Of a DNA stretch of 64,000 nt, positions 1 to 64,000 are shown piece by piece. The DNA comes from Thozetella sp. PMI_491 (Eukaryota > Ascomycota > Sordariomycetes > Chaetosphaeriales > Chaetosphaeriaceae), in assembly GCA_021432635.1 (NCBI GenBank), contig MU270036.1, positions 398,182 to 462,181 on the forward strand. The letters are read 5' to 3'. The position numbers and the translations under genes were made by a program. The notes under the pieces were generated by a model, which ran no database searches, had not been told where the DNA came from, and worked only from the letters and a program-made list of their open reading frames with translations. Each line of letters opens with the position of its first letter. The stretch's first letter is position 1.

Positions 1-1831
1 CAAAGGAGTTATGAGCTGAGACAGAGTAAAACAAGAGAAAAGAAAAACATAGGCACGACACGGAAAATGGACAGCAGAAGTGAAAGTCAGAGAAGGAAGC
101 CGGCATAGCGAGGTTTTGGTAATATCAAGGTTAAATATTACAAGCGGAGTCGAATGTTAGACGGTATCGATCTGAACAAGAGACTGGGCAGCTTGAAACC
201 GGCAATGTTGCGCTCGAGCAGCAGAAGGTAAAAGGAGGTGCAAGGAGTGTTCTCCTGGTTTGCGTTGCGCCGCCTTCGGGTCGACAATTAGAATGGCCAT
301 CCTGCCATGGAAGAAAAGAGTAATCGAAATGGCAACTGTGCAAGAGCACCTTACTTGGAGAGCAAGGATGTATGTAATTCTCACCTAGAGCGGTGGAGTC
401 ACGTCTGTGCCGAAACAAGAGCTAATCACCAATGAAAGGAGGCAAGGGTGGATCACCAAGTGCGAATACTGCTCCGCGGAACCGCGGAGATGCTTAGTCC
501 AACCTTGACTGCCAGAAAGCTCGGGCCCCAAGCGCCGGCAAGCCTAACAAGCATTGCGACTCATGCCTCTACCCGAGTTTTCATTACCAAATCTCTGGAT
601 CTTTTGTAACATTTGGCCCGGCCGCTGCTACCGTCAGGCTTGTAGGACCCTGTCTCAGCGCCCCCAGCCGCCGCCTTGTTTTGGAAAAGCGGGAATGACG
701 TCGACTCGGACACGGGGACGAGCACCAAAAGGGGGGGTGATTGTTGCCTGTTGAGTCAGGTTAACGGGACGGGTGTGGCTGGCTGTTATTCATCCCAGGG
801 TTACTTCGGCTACCAATGTGCTCACATTGTGGTGCAGTGGTGAGCTTCTTAGGCTGCTGAGGCCGCGGGGTATCTCACTGGCTGTTTACACTCCTATGAT
901 TCGATAGTGACCGTGATGACTAATTACTTTAAATATACGTATACAAATACCCAGAAACGAGTGGCTTCTATGCTTCAAAGCCGCCGAGAATTTGTGTGTC
1001 CGGAAAGCGTCTGTTCCTCAGGGTCCACCGACCCAGGTTAGTATGGTAACTCTAGTCAAGAGGGTCGGGAACGAGAATAATAGATAAATTTAACTAAGGG
1101 GAGTCAACGTACAGTCGGCCTCACAGAGACTAGAGGTGGATGTATAACGGGAAAGCCGCAAATCAAGTGGCTGTACCTCAAATGCTGCTATTGGTTTCTC
1201 CTTCTCATACTTCTTAGGAGATTACATGGAGTTCGGAGACCCACGGGCACATACGGCTGCTTTCAGCCTTCAGTCCCCACAGTCGTAAGCGAACTATATA
1301 GCTTAATTCCCATCTTTGCGATGACGATGCGAAGAACCCCCAAAGGAATATGCTTGGTGTTATTGTACTTTGCTTAAAGGAAACATGCAACAGAGGGAAA
1401 GAAGAGGTGATATAGTTTATAAAATCGATACGCAGAACGACTACAAGCCTAAGATATACACGCAAAAGTAAGAGAATATGTTCCAGAGGGCTCGCTGCCT
1501 AGTACTGTAGAATGGGCACCAATACTCTGATATGGAGAGGGTAGCCCACTCTCCTTTGTTATCGGTTTACATGACGTGTAACTAGGTTTCTCTTCAAAAT
1601 ACATACTCCGAAACTGTTCTGTACTTTACTTGCCTCCTGAGCCTACCACCATCGCCAAAGCAGCCTTGCCTTATCTTATACAGTGTTGGAGTGATATTTA
1701 CAATAGATCAAGAGTGAAACAGACGGAATTAAGTGTAAGGTCGAGACCAGCATGCGTGGAGCTGAGGTAACACCTGCGTCCGATGCTTTAGAAACCGGGG
1801 CCATCAATGCCTCACTATTTACCTTCGCTTT
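1..1831. other. gene-free left flank
   Basis: No open frame here has a recognisable domain, codon bias or splice structure; the short frames present are chance frames. The right half (about 900-1830) is AT-richer than the coding DNA to its right. It contains the 3' side of the leftward gene that follows. I see no tRNA-like B box and no repeat. Confidence 0.5.
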
Positions 1832-4201
1832 TCATATAATGTGAAACGATTTTCCCGCTGGTAAGCCATTTTCTTTAGCGTATGCCCGCCAAGTCGTGCA
1901 AGCTAACAGGCAGCAGTTAATACACTCGTCTCTGCGCATCCGTATACCCTCAAGCCCTCCTAGCCGTAGAGTCGCGAGTGCGACAATTCGCGCGACTTCG
2001 GAGTTCCTTGTATGTTTCCAGTCATAAAAGAATGGATGCCTTGAGCTTTTGGTTGGCAACTTCCAACCTCTTTTAGTAATCCGGAGCGTCACCGACGTGT
2101 CTATCTCTTTCTCGCAACGGGCACGCTCACAAAATATTCTGCCGGTGTTTTTCAGCACAATGTCAGTAACCCACCCAGGAAAGACAATGGTAGAGTCCCT
2201 CGATGTGGCTACGCGGTAGAAGAAGACGAGCTGCCCTGCATCACCTGGCTCGCCGACCAGAGGTGTCATATTGCCCACCTCAGGTGGTTCGTCTTGGTCT
2301 GGATCCTCCCCGTCGAGAGCACCTACTCTGGTTTCGAACTCGAGATTGTCTAAAGAAATATTCGCACCAAATGTTGGATCTCGAACCGAGTCGTACCTCC
2401 TCGACTCTCGTTGTATATATCCAGGAATGACGTGGATCCGTCGAAGTATATCCGCTCTCGGTGATATCGAAACGAGCGCCTCCAGGAATATACATATGCC
2501 ATTGTCGGAGACTGCTGTAGGAATACCATGTGGAGTTTTTGTGAGTATAGGTAGGTCCGAACCTGTGAAAACGGTTGCAACATCGTTCATGATCATAGAG
2601 GTGGTGTCTCTATCGAAAGTGTGGCCGTAGGTGTTGTAGAGCCCTAGAATGGATGTCCAGCGCTCGTGGCCCCATTCTGGGAATTGAAGTTGGTCTAAAG
2701 ACGTGTTATATATTTGAACCAGACCCGTAGGGGTAGGATATAGTTTGTCGCTTTGGTTTCGATCGGTGCAGGCGATGATTGTGACCAAACGGGCCAGAGA
2801 CCCAGCAAGCGCGCAGGAACAATACAGGCCTCTGCGGCTCTCTTCATCTTCACTCTGACCATCCAGAGTTGGTTTCAGAAAAGGACATTCTAAAGATCGA
2901 CAAATCTGAGCTAGCGCAGCATATTCATGTTTGATCGTTGCTTTGGCCTCTAGACACGTGCTCCATAGACCACGCTCCATCTCTTGCTCAAGCTGGTTGC
3001 CAGACAACTCCGGGAAAATAGCTCCTGCAGATTTCACGAATCCGGGGCCGTAACTTGCATCCGAAAAGTCGACAAAATCGGCTCGGAGCAAGGCGATATT
3101 GTTTTCATTCGGAATGGCCTCGCCCTTTGCGAGGGCAAGTCGTATGCGTGCAGCGGCACCCAAAAGACGCCCGAGAAGAGAGGGCCGAGCAACCAAATCA
3201 TCAAAGGATTTCCCGAATGTGTATGATAAGCAATTTTTCCATGCAACGCGCGAGCGAATTGCCAGCCTTCGACTGTCGGGATTGTAGAGTAGCATCTCTT
3301 GCGGGTTGCCGAGAACAAAGGTTGAGCTCTCTAGGACTATTCGAGACCGGACGCGTGTGTCCATAAACTTCACTCGTACTTGGACACTTCCTTGGTCTAT
3401 AGTCTTCCCAGCTGAGGATATGAAGAGAGGCTGACCGTCAGTGCCATCCACGTGGGTAGCGAGATCGAATATCCAGTACGAGATGGCCGCGATGAACCCG
3501 CATTCCGCCCCTCCAGCTACGGTAATGCTGTCTCTGTTTCCTTTCGATATTTCAAACAAAGCGCGGAGTACTTTAGCAGTATCGGCAGGCTCGGAACATT
3601 GACCGAGTGGTGAGTCCGGGTCATGGCTCTCTGGTCGCACCATGCGACTTGCGACCTCCGGAAAAGGAGAACTGGCCATGGCACCCCCACAGGCTTTAAT
3701 GAGGCATTTGAACTGAAAGTGGGACGGCTCGAGGTCTTCGGGGTAACCAAACTCCTTCCAGAGTGCCGTAAGAATGCGAGCGGCGACATCCTCGGAGTGC
3801 ATTTCTGCTAGACAGGAACATAGAGCGATGCACTTAAGTCCAGAGACTGTTTCTGCCAAGTATCGCACAAAGCTTTTGTGCCCGAAGCCGAAATAGAGCA
3901 AGTTGGAGGCGCCTGCGTGGACCCCGAGGCGCTGTACAGCGTCCCATACTCTCTGGCGGCCCTTTTCAGAAAGATTGAAACGAGTCGTCAGCTGCAGCGC
4001 GCCTGCGTATGTGAATGCTTGAACGCCGGCGGCCTGGAATCTCGCCAAGACGTCTAGACTCATAGACACTGTCGATTTGGAGAAGGCGACCCAGTCCACC
4101 GCGCCTTGTTGGACAAACCCGACATCGGTAGAGGGGCCATCACCGACGCTGCCTTGCCCAGACATTGCGCTTAGCCACGAGGCTGAGGAGCGCGGATGCA
4201 A
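1832..4201 (-). CDS. fungal protein of unknown function, 789 aa
   Basis: A single uninterrupted 789-codon frame on the minus strand with good coding character. The protein has no signal peptide and no clear membrane segment. It resembles a large family of fungal-only hypothetical proteins; the hallmark stretch is the Gly/Ala-rich segment ITVAGGAECGFIAAISYWIF at about residues 224-243, followed by a mixed region with many Cys and Arg residues and a C-terminal Cys pair near ECINCC. I do not know its function and see no enzyme motif. Members of such families often lie in accessory, polymorphic regions, which fits its place next to a metabolite cluster. The ATG at 4201 is the first in frame; a second Met at codon 13 could also serve. 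It lies just beyond the monooxygenase gene and is transcribed in the same direction, but no pathway link is evident. Confidence 0.75.
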   Translation of the reverse strand: MHPRSSASWLSAMSGQGSVGDGPSTDVGFVQQGAVDWVAFSKSTVSMSLDVLARFQAAGVQAFTYAGALQLTTRFNLSEKGRQRVWDAVQRLGVHAGASNLLYFGFGHKSFVRYLAETVSGLKCIALCSCLAEMHSEDVAARILTALWKEFGYPEDLEPSHFQFKCLIKACGGAMASSPFPEVASRMVRPESHDPDSPLGQCSEPADTAKVLRALFEISKGNRDSITVAGGAECGFIAAISYWIFDLATHVDGTDGQPLFISSAGKTIDQGSVQVRVKFMDTRVRSRIVLESSTFVLGNPQEMLLYNPDSRRLAIRSRVAWKNCLSYTFGKSFDDLVARPSLLGRLLGAAARIRLALAKGEAIPNENNIALLRADFVDFSDASYGPGFVKSAGAIFPELSGNQLEQEMERGLWSTCLEAKATIKHEYAALAQICRSLECPFLKPTLDGQSEDEESRRGLYCSCALAGSLARLVTIIACTDRNQSDKLYPTPTGLVQIYNTSLDQLQFPEWGHERWTSILGLYNTYGHTFDRDTTSMIMNDVATVFTGSDLPILTKTPHGIPTAVSDNGICIFLEALVSISPRADILRRIHVIPGYIQRESRRYDSVRDPTFGANISLDNLEFETRVGALDGEDPDQDEPPEVGNMTPLVGEPGDAGQLVFFYRVATSRDSTIVFPGWVTDIVLKNTGRIFCERARCEKEIDTSVTLRITKRGWKLPTKSSRHPFFYDWKHTRNSEVARIVALATLRLGGLEGIRMRRDECINCCLLACTTWRAYAKENGLPAGKSFHII

Positions 4202-4592
4202 AGGTATGCAGCCCGATGGATTGGTTACCAGTCAAAAAGTAGATAGATAAGTCGGGCGGGGCCAAGTATCTCGCATGCGACCGGTAGAACGATCATCGTG
4301 AGTATGGTATGATGCAAGGTAGTCAGACGGTGGGGAAGGGCGATTATGCCAAAGCACAAATCCCTCTTGCAGTTTGGCCCCTCACGCGAAGCCACGAGTG
4401 TGTGATGCGGTGTCCGTCAACCAATTAAAAAGAGAAAGGGCTACATGACAGCCTTGGAAGGCAGACTACATCCTCCAGCTTGCAGTCTGGGGCTGAGATA
4501 CAGGGGCCAGTGCCATTGGCTAAAACTCCAACGCGTTGCCCTTGTCAATCCCTTGGCAATGTTGCATATCGCTATAGAATCTGCAGTTCGTA
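4202..4592. other. spacer between unknown gene and monooxygenase
   Basis: 391 bp holding the promoter of the leftward 789-aa gene and the 3' end of the leftward monooxygenase gene. No further gene or clear motif was seen. Confidence 0.5.
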
Positions 4593-6426
4593 TCATGATT
4601 CGTGATAGGACTTCAAATCCACCTCATCATTCACTGACAAGACATGAAGATACGGGGTCATGTCCACGAAGGGAGCCTCAGCACCGTCTGGAACATCGCC
4701 ATTGACCTCGATATCCTGCCTCGTCCATCCGTTCCCCAGGTAGGCGAATCGGTTACCCGAGCTCGACCAATACTTGTATTCCCAGTCTTCCCACCGAGGC
4801 TCTCTCCTCACGAGGCTCGCGTGCAGCCCGCTGCCCGGCCAATTGGCGATTGGCCGCCCGCCGCTGACGCCGCCGTTGAACCACGAACGGCAGTTCTCTG
4901 TCAGGACAGTGCGGGGGAAGTAGGCCTCGGCGTAGGCCCGGAAGTCCTCGGTCGCCTGGAGTGAAGGCGCGATGGACCGGATGCCCTGGGTCTGCACCTT
5001 TCGCAGGATACGCGCCGCCAGCGAGATCTGCGTTTCCGTGCCGAACGGTAGCGTCCCTGTTGCCGTGGCTGTACCTGGTCCATTGATAAAGAGCAGGTTC
5101 GGAAAGCCTGGTGCGGCAACTCCCATATATGTGTTGGGGAATCCTATGCTCCCACCTCGCCGCCAAGCGGCTGCAAGGTCTACTCCGCCGCTAACGAGGG
5201 GGAATGGAGGGGCAAACGACTTGTCGGATCCCGTGCAGCAGATGATGGCGTCAACCTCTCTTTCCTTGCCGTCTTTGGTCTTGATGCCGGTCTTGGTGAT
5301 CCTCTCGATCGGCGTGCTGATGTATTCGACGTTTGGTTCAACCAGGGCCTCGAGATAACCAGGGCCTGGTGTCAGTCTCCGACAACTAGGAGGGAAGTCA
5401 GGCGTGATGGCCTCAAGTATGTCAATACGACTGCCCAGCCTCGTCCTCATTAACTCAGCATATTTGGCTTGTGCAGCCTTGTTCTTGTCTCCATTCTTAA
5501 TAAGCCCTCCGAATCCGGTGAAAGACATATTCTCGAGTTCTTTGCGGTACTTCATATATGCCTCCGGGTCATCGAAAGACTTCGGGAGATCCCGGAGCGC
5601 GGCGTCCCCTCCGAAGCTACCGGCAACCCAAGTTGGGCTTCGCGCGTAGTGGTCAATCCGCTTGACTATCTTCTGAAGCTCAGGCACCACTTGCATTCCT
5701 GAGGCGCCATTGCCAATGACAGCGACATTCTTACCAGCGGGCTCGAAACTAGGATCCCATCTAGAACTGTGAATCACGGAGCCGCTATAATCTGCGAACC
5801 CGGGGTAGTCTGGCAGTGTCGGGTGGCTGAAAATGCCGGTAGCCATGATGACGAAGTCCACCTCGTCAACGGTCATCTCCGTGTCATGGCGGACACTCAC
5901 AAGCCACTTCCCTTTCTCCTCGCTCCACTGGGCAGACAGGACTTCATGGTTGCATCGTATATACTTGTCGGCGTTATACTTTTTGGCGACTTTCCCCCAG
6001 TAAGCCTTAATCTCGTGGCCTCGGGCGTAGTGCTCAGTCCAGTCCAAAGAAGGCGAGAATGTGGACTGGTAGACGTGAGAGGGCACGTCACATCGGACTC
6101 CGGGATAGGTGCACTGATGCCAAATGCCCCCCTTAATCTGTATTAGAATGATTGGTTGACGTTGGTGGAAGGCAGAAACACTGTACGATATCTGAGTCCC
6201 GCTCATACACCACTAAATCCAGACCCGGGACCTTGGCTGGGAGAAGGATTGCGGCGGTGATACCCGCGATGCCGGCACCAACCACCACGACCCGGATCGT
6301 GCGAGTCTCGTCGATAGCATGATCCTCTAGTTCTAGTGGGTGCCAGACGACCGACGCGGTTGGGTCAACCTTGGACGCCGCGGCGGCGATCCGTGGTGTG
6401 AGTTGTGGTAAAGCCGCGTCTCCCAT
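4593..6426 (-). CDS. FAD-dependent Baeyer-Villiger-type monooxygenase
   Basis: Two exons, complement(6187..6426) and (4593..6137), with a 49-bp intron (GTACAG...TACAG, phase 0), give 594 aa. The intron junction joins the first Rossmann strand-helix (GAGIAG at about residues 48-53, ending ERDSDI) to the conserved KGGIWHQCTYPGVRCD block, as family alignment demands. A second nucleotide-binding motif GNGASG lies near residue 220, and the Baeyer-Villiger fingerprint (Y-x-G-x3-H-x3-W, in YSGSVIHSSRWD) lies between them at about 200. Such enzymes use NADPH, O2 and FAD to insert oxygen next to a carbonyl or to hydroxylate. No signal peptide; cytosolic. It is the left-hand gene of the putative cluster and shares its upstream region with the divergent transporter gene. 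The substrate cannot be inferred; N- or C-hydroxylation is the main alternative to true Baeyer-Villiger chemistry. Confidence 0.9.
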
Positions 6427-7513
6427 GGCTCACAGAGTGATGGCAAAGGCGTATGGCTTGACGCGGGCAGTGCGCCAGTAAACCACCTCAAGAGGGATAC
6501 TAGAGCTTAATACTTGTGCATCGAGCTGCCCGCGGGGACTGTGGCGAGATGCTAAAATGATCTCGTATCATCCCGAAGGACACCAGGGCAGCCTAAACAC
6601 GTGTTACTACTTGGATATCCTAGGATGCTCCATACTGTCACGTAACTAGTGCGAGAGGTTTCCAGCTATCTAAAATGAAAACAACCTAGGTCGCTGCTAG
6701 GAAAACGGAGTCAACGAGGGGGCAGAAGCGCTTGACCAGGAAAAGCCACTTATGCCCGGCGACATCGGTATACCGATAAACGAAACATGGGTAAGGAGGG
6801 GTTGGATGCTGGGATTCTATGGCTATGTGGGTCTAGGATAAGGACTCGAGGACTTGCATATTGCCTATGCCTCTTTCTATGCATGCGGTCGTAGGACTGA
6901 TAAGAGTCGCGGCTACACCTCCGCTACAGAAACATTGCGGAAAGCCACATATATATCTCTAAACAACCTTCTATCGTAAGTATCACTTCCGAGAAAGTTT
7001 AAAACATAGTAAAACTTTTGTGTGTATGCCACTATACTCAACGCCGAGGAGCGGCGGTGACGCAAGCCGGGTCTAGGATGATGCCATCCCTACGGTCCGG
7101 CTTGCGCCCATCGTGGCCGGGGGTTAGAAAAAGCTGATAAGGTGCCTGCCCGGATATCAATTGCCGTGAACCTGTGCATGTGGGCCGGGAATAAAACGAA
7201 ATAAATCTAGAGCCGTTGAAGCAAGCGTCCCGGCGACCTGGATTCATTCGCCAGCCTGTCAACCCTGCTAGGCACCAGACGGTGCAGAATCAAGGATGGT
7301 TGGGCGATAACGGCTCCATAAGGTGTCATCGACTAAGACCAAAGATATGTGGATATGCCAGAGCGCCGCGAATAGCTCTGCCAAGGTATGTAGTGCTATA
7401 GATATGGCCATGTCGGTTGCGACGCTGGCAGTCCGTCTCATTCGCGGAAGCTTCCAGGTAGCAGGCCGCAACGACTATTACATTCCAGAGCTCGCAGAAC
7501 GTCTCTAGGAAAT
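6427..7513. promoter_or_regulatory. divergent promoter region, monooxygenase / transporter
   Basis: A 1.09-kb head-to-head intergenic region between the leftward monooxygenase and the rightward transporter. It contains a perfect 14-bp palindrome with a CGG-N4-CCG core (separate entry). No convincing gene lies inside; the short frames around 7040-7560 have no domain and partly overlap the transporter start. Confidence 0.6.
6764..6777. promoter_or_regulatory. palindrome ATCGGTATACCGAT, candidate Zn2Cys6 site
   Basis: A perfect 14-bp palindrome seen directly in the sequence. Its core CGG-TATA-CCG is an inverted pair of CGG triplets, the arrangement bound by dimers of fungal Zn2Cys6 regulators. 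A CGG-N4-CCG palindrome also occurs in the reductase divergent promoter at 15457-15470. Binding by the cluster regulator is inferred only. Confidence 0.45.
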
Positions 7514-9753
7514 ATGTCAAAGGTTCAAGAGTCCTCGAAGGGCCCATTCGTGGCAACAGAGGCGGACAAGGCCAGTAATGCGAGCGCCGCAGGAGACGAT
7601 GGCACCGCGTCTCCAGTTGAGGGAGGCCGAGATATACCCCTCAACAAAGACGAGGACGAAGCTGCTCAGGTGCGAACATCGCCATGGTATTGTGAGAGAT
7701 GACTATTAACTTACATTGGGTGATTAGTTCTTGCGTAGCCACGACGTGGGCTCGATCGTCGCCAGTGCCACTGAAGAGGATTATTTGGCCATCGTCAAGA
7801 AAATCGACCGACGCATCATGCCACTGCTGTTCGGCACGTATGCACTACAGTGCATCGACAAGAGTTGCCTTGGATATGCAAGCGTGTTCACGTTGAGCAA
7901 AGACCTCGGCCTCGTCGTGCTGCAGTAGTAAGCATCCCAAAGAGAAGTGGCATCGGGGCTTGTCGCACACCGCAAGTCGTGGAAGCTTTTATTAACCTGG
8001 TAGCAGCTCTTGGCTCGCATCTCTATTTTACTTTGGCTACCTCGTGTTCGAGTATCCCACCACGCTTCTCTCACAGAAGTTCCCGATCGGCCGCTTCGTT
8101 GGCGTGGCCATTGTCGTGCGTCTCGAGCTATCTGCATCAGTGTCAGCTGCCGGATCTAACATGGAAAACAGGCTTGGGGTGGGATTTTAATCGCCACGGC
8201 TGGAGCCAGGAACTTCGCTGGCATGGCGGTCCTCCGTTTCCTGCTCGGCGCCATCGAATCTCTCATCACGCCTACGTTCATTCTTATCGTGCGTCATATC
8301 TACCTCGGCCACGGGACTGGTAGGGGATTTCATTGCTGACAACTTTCTCTAGAACGGCATGTACTATACTCGGAAGGAACAAGTTCTTCGAACTGGTGCT
8401 TGGGCTGCTGCTAACGGATTCGGATGTGAGTTGGCCCTCGTTTCGCACCTGTAAAACACTACTAACTATGGATCTTGCGCAGCTATGGTGGGCGGTGTCA
8501 TTGCCTATGGCATGGGCCAGGTGAACCCTGGGGTTCCAAGCTGGAAGGTAAGCTCACCGAGACGAAGATTCACGAAGAATGAAAGACTAATGGTGCCCAA
8601 ATAGTGGATCTTTATTCTCAACGGCCTTATAACCGTTCTCTGGGGTATGTTTGCTCCCGTACCGCTCAATTGGCTTGTAGTTAACAGCCAAACAGGCACA
8701 GTCGTCTACTTTTTCCTTCCTACCTCGCCCATGCGCGCAGGGTTCCTGACCGAGAAGGAACGCGTCCTAGCGATTCATCGCATCCGGACTAACAAGACCG
8801 TGAGTCTGAATCTCCCTACTTTGGAGAATATCGTTAACCGGTTCTGTGGGCATCCAGGGCATTCTTAACCGCAAGTTCAAGTGGTACCAAGTCTATGAAG
8901 CTCTCAACCCATTCAAAGATCCGCAGGGTTTGCTCCTCTTCCTCACCATTTTCTGCAATGAGGTCTTGAAGTCAGTCTCCATTCTCCCCTATACTTCATT
9001 TTCGAAATGTTCTGACCTTTGTAGCGGTGGCTTTGGGGCATTCGGGACTTTGACGATCCAGAGTTTCGGCTTCAACTCGCTCCAGTCGACCTTGATCTAC
9101 ATTCCGCAAGGGTTCATTAACATGTGTTGCATCTTCTTTGGAGGATGGCTCGCGCAGAGACTTCCGAATGCGCGTATCTACGTCTCGATTGGCATGCTTG
9201 TCCCGACCTTCATCGGCTTATTGCTGCAGATCGTGCTGCCCCGGAGTAATGTGGCGGGACTGCTAATTGGAGGTAAGCGTCTTTATATCTCTGCATTGGT
9301 CACATTGCCAACGTTAATCGGCTGGCGTAGTGTACATGTTTCCACCCTTCGCAACCTCCCTTTTTATCTGCCTATCCCTCCCTGGAGTAAACAGCTCAGG
9401 CTATACGAAGCGCATCACGTTGTCGTCCTACGGATTCCTCGGATACGCTTTGGGCAACATTGTTGGCCCTTTCATGGTCAAGACTGGCGAGGTGCCTGCC
9501 TATCGGTCTGTTTTTATTGCCGATATAATATGCATTGTTCTCCAGGGCATTTTCCTTGTGCTCTTGCGTATATATTATGTCCGGGAGAACAGGCGCCGCG
9601 ACAGACTGCTCGCGGAAGGCGAAGTTCAGGACGCCCCGAAGGATGAGTTCGCAGACAAGACAGACCTGGAGACCCCCGGCTTCCGCTATGTGGTGAGTTA
9701 CTACTCGTTAGAGACAGCGTGCATAGGTTACTAACGTGCTTACCTAGCTGTAA
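7514..9753 (+). CDS. MFS transporter, anion:cation symporter (Dal5/allantoate-like) family
   Basis: I can build twelve exons that stay in frame: 7514-7669, 7728-7927, 8007-8115, 8172-8288, 8353-8425, 8483-8547, 8605-8644, 8696-8799, 8858-8970, 9025-9272, 9331-9692 and 9748-9753, giving 530 aa. The introns are 50-80 bp with GT/AG ends. The N-terminal tail (about 75 aa) is acidic and cytoplasmic. About 12 hydrophobic segments follow, with family blocks such as DRRIMPLL...CIDKSCLGYAS, YPTTLLSQKFPIGRF, GAIESLITPTF, MYYTRKEQVLRTG and PSWKWIF, typical of fungal ACS permeases (allantoate, nicotinate, pantothenate type). In the cluster context it could export the product or import a precursor. The many introns are normal for this family. 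The final 6-bp coding exon (Leu-stop) is the least certain part. Confidence 0.88.
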
Positions 9754-10015
9754 CTGGAGAGTGAGTTAGAGAGGTCGGAGGCGGTAGCATCACGTTGCGT
9801 ATAGCGTAGGAAGTTGGTGTCCTTCGGATTGGTTCAAAATCTTAGATTCGTTTCGCTTATAGAGCATATTTGATACCTATTTCGATACTCGCGAATCCCT
9901 ACCAACCAATCTAAACTTTGACCAGCCCGTTTAATTGCCCAATACCTTATTTACCCAAATTGTACACAAAGTCGCGGGTCATTGTGCTAGATCGCCGCAC
10001 ATGGTGGATTATCCC

Positions 10016-11023
10016 CTAAAAGATGGCCACTCCGTTCGGGGGGCTGGCCACGCCCCCAGGTACTCGCAAGGGCATGCTGCTGAAGAAGAAGGACCACCGC
10101 TTCCGCTTCGCGCACTGTAGGCTCAGCTCCTCCAGGTCGAATAGTTCTCCGATCGGCATACCCCAGCCAGCAAGCACCCACTCGTGCAGCATATACTGGG
10201 GATCTTGGCAAGGCCATGCCTCGAAGCTTGGCTGATCGCCCGCCGCTGCAGCAAACCCTTCATCCCAGAGCCAGCGTAGCGTCGCCTCAGAGGACTCCAG
10301 GCCGATGGCCGGAGGGTTCTTCATGTCGGAAAGCTCCTGGCACCGCGCGGCGGGCAGCTTCCTGTACTCGCGGACCCAGCCGGTGTGGACGAAGAGAATG
10401 TCTCCTTGCCGGGGCGTCACGCCCTGGCTGGCGGCGATTTCTTTCAGCTCGGCCACGGTAATCGGCGTCGTCTTGAAGGGGTCTACAATGCGTCCCTTCG
10501 CCTCGGCCCAGGCCGCATAGTCGAGAAGGATCCCGCGGCCGACAATACCTCCTTTCTTGACCCACGCTACAAGCTGATTAGCGAAGTCGGACCGGAAATA
10601 AGCCATCGAATAGCCCATACCTTGAATCCCGTTGATGCTGCTATTTAGAATGCCATCTAGCGTCTGCCCGTTGAACCACATCTTCTCCTTCTGATAAGCG
10701 TAGTGGCGAAAGCCATCCCATTGCGAGCTGCACTGCGTGTTGAACACAAGCGTGTCGTCATTGACGCTGCGCGGCGCCTTGTTCTTAATTTTTTGCTCGA
10801 AAGGCAGCCGCCCGAAACAGGGGAGGGCCATGCTATTCAAGTCCCAGTCTGTCGAGACTCGCACTCCGTCGACGATCTCCCGCGCGGCCGCGGCAGTAGC
10901 CTCTGGGGTGAGTAGGTTGAGCATTCCGCATTCATCGTCGGCGCCGAACAGGCCCCAGGCGTTGCCAGGCGGCCCGTCCTTTCGGAGCGGGAGCTCGTCA
11001 AGAGATGGCTTGGTATTAGGCAT
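10016..11023 (-). CDS. cyclase/kynurenine-formamidase-like hydrolase (PF04199 type)
   Basis: A single exon of 335 aa starting at the Met of MPNTKPSLDELPLR; an upstream in-frame ATG at 11065 would add 14 residues but lacks homology-like sequence. The N-terminal WGLFGADDECGMLNLLTPE block and the SSQWDGFRH motif (about residue 100) identify the fungal branch of the metal-dependent cyclase family. The bacterial metal motif HxGTHxDxPxH is altered: the Asp and last His are kept, but the preceding His residues are Gln or Ser, as in many fungal members. Possible roles are amide, ester or lactone hydrolysis or cyclisation. No signal peptide is visible. It is divergent from the Zn2Cys6 regulator across 465 bp, supporting co-regulation within the cluster. 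Confidence 0.85.
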   Translation of the reverse strand: MPNTKPSLDELPLRKDGPPGNAWGLFGADDECGMLNLLTPEATAAAAREIVDGVRVSTDWDLNSMALPCFGRLPFEQKIKNKAPRSVNDDTLVFNTQCSSQWDGFRHYAYQKEKMWFNGQTLDGILNSSINGIQGMGYSMAYFRSDFANQLVAWVKKGGIVGRGILLDYAAWAEAKGRIVDPFKTTPITVAELKEIAASQGVTPRQGDILFVHTGWVREYRKLPAARCQELSDMKNPPAIGLESSEATLRWLWDEGFAAAAGDQPSFEAWPCQDPQYMLHEWVLAGWGMPIGELFDLEELSLQCAKRKRWSFFFSSMPLRVPGGVASPPNGVAIF

Positions 11024-11488
11024 TGCGTATAGCAGTTGGGATGAGAACAAACTCTCTGGTACCACTCGAATTCCGGTTCTCTATGTTTGTCTCTGTAGGC
11101 GAAATGGGTCGAATAGACGCTGATAGCTAGGAGTACCCCGCGCCATAAGCTAGCTACCTGTAAGCTCATAGCCTCGTCTCCCAGCTCCAAAACTCCGTAG
11201 GTGCTGGCTGACTCGCATAGCTACTGTGCCGTGTGGCGCCAAGCCCCTTACGAATAATTGGGACCTAGCCTCACTTCTCCGTCGTGGGGTGAGTTACTTG
11301 TCCGCATTTCCGGAACCCCACTAGAGCAGGTGGGACGAAGAGCCCCGTGCCCATTAACCTCGGGTGAGTTCCGACAGAAAAGGTACAGCGGCACTCTCTT
11401 CCGCCCATCCTCTCCTCGGTACACCTTCTTCTCCGTTGGAGACGCTCCCATCCGCGACGGATCCTTCTCTCAGCGCTCGGCAGATCCT
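11024..11488. promoter_or_regulatory. divergent promoter, cyclase-like gene / regulator
   Basis: A 465-bp shared upstream region. It contains the 8-bp palindrome TTCCGGAA at 11308-11315, whose CCGGAA core recurs in the reductase promoter element at 15457-15470. An in-frame extension of the regulator upstream of its ATG (from 11258) is possible but looks like 5' leader. Confidence 0.5.
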
Positions 11489-14093
11489 ATGGAGCCAGTT
11501 TTGTCCCCGAGCGTGTCCACCCCGTCTCGCGGCTCCGATGGTGTGCCATCTCCGTCCACGGAAGCCGAGACGCGGAAACGTCCCTCAGTGAGCGAGGACG
11601 GGCTGGAGTCGAGGCGCAAGATCCAGCGGGTCAGCCGCGCCTGCGACGCCTGCAAGGCCCGGAAGGCGAGATGTACCGGCACGAACCCGTGCACGGCCTG
11701 TGTCGGTCGCGGTGTCGCATGCGAGTATCTGACGAGATACGGCCGCGGGAGGCCACCGACGCCGACGCCGGCCCCGGGGCTGCTGGCGCCTCCCGGTCCG
11801 AGCCCGAGGACCGCCACGGCATTTCCGTCCGGGTCACCGACGGCAGAAAACGGCGGTACGTGGACTCCTATGCCGTACATCTTGCTGTTCTGTTTCGTGC
11901 GATTGCATGTGTACCACGTAGCTTTTTGCATTATCGTCTGCTTGTCTCGTCACGTCGCGCCACCGTGCCTTTGTGCGAAGTAATGGTATGGGCACCTACT
12001 GACGTGAGTCAGTAACGCCAGCATATTCCACGACGCGCAATGACCACTACGCAGCTCCGGCGATCCCTCAACCCGTGTCACGAGCCTCCCCCGAGGTCGG
12101 GATGACGGACGTCCAGGGCCAGTATTGTGACCCGACCTCCGGCCTAGCTTTCCTTCATCGCGCGTGGAATCGACTTTCTAGCCAGAACCTCAGAGATGTC
12201 CAGTTAGACGATAGCACCAATGCAGCAGCAGCGCATCAACCACAAGTAGCTGCCGGTGACAAGCCATTCCATGTTGCGCCAGAGAGCACTTACGACATAC
12301 CGGTGCCAAATGGTGAGGTCGCGGCAGACCTCCTAGCTTTCTATTTCGACGTCTGTATTGCCACCTACCGATTCTTACATCGCCAGACGGTCGAGCAGTG
12401 GTTAGAAAGGCTCCTTCTCAACATACAACAAGGCGCTCCCGTGTACCACACAATCGGAGAGACGCGCGCTTCGATCGTCCTTTCCGCTCTAGCCATCGCC
12501 ATCTACCACCGCGGGCAGTCAAAGCGCGGGACATCTCCGAACGAAGAGGCCGAGGCCACTCGGCGAAGCGATCAGCTCTTCTCTAGCGCGTTGCGAATGA
12601 CGGACCTCGCCACGGGGTATCCAAACTTTGAGTCGGCGCAAGCAAAGCTGATCCAAGTGCTCTATCTTCTCCACACGTCCCGTATGAACCAGGCGTGGTA
12701 TGTATTCGGCAATGCACTCCAGATTATCAGCGCGCTAGGCCTCCACCGCCACGATGGTCGTACGAGAACAGTCAAACTGAAGGCTCCCCCGGACTATATC
12801 AAGCTACAGTGCCAGAAGCGGACGTTTTGGGTTGCATACATCTTGGATCAATACATTGGGGTTATACTTGGCCGGCCGAGGCACTACCATGACGAGGACA
12901 TCGACCAAGTCTTTCCAGACTGCGTGGACGATGAGGACATGACGCCGGAAGGACCCAAGCCGGTATCCAAAAATAAGGATTGCTCCTTAGCATCTCTCGT
13001 ATACCATGCAAGGTAACATTTCTTCTCGCGGCGCGTAGTGCCCCACTAACCCGTATCAGAATCAGCAGGATTGTCAGCACTATCTCTCGCGAGACCTACA
13101 CCATCCATCAGTTGCCTCGCCAGGCGCTTGCCGCCTCCACCCAGCGGATAACCCAGGAGTTAGCGAACTGGAAGGCCTCGCTGCCGCCCCTGCTCGGGTT
13201 AATCAGTCCATCGAGCTTGGTTGCGCCGTTTCGACGACAAGCGACCGCTCTCAGGCTTGCACACTCACACGCCGTCATGCACGCGAACCGCCCGTTTCTG
13301 CTGCGAAATATCGGTGCTCGCCATGATCCTCATGTCTGTACAGAGCAGATAGACGCCTGCATCCAGGCTGCTCGCGAGGCATTAGAGATAGTCGACGGGA
13401 TTGCGAGCGATGGGACCCTGTTCCATGCCTTCTGGTGGACACACTACGTGACCTTTTGCGCCCTCGCCATCGTCTACATATGGGAGATCCAGCAGGTCCT
13501 GCCGAGTCCGAATACAGCCCAGGACCGTGATCAAAGGCAGCTCTTCGAGCTGGCAGAGCGATGCCAGACGCATCTAGCCGAAGCGACAGCGACGAACTCG
13601 CCGAGCAGGCGGTACAGTATTATTCTGCAGGAGCTGCGGGACGAGGCAAAGCAACGCACAGCCGGCGTCGCGCTCCATGCCCTGTCCACCGGGCCTGTTG
13701 GCAACGGGTCTAATGGGGCAGGCTTCGAGCTAGAGTCTGTGTATGCCACGCAGGGAACTGGCCTGCAAGGGAACATGACACCTCATTTTGCAGGCCAAGA
13801 CATGGCAAACGGTATACAGCACTTCTGGGATAGTTGGCAGGCGACAGACTGGCTCGATATGGACTCTTTGGTAAGTTATCCTTGTATACCAAGTACTATA
13901 TCGTTCATCCTTAAAGCCTCGGGCCCTTGTTATTTACACCCTTCATGTGGTCTCAAGTTCCCATGATTGCATGCCCAAAACATTAGGCATCAGGATATGT
14001 GGTCAGCAGCAGCTAATATTGTTCTACTAGGCATTTGGCCATGCTCCCACCTTCGAATCGCCACCCGGTCAATGGCTTGACGTGACGAGATGA
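11489..14093 (+). CDS. Zn2Cys6 transcription factor, probable cluster regulator
   Basis: Four exons (11489-11855, 12013-13012, 13060-13870, 14031-14093) give 746 aa. Introns are 157, 47 and 160 bp; each junction keeps frame and has a CTRAC-like branch site. A Ser/Pro-rich N-terminus is followed by a basic segment and the binuclear zinc cluster, Cys-x2-Cys-x6-Cys-x5-Cys-x2-Cys-x6-Cys (CDACKARKARC...CTACVGRGVAC) at about residues 51-77. A fungal-specific transcription factor middle-homology region follows (ESTYDIPVPNGEVAADLLAF onward, with ASIVLSALAIAIYHRG and NQAWYVFGNALQIISALGLH). The C-terminus is short and contains DWLDMDSL, an acidic-hydrophobic stretch that could be an activation motif. 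It is nuclear and binds CGG-type sites. Its location in the middle of the biosynthetic genes makes it the probable pathway-specific regulator. Confidence 0.92.
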
Positions 14094-14168
14094 ACCAGTC
14101 TAATGCTTAATTTCCATGTATCACTTGTTTTTATATATACCCCATTATCCATTACGCATTGCCAGGCG

Positions 14169-15266
14169 TTAGACGGTGAACTTCTTTAGATTCTCGGGCC
14201 CGGCCTCCCTTGCTATTCGCGTCACTTCCTCCTGCCCGAGCTCCTCGAAGATGTCGAAGCCCCAGTGGGCGCAGCCATTGAAGCGCTTATGCCTCTCCAA
14301 AGCATTCAGTTTCTCAAACACCTCGCTGGGGATCTCCTTCACCTGCAGGTTGCTCTCGATTCGGGATGGGGTGACGCTCTTGGGGAGCACAACGGTTCCG
14401 CGCTGGAGGCCCCACGAGTACAGGAGCTGGCCGGCATCGACGCCCAGCCCCTTCGCCAGGTCCTGGACCACGGGATCATCCACCACCTTGGGCAGGCCGA
14501 CCTGGTTGTTACCGAGGGGCGAGTATGCTTGAACGAGGATGTTCTTTGAGCTGCAGAACTCCAGCAACTGGGGCTGCTGGAGGTACGGGTGTGCTTCAAT
14601 CTGGTTCACGGCGGGGATGACTGTAGTCTTGGAGAGGAGATCGGCCAGCCGGCGCTCATTGAAATTGCATACACCAATGGCGCGCACCTTTCCGGTGGAG
14701 AGGAGAGCCTCCATGGCTTTGTACGTAACTGCGGGATCGATGTCGGCTAGTTCAAAGACACCATCGTCGTCGAGGGGGAACCACTTCTCGCTAGACTTAA
14801 AAGCGCTTTCAAGAGTGTTAGCTCTCATTCAATTCCGTTGTGCGTTCTCCCGACCAAGCTAAGCCCGGAACGAGCAGTGCAATTCAGGTGAACAGATAGC
14901 AATGAACAATCGATTCGAAAGGAGCGCTTACCAAGGCCAATGCATCAAATACAAGTCGACATAAGTCGTTCCTAGGTCGTTCAGGGTCTTGTCGAGAGCG
15001 CTCTCCACGTCCTTGGGGTCATGCTTCGTGTTCCAGAGCTTGCCGGTGATGAAGATGTCTTCGCGCGGGACGCCGCTCGCCTTGATGCCGGCGCCGACCT
15101 CCGCCTCGTTCCTGTAGATGGCTGCACCGTCAATATGCTTGTACCCCGCCTTCAGGGCAATCTCCACGGCACGCTCGACTTCGTGGGGCTTCGCCTGCCA
15201 GGTCCCGAAGCCGACCGCGGGGATCGTAGCCCCGGTGTTGAGAGTAAAGCTCGTGGGCAGAGGCAT
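14169..15266 (-). CDS. aldo/keto reductase
   Basis: Two exons, complement(14932..15266) and (14169..14805), with a 126-bp intron (GTAAGC...CTTGAAAG), give 323 aa, the usual size. Splicing restores the [14 protein letters not shown] junction. The catalytic tetrad is present: Asp in HIDGAAIY, Tyr in AAIYRNE, Lys in FITGKLWN and His in LMHWP. The NADPH-binding VLPKS...R...N block is near residue 255. The protein is a (beta/alpha)8 barrel that reduces aldehydes or ketones with NADPH, cytosolic. It is divergent from the A-T-R reductase across a 440-bp promoter, so an obvious role is to reduce the aldehyde released by that enzyme or a ketone intermediate. The usual Thr after the catalytic Asp is Gly here, a modest change. 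Confidence 0.93.
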
Positions 15267-15706
15267 CGTTATCAGTGTGTAATCAGCTTGTGGAAGTGAT
15301 TGAACAAGAAAAATTTGCTGTCCGCGCGACTTGTAAACAAAGTAAAGAAAGAGCAGGTTTTACCTTTTCCACAGCTATGCTTCAAGAGCATCCACTTCAA
15401 GTCAGCACCCCGCCATTGGTGCTGTGGTTTTCCGGTCGGATGTCTTCCGATCGCTGTCCGGAAAACCGGATGTCCCCGCGATCGCGCTCCAATGCCCCGA
15501 AACATCTGCTTGGAAGGCAAACAAGTGCTCAGGTGCCAGTCGGATAAATTTCTCGAAAATTCGCCGAGCTAGATGGTAGTCACAAAATGTAGTTACGACA
15601 CTGCCGATCTACAATACACCGTATAATAACTTGATTAGGCGCTGTTGATGACGTTTCCACAGAGCAGCGCGGTGCTTCCGTCCCTTCGTCAAACCTATCT
15701 AGCAAA
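15267..15706. promoter_or_regulatory. divergent promoter, aldo/keto reductase / A-T-R reductase
   Basis: A 440-bp bidirectional promoter. It contains an inverted repeat block at 15426-15470 and a TATAATAA stretch at about 15622, roughly 80 bp before the reductase ATG. The dense CGG-triplet region at 15430-15485 stands out from the flanking sequence. Confidence 0.6.
15426..15470. promoter_or_regulatory. nested inverted repeats with CGG-N4-CCG palindrome
   Basis: GGTTTTCCGG at 15426-15435 and its exact reverse complement CCGGAAAACC at 15458-15467 form a 10-bp inverted repeat with a 22-bp spacer. The right arm also sits in the palindromic arrangement TCCGG-AAAA-CCGGA at 15457-15470, which has a CGG-N4-CCG core. 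A further TCCGGTCGGA lies at 15431. This pattern suits a Zn2Cys6 dimer. The protein-DNA assignment is inferred. Confidence 0.5.
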
Positions 15707-18700
15707 ATGGTTCCGCCGACGCTGATTTTGAGCTCGAGCGAGGCGGCTCTTCCCAAAGAGCCACTGGCCACGGTTACGCACGCCGGAATCCCGAACACCT
15801 CGGATGCCACGCCGGAGGAGCACATTCAGACAATTGACGGACTGCTGCGGCACAGAGCCCGAACTTGTCCGGACAGTATTATCGTGTCATACCCTTCCGA
15901 GGGGATCAAATACGTGGATTACACGGCGAGGCAGCTCGATGTCTTTGCGTATAGGGTCGCGCGGCAGTACCAGAGCGTGCTGCCGTCGCGATCATCCTCG
16001 GCCGAGCAGCCGTTAGTGGTGGGGTTGCTGGGGCCGTCCAACTTCGAATACACCATCACGATGCTGGGACTGATCAAGCTCGGACACACGATCTTATTTC
16101 TGTCGACAAGGATCTCGGAAGAGGCGATCGACTCCCTGATGCAGACAACAGGAGCGAAATTTCTGATCGCGGACCCACGATATCTTCAGACGGCCGACAA
16201 AGTGAAAGAAAGATCTGGGATTCAGGTTCTCCCGATTGCGTCCAAGTCGAGCTTTGAGTTTGAGGTGGACGGGCTAGGAGACACGAGACTAGATTCCGCG
16301 CTTGACCCTAGCGTAGAGACGGCAAACACCGTCTACATCATCCACTCGAGTGGTGTGTATCCTTCCGTTTTACCACTATGTTCGAGCTAAGTTCTCACGC
16401 ATCACAGGTTCCACCGGGCTACCTAAGCCGATCTTTCAGAGACAGAATGCAGCGATCGCCAACTACGCTATTAATATGGAGATGAAGGCATTCATCACAT
16501 TGCCCCTCTTCCACAACCACGGCATCTGCAACTTCTTCCGCGCGATCTATGCCGTAAAATCGATCCATTTATACAACGCCGACCTGCCGCTTACTTCTGA
16601 CTACCTGACCCGGATCTTTCAAGAACACGAGTTCGAGATTTTCTATGGTGTCCCATACGCGCTTAAGCTGCTTGCAGAGACCGATGTTGGTATCGAATTG
16701 CTACGCAGCCTAAAAGTTGTTATGTACGGCGGCTCGGCGTGTCCCGACGAGCTTGGGGACCTCCTGGTTAGCCGAGGCGTCAATTTGGTCAGCCACTATG
16801 GCGCGACCGAGGTCGGGCAGCTCATGACTTCGTTCCGCGGGCCAGGAGATCGGTACTGGAACTACGTCCGCGAGACCGATAAACTCGCACCCTACCTGCG
16901 GTGGATACCGCGTGGACCGAACCTGTTCGAGTGCGCCGTGACCGAGGGTTGGCAGTCCAAAGTTGCTACGAATCAGCCCGACGGATCTTACAATACTAAG
17001 GACCTATTCGAGCCACATCCAACCATCCCGGGCGCGTGGAAGTACATAGCCCGGCTAGACGACACCATCGTGCTAGTCAACGGCGAAAAGTTCAATCCCG
17101 TACAGATGGAGGGCGCGGTGCGGTCCAACCCGCTCGTAGCTGAGACGGTGGTTTTTGGTGCAGGCAGACCGTCATTAGGGCTGTTGGTGGTACCATCCCC
17201 ATCTACCGAGGGTCTCTCTAACGACGAGATTGTTGACGCGCTCTGGCCAACCGTTGAGGTTGCGAATCGATCTGTCGAGGCCTATGCCAAAGTCTCCAAG
17301 GGCATGATCACGCTCCTCCCTCAGGAGTGTCAATACCCGCGGACGGACAAGGGGAGCATCATCCGGCAGGCGTTCTACAAGAACTTTGCAAAGGAGATCG
17401 ACGCGACATATGATAGAGCAGATTCCGCTTCGGACGATGTCCGGGTCATGGAGGTCGAGGAGCTCAAGACGTTCCTGAGGGCGGCGTTATCACGTGTGCT
17501 CGGCAGCGACATTCCGGCCGACGATACGGCCGACTTCTTTTCTTTTGGCGTGGATTCATTGCAGGCCATCCAGATGCGGAGTGAGATCCTCAAGAATGTT
17601 GATGTCGCCGGCCACAAGTTGGGCCACAACGTCGTGTTTGATTACCCCTCTGTTCAAAGGCTAACAACATACTTGGCTGCGCTCAGGGACGGAGGGGAAG
17701 GACAGCAGGTTTCGGTGGAAACCGAGATGCAGAACTTGATTGACCGGCATTCGCGAACCTTGGCTTGGGGGCCGCAGCGAAAAATGAGAACATCCGTGGT
17801 AAGTTGGGCATCCTTTTCTCCAGGAACCGCCTCCTGCTAATAATCACGCAGGCTGTCACTGGGGCCACCGGCTCGCTTGGGGCACATGTAGTGGCTCAAC
17901 TCGCGTCGGACCCGACCATTAGCAGGATATACTGCCTTGTGCGGGCAAAGGACACCGAATCGGCTTTCCGACGTGTGCAAGACTCTCTCGAGCAACGCAA
18001 ACTTTATAGTACACTGCCACTGGCGCACCTTGCCAAAATATCGGCTCTGTCCTTCCAACAAGCGCAACCCCAGCTTGGCTTAGACAACACTACCTACCAA
18101 ACCATTGCGCAGGACCTGCGCGCAGTGATCCATTGCGCGTGGGCCGTCAATTTCAATATGGCCCTCTCCTCTTTCGAAGAGTGCATTACTGGTGTAACTC
18201 GCCTAGTCCAGCTCTGCCGCTTTGCCCCAGACGCCACAGCCACGCTTGCGTTCTGCAGCTCTGTCAGCACCGTGGCGCGCTACATCCCACCCGCATCGGA
18301 TCCCTCGGCCCCGGTCCCAGAGCGGCTGCCAGAGCTCTCTTGGGCCCAGGGGATGGGCTACGCCCAGTCCAAGAACGTTGCCGAGCACTTGGTACTGCAG
18401 GCCGGTATGTGGGGGGCGGTGCCTACGCGGGTCCTGCGCATCGGCCAGATCGTAGGCGACACGCAGCACGGGGTCTGGAACGTGACGGAGGCGATCCCTT
18501 TAATGATGCAGACGGCACAGACAGTCGGGGCCTTACCGACCCTGCCGGAGGAGATGGCTTGGCTCCCGGTAGACACGGTCGCGCGCGCCGTCGTCGACAT
18601 CACTTTCGCCGACGCTGACGGCGACACGGCAGTCGTCGCCAACGTGGTCAACCCCCAGACTTTCAACTGGACCCGAGACCTGCTCCCGGCGCTTCGGGCA

Positions 18701-18979
18701 GCCGGGCTCCGGTTCGACGAGGTGGCGCCAAAGGAGTGGATCCGCCGGCTCCGTGATTCGGACCAGGACCCGACCAGAAACCCACCGATCAAGCTTGTAG
18801 ATTTCTTTGCGTCCAAGTACGATCGTGAGGATGAAGGATTTGGGACTACCAAAAGCTACGCGACCTCGGTTTCAACCCACCTGTCTGCGGCACTGGGGCA
18901 CGCACCCACGCTGGACCAGGATCTAGTCAACAAGTTCGTCCAATACTTTGTGCGCGATGGCTGGGCGGCTGGTCCGTGA
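15707..18979 (+). CDS. NRPS-like carboxylic acid reductase (A-T-R)
   Basis: Three exons (15707-16352, 16408-17798, 17852-18979), with introns of 55 and 53 bp, give 1054 aa. The adenylation domain (about 30-560) has HSSGSTGLPK (restored exactly by splicing), SHYGATEVGQL, YNTKDLF in place of the usual YxTGDL, and the catalytic-lysine region PRTDKGSIIR. The thiolation domain carries the phosphopantetheine Ser599 in FGVDSLQ. The reductase domain starts at about 680 with VTGATGSLG (NADPH binding) and has the SDR Tyr849-x3-Lys853 pair (YAQSK). There is no condensation domain. The enzyme activates a carboxylic acid with ATP, holds it as a thioester and releases it as aldehyde (or alcohol) with NADPH. 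Fungal relatives act on aryl, alkyl or amino acids; which applies here is unknown. It is the backbone enzyme of the proposed cluster. Confidence 0.95.
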
Positions 18980-19404
18980 GACAACCCATTCCATCGCCTG
19001 TGTTACACGAGGTGCAGACGCGGACTATCGATATCTAAACGCCATGTCTAGACTTCGTACAGTCGTAAATAATTGTTCCTTCTCAAGCCGGGTCTCCCGT
19101 GTAGTGCGGCTGAGGGGACAAAAGGGCATTGCAATGTTTCCCCGCGCTTATCGCTTTTGGACAGTCGCCAGGCTGTCCTCCCATTTCTACCCCACGTCGA
19201 AAGTAGTATAAATACCTATACCTGCTGGGCTTGGCAAGGGCATGGGAATACTGGGGGATCAGCTGCGGGAGACCACTGGATCCTACCTACCAAACCTCTT
19301 ATATATAGTCGTTAGCCATTGAATAAGATCGATAGTCTTTTCGTGGTCTTCTCGTGGTCTTTTCGTGGTCCATTCTAGAAAGAAACACCGAAGAAACTTT
19401 CATC
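18980..19404 (+). promoter_or_regulatory. promoter of GST gene
   Basis: The region between the reductase stop and the GST ATG. It contains a TATATATA-like stretch at about 19299-19307 and a 3x11-bp tandem repeat at 19338-19370, with no gene inside. Confidence 0.6.
19338..19370 (+). repeat. tandem repeat, 3 x 11 bp (TTTTCGTGGTC)
   Basis: Three head-to-tail copies of TTTTCGTGGTC, the middle one with a single T-to-C change, lie between the TATA-like stretch and the ATG of the GST gene, so in or next to the 5' leader. They could be operator repeats or a recent slippage expansion. Confidence 0.85.
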
Positions 19405-20140
19405 ATGGCTCCCTTTGGCACTCTGTATACGCTGAAAGGCCGTATCCACCCCCGGACGCGAAAGGTGACGGCATCCCTCCCGGGCTGACATGCATCTGAA
19501 TGGCTGGCTGACAGACCTTCTTCCCCAGATCTTCGCGGTCGCCAGGATCAACGGCCTGGAGCTGACGCTCCCGATGTTCATCCCCTTCAAGTCCAACAAG
19601 ACACCCGGGTACCTCGCCAAGTTCCCGACCGGCAAGTTCCCCGCGCTGGAGACGGCGACGGGCTTCTGCGTCAGCGAGTCCAACGCGGTCGCCTACTACG
19701 TCGCCGAGGCCGGGCCGAACAAGGACCAGCTCCTGGGCGCGACGCCCGAGGAGCGCGCACTCGTGCAGTTCTGGATCTTTTACTCGGAGCTTCAGCTCGA
19801 GCCGGCGCTGTGGAAGGTGGCCGTGTGGCGCCGCGGCATGGTGCCGTTCGACGCCAGGAGCGAGACCGAGGGCGCGGCAGCGCTGCCGAAGCTGCTGGAT
19901 CACGTCGAGGCCAGCCTCCGGGGCAAGAAATGGCTCGTCAGCGACGCGACCGGGCCGAGCCTCGCCGACCTGACCATCTCGGCCGTCATTTTCTTCGGCT
20001 ACCTGACTTTCATCGACGCTGAGATGCGGGCTCAGTACCCGGAGACTTTGCGTTGGGTTGGACAGGTCATGGCCATGCCGGAGCTGAAAGGGCTCTACGA
20101 TGACGAGTTTATAGAGAAGAGGCTGGACCCTCCGGTGTAG
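19405..20140 (+). CDS. glutathione S-transferase, eEF1Bgamma-like
   Basis: Two exons (19405-19464, 19529-20140), with a 64-bp intron, give 223 aa. The first exon supplies FGTLYTLKGRIHPRTRK, joining exactly to IFAVARINGLELTLP. This is the N-terminal thioredoxin-fold pattern of elongation-factor-1B-gamma-like GSTs. The KFPTGKFPALE and ESNAVAYYVAE blocks form the glutathione site, and the C-terminal helical domain contains GKKWLVSDATGPSLADLTI. Fungal enzymes of this type are often found in metabolite clusters, where they add glutathione to electrophiles, isomerise double bonds or protect the producer. The protein is cytosolic, with no EF1G C-terminal domain, so it is not the translation factor itself. 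It is the right-hand gene of the proposed cluster. Confidence 0.92.
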
Positions 20141-22092
20141 AGCTAGGGCTCTTGACTGTGTTGGAGGGGAGGCGAACGAATGCTAGATATCTAGCCAGGC
20201 ACGTGAGGCGGTGGGTGGGTACCGGGAGTAAGTGAGTGGATCAGAGGGGCTAAATACTCGCTTCGCAACGAAAAGGGACCAGCTCGCTTTATTATATCAT
20301 CCACGCTATCCATCCCCTGTATGCTGTTATGCTTTGTGCATGAGCTGGCCAAAATCAGCTCGGACTCGTAGCGCCACGCGACTCGCGGAGCAAGCAAAAT
20401 AATCGCGTCGGCTGCTGATGTGATCATCTAGTTATGCCGCGCGAGATGCCATGACTCGCACTTTCCCAGACGCCACTATACAGCGATTCGCCGGTCCCCC
20501 TAGCTGCTGATGCCTGCTGAGCTTGAGCTGAACGAGGCCCAAATCGAAATCACTGGGCTTGAGCTCCCGGGGCTTACTAAAGCAACGTGAAGCTGAGGTG
20601 AAGACTCTATGGTTGGGGCGGCCGCCCAGCGTAGCGTGCGACGCCCAAAGCGGCCACGGCTGACGAACTCTAGGCGAGCCTCGAATCGCATCTGGGGGAA
20701 TCCTTGCGGTGCAACCCAACTTGCCTGCTGGGTAGGGGATAGCTTAGGATTCTGGGGGAGCTCGCTGGACATCCCGTACGCCAAGACAGTTCCCCGGCCG
20801 TTGTGTGCCGCCAGGTACAGACAGCGCCGGTCGGTTAAGGGAACGGTGCGTGCAGCGCGGAGTGGCGCGCTGCTCCGCCACCCGCACAATTTGCCCAACA
20901 ATTTTGTTTCGTTTCGTTTGCCCACTGCCTAAGCTAGAGCTACTCTCCCGCGCGCCTAGGCCGACACTGGCTCAGAAGTAGAGCGAATCCGGCAGTCACA
21001 GATCAGCGCGGCGCCCGGCCGGGGGCGCCAGTGCACGTTGCGGCCGGTTGGCCATTTGATGCGTGGCTGAGGGCGCCGGCAGGTTCGCATCCGGTCGTGC
21101 GCGCGATGGATGGATAGGCCAGGGCGAGGAACGCGCTGTCGCAACACGCGCCAGCCGCGAGGGGAGACCCCATAGGAGGGGCGGAGGACAGGCAATACGA
21201 CGGCATGCCAACGAGCCGCGCGGAACCAACCACGCGGGTCCCAACGCTGGCGATGCTGGAGATGCTGGAGCCAGCAGCGCGAAATAGCTCGTGGGCAGGC
21301 TTGTCCCTTGCTCGAGTTTGGCCGGCAGCGCGGGCCAAGGGCAAAAGAGCAAACATAAAAAAAAAAAAAAAGAAAAAGCTGCCGGGTCAGCGTCGGCTGG
21401 CCTATCAGCACTAACGCGGCCAAACCCAGCCACATTTGTCCCCGGTCGGAACGTGCTGCTTCCTAGCGTTGGGTAACCTTATGTGCATTTTTGCGCTGTA
21501 TTTAGCCCGCCCCAGCCAAGCGAGCCAATGGGAGGGCGGCTCGGCAGCCTTAATTCTCTTAAGCTCAGCTCCGCCCCCTTCCCCAAGCTCCCCTCGCACA
21601 CCCAAGTCCCCAAAAGTCGCCAAATTTAGAGTTGGGTCGCTGATGGATCGCCGGCCAGCGTGCCTTCCGAAAATGGCTTTTTGCCTGTGTTCTGCACGTA
21701 GCTGCACCCGATGGCCCCGGACCTGCCCTTGGGCTAATCTCCCGCTGCGGCCGCGGATGCACGAAGAACCGACGAACCGGGGAGCCAGACTAACACTACG
21801 AGCGTGGCGGCCAGGCAAACAACGCACTGCTGGGACCTGACAAGAGATGACGGGCGGCCGAGAGTGGAAGATTGCTGTACATAAGACGGCCGCCTCGCGG
21901 CCTAACCGGGCCATCAGCTCTCCCGTCGGTATCACACATATAATAATACAAAGACCCCCTTTCCATCGTCCCTTCTCTCTCACCTCGACCTGACGATCTT
22001 CCCAACCACCTTCGAGAAGATTCCTCATCTTGTGTCCGCATACAGACACTTGCACGCCATCCCCACCTTCGACAACCTAATATAGAAGCACC
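20141..22092. other. long spacer with core promoter of ferritin-like gene
   Basis: A 1.95-kb region without a supported gene; long frames on the minus strand at 20956-22055 are GC-rich chance or antisense frames without domains. A run of about 15 A residues lies at 21357-21371. At 21940-22000 an ATATAATAATA stretch is followed by a CT-rich tract, the usual core promoter layout of highly expressed filamentous-fungal genes, 100-150 bp before the next ATG. Confidence 0.55.
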
Positions 22093-23298
22093 ATGCAGCT
22101 CACCACGATAGCAACATTCGCTGCTCTCGCCGGGCTTTCGGCGGCCGGTGCCTCCCGCAAGGTTGCCCGGACCTTCGGCGTGCCCACCGACGGCGGCTTC
22201 CCCTCGCCCAACCAGGCCCAGCTCGCCGTGATCAACAGCCAGGCCGACGGCACACTCTCCAACGGGGCGCCCCCGGCTAAGCTCGCCGACAGCAGTCTCA
22301 CGGGCTTCCAGGTGGTGGCCATGCAGGAGACGTTCGAGGTGGCCTTCTTCGCCTCGCTCATCCAGAATATCACCACCAACGTCCCCGGCTACGAGATCAA
22401 CGACCAGGGCAAGAAGGACGAGCTGGTCGACATCCTCGAGGCTGTCCTCGCTGTACGTGCTTACCACCTACCCTCACCTATGCTCCACTCGCATGAACGC
22501 GCCTACTGACCCCCCTCACAGCAAGAGCAACTGCACGCCATCAACGCCATCAACATCCTCAAGAAGTTCAACAAGCTGGTGCCGCAGCCTTGCCAGTACA
22601 CCTTCCCCGTGACCAACGTGCACGACGCCATCCAGCTGGCCGAGACCTTCACCTCGGTCGTGCTCGGCACCCTCCAGGACTTTGCTCAGATCCTGGCCAA
22701 GAACGGCGACGACGGCGCCGTCCGCTCGCTCACCAGCTCGCTCGGCCAGGAGGGCGAGCAGAACGGCTTCTACCGCATCCTGCTGGCGCGCAAGCCCTCT
22801 GAGAAGCCCTTCCTCACCACCTCGACCCTGCAGTTCGCCTTCTCCGTCCTGCAGGACTTCATCGTCGACGGCAGCTGCCCCTTCAACGTCGCCGACATCC
22901 CCGTCAAGGTCTTCCCCGCCCTCAACATCCTGACTGGCAAGGGCGGCCAGGACGTCGACGCCCGCGACCAGTACCTGACCTACAGCGCCGACCTCGCCGA
23001 CGTTGCCGAGGCGGCCAAGTACGTCGGTGGCAACGGCGCCGGCCTGTTCGTCACCATCTTCAGCGGCCAGCGCGTGCCCCGCAGCGAGCCCATCCAGAAT
23101 GCCAAGTGGAACGGCAAGCAGGTCACCTTCGAGGCCTTCTTCCCCTACACCGAAGAGGTGCTCGATGCCCTGAGCATTCACACCCTGACCATCGGCAGCA
23201 ACTTCACCAGCCCGGCCGCCGTTGTCAACGCGACCATCGCGGCTCCTGGTCTTGCCCAGGTCTATGACCACGTCAAGGCCTGGGACGGTGTCATGTAA
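22093..23298 (+). CDS. secreted ferritin-like Rds1/late sexual development-type protein
   Basis: Two exons (22093-22452, 22522-23298), with a 69-bp intron, give 378 aa. An N-terminal signal peptide of about 19 aa (MQLTTIATFAALAGLSAAG) leads into a ferritin-like four-helix domain. Candidate metal ligands are the Glu of QETFEVAFFASLIQN, the Glu/His of AQEQLHAINA (across the splice junction) and the Glu residues in GQEGEQNGFYR. This architecture matches stress-response Rds1 and Aspergillus LsdA-type proteins, secreted or wall-associated and often induced in development, desiccation or starvation. Sites such as NITTN and NATIA could be N-glycosylated. The strong C-ending codon bias suggests high expression. 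The biochemical activity of the family is unknown. Confidence 0.88.
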
Positions 23299-25525
23299 GC
23301 TGTGTGTGCATAGGGATTTCCACGGGGGTTTTGACACATTTGGGAATATTGGTCTAAGACAAAATGTGTTAATGATAATCTTGCATTGCGTCGGCGTTTA
23401 CGGCGGGGGGCTGGGGGGGGGCTCCATTATTGCATTGGATCATCGGGAGATTGATAGGTTAGATCATAGGCGATCGCACAATATCCAAATCAATATGCTT
23501 CCGTTCAAGACTTCGTTTTTTTCACGATGCAGCTTTCGACGTGACACCGCAGTGACCTGTCGCCTACTCTTTCCGTGGGGCGTCGGGCTCGGAAGTTGGC
23601 GCACGGGGGGCGGCGCTGACAACCCCTCAGTGAGACCCCCAGAGTGCGACATGGGCGAGAACGCAGCATCTAGATTTGCCTATATTCCCAGGGTGCGGTT
23701 TGTCCCTTGACACTGAGACAGCAGCGCACTGATCTCTGTCGTGTTCGAAAAGAAGCGAAAGGGTGCATCTTCGGACGACAGCCAACCCTCGACGAGACGG
23801 GCAGCCAGCGGGAGCTCGCACATCCGAGGCCGAACAATACGGCGGACTGCAGGTTTTCATTTTTGCCAATTCATGAGGAATGTGGCGCCGCAATAAAAAA
23901 AAAACAAGGCTCCAGCAATCTCACTCTCACCGCATCCTCCTCCACGTCCCACGCAGCAGCTGCAGTCAGTCTTGGCCGCTCATCGCTACCCACGTTGGCT
24001 AGACACGCACGGCGCCCCGCTCTTGGCCCCGACGCCATGGTCACGCCTCGCCCGTTGGCCCGAGCTTGCCCTTTGTCTTAAGACGGGGGGGCGTTGGACA
24101 ACTGACTAGGCACTGGAATGCAGATGGCAGGATGAGGGCACAGGGCTCGGTCGGGGAGGCCAGGGGCACGAAGCGAAGACGCCCACACGCAGGTTGTGGT
24201 GGCACAGCAGGCAGACCGTCCCATGGATGCTGTGCCTTCGCACGAGGTGCTCAGGCCAGATGCTTTATCGCACGAATAGGCAGGTCGGGCGGCATTCGGA
24301 GACGAGCCGGCCGGGCTGTCATCCGCCAAACCCTCGAGGTCGCACCGTTCAGGACCTCAGGCTACGTAACGGGTGCTAGTGGTTGCTAGCTGCCGTCCCT
24401 TGCGACGATCCCCCGCGGATGCGCGGATGCGAGCGCACAATTCCACACCTTCCATTGGCAGGCCTTATAGAATGAGGGGCGTCACTTTACTTCTTCCCAT
24501 GGGTCGATGAGACGGGAAGGGAGAGATGATGGGGGGGAGAGGGTGATCGGCATACGTGTACAGGGGAGGGAGAGAAAAAAAAAATATGACGAGCGGATGC
24601 GCACAAGGTGAGAATGTCTCGTGCTAATAGTTGACGTAGTTGGTGTTAGACAGCAGCCGGCGAACCCCACGATCATTGGCAGCCCGTGGCCTCATGTAAG
24701 CACTTTCGATCCCCCCCGGGAGTAGGATCGGCTCCCGTGCAGACTCACTGGCTGGAAAAGTCCCTCGCTCTTGGGGCCTGCCCTGCCCACAAAGCTCGAG
24801 ATGGGCTCCGGATCGGGCAGTGCCCACCCTCCCGGACCCTACTGTCTCAGCCCACCGCGACGCTGCCAACCTGCATGTCTCGCCAACTGCCGCCACTTTT
24901 CGGGGCACTCAGCCGCAGCGCAGCCAACCATCACGCACGCGCGAGCGCCACAGTGAGTAAGGGAGGGCCCGTTTGGGGGCGTTCCTATCCGTTGGGGCTT
25001 GCCCGCCGCTGGTTCTAGGCGGTGGGAGGGGAGGGGGGAGGGGGGAGCAGGCGGCGAAGAGCGCCCCTCCTCTCCCAGAGGCGAGGCAAGGGGCAGGGCA
25101 TGCGGTTCCCCGCGCGCAGCGAACTTACCTGGTCTTACTGCTGCTGCTGCGTCGTTGGGCCCTTTGGGGGGCCTAAGCCCGATCTCATCCGTCGTCGGGG
25201 CTTCTTCTTGTTCTTTTTCTTTGTCCCACCGATCCTCTCGTTCGCCTCGTGCTCTTGTCGTTGGCTTCCGGTCTTGAACGTCGATTCCCCATTTGCGATC
25301 CTAAGCTTACAACAGGGAACGTTCTGCGATGCGACTCGATACGTCCGCTTAGAGCTTCCGAGATCCACACATCCCAGCTACGCGCTGTACGGCGGGACGA
25401 CCCCCCAGCAAGTCCCACAAGAAAGCATACCTGAGCTGCCCTTGCCGTGCCTATCCTGACCCTTGGGTCGGGACCTGACGCTGACCTCTCAACACGGGGC
25501 GGCCGCCGTTCTTACGACCCCGGCC
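23299..25525. other. long spacer rich in homopolymer and G-rich tracts
   Basis: 2.2 kb without a supported gene. It contains G-runs at 23404-23421, an A-run at 23895-23904, pyrimidine-rich DNA near 25201-25230 and a G-quadruplex-like motif at 25024-25045. It should include the 3' UTR of the ferritin-like gene and the promoter and 5' leader of the WD40-like gene. Confidence 0.5.
25024..25045 (+). other. G-quadruplex-forming motif
   Basis: Four G-runs of 3, 4, 6 and 6 bases separated by single A residues, which fits the G3+N1-7 quadruplex rule with very short loops. It lies about 480 bp upstream of the ATG of the WD40-like gene, on its coding strand. Confidence 0.7.
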
Positions 25526-28500
25526 ATGGCGTCCGGCTCGCTACTCGCCGGCATCGAAGCCATCCTGGCCGGCATCCAGCCGACATCCGATACCATTACC
25601 AGGTTCATCCGCTCGGTGCGGGCGTCGCACGCCGACCTCGCCACCGTGACCCGCGAGCTGTCCGAGCTCCGCCTGGTCCTTGACCTGCTCGCCAATGATG
25701 TGACCGACGTGCCAGCGCCCCTCCGGGGGCGTGTGCTCGACATCCTGGAGGCCTGCGCCAACATCTTAGCCTGCCTTGGATCGCTACTGTCCAAGTACAG
25801 CGATGGCATGCAGTGGGCGGCTGGCGGTAGGAGCGAGGTTGTGCCGCTGAGGACGAGCCTCGAGACCTATCGTGGGTGCCTGGCGCTGGTGCTCGAGGTC
25901 GTGAATCTGTAAGTGGTCCGGGGCGCCTGTGCACACGTTCCGTCTTCCTGATCTAGCGCTGACTGGGCTCTCGCCCCTACAACAGAGAGGCTGCCAAAGA
26001 CAATCCCGCAGAGGCCCAGGGCATTCGAGACCAGACGCTGGCCGAGATTGCCAGCATACGAGGGCATGTGCCCCATGTGACAGAAGAAGACAATGCCTTG
26101 CATGTGTACCTTGACAATATAACTGCCTATACGGAGGAGCCGCACAGCGAAATGGCCACCAGCCCCCAGGCTCTCTCGCGGTCGAACCCTTCGAGCCCGG
26201 CTGCCGCCTTGCAGACTCTCTCGCCGCCGTCGAGTCTCCCTATTACCGACCGGCCGCGGTCAAGTCCGTCAAGCCCAATGGCATTGGCGCAGATCCAGCA
26301 GTCTCCCAAGGCTGTGCTTCCGTCGTCGCCGCCTCAGCTCCTGCCCGCGCCGAGGGCCGATGCAAAGGCTCCGCAGCTCCGCCATACTGATACGAAGCCG
26401 TGAGTCTCACCACCCCTGAGATTTATACACCGGGTGAGACATATTTCTAACAGCTGGCAGCCTCCCCTTCCGGCTCTCGCCACCGAGTCGGAGACAGACG
26501 GAGCCGATGCCCCCCAATCTTCCACCGCCATCAAGGTCTCCAGCAATGCCCGTGCGGAGAGAGACGGGGCCAGCTCCTCCTGCCCTGCCTATCGAGCAGG
26601 CTCAGCAACCCCCGCCAGAGGTCATCAGCGCACCGGCGAAAGACAGAGAATTACTGCGCAGGTCCCTCCCTGCGAAACCTACTCCCCGCGTATCTCTGCC
26701 CGCCCCGCCGCCTCTACCCTTCGAAGGCGTCGGGCCGTGGTACCCACGGGAAGACCTCGCAGTGCCGTTCTATCAGCACAACAATAATCCCACGCTCCCC
26801 TTTCCCCCTCTCCCTCCTCTTCCTCCTCTCCCCCCACCACCCAACCGCGCCTCCTTGGGCATAGAAAACAGGAAACGATACAGCAGCGCGTCTCAGATTT
26901 CGCAAGTTTCTGCTCAACTGCCGCCGCCTAAACCCCGACCGGCTCTAGCAATCCCCCTACCCCCCGTCGCGCCGCATGCAGAGGCCCATGAGGTCAACGT
27001 GGAGCAGTATGGGAACCAGCGCTTCATCCCGGCTCCTGTGGTGTTCGAGAACCGGGTTCCCTCGGCGTCGTCCAACTATGGCCAGTCCACGCCCTCGACC
27101 CGTGATGGATCTTTCCAGCATGCCCATCGGGTTTCGGACGCGTCAGTCCCCGCGACGCCAATGAGCGCCTATTCGTCCAAGACGGGGTCGTCTAACGAGC
27201 ATAGTCATGGCTTCGGGTCTCCCTCCCCTGGGGCCCAAACTTTTGCCTCGCCCCCCACGACCTACACGCAGAAATCGCCAGACGCCTCGAGCCCAGCTCC
27301 TCAGCCGAATCATTTCTCTAGGGCGTCCGCTCCTGAGGTGATCAGGCGACCCTCGATAGACTCCTTTCAGCTCTCGCCCGACCCCCTCGGCTTACACCAC
27401 GGGCGGAGCTCCTTCCCCGGCGCCAGCCCGCTGCCACGCCCTTCCTACTCGCCGGCTCCGTCCTCTGTATACTCCTCCCCGTCCATCCCGCTCGCACAGG
27501 AGATCAACCCGGCTTTCCCGACAATGATCCCACCAGCCTTCTTCTCCGGCCATGTGCAGAACGGGCAGCTGGTGCTTACGCCACAGGACACAGGCACGAG
27601 CAGCACCGTGCAACCCAGCAAGACCCGTCTTGACATCATCCCGACGCGGTACTTCCTCGACAAGGAGAAGGGCCAGAATGTCTTCTTACTCGACGTGTCC
27701 CCGTCATGCTCTGTTGTGGCGAGCAAGCACGGCAACAACATGCTCAAGATCTGGTCGCTTGTTTTAGGCTCCCTGCAGACCAATATCAAGTTCACGTCGT
27801 ACGTCAACGCGCAGGTGCGGTCGCGCGAGTACTTCATTCGCAGTCACGCCATTCTCTCCGAGTCGGCCACGCTGGTCGGCATCACCACCAGTTTTGGGCA
27901 CTCCATCGAAGTGTGGAACTGGACCAAGAAGAAGAAGCTCCAGGTCATCGACGACGCCCACCGCTGGGCCAGCGTGCGCGCCGACGTATATCGCAGCAGC
28001 TGGGCTCCCATCGCTGTGTACCGAGGCCCCTCTACCGAGAAGATTGACCTGCTACGTGTGTCGCCCGACACTAGCAGCGGGAGTCTGTTCAAGTCAAAGA
28101 TCTTCATTGAGTCGCGGCCGATCGAGCTACGCAAGGCCGGTCTACCTTTCATCCCACGGTTCCCGGAGCTAGCCTACAGCTCCACATCCCCGCTACTTGT
28201 CGCTGCGGCCGGACCAAGGCCTGGTGACCCGCCGCGGGCGAAGGCAGTCCTCCTGGCAGCGTGGCAGCTGGCAGTGCTGCATGGGGAGGCTCATCAGCTC
28301 TACCGGTACGTCGTACCGGAACATCCAGAGATCCAAAATGCCTTGCCGGTGTCTCTGGCAGTCCACGGGACGATCTGTGTGTCGATCTGGATCCCGGCGA
28401 ACCATCGAGACGTGGCGTCAGGAACCAACTATAGGCACGTCGCCGTCTCGGTCACGTCACGCTATGTGCTGTGCTGGGACCTTTCGACCAACACGACTCG

Positions 28501-28828
28501 TATCATCGCCATACCTAACGTTCTCTCGTGCGTATCGCCGGACTGCCGCCTAGTGGCGTACTGCGACACCAGCGTCCCGACGCTGGCGGTCATCGACATC
28601 GCGACGGGAGACGAGGTGTGCCGATGGCCCGACCTGAACCCCGTCGCCGGCTACGGCCAACTGGATGATCTATCCAGGGTGACTGAGTTTGCGTTCTCGA
28701 GTGACGGGAGGCTGCTGGTCATGGGAGACGAGAAGGGCGGAGTTGGATCGTATGAGCTGAGGGACAGTAGGAAATATGACTCGCTATACGCGGCCACGCC
28801 TTTGTCCCAGTGGAGCGAGCTTCAGTAG
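25526..28828 (+). CDS. STAND-type N-domain, proline-rich, WD40-like protein
   Basis: Three exons (25526-25908, 25986-26399, 26461-28828), with introns of 77 and 61 bp, give 1054 aa. The N-terminal 130 aa (MASGSLLAGIEAILAGIQPT...) is helical and resembles the fungal STAND/NLR N-terminal domain. A long Ser/Pro-rich low-complexity region follows (about 170-570) with a polyproline stretch PFPPLPPLPPLPPPP encoded by a C/T tract near 26800. The C-terminal 450 aa shows degenerate WD40-like blades: VFLLDVSPSCSVVASKHGNNMLKIWSL, HSIEVWNWTKKKKLQVIDDA and FAFSSDGRLLVMGDEKGGVGSYEL. No NACHT or NB-ARC nucleotide-binding domain is visible between the two ends, so it is not a complete NLR. It probably acts as a scaffold or cytoplasmic signalling protein. 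The name is based on architecture only. Confidence 0.85.
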
Positions 28829-29014
28829 AGATGATAAGGGGGAGGTGGGGAGATAATACAGGTTTCACAAGGCCCGGGGGCCGGAAAACGGATAGTTTAG
28901 GTGTTCTACTCGGGTGACGATACCTCCAGTGCAAAGTTCGGCCCGCGATTGCGGTAGATTAATGAGCAATATATTGCAGTAGCATGCTAACAGAAAGCCT
29001 TCGTGAACCGGCCC

Positions 29015-30799
29015 TTACGCCGCATCCTCTGTTTTCGCCGCCAGCTCGGCACGGGCCAACCCACCGGCCTCGGCACGGACAGCTCCAATCTCTGGCGGCA
29101 CCGTCTCCTCGATGACGTAGTTCTTGAACTCTCGCGCAGGGACCTTGCGGTCGAACAAGATATCCAGTTCCTCGTAAGTGCGCCCCATAGTCTCCGGGAC
29201 GCGGAAGTGGGCCCACACGAAGCATAGGCCGGCCAAACCGCCGAAGAAGAAGCCTAGCTTGCCCTGCATGTTGGCCTGGTCGGGGTTGATCATGTACGGG
29301 ATGGCGACCGTCATGACGATGCCTAGGATGCCCTGGGCGGCCGTGGCAACGGCGATGCTCTTGGATCGCACACGCGTGGCGCTCGCCTCGGAGATGATGA
29401 CGAAGCACACCGGGCCGATTGACAGGTCATAGCAGAAGTTCCATATGAGCATCAGGGACGACTCAGCCCACTGCACGCCATTGGGTCGGTCCGGGATGCA
29501 GTCGAGGATGCCGATGATGATCTGGAGCACGACCAGGCCAAATAGTCCTGTGTTGTAGATGGTGCGCCGGCCGTATCGGACGAGGAGGAACCAAGATAGG
29601 ACGGTGCCCAGGAAGCCGACAGCTGTCGCCGGTTAGCAAATCCGACGTACCGTGCCGGGGGACAATATCCGCGCAGCCACTCACCCAAGAAACCGATGCC
29701 CATGTTGAAAGCATCATCGTCGGCGAGGCCGGCCTGCTGGAAGAAGTAGGTGCCGTAGTTGATGAGGTAGATTCCGCTAAGCACCTGTGTGCAGTAGACG
29801 CCGATCGATATCTCAGTGCGGCGCCAGTTCACGCCCTTGAAGCAGTCCATGTACGTGCTATTTACTTCCAGCTCCTGCTCCAGGCGGTCCGTCTCGACAA
29901 TGACGGCCAGGGTCGCGTGCACGTTGACCTTCTCCGAGGCCAGCTTGCGGAGGACGTGCTCTGCTTCGTCCAGGCGATTCTTGCGGACCAGCCACCACGG
30001 ACTCTCGGGTACGAAGAACATGCCCGGGATGATGATAGCGCACCAGAACCACTGCAGGGCGAAAGGGATCGAGTAGGCCCAGTGGTCGTCAAGTTTCATG
30101 GTCTGCGACGCGACAACGTTCCCGAGAAGCTGGCCGATAACGAAGCAGAGGTTGACGTAGCTCGTCAGGTGGCCGCGGATCGCCATGGGGCATACCTCGG
30201 ACGAGTAGGCTGGCGCGATGACGGCGTAGCAGCCGAGCACGAGCCCGCCGATCAGCTCGCCCACCAACAGCACCTCGAGCGACCGGGCAAAGAACTGGAT
30301 GAAAATGAGACCGGCTGTCATGACGACGCACGCGCCGAACGTCTTCTTGCGGCCCCACCAGTCCATGGGGTAACCTGCGAGCAGCGCCCCAACCACCTGG
30401 CCGACGGGGTTGCCCATCGACAGGCCCGTCTGCCAGGGTGCGCTTATGATCATCTGAGGGAACTCGGGCGTTAGCTATTTGGCCGCGGCACGCGTGAGGG
30501 GCCGAAAGAGGGGGGGCAGGGGTGCCGAGTCTTGGCGTGTGAGTGCTTACCTCGCCGTTGAAGTTGTAGCCAAAGTCCTGCTTGAACTTGTCCATGGCGA
30601 ACAAGTTGCCCAGCAGCTGGGGATCAAAGGCCAGCATGATGACGCCGAGCGACACGAAGGCGGACCAACCGATGGCGGCCGGGTACAGCTTCACGGCCTC
30701 CCAGAACGACATGGTGTGCTCGGCCAGGATGGCCTCGGCGAGGTCATCGTCCTGCGCTGGAGGCGCCTTGAGCTCCCCGGCTGCTTCGACCGTCCCCAT
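29015..30799 (-). CDS. MFS sugar transporter, alpha-glucoside permease type
   Basis: Three exons, complement(30551..30799, 29685..30453, 29015..29622), with introns of 97 and 62 bp, give 541 aa. Twelve membrane segments are expected. Sugar-porter signatures are visible: GYPMDWWGRKK after TM2, VPESPWWLVRKNR before the central loop, NYGTYFFQQAG at TM7 and VPETMGRTYEELD after TM12. The N-terminal SFWEAVKLYPAAIGWSAFVSLGVIMLAFDPQLLGNLFAM is typical of fungal maltose and other alpha-glucoside:H+ symporters at the plasma membrane. The gene is convergent with the WD40-like gene across 186 bp. Substrate assignment rests on family resemblance. Confidence 0.92.
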
Positions 30800-32580
30800 G
30801 GCGGCAGGCGTTCGATGGGCGCTACTGAATGGAGGTGCGAGGAGGGTCCTGGTGCGTGAGGGTCCGAAGAGGTCGGTGTTGCGAGGCAGCGAGGAGGTTC
30901 GCGTACCAACTGGACGGGCCTGCAGAGCACGCAGGAGAGGGCATCCCCTGCCGTTTTATCTTGCACCATGGTGCTGGGTGCCCGGCAGCTCGTCTTTTTC
31001 TCCTACCTCCTAATGACTGGCCAACATCCTGGACGGCCGGGGAGACAAGGTGGTATAGGCCGTCTCGGCGGCACTTGGGTTAAGCGACAGGTTGTTATCA
31101 GCCCTGAGGGAGTTTCTGGGATGTTGGGTGCTGGAAGCGAATGCCCAGGCGGCTCTCGATTCGTCGGCCATGCTGAAGCTTCCCGATGCAGCAAGGGAGG
31201 AGGTGGGGAACCGGCAGGCTGGACGGGCATTCAGGCTGTCATGGGGCCCGAGCACCGAAGCAGACCTGCGCTCAATCAGGCAGCCCCGGCACCCGTCTTT
31301 TATCTCGTAGATTGAGCAGATATTGTTCCCCCCCGAGGTTTCGGGGCCGTTATTCGAGGGTCCTTTGGAAACCACCCCATGGTCCCCATCCCCTCCCGTC
31401 CCAGCGCGGCGGCATGGTGCCAAACGGCGCAGGTGCCCGCTGCGTCGGCCGCTGCTTTGCCCGCGTCGGCTTGGGTTTGCAGATGCTTGATCGACACCAC
31501 CTGCCAGGTCGACCAGCTGCAAGAGGAAAGTGCCAACGAGCAATGGTGGATTTGCCGAGCCCACCAACCTCGACAAACGAGCCTTCAGGATGTTCCGAGT
31601 CAGGCGAATCGAATGGCGGGACGAGGTGAACGCCAAGCGAAGTTTCTGCGGGGAAGATGGTGAGTAGCGAAACGTTGCATCCCTGGCGCTGCTGGGAAAC
31701 AAAAAAACGAGTGCCTGAGGTATGGACGGACAGCAAGGCGATGGATGGAATGAATGGGCGAAACAAAATGCAGCACAGGGAAGGTGCCGCCCGTGCGTTG
31801 GCAGGTCTCGGCTCTGATCCGTCAATCTATCAATCCAGTCCAGCCCACGCCAAGCTCGGGAGCCAAGACGGCGCCGGTGCCAGTTGCCCAGACACGCCAG
31901 GCCCGGCCACCGGCCGCCAAAGGCCAAACCAGACCAATACCACCCAGATGCTAGCTCCCGCAATGACGTTCTGGCAGGACCCTGCCCGTAGTACGCACAC
32001 GCTAGCGGCTGCCGTGGCAGTCCATAGTACCGAGAATAGGTAGATCCTGATCGACGGAGTATATCCCTCCCTCCCAAGCCAACCTAAGAAAAAACTCCCA
32101 ATGTGAGCCAGACACGCCGAAACGGCTGTGAATGACCGCAAACGGCAAGCAGCCGCGACCTCGCCGCAAGCCTATCTCCATGGCGCCGCTCGCATCCCCC
32201 CGGTGCTGGCCCTTATCAGTTAGCGCAGGGTTCGTATTCATTCATTTCGCCATATTTCGCCCGTGTACGCGAATCGATGCAGGCGCCACCTAGTCGGGAC
32301 CACGCAAGTGTCCCACCTGCACCATGCGCCGGCCGCCTACAGCTTAGTTCCCGCACTTCTGTCTCAGTCAGGGGAAGGACGATAGGGGAAAAAAAAAAGG
32401 CGATGGGTCATCCACACACACCGAGTCGTCCCCGGCGGCTCTCTCGCCCTCGGGAATCTTCCTCGTCAAAGGCACCGCCAAGCTGAGCGCGCTGCCGACC
32501 ACCCGAGCCCATTGCATCGAATCGCGGGCCAATTGCCGTGCCCATACAGCTTCCCCGCCGTCGGGCGACTCGCAGGCGCC
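30800..32580. other. divergent spacer, sugar transporter / glycosyltransferase-like
   Basis: 1.78 kb of head-to-head upstream DNA. A 355-codon minus-strand frame at 31010-32077 has no domain, no start context and Ser/Arg/Pro-rich chance composition, so I do not call it. An A-tract lies at about 32390-32399 within the probable 5' leader of the next gene. Confidence 0.5.
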
Positions 32581-34155
32581 ATGGCGATGCTCGTAATGAA
32601 CCCGCGCCTGCTCAGGGCGGCTATCCCGGCCACGCTGGCCTTCATCCTCTTCCTCGCCTTCTACACCCTCTCGGGCACCCCCCGCGCCGAGTCCATCCTC
32701 AAGGCGATACCGATCATCCCCGAACTAGACTGGACACCGAAACGGCCGGCGACGACCCACGCGCCCCCAAAATACAAGCCCGCCCCGGAATACACCCCGG
32801 CCCCAATCGCCGACCCGTACCCCCTCTTGGCGTCGTCGGCCTCCATCCCCCGCATCCCCGAGTACAACGTGCCACGGCGAAACCTGCACAAGGAGTATGG
32901 CCTCGACCGGCCGGCCCCGCTGTACATCGGCTTCACCCGCCAGTGGCCGATACTCCTCCAGGCCGTTGTATCGTACATCACAGCCGGATGGCCGGCCGAG
33001 GAGATCTATGTGATCGAGAACACCGGCGTACATAACGCGAACAGGGAAGGAAGGCTCACGCTGCAAAATGCCTTCTACCTCAACCACACAACGCTCCGAC
33101 GCCTGGGCGTCAATGTCATACGGACCCCGACGCTTCTAAGCTTCTCACAGATGCAAAATTTCTTCCTGTCGCTGTCGTACGACCACGAGGCTCCGTACTA
33201 CTTCTACAGCCACCAGGATGTCGTGGTCTTCTCGTTCGAAGATGGGCCCGATAACACGCATCGCCCCGGCGACCGAAAGTGGCAGTTTTACGATAAGGAG
33301 GACGAGCGGGTTGTCATGAATCCGTCCAGGGCGCGGTCGTCCGGATACCGCACCATATACGAGAACTGCCTTCGGGAGATCAAGCTGGCGGTGGAGAGAG
33401 ACAAGAGGTGGGGTTTCCGCTGGTTCCAGTACGACCATCTCACGCTGGTCAACCGCGCCGCGCTAGAGGCCGTCGGCGGCTGGGACTCGCTGATCCCGTA
33501 CTACAACTCGGACTGCGACCTGAACGCGAAGCTCGAGCTGAACGGCTGGAGCATGATGCACCGCCGCGTGGGTCTAATCAACGACGTCTCGAGCACCATG
33601 GAGGACCTAGCGGCTTTCTTCCGAGATCCGCACGTCACCCCGAGCTATGCCGACCCCAACCCGCTGCCGCCGGCCGATGAGAAAAAGATCGAGGACGCCA
33701 AGATCGCGGAGGAAAACAAGGAAAAGGAAGAGGCAGCGGCCAAGCTAGCCGCCCTCCAGAACGTCACCGAGTCGCAGGGGAACGCCACGTCTGACGCAGA
33801 AGCTACGCCGGAAGCGACGCCCACGCGGGTGCGGCGCGCGGCGGCGACGCCCAAGATGCCCACCGACCCGCTCGAGTACTTCCCCATTCTCAACAAGATC
33901 GGGACCCTGATGGGCCAGCACAAGTATCGCGACCACGACAACGTGCGGAACACGTGGCAGAAGAGCCAGCGCGGAGGCCAGGGTGAGCCTTACTACTACG
34001 ACCCTGTGGGCTTCGGGAAGGCCTTTGAGATCCTCACCGAAGCCGGCCGCGCTGTGTACCGGGAGAAGTGGGGCCACCGCGACTGCGATATCGTGGAGGC
34101 GACGGCGTTGAAGCTGGAGGACCAGTGGCGTGTAGAAAAGGACTGGGAAGACTAA
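32581..34155 (+). CDS. type II membrane glycosyltransferase-like protein
   Basis: A single exon of 524 aa starting at MAMLVMNPRLL; an in-frame ATG 23 codons upstream is possible but reads poorly. A short N-terminal cytoplasmic tail, one signal-anchor helix (about 10-28, AIPATLAFILFLAFYTL) and a Pro-rich stem precede the lumenal domain. That domain contains YIGFTRQWPILLQAVVSYI, IYVIENTGVHNANREG, FYSHQDVVVFSFEDG and, near residue 315, YYNSDCDLNAKLELNGW with a DCD acidic motif. The pattern fits a GT-A-fold Golgi glycosyltransferase that is widely conserved in filamentous fungi but poorly characterised. A charged EKEEAAAKLA-rich linker (about 360-400) precedes a conserved C-terminus. The sugar donor and acceptor are unknown. 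Confidence 0.8.
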   Translation: MAMLVMNPRLLRAAIPATLAFILFLAFYTLSGTPRAESILKAIPIIPELDWTPKRPATTHAPPKYKPAPEYTPAPIADPYPLLASSASIPRIPEYNVPRRNLHKEYGLDRPAPLYIGFTRQWPILLQAVVSYITAGWPAEEIYVIENTGVHNANREGRLTLQNAFYLNHTTLRRLGVNVIRTPTLLSFSQMQNFFLSLSYDHEAPYYFYSHQDVVVFSFEDGPDNTHRPGDRKWQFYDKEDERVVMNPSRARSSGYRTIYENCLREIKLAVERDKRWGFRWFQYDHLTLVNRAALEAVGGWDSLIPYYNSDCDLNAKLELNGWSMMHRRVGLINDVSSTMEDLAAFFRDPHVTPSYADPNPLPPADEKKIEDAKIAEENKEKEEAAAKLAALQNVTESQGNATSDAEATPEATPTRVRRAAATPKMPTDPLEYFPILNKIGTLMGQHKYRDHDNVRNTWQKSQRGGQGEPYYYDPVGFGKAFEILTEAGRAVYREKWGHRDCDIVEATALKLEDQWRVEKDWED

Positions 34156-34464
34156 TCGCCGCAGATGTAGCGTCTGCTCAATTGGGCCAGTTCTCTAGCT
34201 CTGTGTTGTATGATATATAACGGGACATGTTTGGTTACTGTCGGCCTCGGGCGAGGCTTGATCGTTAGGGGCGGAAAGGGCGGCGTATCGGGGAACGGAA
34301 CGGGTCTAATAGACATTGGCTTGGCAATTATATAATATCGGCGGTCTAAATTGACTAGGTTGGTGACTGTGCTCAGACTACTTCGCCTTCTCTCTAGGTA
34401 TGTTTCTCGACGTACACAGTCTGCCCCCGTCGGCTTGCTCCTCGAGATGCTTGTGAAATGATCC
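34156..34464. other. convergent 3' spacer
   Basis: 309 bp between two converging genes, AT-rich, consistent with two overlapping 3' UTRs. No gene was seen. Confidence 0.5.
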
Positions 34465-37040
34465 TCACCACTGCAGTGATTTTTCGGCTGGCTCGTCGTC
34501 CAGCTTCCCTGGGACAGCACCAGCGGCCTCTTTACGGCCAGTCACAGCCTCCAGAACCCCTTTGCCCCACCGATGGAAAGCATTGCTCATGCCCCCGGTC
34601 TTAACCAGCTGCCACTCTAGGTCGCTTAGCTGGAATTCGAATTCCTGCCCGGCAACCACCACCGCGCGCCGCTCAATGTCAATCTCGATCGGCTCCCCGT
34701 CCTTGGCGAGCTCGTAAAACTTCTCGTCCGAGATGACGAAGCCAAGAAGCCCCAGGTTCGGCTGGTTGCGGCCGTAAATGAACGCGAAGGATCTGGCGAT
34801 TACCGCCTGCACGCCAGCCCCTTGGAGAGCGGTGACGGCACTCTCGCGCGAACTCCCCACCCCAAACGCCAGACCCGCGACGACGATGTTGAGGCCGTCC
34901 TTGACTCGTTGCCGAAATTCGGGGTGGCTGTACTTGAGACAGAACGTCCCCAACTCCTCCGGGGTGGTGTGGGCACCGAGGGCCTCGGCTGGCGCAAGAG
35001 CATCGGTGTCGATGAAATCTCCCAGAGTCTGAACCCTGCCGCATATAGTGGCCGATGCAGCGTTTGTTTCGAATGCGGGGCTATTCGTGTGGCCATCTGG
35101 CTCCTGAGTACTTGGGCCGCTTGTCGGCGTGGGTTCAAAACCAGGATGCACATACGGCACTTCAACAGCGGCGGTCGTTTTTGTCCCGAGGATTTCCTCG
35201 AGTTTCTGCATGTCGATCTCCTCAAGTAACTCTTTGGGGTCGGTTATCACCATACCGAAACTGCTCGCTGCAACGGTGACTGCGGAGGAGATGCTCCCTA
35301 TGGCGCCTAGTCCACGTCAGTATAGAACGAATGGGAACAAATAAGAAAACAAGAAGCACACCTGGGCCCATTCTGTTCTTGAAGTTGCGATTCTGGCTGC
35401 TTAGCCACACCTCTCCTTCCCCGGCCTTGTCTGCCGCCATGCCCACGCAATAGCTGCACCCGGGAACTCCAATCTCAAAGCCAGCTTCTTCGTATATATC
35501 TGCCAGCCCTCTTGCTCTAAGATCATGCATGATGGGTCGCGATCCGGGGACAACTTTACGCTTGCCATGCGCGACAGGCTTAAATCCTTTTTTAAGACCA
35601 GCTTCGAGAACCAGGGCGGCGAGAACGAGGTCTTCTCGGACTGTAGTGCAAGCACCAATAAAGCAGCCATCCAGCTTTGTGCCAGCAACCACCTCCACGG
35701 GGACAACGTCGTCCGGGCTGGGATATCGGGCAACAAAGGACTCTACTTTTGCGAGGTCGATGATACAAGTTTCGGCATATTGAGCATCCTCATCGGGTTG
35801 ATAGTAAGTGGCAAGTCTCTTGTATTTTGGGTGCTTGCGGCGGTTTATAAAGTGGTGTGTGACTTCATCGGGGACGAATATGCCGGTGACACCACCAAAT
35901 TCCTGGCAGAGTCAGAGAATGCCCTGGACAAACGTATCAAGTGAACTCACAGTTGTCATGTTTGAAATGGCAAACCGAGCATCGCAAGACAGATATTTTA
36001 ATCCTGGGCCGGTATACTCGACCACACGATCTGCCGCCACGGTATTACGCTTGAGCTCCTTCAGCACGTATAATATCACGTCCTTGCCGCCCAGACCCGG
36101 CTTTGGTTGGTTGACAAAGCGAATCTCGACCGTTTCGGGGATTTTGAACCACGTCTGCCCGAGGACGAGGGGCATGGTGACGTCTGCCACACCCATCCCA
36201 ATAGCGAGGGCAGAAACAGATCCGGCCGAACATGTGTGCGAGTCGGAGCCAATGATCAGCATGCCGGGCTGCGCCCGCTCGCGACAGAACTCCGTGTGCA
36301 TAATCGTGTAGTTCATGCCCTGATATTCGGTCAATTTGAACACCTGTCTGGCCTTTTCGCTTGCCTCGATCAAAGGCTTAACCTTGGGATGGTCTTTGAT
36401 CCTGGGATCTACGACGTGGTCGCCAGCGATCCAGATTCTGTCGTTTCGAAAAACACCGGGCTTCCCGAGGCCATCGTACGTAGCTGCCATGGCCGACCAC
36501 GACAGCTCTGAGGCAATGACCCAGTCCACATCAACGCGGATGACGTCTCCAGGCTTGACCTCTCCTTTCCTCTCGACATCATGCGCGGCGAAGATTTTCT
36601 CAGCCAGTGTCATCGGTCTTCTACCCTGCGGACGCCATGATAGCGCTGCTGTCGGACGCTCGTACCGATCAACTGAGTTCAAGGCTTCGAGATAAGCCGA
36701 TGCGAGGAAGAGAACCTCCGCTACGTCGTCTTGGCCAAGATTTTGATCGTATTGCAGGCCAAGTCCTCCGAAGTCCGGGGGGTTTAAACACTGCGTAAGG
36801 AGGTCGCGGAGAGCGTCGGCTTCTCTAGAGCGCTGATTTCGATCCAGGGATTTCGAAATCGCAAGGACCTGCTCTAGAATATTGAGCTCCGAGTTTGAGA
36901 TTGCTTTGCAAGTCAGTGTCCAATTCCACATCTAAGCCCGGCACGATAGTATACGAACACCCATGTTGCTCCACAGGGAGCTCTATTTGGCGATAATCTT
37001 TAAGAACTTGCAACAACTGTGTGGTATATGTGCCTGACAT
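34465..37040 (-). CDS. fused LeuC-LeuD aconitase-family hydro-lyase
   Basis: The main exons are complement(35951..about 36903, 35362..35902, 34465..35306), plus a first exon from 37040 whose junction is uncertain (best in-frame choice 36959..37040 with a GTTCGT donor, total 805 aa). Introns at 35903-35950 and 35307-35361 are clear. The LeuC-like part begins near [12 protein letters not shown]; the [4Fe-4S] cysteines are in FIGACTT and PGCSYCVGM, and SDSHTCSAG is conserved. The LeuD-like swivel domain ([24 protein letters not shown]) is fused at the C-terminus, as in fungal isopropylmalate isomerase or homoaconitase. An N-terminal extension of about 130 aa precedes the catalytic domain and matches nothing I recognise. 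It probably catalyses a hydratase or isomerase reaction on an alkyl-malate, maleate or citrate substrate. It is divergent from an isocitrate-lyase-family gene. Confidence 0.88.
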
Positions 37041-37552
37041 GATGGCGAGGTCCGACGTTGCGATTGTCTTGGCTCAGAGAAAGTACGTCTTGTAACCCTT
37101 TTTGCGGATTAATACCCATCAACGTACTAGTGACCCTTCTGTTGCGCTTCTAGCGGCACAAATGGTAGGGAACAACGCGACTCCGGCCCGAGCCGGCCAT
37201 CGGGAAAGTTTGAAACTATGCTGGGGGTTTGAACCGGCCTGTCCGCGGCCATGTTTGCCCGATGCAAATGCGGATATGTTGTCATGTGGAGGGCGACCGG
37301 CCCGATCTTATGTCGGGCCGGCCTCCACAACGCCGGGGGCTCCGGCGCCGACTCCACACACAAATGCCATGGCGCATGCCGATTGGAGCGGAGTTCTTAG
37401 GCCCGATGTATACGAGTTCCCTTCCGGCCAATCGGCCACGGCTAACAACGGGCTGGCAAGGGAACACGGCCGAAGGGGTGTAATGGAGGCGATTAAAACG
37501 CTTTTGTCGCAGCATACGGTAAGCGTGGAACGGTCATTGCCAATAGCGAAAG
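37041..37552. promoter_or_regulatory. divergent promoter, hydro-lyase / lyase
   Basis: 512 bp shared by two head-to-head genes of complementary chemistry. The sequence has several GGCCGG/CCGGCC stretches (for example near 37185, 37230 and 37290-37320) but no single clear operator. Confidence 0.55.
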
Positions 37553-38541
37553 ATGGCGGGTGCTTCGAAGCCAAAGGCCGCCGCCGCACGTCTGAGGGAG
37601 CTCCTGGCTGACAAGACCCGGATCGTAAACTGCCCAGGCGTCTACGATGGACTCACCGCACGTCTGGCTTTGCACGAGGGGTTCGATTGTCTTTACATGG
37701 CAAGTAGTACCATCCCTTGTCAATTCCATGATCAGCATTCTAACGGCCGACACAGACCGGCGCGGGGACGTCGGCGTCAAGACTGGGCGCGCCGGACCTG
37801 GGAGTCGCGACCATGAACGACATGCTAGACAATGCCTCCATGATCGCGTCTCTCAACCGGACGGTACCGCTGATCGCCGATGCAGATACGGGCTACGGCG
37901 GCCCCCTCATGGTTGCGAGGACCGTGCAATCGTACATCACTGCCGGGATTGCCGGGCTGCACTTGGAGGACCAGGTAGTCACTAAGCGATGCGGGCACCT
38001 GGCCGGCAAAGAGCTGGTCGACGAACACACATACATGTCGCGGATAAAGGCGGCAGTCATGGCAAGGGACGAGATGAGGGCCACGACCGGAGGCGATATT
38101 GTCATCATTGCCCGGACGGACGCCCTGCAGTCTCTGGGGTACGACGCGGCGGTGAGCCGGCTCAAAGCGGCAGTGGACATCGGCGCCGACGTCGCTTTCC
38201 TCGAAGGCCCTACATCCCTTGACCAATGCCGGCAAGTCTGCCGGGATCTCGGTGAAGTTCCCGTGCTGCTAAACATGGTTCCGGGAGGTGTGACGCCAGC
38301 CCTGAGCGTTTCCCAGGCCCAAGAGATGGGTTTCCGCATCATGATTCATCCTGGCTTGGCTCTTGCTCCTGTTGTTGAAGCGGTAGCCGGTGCTTACAAG
38401 GAAATGAAGGCTAGCGGAAGCGTCCAGGTCAGTGACGCACAGGCCAAGGAGGGAGTCAAGAGGCTTTTCAACGCATGTGGGCTGCAGGATTGTATAAAGT
38501 TTGACGCCGATGCCGGGGGCGTTGCTTTCAAGAGTGTATAA
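37553..38541 (+). CDS. isocitrate lyase/PEP mutase-family C-C lyase
   Basis: Two exons (37553-37699, 37756-38541) with a 56-bp intron that begins GCAAGT and ends CACAG, a GC-AG intron; only this junction gives the conserved LYM-TGAGTSASRLGAPDLG reading. The product is 310 aa. Motifs are CPGVYDGLTARLA at the N-terminus, DADTGYGG for Mg2+ and oxyanion binding, GLHLEDQ, and the catalytic loop KRCGHLAGKELV with the active-site Cys. This is the methylisocitrate lyase / dimethylmalate lyase / oxaloacetate hydrolase / PEP mutase superfamily. The KxCGH loop fits C-C lyases rather than PEP mutases. It would split a 2-hydroxy or alkyl dicarboxylate or tricarboxylate to pyruvate or glyoxylate plus an acid. 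There is no obvious mitochondrial or peroxisomal signal. Confidence 0.9.
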
Positions 38542-38652
38542 GTCTTTGGAGTAATTGATACTGCTCAAGGCTCCCTGCATTGCTCAAAGGGAGTAAAGTG
38601 GTAGCATCAAATAGAGGTTGGTATTGTACATTCTCTCGACAGTCAACCGAAT

Positions 38653-41261
38653 TCAGGGACCCTGGCTCAACAGATCGCCGTATTCCATCATGAAATCGGG
38701 AAACAACAGGTCAAATTGCATGATATCTGAGCTCAAGAACCCGGTGTCTCGCGGCATGTCTTCTCCGGGCGTATCACCTAGTGGCTCTTGTGTAGACTCA
38801 GCAGCCAGAAATTCCGAAGGAGAAACGATTTGGTGATACGTTAAATCCGATATGCCTTGATTGTCTAGAGGGTTAGAATTTTGCACGATGGTATTTGTAT
38901 GCCTGGGCTGCTGCACGGATATGGATGTGGAGAGTGCCGGGTAATCCGTCGTCATTGGGCCGGCAGACCCTGCCGTAGATGCTGGAGACATGAATGGAGG
39001 GGGGAGACTGGGGGCCCCGTTGCTTGGTTGTCCGGCATACTCGTCACGCCACTGCCATAGTGCGTCGTGTACGAGACTGAGGAATAGTCGAGACTTGAGC
39101 CCAAGCCGCGGCGGGATCCGTGGGGACTTCTCGAAAAGAGTCTTTTGAATGCTCCATAGCTGCGGCAACACCTTGGTTGTCCGGCCCTCTATGTCGTTGT
39201 CCTCCACAGAACACTGCTTACAGATCGAGACGCAAGCATTAAAGGTGTCCTTTGCCAGCTCCGTATCGACGTATTGACCGTAGCTCGAATGCACAACCTT
39301 GGATATGAAGATTGCTGCCGTAAAAGCAACTCGTAGGTTCAGCAGCGGGAGATATATGCCGGGTGTGCCTTCATTTCCTCCTTGTTGGAGTGCGTTGATA
39401 TATTGGATGGCCGTGTCGAATGCTTCAATGACGCCTTCCCTGCGGGGAGCTGAATCTTCATCCTCAAACAGCCAATATGACCTTAGCTGAAAACAGGCAG
39501 ATAAAAGGTTTAAGCGCGTGCGGTCTGATCAGTGTTACCATGGGGTATCGAAGAGACAGCAGGAGGAGACTTACGAGATTTCGGCTTGCCCAGTCGATTC
39601 TCTAACTCCCGGAGATCTGACTCCAGCAGCTTAAAAAGCGAGGTCTTCCAAGATCGAGCCGCCGAGTCCTCTATCCCTCCGGGGATATTCATGGCCAGAT
39701 GTATCTTATTGCATATGGTCTGTATCATGACTGCTTGGTGTAGAGACTCTGGTAGCTTGTATGGGTTTGACTCGGCAGATGCCCGCTCAATAGTCTGATC
39801 AGCAGAGAAGTACGGCTGGTGCCCGCTCCCCGTAGCTACCCTGTGCAGAGTTGGTTGGGTCAGTTAAAATTGGACGTCATGGTATGTGTCTAAAGGGGAA
39901 AAGTTGATGAAGAAAGCCAGAATTCGAGCTACGCACCCTTCAATAGCAACATAGCTGCAGCACCAAACTTTGACGGCCTCGAGAAGCTGTGCAGATTCCA
40001 GCGAGACCCGAGTCCGCGAATAGTGCATCAAGATGTCCGGTCGATGCAGCCCAACGTGGGTGGCGGCAGACTTGAGGATACCCGCTAAGAGGAAGGTGAC
40101 GTCTAGTGGCATGGAAGAAACGGGAAACGGCCAGACGCAGAGTATCGACATAGCCTGCAGGGAGGGCAGTGTGTGCGGAACGATGGCGATGGCTGACCAA
40201 AGCAGTTTCTTGACTGCAGGAATCAAGGTCTGCAGAAGCGAGAAGTCGGAGCTGTCATGACGAGCAGCGGTTGCGATTATAGTCCAAAATAAGAGAGGAG
40301 AGGCCTCGTACACGCTATCTGGAGAAACAGATGGAACAAGGACCGGCAGGGAGGGGTGATAAGACGAGAAATAGCTAACATAGGTCAATCCCATAACGGT
40401 CCATGTCGAGCGGAAGGGTGGTGACGAGTGCCTTACATCTCGAAGAAATGCTGGACTTGAGCCGGAATTAGAGAGATGGTCTCGATTCTTCGTGCAATCG
40501 TCGGCACGAGAGATCCTGACACGCTGCTATTAGATGGCACGGGGCGGTTGGAAGGACCCCTCGCTTCGGAAGCGATCCTGGGACCAGTAAGGCGGTTCTC
40601 GAGGCTGGCAGGTGCTGGTGGCACCGCTTCTGAAGAGCTTGGCGGAGCTGGAGACGGAGCCCGGTCGGGCAGGTGAGCACTTGAAGCAAAATCACGCCAG
40701 GGCAGGTCGCCCGCCGATTTGAGCAGCTCCACATGGTTGACTAGGTCGCTCAATGTGCTGTTAAAGAACAATTCAGCGGATCTGTGCTTCTTGAGAAAGG
40801 GTGCAAAGGCGCATTACGTCCTCTTGCTGACTCGTCTGTATTCGGCGTCGAAGACACATGGCCGAGCAAGCTCCGAGCAGCGCTGGCAGGCTTGTGTGCC
40901 ACCATCAGAGCCTTCACAGCGCAGCTAGTAATGCCGATGTCAGATCCAATGTGGAGCCAGTCTCGGACAAGGGAGGGAAGTGTGGCGTATGGGACAGAGG
41001 GTGGGCATCACGCACCTTGGATTGTCTGCAGTATTGGCAAGCGACCCTTCTTCGCTTCGATGGCCGCCCGCTCCCCGCTACGTCCTCTGCGCTCCTCGAC
41101 CCTGCCTCGACAGCGTCTGATAGCCTCCTCCGGCCCAGACTCGATGCCGGCGGCCGTGGGGCTAGGGCTCGGTTACGGGGCATGGCACTTTGCTCAGCCT
41201 CCATGGCAACCAGGGAATACTGAGCCAGGGGCCGCGAGCCCTCGGGCCGACGGCCAGACAA
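38653..41261 (-). CDS. Zn2Cys6 transcription factor
   Basis: Six exons can be joined in frame: complement(41016..41261, 40818..40924, 40437..40757, 39937..40374, 39575..39840, 38653..39524), 749 aa; an internal Met at 41204 could be the true start. The intron at 40925-41015 splits the zinc cluster, so CQYCRQSK joins LRCEGSDGGTQACQRC...C (Cys-x2-Cys-x6-Cys-x9-Cys-x2-Cys-x6-Cys). The third exon may begin at 40757 or 40781 (60- or 36-bp intron). The middle-homology region (FFEIYFSSYHPSLPVL, SPLLFWTIIATAARH, VGLHRPD) and RLNLLSACFQLRSYWLFEDE, created by a 50-bp intron at 39525-39574, are typical of fungal regulators. It is convergent with the lyase gene and upstream of the aldehyde dehydrogenase, so it is a likely regulator of this block. 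Confidence 0.9.
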
Positions 41262-41928
41262 GGGTTGAAGAGTGTGTGGTCGACTGTCGGACAGGGCGCT
41301 CCGGTGTTAAAGTAGATATTAATTGCAGCAGTGAGTCTCCGAATGTCAGCCTTGAAAGGCAGGATCAGGGGCGATGCAGCCACTGCCAACATCGGGGAGT
41401 GCGGCGTGGCGAGCATTCGGCCATGTCACGGGGCCCTAAAACTTGCCGCACGATCCCCTTCCCCGTGGTTCCAGCCCCCTCATGCCCCGCATATTAGTGA
41501 GAACCCCAAACCCCACAGCGGCTAACCAGGCGCACAAAGTCCCGCGGTGGAGAGTAGCAGCTAAGCTAGCGCGTGCTTTAGAAAGTATGGGGGCTGGCTC
41601 CTGGACAATACCTAGAAGACAACTATCTCAAGAATAATTCTTATAGCCACAATCCTGGGATACCTATACCAGCGGCTTACTCCAACGATCCTAGAACTGC
41701 TTCTACTGGAGTCGCTCCCTGCCGCCGCTGGCCTACGGTATATTTACTATGCTTTCTGACCGCTCTATGCACCGTCGTCAGAGTTACAGTGTGTTATATG
41801 CACCCGATTTTCATGTTTCTCTGAACTTTTATGCAACCAATTCTTATAGCATGAAGGCTACACTAACGACATTTATGGAAACGAAGGGAAGCTATAGAGA
41901 CCTAAAATGTGTGTGCCGTATATGTGCT
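41262..41928. other. spacer between regulator and aldehyde dehydrogenase
   Basis: 667 bp. The part from about 41590 to 41930 turns AT-rich and changes composition abruptly relative to 41262-41590. It could be the 3' region of the dehydrogenase gene or a decayed insertion; no recognisable element remains. Confidence 0.4.
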
Positions 41929-43413
41929 TCAACCTAGGTTCATGTGGACTGCTTTAGTCTGCGTCCAATCGTAGAGCTCATGCAAGCTATGCTCCCGGCC
42001 CATCCCTGACTGCTTATAACCGCCAAAAGGAATGCCCAGGAAGTGCGTAGAACTTGTGTTCACCCAGACATACCCCGCCTCCATCTTCTTCACAGCCTTT
42101 TGTGCTGTGGTGGTGTTTGAGGTATAAATCGAGCCCGTCAGCCCATATTCAACCGAGTTGACCTGCTTCCACAGCTCTTCCTCGTCGGTCCACTTGAGAA
42201 CGCTCATGATGGGGCCGAAGACTTCCTCTTGAGCAATTCTCATGCTTTGCTGGACATCCGAGAACACGGTTGGCGTCATGAAGCAGCCACCCGAGAGCGG
42301 ATCCGGCAGCTCTGGGGCATGTCCGCCCAGAACCAGCTTGGCGCCCTCGCCCTTGGCAATGTCAATGTACTTCTTCACCCTCTCAACCGCTCTTTGATCA
42401 ACTAGGGCGCCCATAGTTGTTTTAGGATCTAGTGGGTTCCCTGGCTGATGTTCTTCGGTGATCTTGTCGACAACCAGTTTAAGCACATCGTCGTGTATGG
42501 ACTCGTGCAAGAAGACGCGGGATGTAGATGAGCAGGACTGGCCACACCAGGCCCAGTTCATTCCCTTGACAATACCGTCGACTAATTTGGATTTTTCGGC
42601 ATCTGGATATGCGACAAGAGCGTTCTTCCCGCCGAGCTCATATATAGTGAGCTTCAGCGTATCCGCAGCGGCCCTCGAGATAGCGCGTCCAATTGGAACA
42701 CTGCCAACAAGTGTAATCTTCTTGACGAGGGGATGACTGGATAGGGTCTGGCCGCATTCCTTGCCTCCAGCCAGTACGTTCACCACTCCCGGCGGGAAGA
42801 GTGGCCCAATAAGCTCCATAAGTCGAAGGGCCGAGAGCGGTGCTTGCTCGGCTGCCTTCATCACTATGGTGTTGCCTGCAACGAGGGGAGGCGCAAGTTT
42901 TGCCCCCACCATCAAGAGGGGGTGGTTGTAAGCAACGATCCGAGCGACCACTCCGAGGGGCTCCCGAAGCGTGTAATGAAACATGTCTTCGGTCAGTCGC
43001 TGGGTCTCTCCGGTCACAGCCGGCATCAGACCAGCGAAGAGGTCCAGATTCATCGCGCAGTACTCTATCTCTTGCCGCATGATGGCCACTGGACTGCCGA
43101 TGTTCCAGGCGTCGAGCATCGCCAGCTCCTCTGCATGGTCTCGTACGACCTGGGCTGCTTTGCGAAGTAGGTTGCACCTCTCTAACGTCGAGGTGTCGCG
43201 CCAGCTCTCGAACGCCTTCTCCGCAGTTTCGAGGGCGGCCACCGTGTCCTCCGGGCCGGCAAAGGCGACCTTGGCAATGGCCTTGCCGGTCACGGGGCTG
43301 ATGATTTCTTTGTACTCTCCATCCTTGGGCTCATGGAATGCTCCGTTGAAGTAGAGCCCTAGATTCTCCGGTAGATACTGGCGAGCCTCGAACTCATTTG
43401 TTGATTCCGCCAT
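41929..43413 (-). CDS. NAD(P)-dependent aldehyde dehydrogenase
   Basis: A single exon of 494 aa, the normal length for the superfamily. NAD-binding and catalytic blocks are intact: YNHPLLMVGAKLAPPLVAGNT, the LVGSVPIGR strand (GSxxxG-like), catalytic Glu in ELGGKN and catalytic Cys in GQSCSSTSRVFL. EVFGPIMSV and PFGGYKQSG are at the C-terminal side. The resemblance is to betaine-aldehyde / broad-substrate ALDHs. It oxidises an aldehyde to the acid with NAD(P)+, in the cytosol. The ATG at 43413 is the first in frame and fits the family start (LYFNGAF follows at residue 20). It is divergent from the P450 gene across an 866-bp region with several CCAAT boxes, so the two may act in sequence (oxidation of an alcohol or aldehyde to an acid). 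Confidence 0.94.
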   Translation of the reverse strand: MAESTNEFEARQYLPENLGLYFNGAFHEPKDGEYKEIISPVTGKAIAKVAFAGPEDTVAALETAEKAFESWRDTSTLERCNLLRKAAQVVRDHAEELAMLDAWNIGSPVAIMRQEIEYCAMNLDLFAGLMPAVTGETQRLTEDMFHYTLREPLGVVARIVAYNHPLLMVGAKLAPPLVAGNTIVMKAAEQAPLSALRLMELIGPLFPPGVVNVLAGGKECGQTLSSHPLVKKITLVGSVPIGRAISRAAADTLKLTIYELGGKNALVAYPDAEKSKLVDGIVKGMNWAWCGQSCSSTSRVFLHESIHDDVLKLVVDKITEEHQPGNPLDPKTTMGALVDQRAVERVKKYIDIAKGEGAKLVLGGHAPELPDPLSGGCFMTPTVFSDVQQSMRIAQEEVFGPIMSVLKWTDEEELWKQVNSVEYGLTGSIYTSNTTTAQKAVKKMEAGYVWVNTSSTHFLGIPFGGYKQSGMGREHSLHELYDWTQTKAVHMNLG

Positions 43414-44279
43414 ATTTTAGGAGAGGAAACCAGAGAGTTGACGACGAAGCTCGAGTGTTCGACAGAGTGGTGATTCATAAAGTAGTACTTATTGCTAAAG
43501 ATGTGCTTGTAGGCCAATGGTCATACTAAACCACGGACAGCGTGACGTAGCTTCTCAACGGTTATATACCAAGGGTCATAGGTTACGAACCATCGAGAGC
43601 CAAGCGGAGCCCTCGTCTCACCGTCCTAATTCGCCTCCGCACCATATCTCCCATGCTGGAGACCCCGCACTATCTAGCGCCTTGGGGTAAACTAGACCGA
43701 GCCATCGTCACTCGGGATGGCGTTTTGTTCGAGGTGAGCATCGGTGAATCGCTCCTCTGCGGCGATCTCTGATTGGCCAATCTTCAAGTTGCGCGAAATC
43801 GGCCCGGGAAAACGGCCTTTGGCCAATGAACGCCTCGCCAGATCCCACCCCGAGTAGCCAATCAGAGCGGCCAGGCGGTCTTCGACTCCGATTTAGCGTC
43901 ACTGGCTTTCCTGGGCCAATCGCCAGTCGTGTTGATCCTCAAGATATTCAACGCCCGAATGCCTGTGACCTTAGGCCTAGGCTACATTCTGGGGTTGGCC
44001 GTCATGCCCCGCGTTTTACCCCACCGGACGGACGACCCGGGTTCCTGGGGCCGAACCCCCACGCCAATGTGCACCGAAGAGGGAAACTAGTAAATACAGG
44101 CTCACCTTGCCAGGTAGGGAGACTGCGGTTTTCCTACCCTTCTTTAACGTTACGGCGTACTTCTCTGGGCGCTTGTTCCTGTGCCTTGATTGCATATGTC
44201 AACTAGACCCTCTCTGTTTCCATTACACCGTCGTCACTACCTACACAAGATAGCTACCAAACACCTTGATCAGTGAGCC
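43414..44279. promoter_or_regulatory. divergent promoter, aldehyde dehydrogenase / P450
   Basis: 866 bp between two head-to-head oxidative genes. CCAAT boxes occur at 43777, 43823, 43858 and 43916, one of them inside the palindrome GATTGGCCAATC at 43771-43782. No gene is supported inside the interval. Confidence 0.6.
43771..43920. promoter_or_regulatory. cluster of CCAAT boxes
   Basis: Four CCAAT pentamers in 150 bp, the first in a perfect 12-bp palindrome (ATTGG/CCAAT back to back). CCAAT is the binding core of the fungal Hap/CBC heterotrimer, which with HapX also links to iron and redox control. Counts are direct; the binding is inferred. Confidence 0.6.
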
Positions 44280-46011
44280 ATGGATTGGGCCATATCTAAT
44301 CTGGGCAACATAGAGCGGACTTGGGTTGTTACCCACATCCTCTGTCCAGGCTTGGTGCTCGTCTCTCTGGTCAGTCACGATCTGCTTCAAAATGGCAATC
44401 CCTTGTTGACACGCACGCCAGTACAGGTATTTCAACGATCCCCTGAGATCTGTCCCGGGACCTTTCCTCGCGAAGTTCACGGGAGCCTGGGTCTTATTTC
44501 TCGACTTGTCCGGAAAGCGAAGCACAACCATTCACGAACTTCACAAGAAGTACGGGCATGTGGTTCGGGTCGGCCCCAAGCAGCTCTGCTTCGCGTCACC
44601 TCGAGCACTTAAAGACATCTACGGGGCCAATTCTAAGTACCCAAAGGCGCCTATATACGAAGCGCTTGGGTTCAAGAGTGTCTTCACGACACGCAACAGA
44701 GATGACTACCGCGTTATGAAGAAGCGAATATTACCGAGCTTCAGCCCAGCGGCTGTGGCCGAGATCGAGCCCTTCGTTCATCGCCAAGTGGAAAACCTCA
44801 TTAAATGCCTGGACAAGCGCGTGGACGAACCTCTGGATATCCTTCCTTGGTTTAGAATGCTGGCGCTCGGTGTGGTCGGTGAGAAACATGCCTCCTCTAT
44901 CATACAGCCGAGTAATTTACTCTAACGAGTGAATACCATACAGGGGAGGGGTTCGCAGCCGATAGCTTCGGCGGACTGGAGAATGAAAAGACGCCGGAGC
45001 TACTCCACCACATTGATGAGGTGTTCCCGGCCTTATGGTTTTGGTGGATGTTTCCCACGCTGTCGACTATTTTACAATATTCCCCTTTCAAACCGGTGCG
45101 GAATTTCCTGCGAGCTGCAGAAGACTTCAAAAAGGTCGGCACGAGAGATCATACAACCCTATCAACTGGCTAACACAGACTAGTACTGCACTGCCGTCTA
45201 CCAGAACTACCTAGCATCTTTCGATCCAGCGACCCGCTATGATCTCATTGCTAGGATGGTTAGCGAAAGAAAGACTACTTTGGAGAAAGGACAGAGCATA
45301 TCGCGCCACATTTCAGATATAGGAGTTATCGAAGAGCTCACAAACCTGGTTTTTGCCGGAACAGACACGACGGGGAATACCCTTACATATCTCTTTTGGG
45401 AACTCTCCCACCACCCGGAATGGCAGGCCCGGCTTCACGAGGAGCTGAAGGAGGCCGTGGGCGATCAAACCAGTTATGAATACGAGGCAATTTCGAAACT
45501 TCCGCTTCTCGACGCCGTCGTGCAGGAGATCTTGAGACTGCGCCCAGCGGCCCCGTCCGGGTTACAGCGACTCAGTTCTGAGAACGGAGGCGTCATCGAT
45601 GGCATCGCTGTTCCGCCCAATGTGCGTTCTAAGCTCTCCTCCGGTTCCTTGCAATGAAAAATGCTGACGTGCTTGTAGGTTATCATTTCATGTCAAGCCC
45701 TTAGTTCGCAGCGTGACCCTACCATATTTCCCGAACCAGACCGCTTCAATCCGCAAAGGTGGATTGATGGGGGAGAAAGCGGCACTCTGGAGCTGATGCG
45801 CGAGCAGATAATAGTATTTGGTAAGGGAGCAAGGGCTTGCTTGGGAAGGAATATAGCCATCATGGAGATCAAGTGCGCCACGGCAGCTATGGCGAGGAGG
45901 TACAAGGTTGAGATTGGAAGTCCCACGACCGACGACGATATGGAAATGATGGATTTTACGGTGTTGATCCCGAAGGGGCAAAAGTGTGTGCTGCGACTCA
46001 CTCGAGTGTAG
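44280..46011 (+). CDS. cytochrome P450 monooxygenase
   Basis: Five exons (44280-44369, 44422-44878, 44944-45134, 45184-45621, 45679-46011), with introns of 52, 65, 49 and 57 bp, give 502 aa. Exon 1 encodes an N-terminal membrane anchor and joins to YRYFNDPLRSVPGPFLAKFTG, the proline-rich hinge. The I-helix oxygen-binding motif is AGTDTTGN, the K-helix ExxR is EILR, the PERF-like segment is PDRFNPQRW, and the haem loop is FGKGARACLG with the axial Cys. All key residues are intact. The third intron uses a GTCGGC donor, weaker than usual. The protein is ER-bound and needs a P450 reductase. It is divergent from the aldehyde dehydrogenase, which suggests a linked hydroxylation-oxidation sequence. 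Subfamily and substrate are unknown. Confidence 0.92.
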
Positions 46012-46576
46012 GTATGGGTCACGTCGCGTAGCTAAAGCTATTATCCTATCTTCTAAGCAGCTGTTATATTTATTTTTATGCACCTTCGGCTGGCGTGTTC
46101 TATGGAGAGTGCGACATTGGCCATGCCTTTCCTGTGTTGTTTGCAGGCCACAAGCTCGAGTCGCGGCACTGTGATCATGAGCGTAGGTGTAGCTTGATCT
46201 GTATAGTAGCTGTATGCGTATTCCTCTACACCACATTCTGGTCAGAAAACGGGCAGTGCATCCAGGCACCTGGCCACTCCGGTCGCAGCATGCCGCTGTG
46301 GCGAGCTAGCGAATGTGCCGACGGCTGCCGCCATTGGCGAGTGCAGTCTGCACGGCGACAGCCGCGCGGAGCAGAATACGGGCGCAGCGTTGCACTGCAT
46401 GTGCCGTCACACCCCTGTAGCTAGCTCCAGCTGCGACCTTAGGGGAGGGGCCGAGCGGACCCCACGGAGGCCGCTTCTTTACAACCTGGCAGAGCTCCCG
46501 CGATTTTGATCTCCGCACTCGCTGTTGGTCGAGCGTATCCGACTAGCAATGCTCCAGCGCCTCGGCAGCCCGCGAC
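46012..46576. other. spacer, P450 3' side and HET gene promoter
   Basis: 565 bp with the 3' UTR of the P450 gene and the upstream region of the HET-domain gene. No gene or distinctive motif was seen. Confidence 0.5.
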
Positions 46577-48280
46577 ATGAGGCTAATCAATGCCCGGACG
46601 CTGGAGATTGAGGAGTTCCCCGGCACTGATATTCCTTCTTATGCGATCCTGTCCCATACGTGGGGCGACCGGGAGGCCGGCTTCGATCAATGGACCCGGC
46701 GCTGGACACGGGTCCCTAGGCTCCGGCGGCCAGGATTCTCCAAGGTGGCCATGACGTGCAAGCAAGCGCGCCGCGACGACATCCCCTATGTCTGGGTCGA
46801 CACGGTCTGCATCGACAAGTCGAGCTCCGCTGAGCTCTCCGAAGCCATCAATTCCATGTTTGCGTGGTACCAAAAGGCCAAGATCTGCTATGTCTACCTT
46901 AGCGACGTCCACCACCCGAGTGCCGGCGGGGCCAGTATAGTTGAGTCGCTGCGCACGAGCAGATGGTTTACGCGCGGCTGGACGCTGCAGGAGCTGATTG
47001 CGCCCCGGAACCTGATCTTCTACTCGAAAGAGTGGAAGCCGCTTGGTACCAAGAGCACAATGGCCGTACAGCTCGCCGGCATCACCGGGATCGACTACAG
47101 GTGCCTGAAGAAGGACCGCAGACTGGACGAGTATAGCATCGCGCAGCGCATGGCTTGGGCGGCCAAGCGCTTGACCACACGCGAGGAGGATCTGGCGTAT
47201 AGCATGCTGGGTATTTTCAACATCAATATGCCGCTCCTTTACGGGGAAGGAGCCCACAAGGCATTCCGTCGGCTGCAGGAGGAGATCATCAAGGTATCAG
47301 ATGACCACAGCATTCTCACCTTTGATACGAACCTCTCGAACGAAACGCTGTTTGCCCACCACCCGTCTACATTTACTACCGGGCACAAGATCCACACCAA
47401 CTTCACCCGCAAAATCACCTCGCCCTTCTCGATGACCAATGCTGGGCTTTCCATGACTACTCCCCTCATCCAGACCCTCTCGCCATTTTGGGTACTCGCA
47501 CTATTGAACTGCGTTGAGGTAGACATCGACAAAAACACAAAGCGGTCCCAGATATGCCTCCCTCTCTTTGGCAAAGATTGCAAGTACATGCGGGCGCGGT
47601 CTCCAGTGTGTCTGGTCAGCAAGCCCCTCGACGAGGCAATCCTTGATCTCCGCGACGAAATACCGGACCTGACCACACAAATGGAGTCGACTTACCTCAT
47701 CTCTAACTTCTCAAAAATCTACTCGGCATATGGCACCGAGATGGACACCGCATTGAAAGGCTTCGAGATCGAGCCGGCGCCGGCCGCTGGATTCATGATA
47801 ACCTTTCCCCGCGGGCTGGCGAACTTCAAACTAGAGGAGGCGTACCCCGCGGCATCGCTCCGCTCCGAAATCAGCTTCTTCACGCCCTCAGATGCAACCT
47901 TTTCTTCAACGCCAGGCGGGCTGCTAATATTTAGAAAGAGGGATACGGCGCGCTACATCGCGGTGTACCTGGGCCTCGAGCTCGATTCTACGAATAAAAT
48001 TCTGGAAGACTGGGTCTGCCACCTCGTGTGGCTGGAAGAAGGCGAGTACGAGCCCGGATATGCGAAACGCACTGCCGCGAAGCTACAGAAGCAACACGAG
48101 GCGGGGGAGCTAGGGAGCTCCCGCAAGCACTACCACCACGTCGGCGACGCGGCCGTTGCAGCACGGGCGCGGTTTCCAACGCTTACCGGTGGACCCTGCA
48201 ACGAGGCAATCATGGCCGAGCTTGTTTTTGATGCGCAGTCTCTCCTAGCCGAGTGGGAGAGCCTCGATTTCATAACCTAA
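46577..48280 (+). CDS. HET-domain (heterokaryon incompatibility) protein
   Basis: A single exon of 567 aa. The N-terminal HET domain shows its three blocks: YAILSHTWGD at about 21-30, IPYVWVDTVCIDKSSSAELSEAINSMFAWY at about 69-98, and SRWFTRGWTLQELIAP near 133. MLGIFNINMPLLYGEG and AFRRLQEEIIK at about 215-240 close the domain. The C-terminal 300 aa is unclassified, without WD40 or ankyrin repeats. HET proteins trigger growth arrest or cell death on non-self recognition; fungal genomes carry many and most are untested. The ATG at 46577 opens directly on the conserved MRLINARTLEIEEF start. No neighbour suggests a partner protein. Confidence 0.95.
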   Translation: MRLINARTLEIEEFPGTDIPSYAILSHTWGDREAGFDQWTRRWTRVPRLRRPGFSKVAMTCKQARRDDIPYVWVDTVCIDKSSSAELSEAINSMFAWYQKAKICYVYLSDVHHPSAGGASIVESLRTSRWFTRGWTLQELIAPRNLIFYSKEWKPLGTKSTMAVQLAGITGIDYRCLKKDRRLDEYSIAQRMAWAAKRLTTREEDLAYSMLGIFNINMPLLYGEGAHKAFRRLQEEIIKVSDDHSILTFDTNLSNETLFAHHPSTFTTGHKIHTNFTRKITSPFSMTNAGLSMTTPLIQTLSPFWVLALLNCVEVDIDKNTKRSQICLPLFGKDCKYMRARSPVCLVSKPLDEAILDLRDEIPDLTTQMESTYLISNFSKIYSAYGTEMDTALKGFEIEPAPAAGFMITFPRGLANFKLEEAYPAASLRSEISFFTPSDATFSSTPGGLLIFRKRDTARYIAVYLGLELDSTNKILEDWVCHLVWLEEGEYEPGYAKRTAAKLQKQHEAGELGSSRKHYHHVGDAAVAARARFPTLTGGPCNEAIMAELVFDAQSLLAEWESLDFIT

Positions 48281-48924
48281 GATAGAGAAGTTCTGGCCAT
48301 GGTTGGGAAATAAGTTCGCCCGCTTCTTTCCAGCTTGTAGGTCACTCAGGGAGCAAGTCCTGTTCTCCCAGGCTCTCTCAGAGATCTCGATCTAGGTCGA
48401 CAGGTACAATGTGGCTAATCAAGAAGCAGAATCTACGCAGAAACGATACAAGTGGCAAAATGGTAGGGATGGATTGTGTCTATGCTCATCAGCGCCGTCT
48501 TGATCTATGTTATTAGCCCGCGCGCACGTCGGGAGCTGGATATCCTCAGCGTTGGGTTAAGTGAATCTAGCCCGCCAACTCTTTGGGAGTTCAGGACCAG
48601 GACTACTGCATCACGGGGCGAATTAATAGGCCCCGTCCTAATGATTGTATTAATAGCGCGTGTTTACAAGTGTAATCCTAGGCACGCTAAGATGCGTCCA
48701 AATTACCATCACTGTAGCTCTCTAGAGCCGGGGGAGGAGGCTTTGCTCTAGGAAGAATATAACCGAAAGATGCTCGGTGATGCTAGTATTTACGTTTGAT
48801 ATTGAGGTATGAACTGGACCTGGTGAAATATAAATGCTCCCTCCGAGACGATGCTACCGATTTCCATGAACACCATGGTCTTTCCACCATGCAAATGCTT
48901 TTCCCCTGTCCGAAAGTGAACTCA
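48281..48924. other. convergent spacer
   Basis: 644 bp between the converging HET and MFS genes, AT-rich, with short frames lacking domains. Nothing else was seen. Confidence 0.5.
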
Positions 48925-50355
48925 TCAAGACTGCTGCTCCTGGGTGGCTTCCTCATCCTGCTCTCGACGTTCACCGCCGTCTACTGCAGTACCATTATCT
49001 TGCTCCTCGAGTCGCTCGTGCTTGTACAGCTTGATGTTGATGAAGATAGCAAAGAGTCCAACATCGTAGGCCAGCCGGAGCGCGCCTGCGACGACAAATG
49101 CGATCCAGAACCGATTGCTCCCAGCGAGGAAGCCGGTGACAGTGGGCCCTGTAGTGGAGGCAAGCGTCCGCACCATGCCGGTGATGCCCAACACGGCGGT
49201 TCGCTCCTCCGGTTTCACAATTGCGGCGATGAGGGCCGCGCGAGGTGCCTGATCCATGTTATTTAGACCAACGCGCAGGAGCAACAATGCGAAGGTCAAG
49301 GGGACTGTCTGGGCTAGGGGGAAGAGGAGCACAGCCGTCGATGAGGGAATGTGAGTGAATACCATGGTATTCACCAGTCCAATGTACCGCGCCAGCGGCC
49401 CGGAGAAGATGGTTGATAGGGATGACAGCAGATAGCTTGTCGATAGGATATTGCCAAGGGAGGATTTGGGCAGGTGGAATTTCTGATCGATGTAATACGT
49501 CGTGAGAGACATCGGCACCATGCCATCGGCCAGGGAATCCACGGCCAGTAGTAGCCACATGGCGTACATAACGGCGCGAGTTTCTGCCGATATCTGTGCG
49601 AACCTGCTCCGCTTCGGCTTGGGCGGCTCGGTGATTTGTCCTTCGTCAGGGCTCCCCAACAGCGGCTCATTCTCCGGACTCTTTGTCTTGGCGGATGCTT
49701 TCAGCTCGCACTTGCTAGATAGCAGCTGGCTGAATATGAGATTCACGCCTCCCATCACCGAGTAGACCAGAAAGCAGGCGTGATAAGCATCCACCAGCCG
49801 CCACCCGCTCTTGGAACGCAACCACTCGATGAGCTGGCCCGCTACCTCGGTCCCCACGGACGACCCTAAGCTGGCTGTGGTCACATACCACACGAGCACA
49901 TCGGCCCTAGTCGTGGGGTCTGTCAACTCGGACAGCATCGACTCCTCAATGGCGCGGAATGGGCCGAAGTCGCCGCCAGTCGCGCTGATGACGCCGACGA
50001 TGGCGGCGAGCAGGAGGACCCAGTAGTTCTCGGAGAGGGCAAAGACGCAGCCACTCGTGATCATTAGGATGGAGCCTGCAAACATGGTCCGCCGGCGACC
50101 TACGTGGTCGGCGACGAGGGTAAGGCACAAAGAGAGCAGGACATCGCCGGCCAGTGTCAGGGTCATGAATAGCCCGATTTGAGAGTCGGTGACCTGGATC
50201 TCGGAGAAGAAGAGGGCTAGGATGAGCGAACAGGCGCCGTACGAGAACATGCGGCAGCAGCGCGAGAGGATGATAAGCCAGGCGTCGGGGCCGGTCATGT
50301 AGACGGAGCGGAGCCCCGATTCTCGGTAGGCATGCTGCACCACAGTCAACAACAT
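48925..50355 (-). CDS. MFS transporter (DHA-like)
   Basis: A single exon of 476 aa with about 12 membrane segments in two halves separated by a charged loop (ASAKTKSPENEPLLGSPDEG, about 225-250). Motif A-like DHVGRRRTMFAG follows TM2. RAIEESMLSELTDPTTRADVLVWY (TM4-5 region) and NNMDQAPRAALIAAIVKPEERTAVLGI near TM10 are distinctive of a fungal MFS subgroup that I cannot name. The C-terminus is acidic. It is probably a plasma- or vacuolar-membrane efflux or uptake carrier. The gene is intronless and faces the HET gene; no functional link is visible. Confidence 0.9.
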   Translation of the reverse strand: MLLTVVQHAYRESGLRSVYMTGPDAWLIILSRCCRMFSYGACSLILALFFSEIQVTDSQIGLFMTLTLAGDVLLSLCLTLVADHVGRRRTMFAGSILMITSGCVFALSENYWVLLLAAIVGVISATGGDFGPFRAIEESMLSELTDPTTRADVLVWYVTTASLGSSVGTEVAGQLIEWLRSKSGWRLVDAYHACFLVYSVMGGVNLIFSQLLSSKCELKASAKTKSPENEPLLGSPDEGQITEPPKPKRSRFAQISAETRAVMYAMWLLLAVDSLADGMVPMSLTTYYIDQKFHLPKSSLGNILSTSYLLSSLSTIFSGPLARYIGLVNTMVFTHIPSSTAVLLFPLAQTVPLTFALLLLRVGLNNMDQAPRAALIAAIVKPEERTAVLGITGMVRTLASTTGPTVTGFLAGSNRFWIAFVVAGALRLAYDVGLFAIFINIKLYKHERLEEQDNGTAVDGGERREQDEEATQEQQS

Positions 50356-52417
50356 GGTGGGGGCGGGGCTTGGCGAAAGAAAGACTGCGGAATCCCAGAG
50401 GGAGGCACGTAGGGAGAAGGAGGAAGAGGAGGAAGTAGCCCCGATATTGTAGACAAGAAAGGCCGGATTCCGTGTTGCGGTGAGAGCAAGAAGGCGAGAA
50501 ATGATGGCACGGGTCCAAAGTTGACGTGACTTCGATGTCCGCTCGATACCCGATTTCGGCTCCGCGCTTACAGCGATTTTTTAGCCACCTGACACACCTT
50601 TCCTTTATTTATTGCCGATATACCCGGCCGTGGTCCTAGCGGCCCCGCCGTCATAAACAAAGCGCGGGACCCACGTCCGTGCGGGCCAAGCCCGTTTGCC
50701 GTCCGAAGGGGATACCGGGGCTGTTGGACGAAGGCCGGGTAGTGGACGCTCCTTTCAATAGAGGTAAGACATGCCTACCGACAGACCACACCGAATATGT
50801 TCAAATCAGCGACCACAATGCAGAAAATAGCATCGGTGGTGCGACATGCGGAAAGCCTTGATTTTAGTGGGATTACAACTTTCCCTATAGGATGGATATA
50901 TTATAATCGCGCAGGGGCAGAATAAACGCGTACGGGCTGGCCTGCGGAAAAATTCTTCCTTATGTTGTCTCTTGGCTTCCATCTCCGTCGAGGCTATACT
51001 GGTCTGATAACGTGACCTCCCGAGGGGAGCCCTTGGGGATCAAGTATACATGCTGAGTGCATACCTTATCTATTCCAGCCCCTTGTGCCCAACAGCACGT
51101 CCATTTCAGATATTACCGTCCAGCGTCGGCTATCTGAGCTGTTAAGCTCGCGGCGCCTACAAAATGTGCCAAGTATTTAAAGATTCTTGTTGACCAGCAA
51201 GAAAATAACCATGCCGACCTCCTCCTGAGAAACTGAGGAAATTGAGTGTTCAAGAGATTACTAAGTACTCTAACCCAGTATCTCAAAACATGTACCAAAC
51301 TCCTGAATCATCTCTGTCCTATGACAACCATTCCGCCTCAAGACGGCACGATAAGTAAGATCAGAAGAGGCATCCCATATCGGATGAAGCTGTACGCCTT
51401 CGGGGCATGTTTGATGTGGACGCCGAACACGCCATTCCATGTTTTGGATACAATAGCGCCCCCGTAAACAATCCCAAGCAAGCCACGCTATCGTCCATAC
51501 CCTCTGGTAGACAGAACTGTGTGCAACCTGAAAGCGAGAAATCCCGCCGAAAACAGCAAAAGGCGCGAGACTGAGATGAATAATAGAAAACTCTAGTGCA
51601 ACCATTATGACCCCAGGCCTAGAAAGGAAGTCGACAGTCCAGATTGAGCCGGGACGCATAAGCATGTCTGTAATCGAGATACTTTTGTGGTAGAGTCGCT
51701 CGAGCTCGTCCGAAGCCGCGGGCGCCAGGCGTCCAACTGTGCCCTCCACCCCAAAGGCCGCGTGAGCCTGAGGCCTCGCGGCAGAAATCGTAGCGCGTAG
51801 TTCGTCTAGAGTTATAGACTCGATGCCTAGGGTAAGAGTGATTTGCATGGATGGACAACTCAACCATAATAAGGGTATCGGCAAGGCTATTTGTGGGTCT
51901 GCTTGACATAACCTGCACCTGAGCATCAGCAGTATCTAGTGTCTTGGGCACAAGGCAAGGTAGTTCAAAGCTTGATTGGCCTCCCTGCCTTCCGTTCTGC
52001 ACTCCTTCGTCCTGCACCATAGACTTGAGAGCCCGAAGAGTGCTGGCAGGTTTCATGTAGGCTATCATTTAGAGTACTACCCGTGCTGTTTGCACTTGTT
52101 CCTGCTCGGCGAGTTGGTTGGCTACATGTGCAAGGCTAGAAAGAGCTCAAAGTGAGCAGGGGTGCTCTGTGGCGTGAATCCGCTCCTTCGGTGATTGGAC
52201 ACGGTGCTGCATGCAAAATTAGCAAGGCTCGGGATTGGGCCTGGACTGGTAGAGATAGGCAACCGAGGGGGTCTAATTTCATTGCCTCCTGTCTCCCAGT
52301 CACGTTTTCCTGGAATTTCCTTGGTCCACTGGCGCTCTGCTCAGGACGAGGCTTCCGAGGAAACGCGTTGTCGTTGGAAGCAATCCCAGGTCGACTCTAT
52401 AACAGCCCTCGTATACT
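50356..52417. other. long spacer with a possible decayed gene
   Basis: 2.06 kb. The only notable content is a pair of overlapping minus-strand frames at 51270-52068 (separate entry). The rest, especially 50850-51250, is AT-rich and featureless. It includes the promoter of the leftward MFS gene and of the rightward Cys-rich protein. Confidence 0.45.
51270..52068 (-). pseudogene. possible unclassified gene or gene remnant
   Basis: Two overlapping minus-strand frames, 51619-52068 (149 codons) and 51270-51926 (218 codons), have more gene-like composition than their surroundings. The second includes LGIESITLDELRATISAARPQAHAAFG and a hydrophobic stretch VALEFSIIHLSLAPFAVFGG. A donor-like GTGCAG at about 51918 and acceptor-like CCCTAG at about 51832 exist, but joining them breaks the frame, so an intact gene is not supported. 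I recognise no domain. It may be a decayed coding sequence or chance. Confidence 0.25.
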
Positions 52418-53215
52418 ATGCGGCTGGCTAGTCTTGTTTTTGTCGCGCAGAGGGACTTGCTCTCTCAGCGCGACTGCAATGCTTTTTGCGGCGCTCAGAA
52501 TCAATACTGCTGCAGCTCGGGCTCAGTCTGCACCACCAGCAATGGCATCGCGGGGTGCACGGCAACGCAGAGCTCAGCGTCATCAGCCTCTAACAATGCT
52601 TGTGTCCCTGTCGTAGGCTCCGGGCAGATTGCTTGCGGGCCCGTATGCTGCCCGTCGTGGCAGTACTGCGCATTCGAGGGCCAATGCAAAAGCCCGGAGT
52701 CTACTGGTAGCCAGACATCGATAACCAGTCCACCCAGTACCGGTTCGCCGAGCAGCAGCACGTTGGGCAGCAGCAGTACTCCAGGCGGCACGACCTATAT
52801 CACTACGGCAATCTACACTACCAACGGGAATACCGTCACTTCGCAATATCTTGTGATAAACGGCACCATTACTTCGGCGCTTGCCGCGCAGTCGCAGTCA
52901 GGAACGCCAACAGATGGGCAGGGCAGTAACCCTTCAACAGATGGGCAAGATAGTTCGTCATCGGGAAGCAGCAAGGCGTGGATAGCCGGTCCTGTGGTCG
53001 GAGGCATAGTGGGCATTCTCCTAATTGTAGGAGTGGTATGGTATCTCCGCCGTGGAAAGGGGATCTTTAGGTCGCAGGCCCGGTGGGACAAGCCTGAATT
53101 GCACGCAGAGGACCTCCCGAGGACAACAGGCCGCGCGGAATTGCAGGGGAATGATGAACCGATGGCAAAGCCCCGGGAACTGGAGACTACGGAGCCAAGA
53201 GCCGAATTAAGTTAA
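52418..53215 (+). CDS. Cys-rich, Ser/Thr-rich single-pass surface protein
   Basis: A single exon of 265 aa. The N-terminus is short and only weakly signal-like (MRLASLVFVAQRDLLS), so an upstream exon may be missing. The Cys-rich ectodomain (CNAFCGAQNQYCCSSGSVC...C and CGPVCCPSWQYCAFEGQC, residues about 20-90) has the spacing of small disulfide modules seen in fungal surface proteins. A Ser/Thr/Gly-rich mucin-like region follows (about 95-185), then one transmembrane helix (AWIAGPVVGGIVGILLIVGVVWYL) and a basic-to-acidic cytoplasmic tail (LRRGKGIFRSQARW...). The layout resembles WSC/Mid2-like wall sensors, though no WSC domain is present. Function is unknown. Confidence 0.72.
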   Translation: MRLASLVFVAQRDLLSQRDCNAFCGAQNQYCCSSGSVCTTSNGIAGCTATQSSASSASNNACVPVVGSGQIACGPVCCPSWQYCAFEGQCKSPESTGSQTSITSPPSTGSPSSSTLGSSSTPGGTTYITTAIYTTNGNTVTSQYLVINGTITSALAAQSQSGTPTDGQGSNPSTDGQDSSSSGSSKAWIAGPVVGGIVGILLIVGVVWYLRRGKGIFRSQARWDKPELHAEDLPRTTGRAELQGNDEPMAKPRELETTEPRAELS

Positions 53216-53686
53216 ACCGGATGATAAGTTGTAACTGATGGTAATTGTTGATACCCTGCTAGTAATAAAGGTGGCGAGATGGTCTACGATTATCGCTTGG
53301 GCGCGTGGGTTGAGAGCGCCACCAAAATAAAAAGCCGGGTGGACGGCCAAATTTATCAGGTGTGTGACAGCGTCAAGCGGTAGGTTTGGGCAGACAGAGC
53401 GTTCTATCGAGCGTGAGCAACGGCTGTTTGTATGTTCTATTCTATCTCCTCTAGATACGTACTTATTCCATCCTAAGACTATCAAGAGTCATCTCTAGTG
53501 CGGGGAAGGGCAGTAGCGAGAGACTTACCGTTGAGGGGCAGAGGCCGCCTCTGGTGGGCTGGGGAAAAAAAAGGAATGAATGCATCAGGGTAGTTTTATA
53601 AACGAAAGAGCCTTTTTCTTTCTTGGAAAATAGCATAACCTGATTTATTTAGAGTTCTTTCATGGCTTCTGTGGCCCTCGAGGCGT
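53216..53686. other. convergent spacer
   Basis: 471 bp between converging genes, with no gene seen. The part from 53560 on is AT-rich and probably holds the polyadenylation region of the GFA gene. Confidence 0.5.
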
Positions 53687-54163
53687 CTACATGCCCGGCG
53701 CAAGCGTAGCGTAACTCTCTACTCCATCTGGAAGTCCCATGACCGCGCTCTCGGTATAGATATGCACCCCTTTGCTCCAATCGAGACCCTCTATCAGCCC
53801 TCCCTTGATCGCCAAAGTATCCCACTCGGTACCATCCTGGTTCAATATGCGATGAATCACTCTTGAACCACACGTGTTGCAAAAGTAGCATTTCATGGGT
53901 CGACCGCTCGGCACCTCCTCTCCTGGCCGAACGTAGAGCGTCAGCTTATCTCGGAGCTCCGGCGACAAGGGGAAAATGCCTGTGGTGGGAAATATGACAG
54001 ATGTGCCGAAGGCGGAGGATGTTTGCTTCTGGCATTGGACGCAGTGGCAGTAGTAAATTGCGAGAGGTTCCGGAGTGGCGGTTTTGAAGGCAACGGAGCC
54101 GCACTGGCAGGAGACGTTCATGGCTAGGTATTTACCGACTTGGAGCGATTGAGTTCGTTTCAT
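53687..54163 (-). CDS. GFA-domain (formaldehyde-activating-like) zinc protein
   Basis: A single exon of 158 aa; the internal Met at 54121 (MNVSCQCGSVAF, 144 aa) fits family starts better. Zinc ligands occur as CQCG near the N-terminus, CHCVQCQKQTSSAFGT in the first third and CNTCGSR at about residue 95, the typical GFA/CENP-V pattern with two zinc sites. Family members include glutathione-dependent formaldehyde-activating enzyme, but most fungal paralogues have no tested substrate. The protein is small and cytosolic. No neighbour indicates a pathway. Confidence 0.9.
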   Translation of the reverse strand: MKRTQSLQVGKYLAMNVSCQCGSVAFKTATPEPLAIYYCHCVQCQKQTSSAFGTSVIFPTTGIFPLSPELRDKLTLYVRPGEEVPSGRPMKCYFCNTCGSRVIHRILNQDGTEWDTLAIKGGLIEGLDWSKGVHIYTESAVMGLPDGVESYATLAPGM

Positions 54164-55810
54164 GTGTGAGAGACCTGCGGTGGCAGCAGAGAGTGGATGG
54201 AAGCCCTTTTATATGCCGGCAACGTAAGCCGAGCGGCCGTCAGAGCAGCAGCCAATGCACGCCGGGCTGACACAGCATTTTGCCGAAATAGGTTCATATA
54301 TGCCGCCACATAGCGATATGGGTTGGCCAAAGTAGCATTTATGCCAGATCGCGCTCCGATCGGCAAAGAATGGGATTAGGCAGGTTGGTAGGTGTCGAGC
54401 AAGGACGGTGGGCCGATGGTCGGAGAACTTAGGTACCTGGTCCGATAGTCATCAGTTGCTAAGGAGAGACACTTATAGATATCATGACTTAAATACAACC
54501 ACTTCACAGGACTATACCACAGAGGCTCTTTAGCCGTTGTTTTTATATTTGTCTACTCTTTTATTACGATCTCATATAGTAAACTAACACTCTGTTATCC
54601 CGTCCATCTGAGAGCAATACTTCTTCTAGACTGGTAACTGCGTGGTAGATGATAGGCCGGTACAATTAGGACTAGCCCACCCCTTATCAGAAATACGTGT
54701 GACTTGGGGGTTGGGGGGGGGTTATGTTCGTTGTTCTCAGATTGCGGGAGCGGGTGCTGGCTAGGAGTCAATGTTTAACTGTCTGCTTAGGTAGAATCGC
54801 GTACGACATTGCCATTGCCGCAGATGTGGCTCCAGGATTTGCGATCGGGGCTAGAATACGGCATGCCGTTATGCGAGAAGGAATCTAAAGTGGGACTTGG
54901 CTGCGCGTCAACGTCCCCGCTTCCGCAGAGTTAGCACATCCTAATCTTTGCTACGGAGCTCGCCCACTCGCTTCATATAAACGTATCACGTCAGCAATCC
55001 TCCATGTAGCAGCCTTACGGAGCATACAATTCAACCCTGTGCAATTGTTAGCTTGGGGCAGTACAGAGGCCAGCAAGCTCGAGGGCCTGAAAGCCAGTAA
55101 ACAGCCCTTTAGGCTTGTTCTTGGCCTTTTGGTCTCTCTGCTGGCCGTACAAATTCGGAGGTTTTTGGATCAAATACTTTTCTTATGAAGACAGTTGCCT
55201 TTTCCCGTACTAAAAAAGAAACAAGCAGGGGTGGTACGGTACTTGTACTTGTATACTGCATGACTATATTTAAAAGCGGCAGCGACTACACACTCGCTTC
55301 CGCCTCAAACCACCACGTAGCGCGCCGATGGTCAGAAGCCCTGCCAGAGCCTCATCTCCCCTGCCACTGGTGAATGCTATCCCGGCAGTGTTCGGTAACC
55401 ATACTAAGTGTGGCTAGACGGCCTTTATCACTGGGGAGCGAGGGCGGCCGCTAGGCCCTTGTCGGTGGGTTATGCGCTCGTGTGGACGTGGTACGGGAAG
55501 GCTGAATATTCGCTGCCTAATTAGTTTCAAACCCGCTGTGTGTGGCGCAGAATGGAACCTATTTAATCATTGCTCGTGCCTAGTACAGGCGCAAGTGGTC
55601 CTGATTGGCCTGCTAGGCAGGGGGTAGGCCTAAATTAGGAAAGCAATCCTAAAGAGAGGAGCCCCTGGTCGTTGATGTAGTCTTGCCCGGGGCTGGCCAG
55701 TAATGAGGGCGAGAGTCTTCAAAAATACCCCCTAACGCTCCGTCTACCTGAGAGCTGACGCACCTCGACTCTCTCCCGACAGGATCGCGCCGCGAGACTC
55801 TCCAGCAACC
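54164..55810. other. AT-rich spacer with G-run
   Basis: 1.65 kb without a supported gene. A G-rich run (5 Gs, TT, 9 Gs) lies at 54706-54721. The interval is clearly AT-richer than flanking genes, particularly 54470-54620 and 55130-55280, which could mean an old repeat-induced-mutated insertion, but no transposon protein or terminal repeat is recognisable. Confidence 0.45.
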
Positions 55811-58501
55811 ATGGCGGCTGTTTTGCCACAAGAGACCTGGGAAACGCCATCCCTGCACCCCCAAATAACTAGTCCCTGGACAATATCGCCCAGAGAGACC
55901 CTGAACGAGGCGGACGGGACAAACGACCCTTTTTTGAAGAACGATCTTTCCCGGAACGGCAGCGATGTGACGTACGACGGTGTTGCTGCTGGCAAGCCTG
56001 TGTATGAGCAGCCGAAAGTAGTCTTGGAAACCAACATATGGCGGAGCATCTTCGGCTATGGCCTCGTCGTACACTTACTGGCCGCCGGAGCGACTGCAGG
56101 CATGGTGCAGCTTAGCTTCCGGGAGATCTACTGGGCTGACGATGGGGATTGGAACCCGAAGTGGTTCCTCTTCGGCCTAGACTCGACGGCCACCATGAAC
56201 TTGCTCCAGTTCGCCGCCAAGCTGCACGAGATCTTCATTGTGGCGTCGCTATGGCTGATGGTAATGCATGTCACTCGCCGCATGCTGGTCGGCCGCGGCG
56301 TGCCTCTGGGCCTCCTGAGTGGCGCCTACCAGGTCGGATCCGCCGAGTATTTCTTCAGCCCATCGTAGGTTCCACCCGCCCGGTCGCCCCTTGACCATCA
56401 TCAGCCCTCATACGACCTCAGAGAGCGAAAGAGTTGACCTCAATCTCAGGTTTCTGTCTCCATTTCTGTGGAGTGCGAAGAATTTGCATGCACGAATGTT
56501 CTTACTCTCTGCGTGCACCGGTCTAATGATTATCTATGCGAACATGGTCGGCCCTTCGGCCGCCATCGCCATAATCCCTAATACGGATTGGTTCCGTATG
56601 AACAACCCGTGGGGATCACAATTAACCGCCTACATCGGTAATACTGAGTCACAAGTCTTCCCATCCACGTTCTATGCACCCGACAATCTAAAGTGCTCTG
56701 ACGCGTTAATGGTGAGTGCCCTCCCATCCTTTTGTAGACAAATTCAACTGTCCACTTTGACCAAAACATTGAACTCACGCCCATGGTCGCTAGAATGGCA
56801 CTACTTCGACTTTTGTATGCCCAGCAGGTGGTCATGATATGCTTATGGCCTGGGCTCTCGCCCAGCTGAGCCAGAGCAGCGGGCTTGATATCAGCATGTC
56901 GGAACCCCTTGGCCAGAGTAGTCGGCTCCTAATGGCAAACGTGACAACCAACACCGCAACAAAAGCCACTGTCGCGATGGCAACGACGCAGACATCCGTT
57001 ATTTCAGCTCTGGTACGTTCCATAATTTCCTACCCGTCTTCACTTCCTTATCCGTCTGGGAAGTCTGCCTATTTTGCTTTAACGAAATTCTTCTGCGCAG
57101 ACCGGAATGTTCTGGACATTTGTGAAGAAGTATCGACTTGGAAAAGTCTCTACCACGGCACGGCCGAGATTCAGCGTAGAAAGCGGCGATGTGTATTCGC
57201 CTTTGGTGCAGGTCCAGTGCAACGCCACTCTCCGCGAGACCATCGAAGATGAAGAGTTACACTTTCCTTACGGCGGATTGTTGACCTTTGGCTCCGGAAG
57301 CGCACCGACAGCGCCTCTTGTCGTCCCATCCAAGTATTGGAACTACCAGGCTCCGACGGGAGAGACGATCGATGTGCACTGGGTCAACAGGACAGAGATG
57401 GCATCTGGCAACGGCGACGATTACCGAGGAACAGTCGGAATTCTTGTCAAGCTTCCTGTAGCCGCTGTTCCCCAAGACACAGGCGAGCCCTATCGCTACA
57501 GCTACGTCGTTCCCTGCGTCGTGGATGCGCGCTGGGCGGCAACTGCTATTTCATACGATCCCAACAACGACGACATGATCACTAGCAACCTAACCTCTTC
57601 CTCCTCCCTCAACTCCATAGCCGGAGATGCGGCGGACTCGGGAGCGGCTGCGCGTGAGAAGTATGGCATCAGCGACCTAGTGCGCTTAACGGACGACTGG
57701 ATTGGCAATTTCGATGTGCCGGTGGAGAGCCAATACGCCTCTCAGGAGAACACGACTATACGGTCGAACATTGGTTCCATCTTGGCGGCTTTCCTCAATC
57801 CGAGTAACGCAAGCCTGGGGCTCTCGATATTCTTTTCGCCGAACCAAAATCTGTCATCTACGGATGAATTAAGCAGCATGTATCAAGGCGTCGCTGAAAC
57901 GGTCTCTACTGTCTTGTCCTTGTCGATTGCCGATGGCATGTCGAGGACGAACTATCTCGGATACAATCTCATTGTCAGTGATGGGACGCTCCGGGACCCC
58001 GATACCTACAATGCTGCCTCGCTCTACCTCCAGTCGACGACATACAGCCCGAACCAGACAGTGGAGTGGGATGCTTGGGCAAAGAAAGATCTCGAGAAGG
58101 CCTCCCCGTACACATTTACATCTGAGCGTTATGGGTGGGGATACGGCTTAGGAAACCCGACGACCCAATTCGGGATAGCCATCCTACTCGTCCATCTGCT
58201 CCTGCTGGTGATATACATCTCTTACCTTGTCGTATTTCGCCTTTTCCAGCATGGCTGGACGAGCGAATCGTGGGGAGACATAGGCGAGCTAGTCGCGCTG
58301 GCCTCGCTATCGCAGCCGCAGTCACAGCTCCAGCATGCGGGCGGTGGCATTGACTCGTGGAGAACATGGCGCTTTGGCGTCCGAATACGCGCGGTCGACG
58401 ACGGGTCCGATCGCCTACAAATGTTGATTGGCCGGAACAGTGAAAAACACAGGAAAAATGAGAATGGGACCGGCATTCGCAGGCGGAAGGCCTACAGCTA
58501 G
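55811..58501 (+). CDS. large multi-pass membrane protein of unknown function
   Basis: Four exons (55811-56364, 56450-56711, 56794-57012, 57101-58501), with introns of 85, 82 and 88 bp, give 811 aa; all joins keep frame. The N-terminal 70 aa is polar. Membrane helices are expected at about 78-100 (FGYGLVVHLLAAGATAGMVQL), 130-155 (LLQFAAKLHEIFIVASLWLMV) and 200-225 (MFLLSACTGLMIIYANMVGPS). A long loop with many N-x-S/T sites (NGTTS, NTATK, NLSSTD, NQTVEW) follows, probably extracellular. A last helix near 714-736 (GIAILLVHLLLLVIYISYLVV) leads to a basic cytoplasmic tail. The layout is shared by a fungal family of uncharacterised integral membrane proteins. I see no enzyme or transporter motif. 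Confidence 0.82.
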
Positions 58502-58918
58502 GCAAATAGCTTGGCTATCTTGGGAACGGGGCGTATTGTGTTAGGCAATTGCTGCCTTTATAACGCTTCTTGAGTATGCTACATCGTGATACCAGTCTAT
58601 ACAAAAGCAATAGAGGCGTTTCTGTGAGATATTAGTGACCTTCCCAAATAAGTAGATCTTGCCCGTAGTGTCTTCCCATGCCTTCTACTGTGCAACATAA
58701 GCACTTACGCGTAATTCCACTAAGCTTAATACTGAACAGAAATCCTCCGTAATAACACCTTTGAGGAAGATTGAAATGGATATATCTCTCGGATAAGGCT
58801 CTATCCTCGAGCTTGACCATTCTTGGAGTGAGGAAGGTTCAATACCCTCCCCCGGAAAAGCCTACCTCCATAAACCATATCCCTAACTACCTAATTGAGT
58901 TGCTACAAGGTTGATCAA
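58502..58918. other. convergent spacer
   Basis: 417 bp of AT-rich DNA between converging genes. No gene seen. Confidence 0.5.
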
Positions 58919-60047
58919 TTACAGATTTGACTTGGGCAACCCTTCTGTGTCCCCAATCCGGATTACGTATTTAAATGCACTTGCCTTCCCAGACTTCAAA
59001 TTCTGTAAAGCAAGTTGCAGCCCCAGCAGCCCTCCCGGAGCTACCTCAAACGGATGCCCTTTGAACCAACCCTTCAACAACCCTCGCTCAAAGAACTTAT
59101 ACATCATAGCCCCAAAGTCTTGATCACCTAGAAGCCCCACGAGCTTTTTCTCCCCCTTAATACCAGGGTAATTATCAGAGTGAACCTTTCCAACCTGAGT
59201 GAAGGACTTTTCAAAGTCCGGGGGGATGCCCTCGTAGTTCTTGCGTGCAAGGACAAGAGTTATCCGCCCCTTAGACAGATCCATGACTTTCATCAGATTT
59301 TGGTAGCTACCTTTGTCACTCACAGCATCAAATGCATAGCCAAGCTTCCCATGTCCGTGGAGAGCGGTTTGCAACCCACGGACAACTTCCTCATTGCCCT
59401 TGCGGTAGTCGACGATCGTGTCACCTTTGGATCTGTCGATTAACGATTCCACGTACTTGACACCCCGGCCGGCGACACATATGATCGGATGTATGTTAGA
59501 CAGCGTTGCAAGTTTGATGGCAAAGGAGCCAACGGCACTTGCAGCTCCGTAGACGACCAACGGTAGTTTTTCCTGGGCGGGAAACCACGGAAGCGGTAGG
59601 CCGAGTCTTTGATACAGACCAAGGGCGGCGGTCATGCCAGCTAGAGGGATAGTTGCTGCTTCTTCAAACGATATGTTCGGCGGAATGTGGAACGTGGTGG
59701 CATCCAGCCCAACGGCGTACTCGGCGAAACTTCCATGCGGGGTGAGCATTTCATGAAAACTAGCCACTCTATCTCCTGGCCTGAAGTTGGTAACAGCGCT
59801 GCCGACAGAGTGGACTATGCCTGCGATATCGTCGCCTTGGTTGATCCCGGGCACTGGCCGAGTTAGATATTGGATGATAATCTAAAAATCGAATCCAAAA
59901 CTTACTTCTCTCTGCAATTGCCCAATCCTTGGGGTTCAATCCAGATACTATGACTTTGATAATCAGATGGCTCGGGCTGGGCAAGGTCGGGAAATCCACC
60001 TCTTCAATCTCGACCTTCGGCCCTGGGAAGACCAGTGCCTCTTTCAT
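58919..60047 (-). CDS. MDR-family oxidoreductase (quinone/enoyl reductase type)
   Basis: Two exons, complement(59906..60047) and (58919..59853), with a 52-bp intron (GTAAGT...GGCCAG), give 358 aa. The GroES-like N-domain contains SGLNPKDW, GDDIAGIVHSVGSAV and FRPGDRVASF. The Rossmann part starts at about 170 with VVYGAASAVGSFAIKLA (an Ala-rich variant of the GxGxxG loop). Structural-zinc Cys residues and the catalytic Cys are absent, so this is the zinc-free quinone oxidoreductase / trans-acting enoyl reductase branch often found near polyketide genes. It uses NADPH to reduce C=C or quinone bonds. It lies upstream of an SDR locus on the same strand. Confidence 0.9.
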
Positions 60048-60528
60048 CTTGAATATAGGTCTGATTTCTGTATGTCAACTCTTTGGACGGCGTTGGTCTT
60101 TTAGCAGCCCAGACCGGCTTCGTGGTATGTAGTGGGAAATGGTTGCTTAAGAAAGTCCACGTTGGGAATAGCTTATAAATCGCGAAATGCTGGACCTCGG
60201 CTGACCCCACCTCCTTATTCGGTTTCTGGCCAAATAGACGGCCAACATGCGTCACCCCTAACCTCAAGGTCCTATTGCCCCGCAACAGGTGAACCTGGCC
60301 AGCAGAGCCGCCGGAAGAATGCCTCGGAGGCCCCAGATATGGAGTAGTAGGAGCAAGCAGCGCTAGCTACAGCTAACTAGTGTGAGTTCCTCATTGATGA
60401 TACCACGCCGACCCGTCGCATCGGCGATCTGGATCGTTGAATATCTAGAATGATAGTGATTCAACAAAACACCAGCTAGTATTTAAATATCCTTAATAAC
60501 GACTGAAGCAACATATTCTGACTAACAG
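60048..60528. other. spacer between oxidoreductase genes
   Basis: 481 bp with the promoter of the MDR gene and the 3' side of the SDR locus. AT-rich near 60430-60530; no further gene. Confidence 0.5.
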
Positions 60529-61690
60529 TCATATATTCTCAATGATTCCGGGGCAAATGCTGTCCATTTTCGCCAAAAGGCTCTTCCATACCTTTTCCTG
60601 TGTCTCTCTCCCCTCTTGGCTATTCGCGAATGTCGATACCTTGTTTCTGTTTATGATTCAGGTGTTAGCAACAAATTCGGGTTGGTTTCGGAGAACTCTT
60701 AGGATAGTTGACTTACTCCGAGACCTTGCAATCGTCAAGGTACTTCCCATCGGTCTCGCGTCCACCGTAAGCGGCCCAGACCAGTGTCCGAGCGCCCTCT
60801 TCGGGGCGTCGACCCAGCAAGTGATCAAAGCACCAATGGTATATCTCTTCCTTGACGCTGCTGCTTCCTCTGTTGACGAGCGTGGCCACCGACCCTGGGC
60901 TGATAACGGAGGTGATGATGTGGCCGAATTTTGCCGATTCTCCCAACTTTGCGGCCAGCATGCGGACCGACATGAGCAACATGAGCTTGGCAACGTTCTA
61001 TCTGCAGCGAATCATGTTAGTGTAAGACAGTTTGGTGAAATATCTTGAGCCGAACCTATCCTGCATGTTGGCATTGCTTTCGTTCGCCAGCTGAGCTAGT
61101 ATATCGTCGGCATTCCGCTCGTCAAATTTGGCCAGCCAGTGCATATGCGAGCCCACAAAAGTCAAGACCACGTCCTTGTCTAGCTTTATCGACGTCTCTC
61201 GTAGATTAGGTAGCAGAAGTAGACCAAGTAGCATAGTGCTGACAAAGTTGACGGTTATGGTACGCTCGTTATCCTCGGCGCGCTCGAACTTGCGCGTCGA
61301 CCCGCCGGCGTTCTCCACGACGACGTCTAGGCGGTCTAACGACCGATTTGCCCGATAAGCAAACGCCAGGACAGAATCATACTTGCAGAGATCCAACTCC
61401 CAGACTTCAATTATAGTGTTGAGATTGCCGGTCGACTTGCGGATCGATTCCGCCGCTTGGTGGCCCTTTTGGGGAGACCGGACGGCGAGGATGACACGAG
61501 TTGCATCTAGATGCACAAAGGTCCGCGCGGCCTCGAGTCCAAGGCCGGCACTGGATCCGGTGACGATGATGGTCTGCCCAGCAAAGGACCGAGTAGGCTT
61601 CGGGAGGCGAGTGAAAAATTGCGAGCGGATGTAGGAGCCGATCATCCATGCTGGTGGCCCCATGGTGGGAACTGGTGGAGAGGCGAGCAA
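60529..61690 (-). pseudogene. short-chain dehydrogenase with stop at the catalytic Tyr codon
   Basis: Exons complement(61056..61690, 60717..61001, 60529..60646), introns 54 and 70 bp, would encode about 345 codons of a fungal SDR. TGSSAGLG (cofactor), ENAGG and the catalytic-Ser block FVGSHMH are intact, as is the downstream VISPGSVAT...RRPEEGARTLVWAA...GKYLDDC and the C-terminal EKVWKSLL. The first intron (GTTCGG donor, CACTAAC branch, CTGCAG acceptor) joins AG|A (Arg) to the codon at 60998-61000, which is TAG, followed by AsnValAlaLys. Family spacing (Tyr-x3-Lys) puts the catalytic tyrosine exactly on that TAG. So the gene looks inactivated by one substitution, unless another splice form or readthrough exists. 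No other frame-breaking change was found, so the event would be recent. Confidence 0.7.
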
Positions 61691-63209
61691 ACGGAATCCT
61701 AGGTATCATAAAAAGAAAGTTGCGCAAAAACTCTTGGAAGAGAGAGCTGTGTCAAGAGTTACAAGAGGAGGCCATTAGAAAATAAATAAAAATAGGAGCC
61801 GCTCTTGACTTATATAATGGGGTCTTCAAACCTAGAATCGGACCTCAAATCCGCGGACATTAGATCGAGTGGACGATATTAGGACTGATTCGGACGGCTT
61901 TAGTACCAAAAGTCCGTTTCTCGTCGACTTTGAATCTCCTCGCTTCTCTTCATCTCGATGCCAGCACTCAGCCATGGCTTAGATACTGACTGCTAACATG
62001 TCTCGCCTTCGATGAGCTAGTCCTTTCTCGGACTAGCGGTAAGCATTGTGCATGAGGACGCTGCTGGTAGTAGTGCGTGTAAGCAGTCTGCTTCCCGAAC
62101 CAAGGCCCACCAATTAAGGGCCGACGGCTCTAGAACCCGAAGTCTTGCTCGACACAAATCGGCTTGGCTTACCACGTTCCAACACCAAGGATGGCATGCA
62201 TGCCGGTCGAGTCAACGGTCGAGCGGTCAGGGAGACGCGCTGAAACTAGACTCACCATAGGTACGGTCTTGCACAACCGATTTCGGGGAGTGTGTGGATA
62301 TTTGCCGAGTTGGGTTCGCCAGCATCTGCAAATAATCCATATTGTGTGGTTTGACCAGGAAATCTGTACTAACGTAACCTGAATATGATTCTAAACTGAG
62401 GTGAATTTTCTGTGCCTGTCTCCTTCTAGGACAAGTTGGCCTATCCTATTTTCGATACTGGGCAGAAGTGACACATAGAAGGCCCAAGTACCCGAAGTAA
62501 AAACGCAACCTATAGCGGTAAGAGTGTGTCAGTTGTTTTTAACTGTCCCTGCACAAACAAGGTTTTTGTCATCGGTCACGCAGGCCACATAAAGGAAATT
62601 CTTTAGTTTTAGCGTCAGAGGCGCCAGTAATGCTAGTACTCCGAAGCACTCGGTCAAGCCTAGCAGCGAAGACAGCCGCGCCTCCACGTAGAAAAGAGAG
62701 CGTGAACACCTAGTTTCATGGTATTTCTGACGGTGGTTTCAATATAGTTCTGCGGTCAGGTTTAGTAATTGTGGGCTGAAGTCAGCTCTTTCCGAGAGTT
62801 TGGGACCCCCGGCTCTTTGTTTCTATAATCTCTAACAGAGAGCTCCATCCATCACTTTCACCACCAGCATAACATGTCTAATATATCACGTCGTTTTGGA
62901 AAGCGACACAGGGCTCTCGTACCTGTTTCCACCAAGCAGCTCTTTGCGGCTAGGCCTGTAAATGCTGCTACCCACAAAAGCGCTTGACAACCTCGGCGTT
63001 CCGAAACAGTCTTGTCTTCAGGCCAGAGACACTTTGAGGGATTCATCTTTGAACTAGATACACTCTTTATTCAGCGAGACTGGCCGTGTCTCTTCTGAAA
63101 CGGCTCTTGGAAGAAAGGTTTCACAACCGCAGTACATTTACGTCGCCAAGACTAGTCGAGAAAAATCATTTAAATATCAATGTATCGCGCCATTAAGACA
63201 GTATGTACA
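61691..63209. other. gene-free spacer
   Basis: 1.5 kb with no supported gene. Short frames on both strands lack domains. Composition is AT-rich near 61770-61870 and mixed elsewhere. It should include the promoter of the SDR locus and the 3' UTR of the P450 that follows. Confidence 0.5.
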
Positions 63210-64000
63210 TTATTTAGGCGTGAAAATCATCTGCAACGGCGGCAAACGCGTCGTAAAAAGATCCTTGGAATCCTTTTCAAATCTCTCATCGGTCCCGCCG
63301 GGAGCAAACGCAATGTCGTACCGCAGCGCCGTGCGGGAGAGGACAGATCGCAGCTCCATCATGGCCATGCTCTTCCCGACGCATCTGTGTATTCCCCGCT
63401 GGAACGCGAGCCATGGGCTCGTCTCGGTTGATCGATTCTCCCACCTCTCCGGTATGAACGAATCAGGACTGTCCCAGTAGCGCGGATCACGCTGGATGGT
63501 GTAGATCGGGACCCCCACGATGGTATTGCCGGGAATGAAGACCTCGTCGACCTGGAGCCCTTCCGGTGGTGTCTCACGGACAGCGCCGTTCAAGCCCGGA
63601 GGCCTTAATCGCATCGTCTCGTTGATGATCCAGTCGACGTACTCGATGTCCTTGGCTTTTGCGTAGGTCCAATCCTTCTCCCCTCCCGGGAATGCCTCCT
63701 CGAGCAGGCTTTGCAATTTCCGATAAACCTGTGGATGTTTGCCTAAAAAGTACATGCTGAGAGAATGATCAGTCAACCCTCTTGCTAACAGCAATATTCA
63801 AGCATGGAAACCTACGCGGTCGTCATAGTGATGGAGGTTGTCTCACTGAATGAAGTGTCAGTGCGAGTGGGCAAAAAGGGACCTAAAATTGCTAATACTC
63901 ACCTGCCGGCGCCAAGGAGCAAAACAGAGTCCTCGTCAAGCGCTCTTTCAGTGGGAGCCCCGGATCGGTCGCCCTCATCCCTTGCCTTGATGAGCCAAGT
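63210..64000 (-). CDS. cytochrome P450, C-terminal part (runs off window)
   Basis: Three exons are visible on the minus strand: 63903-64000 (open at the window edge), 63816-63845 and 63210-63756, with introns of 57 and 59 bp. The 30-bp middle exon completes the I-helix motif AGSETT. The K-helix ExxR is ETMR, the PERF-like region is DSFIPERW, and the haem loop is FQRGIHRCVGKSMAMMEL with the Cys ligand. The reading frame ends IFTPK. Only about the last 40% of the protein is inside the window. It differs from the P450 at 44280 in its haem loop and I-helix, so it is not a duplicate. The neighbouring SDR and MDR genes on the same strand may belong with it. Confidence 0.9.

Follow-up and report, generated by a model that had tools for sequence, protein, structure and literature searches.

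Gene content and layout of the locus

The window, by which we mean the whole 64,000-nucleotide stretch of Thozetella sp. PMI_491 DNA that was analysed, carries seven genes in a row between positions 4593 and 20140 (Table 1). The order of all seven was confirmed from the open reading frames of the window and from spliced models whose splice sites were picked by eye from the sequence alone; the 19 introns are all of the GT-AG type and no model contains an internal stop. The positions of the seven adjacent genes in the initial annotation match these models, and its family names were confirmed by Pfam for all seven proteins, the transporter subfamily apart, with matches to FMO-like, MFS_1, Cyclase, Zn_clus plus Fungal_trans, Aldo_ket_red, AMP-binding plus PP-binding plus NAD_binding_4, and GST_N plus GST_C. 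The 1054 amino acids given earlier for the carboxylic acid reductase (CAR) agree exactly with the spliced model, and the description of the glutathione S-transferase (GST) as eEF1Bgamma-like holds, its best PDB match being elongation factor 1-gamma. For the Baeyer-Villiger-type monooxygenase (BVMO) the first coordinate was correct, yet the 537-aa reading frame lacked the first exon, which carries the first FAD motif. The "ACS-family transporter" is an MFS protein, and its placement in the ACS family is tentative, with a single PDB match to VGLUT2. A scan of four of the proteins against NCBIfam met no family cut-off (for the A-T piece, among the best 25 of 50 rows).

Table 1. Positions of the seven genes and the three divergent intergenic regions in the window
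Feature	Position	Strand	Best matches or sequence elements
Type I Baeyer-Villiger-type flavin monooxygenase (BVMO), 594 aa, 2 exons	4593..6426 (exons 6187-6426, 4593-6137)	-	FMO-like E 2.9e-15; phenylacetone monooxygenase 1w4x E 1.1e-47
Intergenic BVMO/MFS, 1087 bp	6427..7513		perfect 10-bp inverted repeat CGCAAGCCGG-N26-CCGGCTTGCG at 7061-7106
MFS transporter, 531 aa, 12 exons, weakly SLC17/anion:cation-symporter-like	7514..9753	+	MFS_1 E 1.6e-33; VGLUT2 E 1.7e-4
PF04199 cyclase-family hydrolase-type protein, 335 aa, 1 exon	10016..11023	-	Cyclase E 4.8e-13; PDB 5ibz E 2.2e-23
Intergenic cyclase/regulator, 465 bp	11024..11488		one TTTCCGGA near 11307
Zn2Cys6 regulator (TF), 732 aa, 4 exons	11489..14093	+	Zn_clus E 2.7e-7; Fungal_trans E 1.2e-28
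Aldo/keto reductase (AKR), 323 aa, 2 exons, closest solved relatives aldehyde reductases	14169..15266	-	Aldo_ket_red E 2.9e-45; aldehyde reductase 2alr E 2e-77
Intergenic AKR/CAR, 440 bp	15267..15706		perfect inverted repeat GGTTTTCCGG-N22-CCGGAAAACC at 15426-15467, core TTTTCCGG
A-T-R carboxylic acid reductase (CAR), 1054 aa, 3 exons, catalytic residues kept	15707..18979	+	AMP-binding, AMP-binding_C_3, PP-binding, NAD_binding_4; PDB 8aep reductase domain E 9e-37
Glutathione S-transferase, elongation-factor-1-gamma type, 223 aa, 2 exons	19405..20140	+	GST_N, GST_C; EF1-gamma 5dqs E 1.4e-23

As stated in the initial annotation, neither a PKS nor a condensation domain was recognised by Pfam among the seven proteins, and the same holds for prenyltransferase domains. 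The window listings contain no open frame of PKS size, the longest single frame being 789 aa, with the proviso that a gene split into short exons would escape and that the other frames of the window were domain-scanned in part. We accordingly rejected a CAR of the clade VI kind that is linked to a non-reducing PKS.

Motifs in the encoded proteins

Type I BVMOs are characterised by the fingerprints [AG]GxWxxxx[FY]P[GM]xxxD and FxGxxxHxxxW[PD]. The former is matched at residue 83 of the BVMO (GGIWHQCTYPGVRCD), and at residue 197 (YSGSVIHSSRWD) every fixed position of the latter is kept except the first, where F is replaced by Y. Two GxGxxG dinucleotide-binding motifs are also present, GAGIAG at residue 50 and GNGASG at residue 222.

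The CAR unites the A, T and R domains in this order in one protein (AMP-binding 48-372, AMP-binding_C_3 433-553, PP-binding 572-638, NAD_binding_4 681-926; Pfam). Its residues H251, E350, E442, S599, Y849 and K853 take the places of H237, E337, E433, S595, Y844 and K848 of NcCAR, as mapped by motif and spacing rather than from the NcCAR A-domain sequence. Replacement of these NcCAR residues abolished activity in vitro, with some activity of E337A retained in vivo, according to the available portion of the report (PMC5826065). Judged by its motifs, the protein is an intact A-T-R enzyme. The regulator contains both the C-x2-C-x6-C...C-x2-C-x6-8-C motif and the fungal-specific transcription factor domain.

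The cyclase-family protein scored 50 bits against the Pfam profile, for which the gathering score is 23.1, and has the signature QCSSQWDGFRH at residue 97; the pattern [QH]WDxxxH is found at 13 of 18 other loci. Formyl hydrolases such as kynurenine formamidase occur among PF04199 proteins, and the metal motif of the KynB type is HxGTHxDxxxH. This motif was not found in the window protein, which has QCSSQWDGFRH in its place, and an identity as kynurenine formamidase was therefore rejected. An AlphaFold prediction from two input sequences had a mean pLDDT of 34.5. A literature search on the family by accession gave a single paper. We consider the protein a putative ester or lactone hydrolase.

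Divergent promoters

Three head-to-head pairs with common promoters had been proposed. The pairs are real, with the start-codon gaps listed in Table 1, of which the gap of 1087 bp is long for one common promoter. An element common to the three divergent pairs was rejected, since no 8-mer is shared by all of them, and no CGG/CCG pair at one spacing (0-14) was found in at least three of four promoters. The core TTTTCCGG occurs in two copies in the AKR/CAR promoter, and contig C25 has two copies in its MFS-AKR interval. It was not found in the region examined on C87, and the C12 region, although it holds the closest paralogue of the regulator, has a single copy that lies inside an NmrA-type frame. 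A role for TTTTCCGG as the regulator site for the whole family was rejected on these grounds.

Recurrence of gene pairs in the same genome

The 72-Mb genome contains partial paralogous clusters with the gene contents cyclase-MFS-MFS-AKR-CAR, CAR-TF-AKR, and CAR with TF, DMATS prenyltransferase and vanillyl-alcohol oxidase. On contig C25 the cyclase, two MFS genes, AKR and CAR lie within about 12 kb, and the cyclase there shares an identical FNTQCSSQWDGFRHY stretch with that of the window. On contig C12 the closest paralogue of the regulator among the best 11 regulator places used, of 58 rows (61% identity over 679 positions), lies next to a CAR gene and to genes for a DMATS prenyltransferase (Trp_DMAT E 1.8e-100) and for a vanillyl-alcohol oxidase (1w1k E 7.5e-141).

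To quantify the recurrence of pairs, exon-level rows were grouped into genes by hand, leaving out the window locus, and the counts were compared with 2000 uniform random placements over 72.3 Mb. Of the 19 other cyclase loci, 4 have a BVMO within 10 kb, two of these four being neighbours on C1, versus a random mean of 0.295 (reached in 2/2000 placements). For the CAR, an AKR lay within 10 kb at 2/10 loci (random mean 0.069; reached in 7/2000) and a TF likewise at 2/10 (0.036; reached in 0/2000). An unexpected pair, MFS-BVMO, was also high (3/72 versus 0.98). The test was post hoc, made after the pairs had been noticed and with 15 family pairs tried. Accessory genes cluster in any case, so that uniform placement exaggerates the significance. 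The ten CAR-type loci comprise C25, C87, C12, C88 and C40 with flanks, and C26, C22 near 86 kb, C80, C11 and C92 from tables, some of them partial or distant; 17 weaker CAR-like places were kept out of this count. The MFS set consisted of 72 grouped places from 81 scored of 460 candidates, and the GST entered the 10-kb neighbour count but not the random placements.

No BVMO or GST homologue was found within 10 kb of the other CAR-type loci (0/10), and neither a BVMO nor a GST match exceeded 45 bits in the regions examined on C25, C87 and C12. The CAR and AKR paralogues group alike, C25 being nearest to C87 with the window outside, as if the pair had stayed linked through old duplications. The histories of the TF and CAR disagree, as the C12 copies are 61% and 43% identical to those of the window, respectively. 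A recent segmental duplication was rejected as the source of the paralogous clusters, since five other CARs are only 38-45% identical to the window CAR.

Relatives on other contigs and plasmids

The contig search for relatives of the cyclase yielded four loci, one of which is fungal DNA within a bacterial-labelled assembly. A second fungal contig has MFS, BVMO, Zn2Cys6 and cyclase genes in about 10 kb, and no CAR was found in the 21 kb around this set. With four families recurring there and sub-sets of the same families recurring within the genome, the seven genes appear to be neighbours by more than chance.

For bacteria we sampled the plasmid neighbourhoods of cyclase relatives in 14 out of 149 records (H1-H15 except H4), of which four stretches were unannotated. 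CoA-type or aromatic breakdown genes are present in 9 of the 10 annotated neighbourhoods, an uncontrolled fraction. At L059, one of these nine, the aromatic genes come no closer to the cyclase than about 8-9 kb. A BVMO-like match was seen in 2/14 neighbourhoods, one of them weak. On a Mycobacterium branderi plasmid a BVMO homologue is located between two cyclases, together with an alpha/beta hydrolase gene. Relatives of the BVMO on plasmids amounted to 246 records.

A tentative ketone-to-alcohol cascade

Since both couples recur, we suggest that the window joins a BVMO and cyclase-type hydrolase couple to a CAR and aldehyde reductase couple. The locus may be one co-regulated fungal small-molecule cluster for a ketone-to-alcohol cascade, to which we assign a probability of about 0.45. 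The observations behind this model are the gene content, the integrity of the genes, the catalytic motifs and the recurrence of the couples. The BVMO would put an oxygen next to a ketone to give an ester or lactone, which the PF04199 hydrolase would cut, with the freed carboxylic acid either on one of the fragments or at one end. The A-T-R enzyme would then activate the acid with ATP, hold it on the phosphopantetheine arm and reduce it with NADPH to an aldehyde, which the AKR would turn into an alcohol. The MFS protein could transport the acid or the ketone through the membrane, the GST might trap or isomerise a reactive intermediate, and the Zn2Cys6 protein would turn on the set. The order ketone, ester or lactone, acid, aldehyde, alcohol is the likeliest one; the co-regulation of all seven genes and the part played by the GST are presumed, and an aromatic or cyclic ketone as substrate is a guess. 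We slightly favour a role in degrading or detoxifying an aromatic-type compound rather than a biosynthetic one.

The opposite emphasis, a specialised-metabolite cluster, is a serious though unlikely alternative, in which an acid from elsewhere (shikimate-derived or from another locus) would be reduced by the CAR and AKR, tailored by the BVMO, cyclase and GST, and the product exported by the MFS protein. The DMATS prenyltransferase and vanillyl-alcohol oxidase beside the CAR and closest TF paralogue on C12 favour specialised metabolism, as do the many metabolite pathways that employ fungal CARs (PMC9605436, in part) and vibralactone, which is built by a CAR, an aldehyde reductase and a flavin ring-expanding enzyme (PMC10257657, in part). 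Against it stand the breakdown-type genes of the bacterial cyclase neighbourhoods, which favour breakdown, the absence of PKS, condensation and prenyltransferase domains from the seven proteins and of a PKS-sized single frame from the window listings, and the recurrence of the BVMO-cyclase couple with no counted CAR nearby. The label "specialised-metabolite", as opposed to breakdown, is tentative. The "reductive release" of the initial annotation is loose wording, as no assembly line was recognised.

With no BVMO or GST homologue near the ten other CAR-type loci, two independent adjoining units also have to be considered, a BVMO-MFS-cyclase(-TF) module for breakdown and an AKR-CAR-GST module for aldehydes and alcohols. 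The C25, C87 and C12 regions, the second fungal contig and the lack of a common 8-mer agree with such a division, but C25 already combines a cyclase carrying the exact FNTQCSSQWDGFRHY and MFS genes with an AKR and a CAR, and the closest paralogue of the junction TF, among the best 11 places of 58 rows, adjoins a CAR; we find it somewhat less probable still. The reactions could even run in reverse order, the CAR producing an aryl aldehyde, which the type I BVMO would turn into a formate ester; its formyl group would be removed by a QxSSQWDxxxH-type PF04199 hydrolase, so that a carboxyl is swapped for a hydroxyl. All three enzymes are present and the family includes formyl hydrolases, but the kynurenine-formamidase motif is missing from the cyclase, the ten other CAR-type loci lack a BVMO homologue within 10 kb and the AKR would draw on the same aldehyde; we consider this order quite improbable. 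If true, fungi would have a way of trimming benzoic-type acids that is driven by ATP and NADPH, as an alternative to oxidative decarboxylases.

Comparison with known systems and significance

A search of the literature, mostly without full text, found no description of the seven-gene set, in agreement with the initial annotation, in which no named pathway was recognised for it. The vibralactone pathway of Boreostereum vibrans (BvCAR, BvARs, VibO) resembles the window in that a CAR gives an aldehyde, an aldehyde reductase an alcohol, with oxygen introduced by a flavin monooxygenase. It differs in that VibO is of group A and type O-like rather than a type I BVMO, and in its UbiA prenyltransferases, and no PF04199 cyclase was found in the available portion of that account (PMC10257657). 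Clade VI CAR clusters, such as that of pnlA in Pestalotiopsis fici, share with the window a three-exon A-T-R CAR gene and a cluster TF gene, but have a non-reducing PKS partner, none being recognised in the window (PMC9605436, in part). The 3-hydroxyanthranilate breakdown cluster of aspergilli has a syntenic BVMO, aryl-CoA ligase and SDR, and so likewise places a BVMO-motif monooxygenase near an AMP-forming enzyme, but no CAR or GST was found in the accessible part of its description, and the word cyclase does not occur in the text (PMC7842363). The inducible nicotinate (hxn) breakdown cluster of Aspergillus nidulans is similar in gene types, having MFS transporters, a hydrolase that opens the ring and a single pathway regulator. 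The ring is opened there by HxnM, however, a cyclic imidase whose relative is a deacetylase-like protein, and neither CAR nor BVMO was found in the portion of the source at hand (PMC9304392).

Fungal genomes contain many A-T-R enzymes with no assigned substrate, and of the seven published clades of fungal CARs two had no known member at the time of the survey (PMC9605436, in part). At this locus one such CAR is tied to two recurrent elements, an AKR partner and a BVMO-cyclase couple, and this offers a small, testable set of reactions. If the proposed cascade is correct, it would represent a fungal enzymatic ketone-to-alcohol route for chain shortening or ring opening, of use in biocatalysis, and would give a first lead on what this cyclase family, which has about 20 loci in the genome, does.

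Gene models and catalytic motifs

We modelled the exon structure of all seven genes, with splice sites picked by eye, and searched the whole source genome (72.3 Mb in 157 contigs; the window is C22:398182-462181) with each of the seven proteins. None of the models has an internal stop, and their 19 introns, 47-199 bp long, all follow the GT-AG rule. This richness in introns, together with the Zn2Cys6 regulator, marks the source as a fungus. The initial annotation had proposed a specialised-metabolite cluster of seven neighbouring genes with three head-to-head pairs; all seven could be modelled, each family name is backed by Pfam, and the divergent gaps measure 1087, 465 and 440 bp. The first exon of the Baeyer-Villiger-type monooxygenase (BVMO) bears the first FAD motif and is absent from its longest open frame.

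The carboxylic acid reductase (CAR) has the A, T and R domains in that order by Pfam, as first described, and the best solved relative of its reductase domain is 8aep (E 9e-37), which we take to be the N. crassa enzyme. By motif spacing, H251, E350, E442, S599, Y849 and K853 occupy the places of H237, E337, E433, S595, Y844 and K848 in NcCAR, the replacement of which is reported to abolish in vitro activity (PMC5826065). One type I fingerprint in the BVMO is exact and a second has Tyr replacing the first Phe; among solved structures the enzyme is closest to phenylacetone and steroid monooxygenases. The aldo/keto reductase (AKR) is nearest to aldehyde reductases (2alr, E 2e-77) and the GST to elongation factor 1-gamma (5dqs), in agreement with its annotation as eEF1Bgamma-like. 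The MFS protein had a single solved relative, VGLUT2, as a weak match; it has a close paralogue on contig C2 (72-87% by exon), and none of the paralogues detected for the other six genes matches as closely. The cyclase matched PF04199 and one uncharacterised structure, 5ibz. The kynurenine formamidase motif is missing from this protein and QCSSQWDGFRH stands in its stead; a similar pattern, [QH]WDxxxH, is present in 13 of the 18 other cyclase loci scanned.

Features of the window and of related loci in the same genome
Feature	Position	Strand	Detail
Open frame left of cluster	1832-4201		789 aa; no Pfam match at E 0.001
Cluster	4593-20140		BVMO(-), MFS(+), cyclase(-), Zn2Cys6(+), AKR(-), CAR(+), GST(+)
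BVMO first exon	6187-6426	-
Inverted repeat, BVMO/MFS promoter	7061-7106		CGCAAGCCGG-N26-CCGGCTTGCG; perfect, 10 bp
Inverted repeat, AKR/CAR promoter	15426-15467		GGTTTTCCGG-N22-CCGGAAAACC; perfect, 10 bp
Aconitase_C protein	34465-35253	-
Aconitase protein	35912-36931	-
PEP-mutase/isocitrate-lyase-family protein	37813-38541	+
Aldehyde dehydrogenase	41929-43413	-
MFS paralogue	C2:1735776-1737421
C25 set	inside ~12 kb		cyclase(-), MFS(-), MFS(-), AKR(+), CAR(+)
C87 set	inside 9 kb		CAR(-), regulator(-), AKR(-)
C12 set (stretches L034, L035)	11.4-25.5 kb		CAR(+), regulator(-), then NmrA-type gene, DMATS-type prenyltransferase, vanillyl-alcohol oxidase

The window also holds a second metabolic-looking gene group (34465-43413), which may represent a methylcitrate- or dimethylmalate-like route.

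Paralogous loci and gene pairs

Flanks were examined for five other CAR loci and the nearest GST paralogue. Recognisable partners were present at three of the five, on contigs C25, C87 and C12. The prenyltransferase on C12 matched Trp_DMAT with E 1.8e-100. With its five genes side by side, the C12 neighbourhood is itself a candidate cluster for a prenylated-aromatic metabolite. No second cluster member scored above 45 bits (tblastn) in the CAR regions of C88 and C40 or the GST region of C10; a transporter-like frame, judged by eye and with no Pfam match, follows the C88 CAR.

To quantify the pairing, we counted places within 10 kb of each other, leaving out the window locus, against uniform random placement in the genome (2000 draws). 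Since the pairs were known from the tables before the test and 15 family pairs were tried, the figures are descriptive: CAR and regulator were paired at 2/10 loci (mean 0.036; reached in 0 draws), CAR and AKR at 2/10 (0.069; 7 draws), and cyclase and BVMO at 4/19 (0.295; 2 draws), namely two neighbouring loci on C1 and one each on C7 and C72. CAR-cyclase and CAR-MFS pairs each occurred at 1/10 loci (reached in 105 and 429 draws), and no pairs were found for CAR-BVMO (0/10), CAR-GST (0/10), AKR-BVMO (0/20), cyclase-regulator (0/19) or, at the best 11 regulator places, regulator-MFS and regulator-BVMO (0/11 each). The unexpected MFS-BVMO pair was also somewhat high (3/72 against 0.98; 161 draws; MFS places from the 81 of 460 candidates that were scored), indicating that general clustering of accessory genes inflates the counts.

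Paralogue identities were taken from stitched tblastn pieces rather than curated models. On this basis the C25 and C87 CARs form a group (54.7%) with the window CAR outside it (44.6% and 44.4%), and the AKRs follow the same pattern (60.1% versus 57.2% and 51.6%), consistent with a CAR-AKR pair whose linkage is old. The C12 regulator is the closest paralogue of the window regulator (61%), while the CARs of these two loci are 43% identical and the C12 CAR groups with that of C88. As the regulator grouping departs from the CAR grouping, the cluster has apparently undergone reshuffling, with regulator and enzymes of partly separate histories.

Two divergent promoters in the cluster contain inverted repeats. 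Such repeats are not rare: with 10-bp arms and a spacer of up to 40, four occur across the 64-kb window, including one within the regulator gene. The core TTTTCCGG occurs on C25 twice between the MFS and AKR genes and once upstream of the second MFS gene, and the exact 10-mer GCTTTTCCGG three times in 50 kb of C25 (0.12 expected), a recurrence that serves as a lead rather than a test because the search started from the window's own repeat. GCTTTTCCGG was also found once in C88 and once in the window, far from clusters. TTTTCCGG was absent from the C87 region and, in the C12 region, confined to the NmrA-type frame. The three divergent promoters of the window have no 8-mer in common.

A possible ketone-to-alcohol cascade

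Two couples recur, BVMO with a PF04199 protein and CAR with an aldehyde reductase. The simplest chain using both most likely runs from ketone to ester or lactone, acid, aldehyde and alcohol. The BVMO would oxidise a presumed ketone substrate to an ester or lactone, which the PF04199 protein, in an inferred hydrolase role, would open to the acid; were the couples joined in this order, CAR would then form the aldehyde and AKR the alcohol. The MFS protein would serve transport and the GST may deal with a reactive intermediate.

Such a cascade could serve breakdown or detoxification, or else biosynthesis, and the two readings are almost equally well supported. The paralogous C12 locus speaks for biosynthesis. 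Slightly more weight falls on breakdown or detoxification; breakdown is favoured by a second fungal contig and the bacterial neighbourhoods of cyclase relatives. A cyclase scan of genome contigs from other assemblies gave four loci, one of which, L049 (NYXK01000081.1), has MFS, BVMO (34% over 560 aa), Zn2Cys6 and cyclase genes in about 10 kb; the other three lacked a BVMO match. L049 is filed as Deltaproteobacteria and looks plainly fungal: its Zn2Cys6 gene has a fungal-specific domain and its cyclase is split into several exon-like pieces. The assembly therefore appears to be either mixed or wrongly labelled. CAR matches in that assembly were weak (best 36.9 bits), with none in the 21 kb around L049. 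Among 149 plasmid records with a cyclase relative, 14 stretches were examined; of the 10 annotated, 9 carried CoA-type or aromatic breakdown genes and 1 a sugar-type set, counts that come with no control stretches. On one plasmid (L054) two cyclases flank a BVMO homologue (27% over 508 aa) and on another (L061) a weak flavin-monooxygenase match (22.6%) adjoins the cyclase; the other 12 of the 14 had no BVMO match.

Published systems share parts of the set. The vibralactone pathway is described with a CAR, aldehyde reductases and a type O-like flavin enzyme (PMC10257657), a fungal breakdown cluster with a syntenic BVMO (PMC7842363), and the nicotinate cluster with MFS transporters and a ring-opening hydrolase (PMC9304392), which belongs to another family than the cyclase here. 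A bacterial BVMO yields testosterone acetate, the subsequent hydrolase being then not known according to that account (PMC12239570). One survey links clade VI CARs to NR-PKSs and states that no CAR was then known from clades IV and VII (PMC9605436); a further paper excludes unclustered A-T-R enzymes from its BGC counts, their role being unclear (PMC8403587). The enzyme kinds are known, and their seven-family combination was not described in titles or abstract openings of the open-access papers that our searches turned up, which, given that scope, is weak evidence of novelty.

Overall, the cluster is real, intact and probably functional, and its proposed function is plausible. Hand-grouped matches place 19 further PF04199 cyclase and 46 further BVMO-like places in the genome, which suggests that this fungus has a broad capacity to degrade ring ketones or aromatics.
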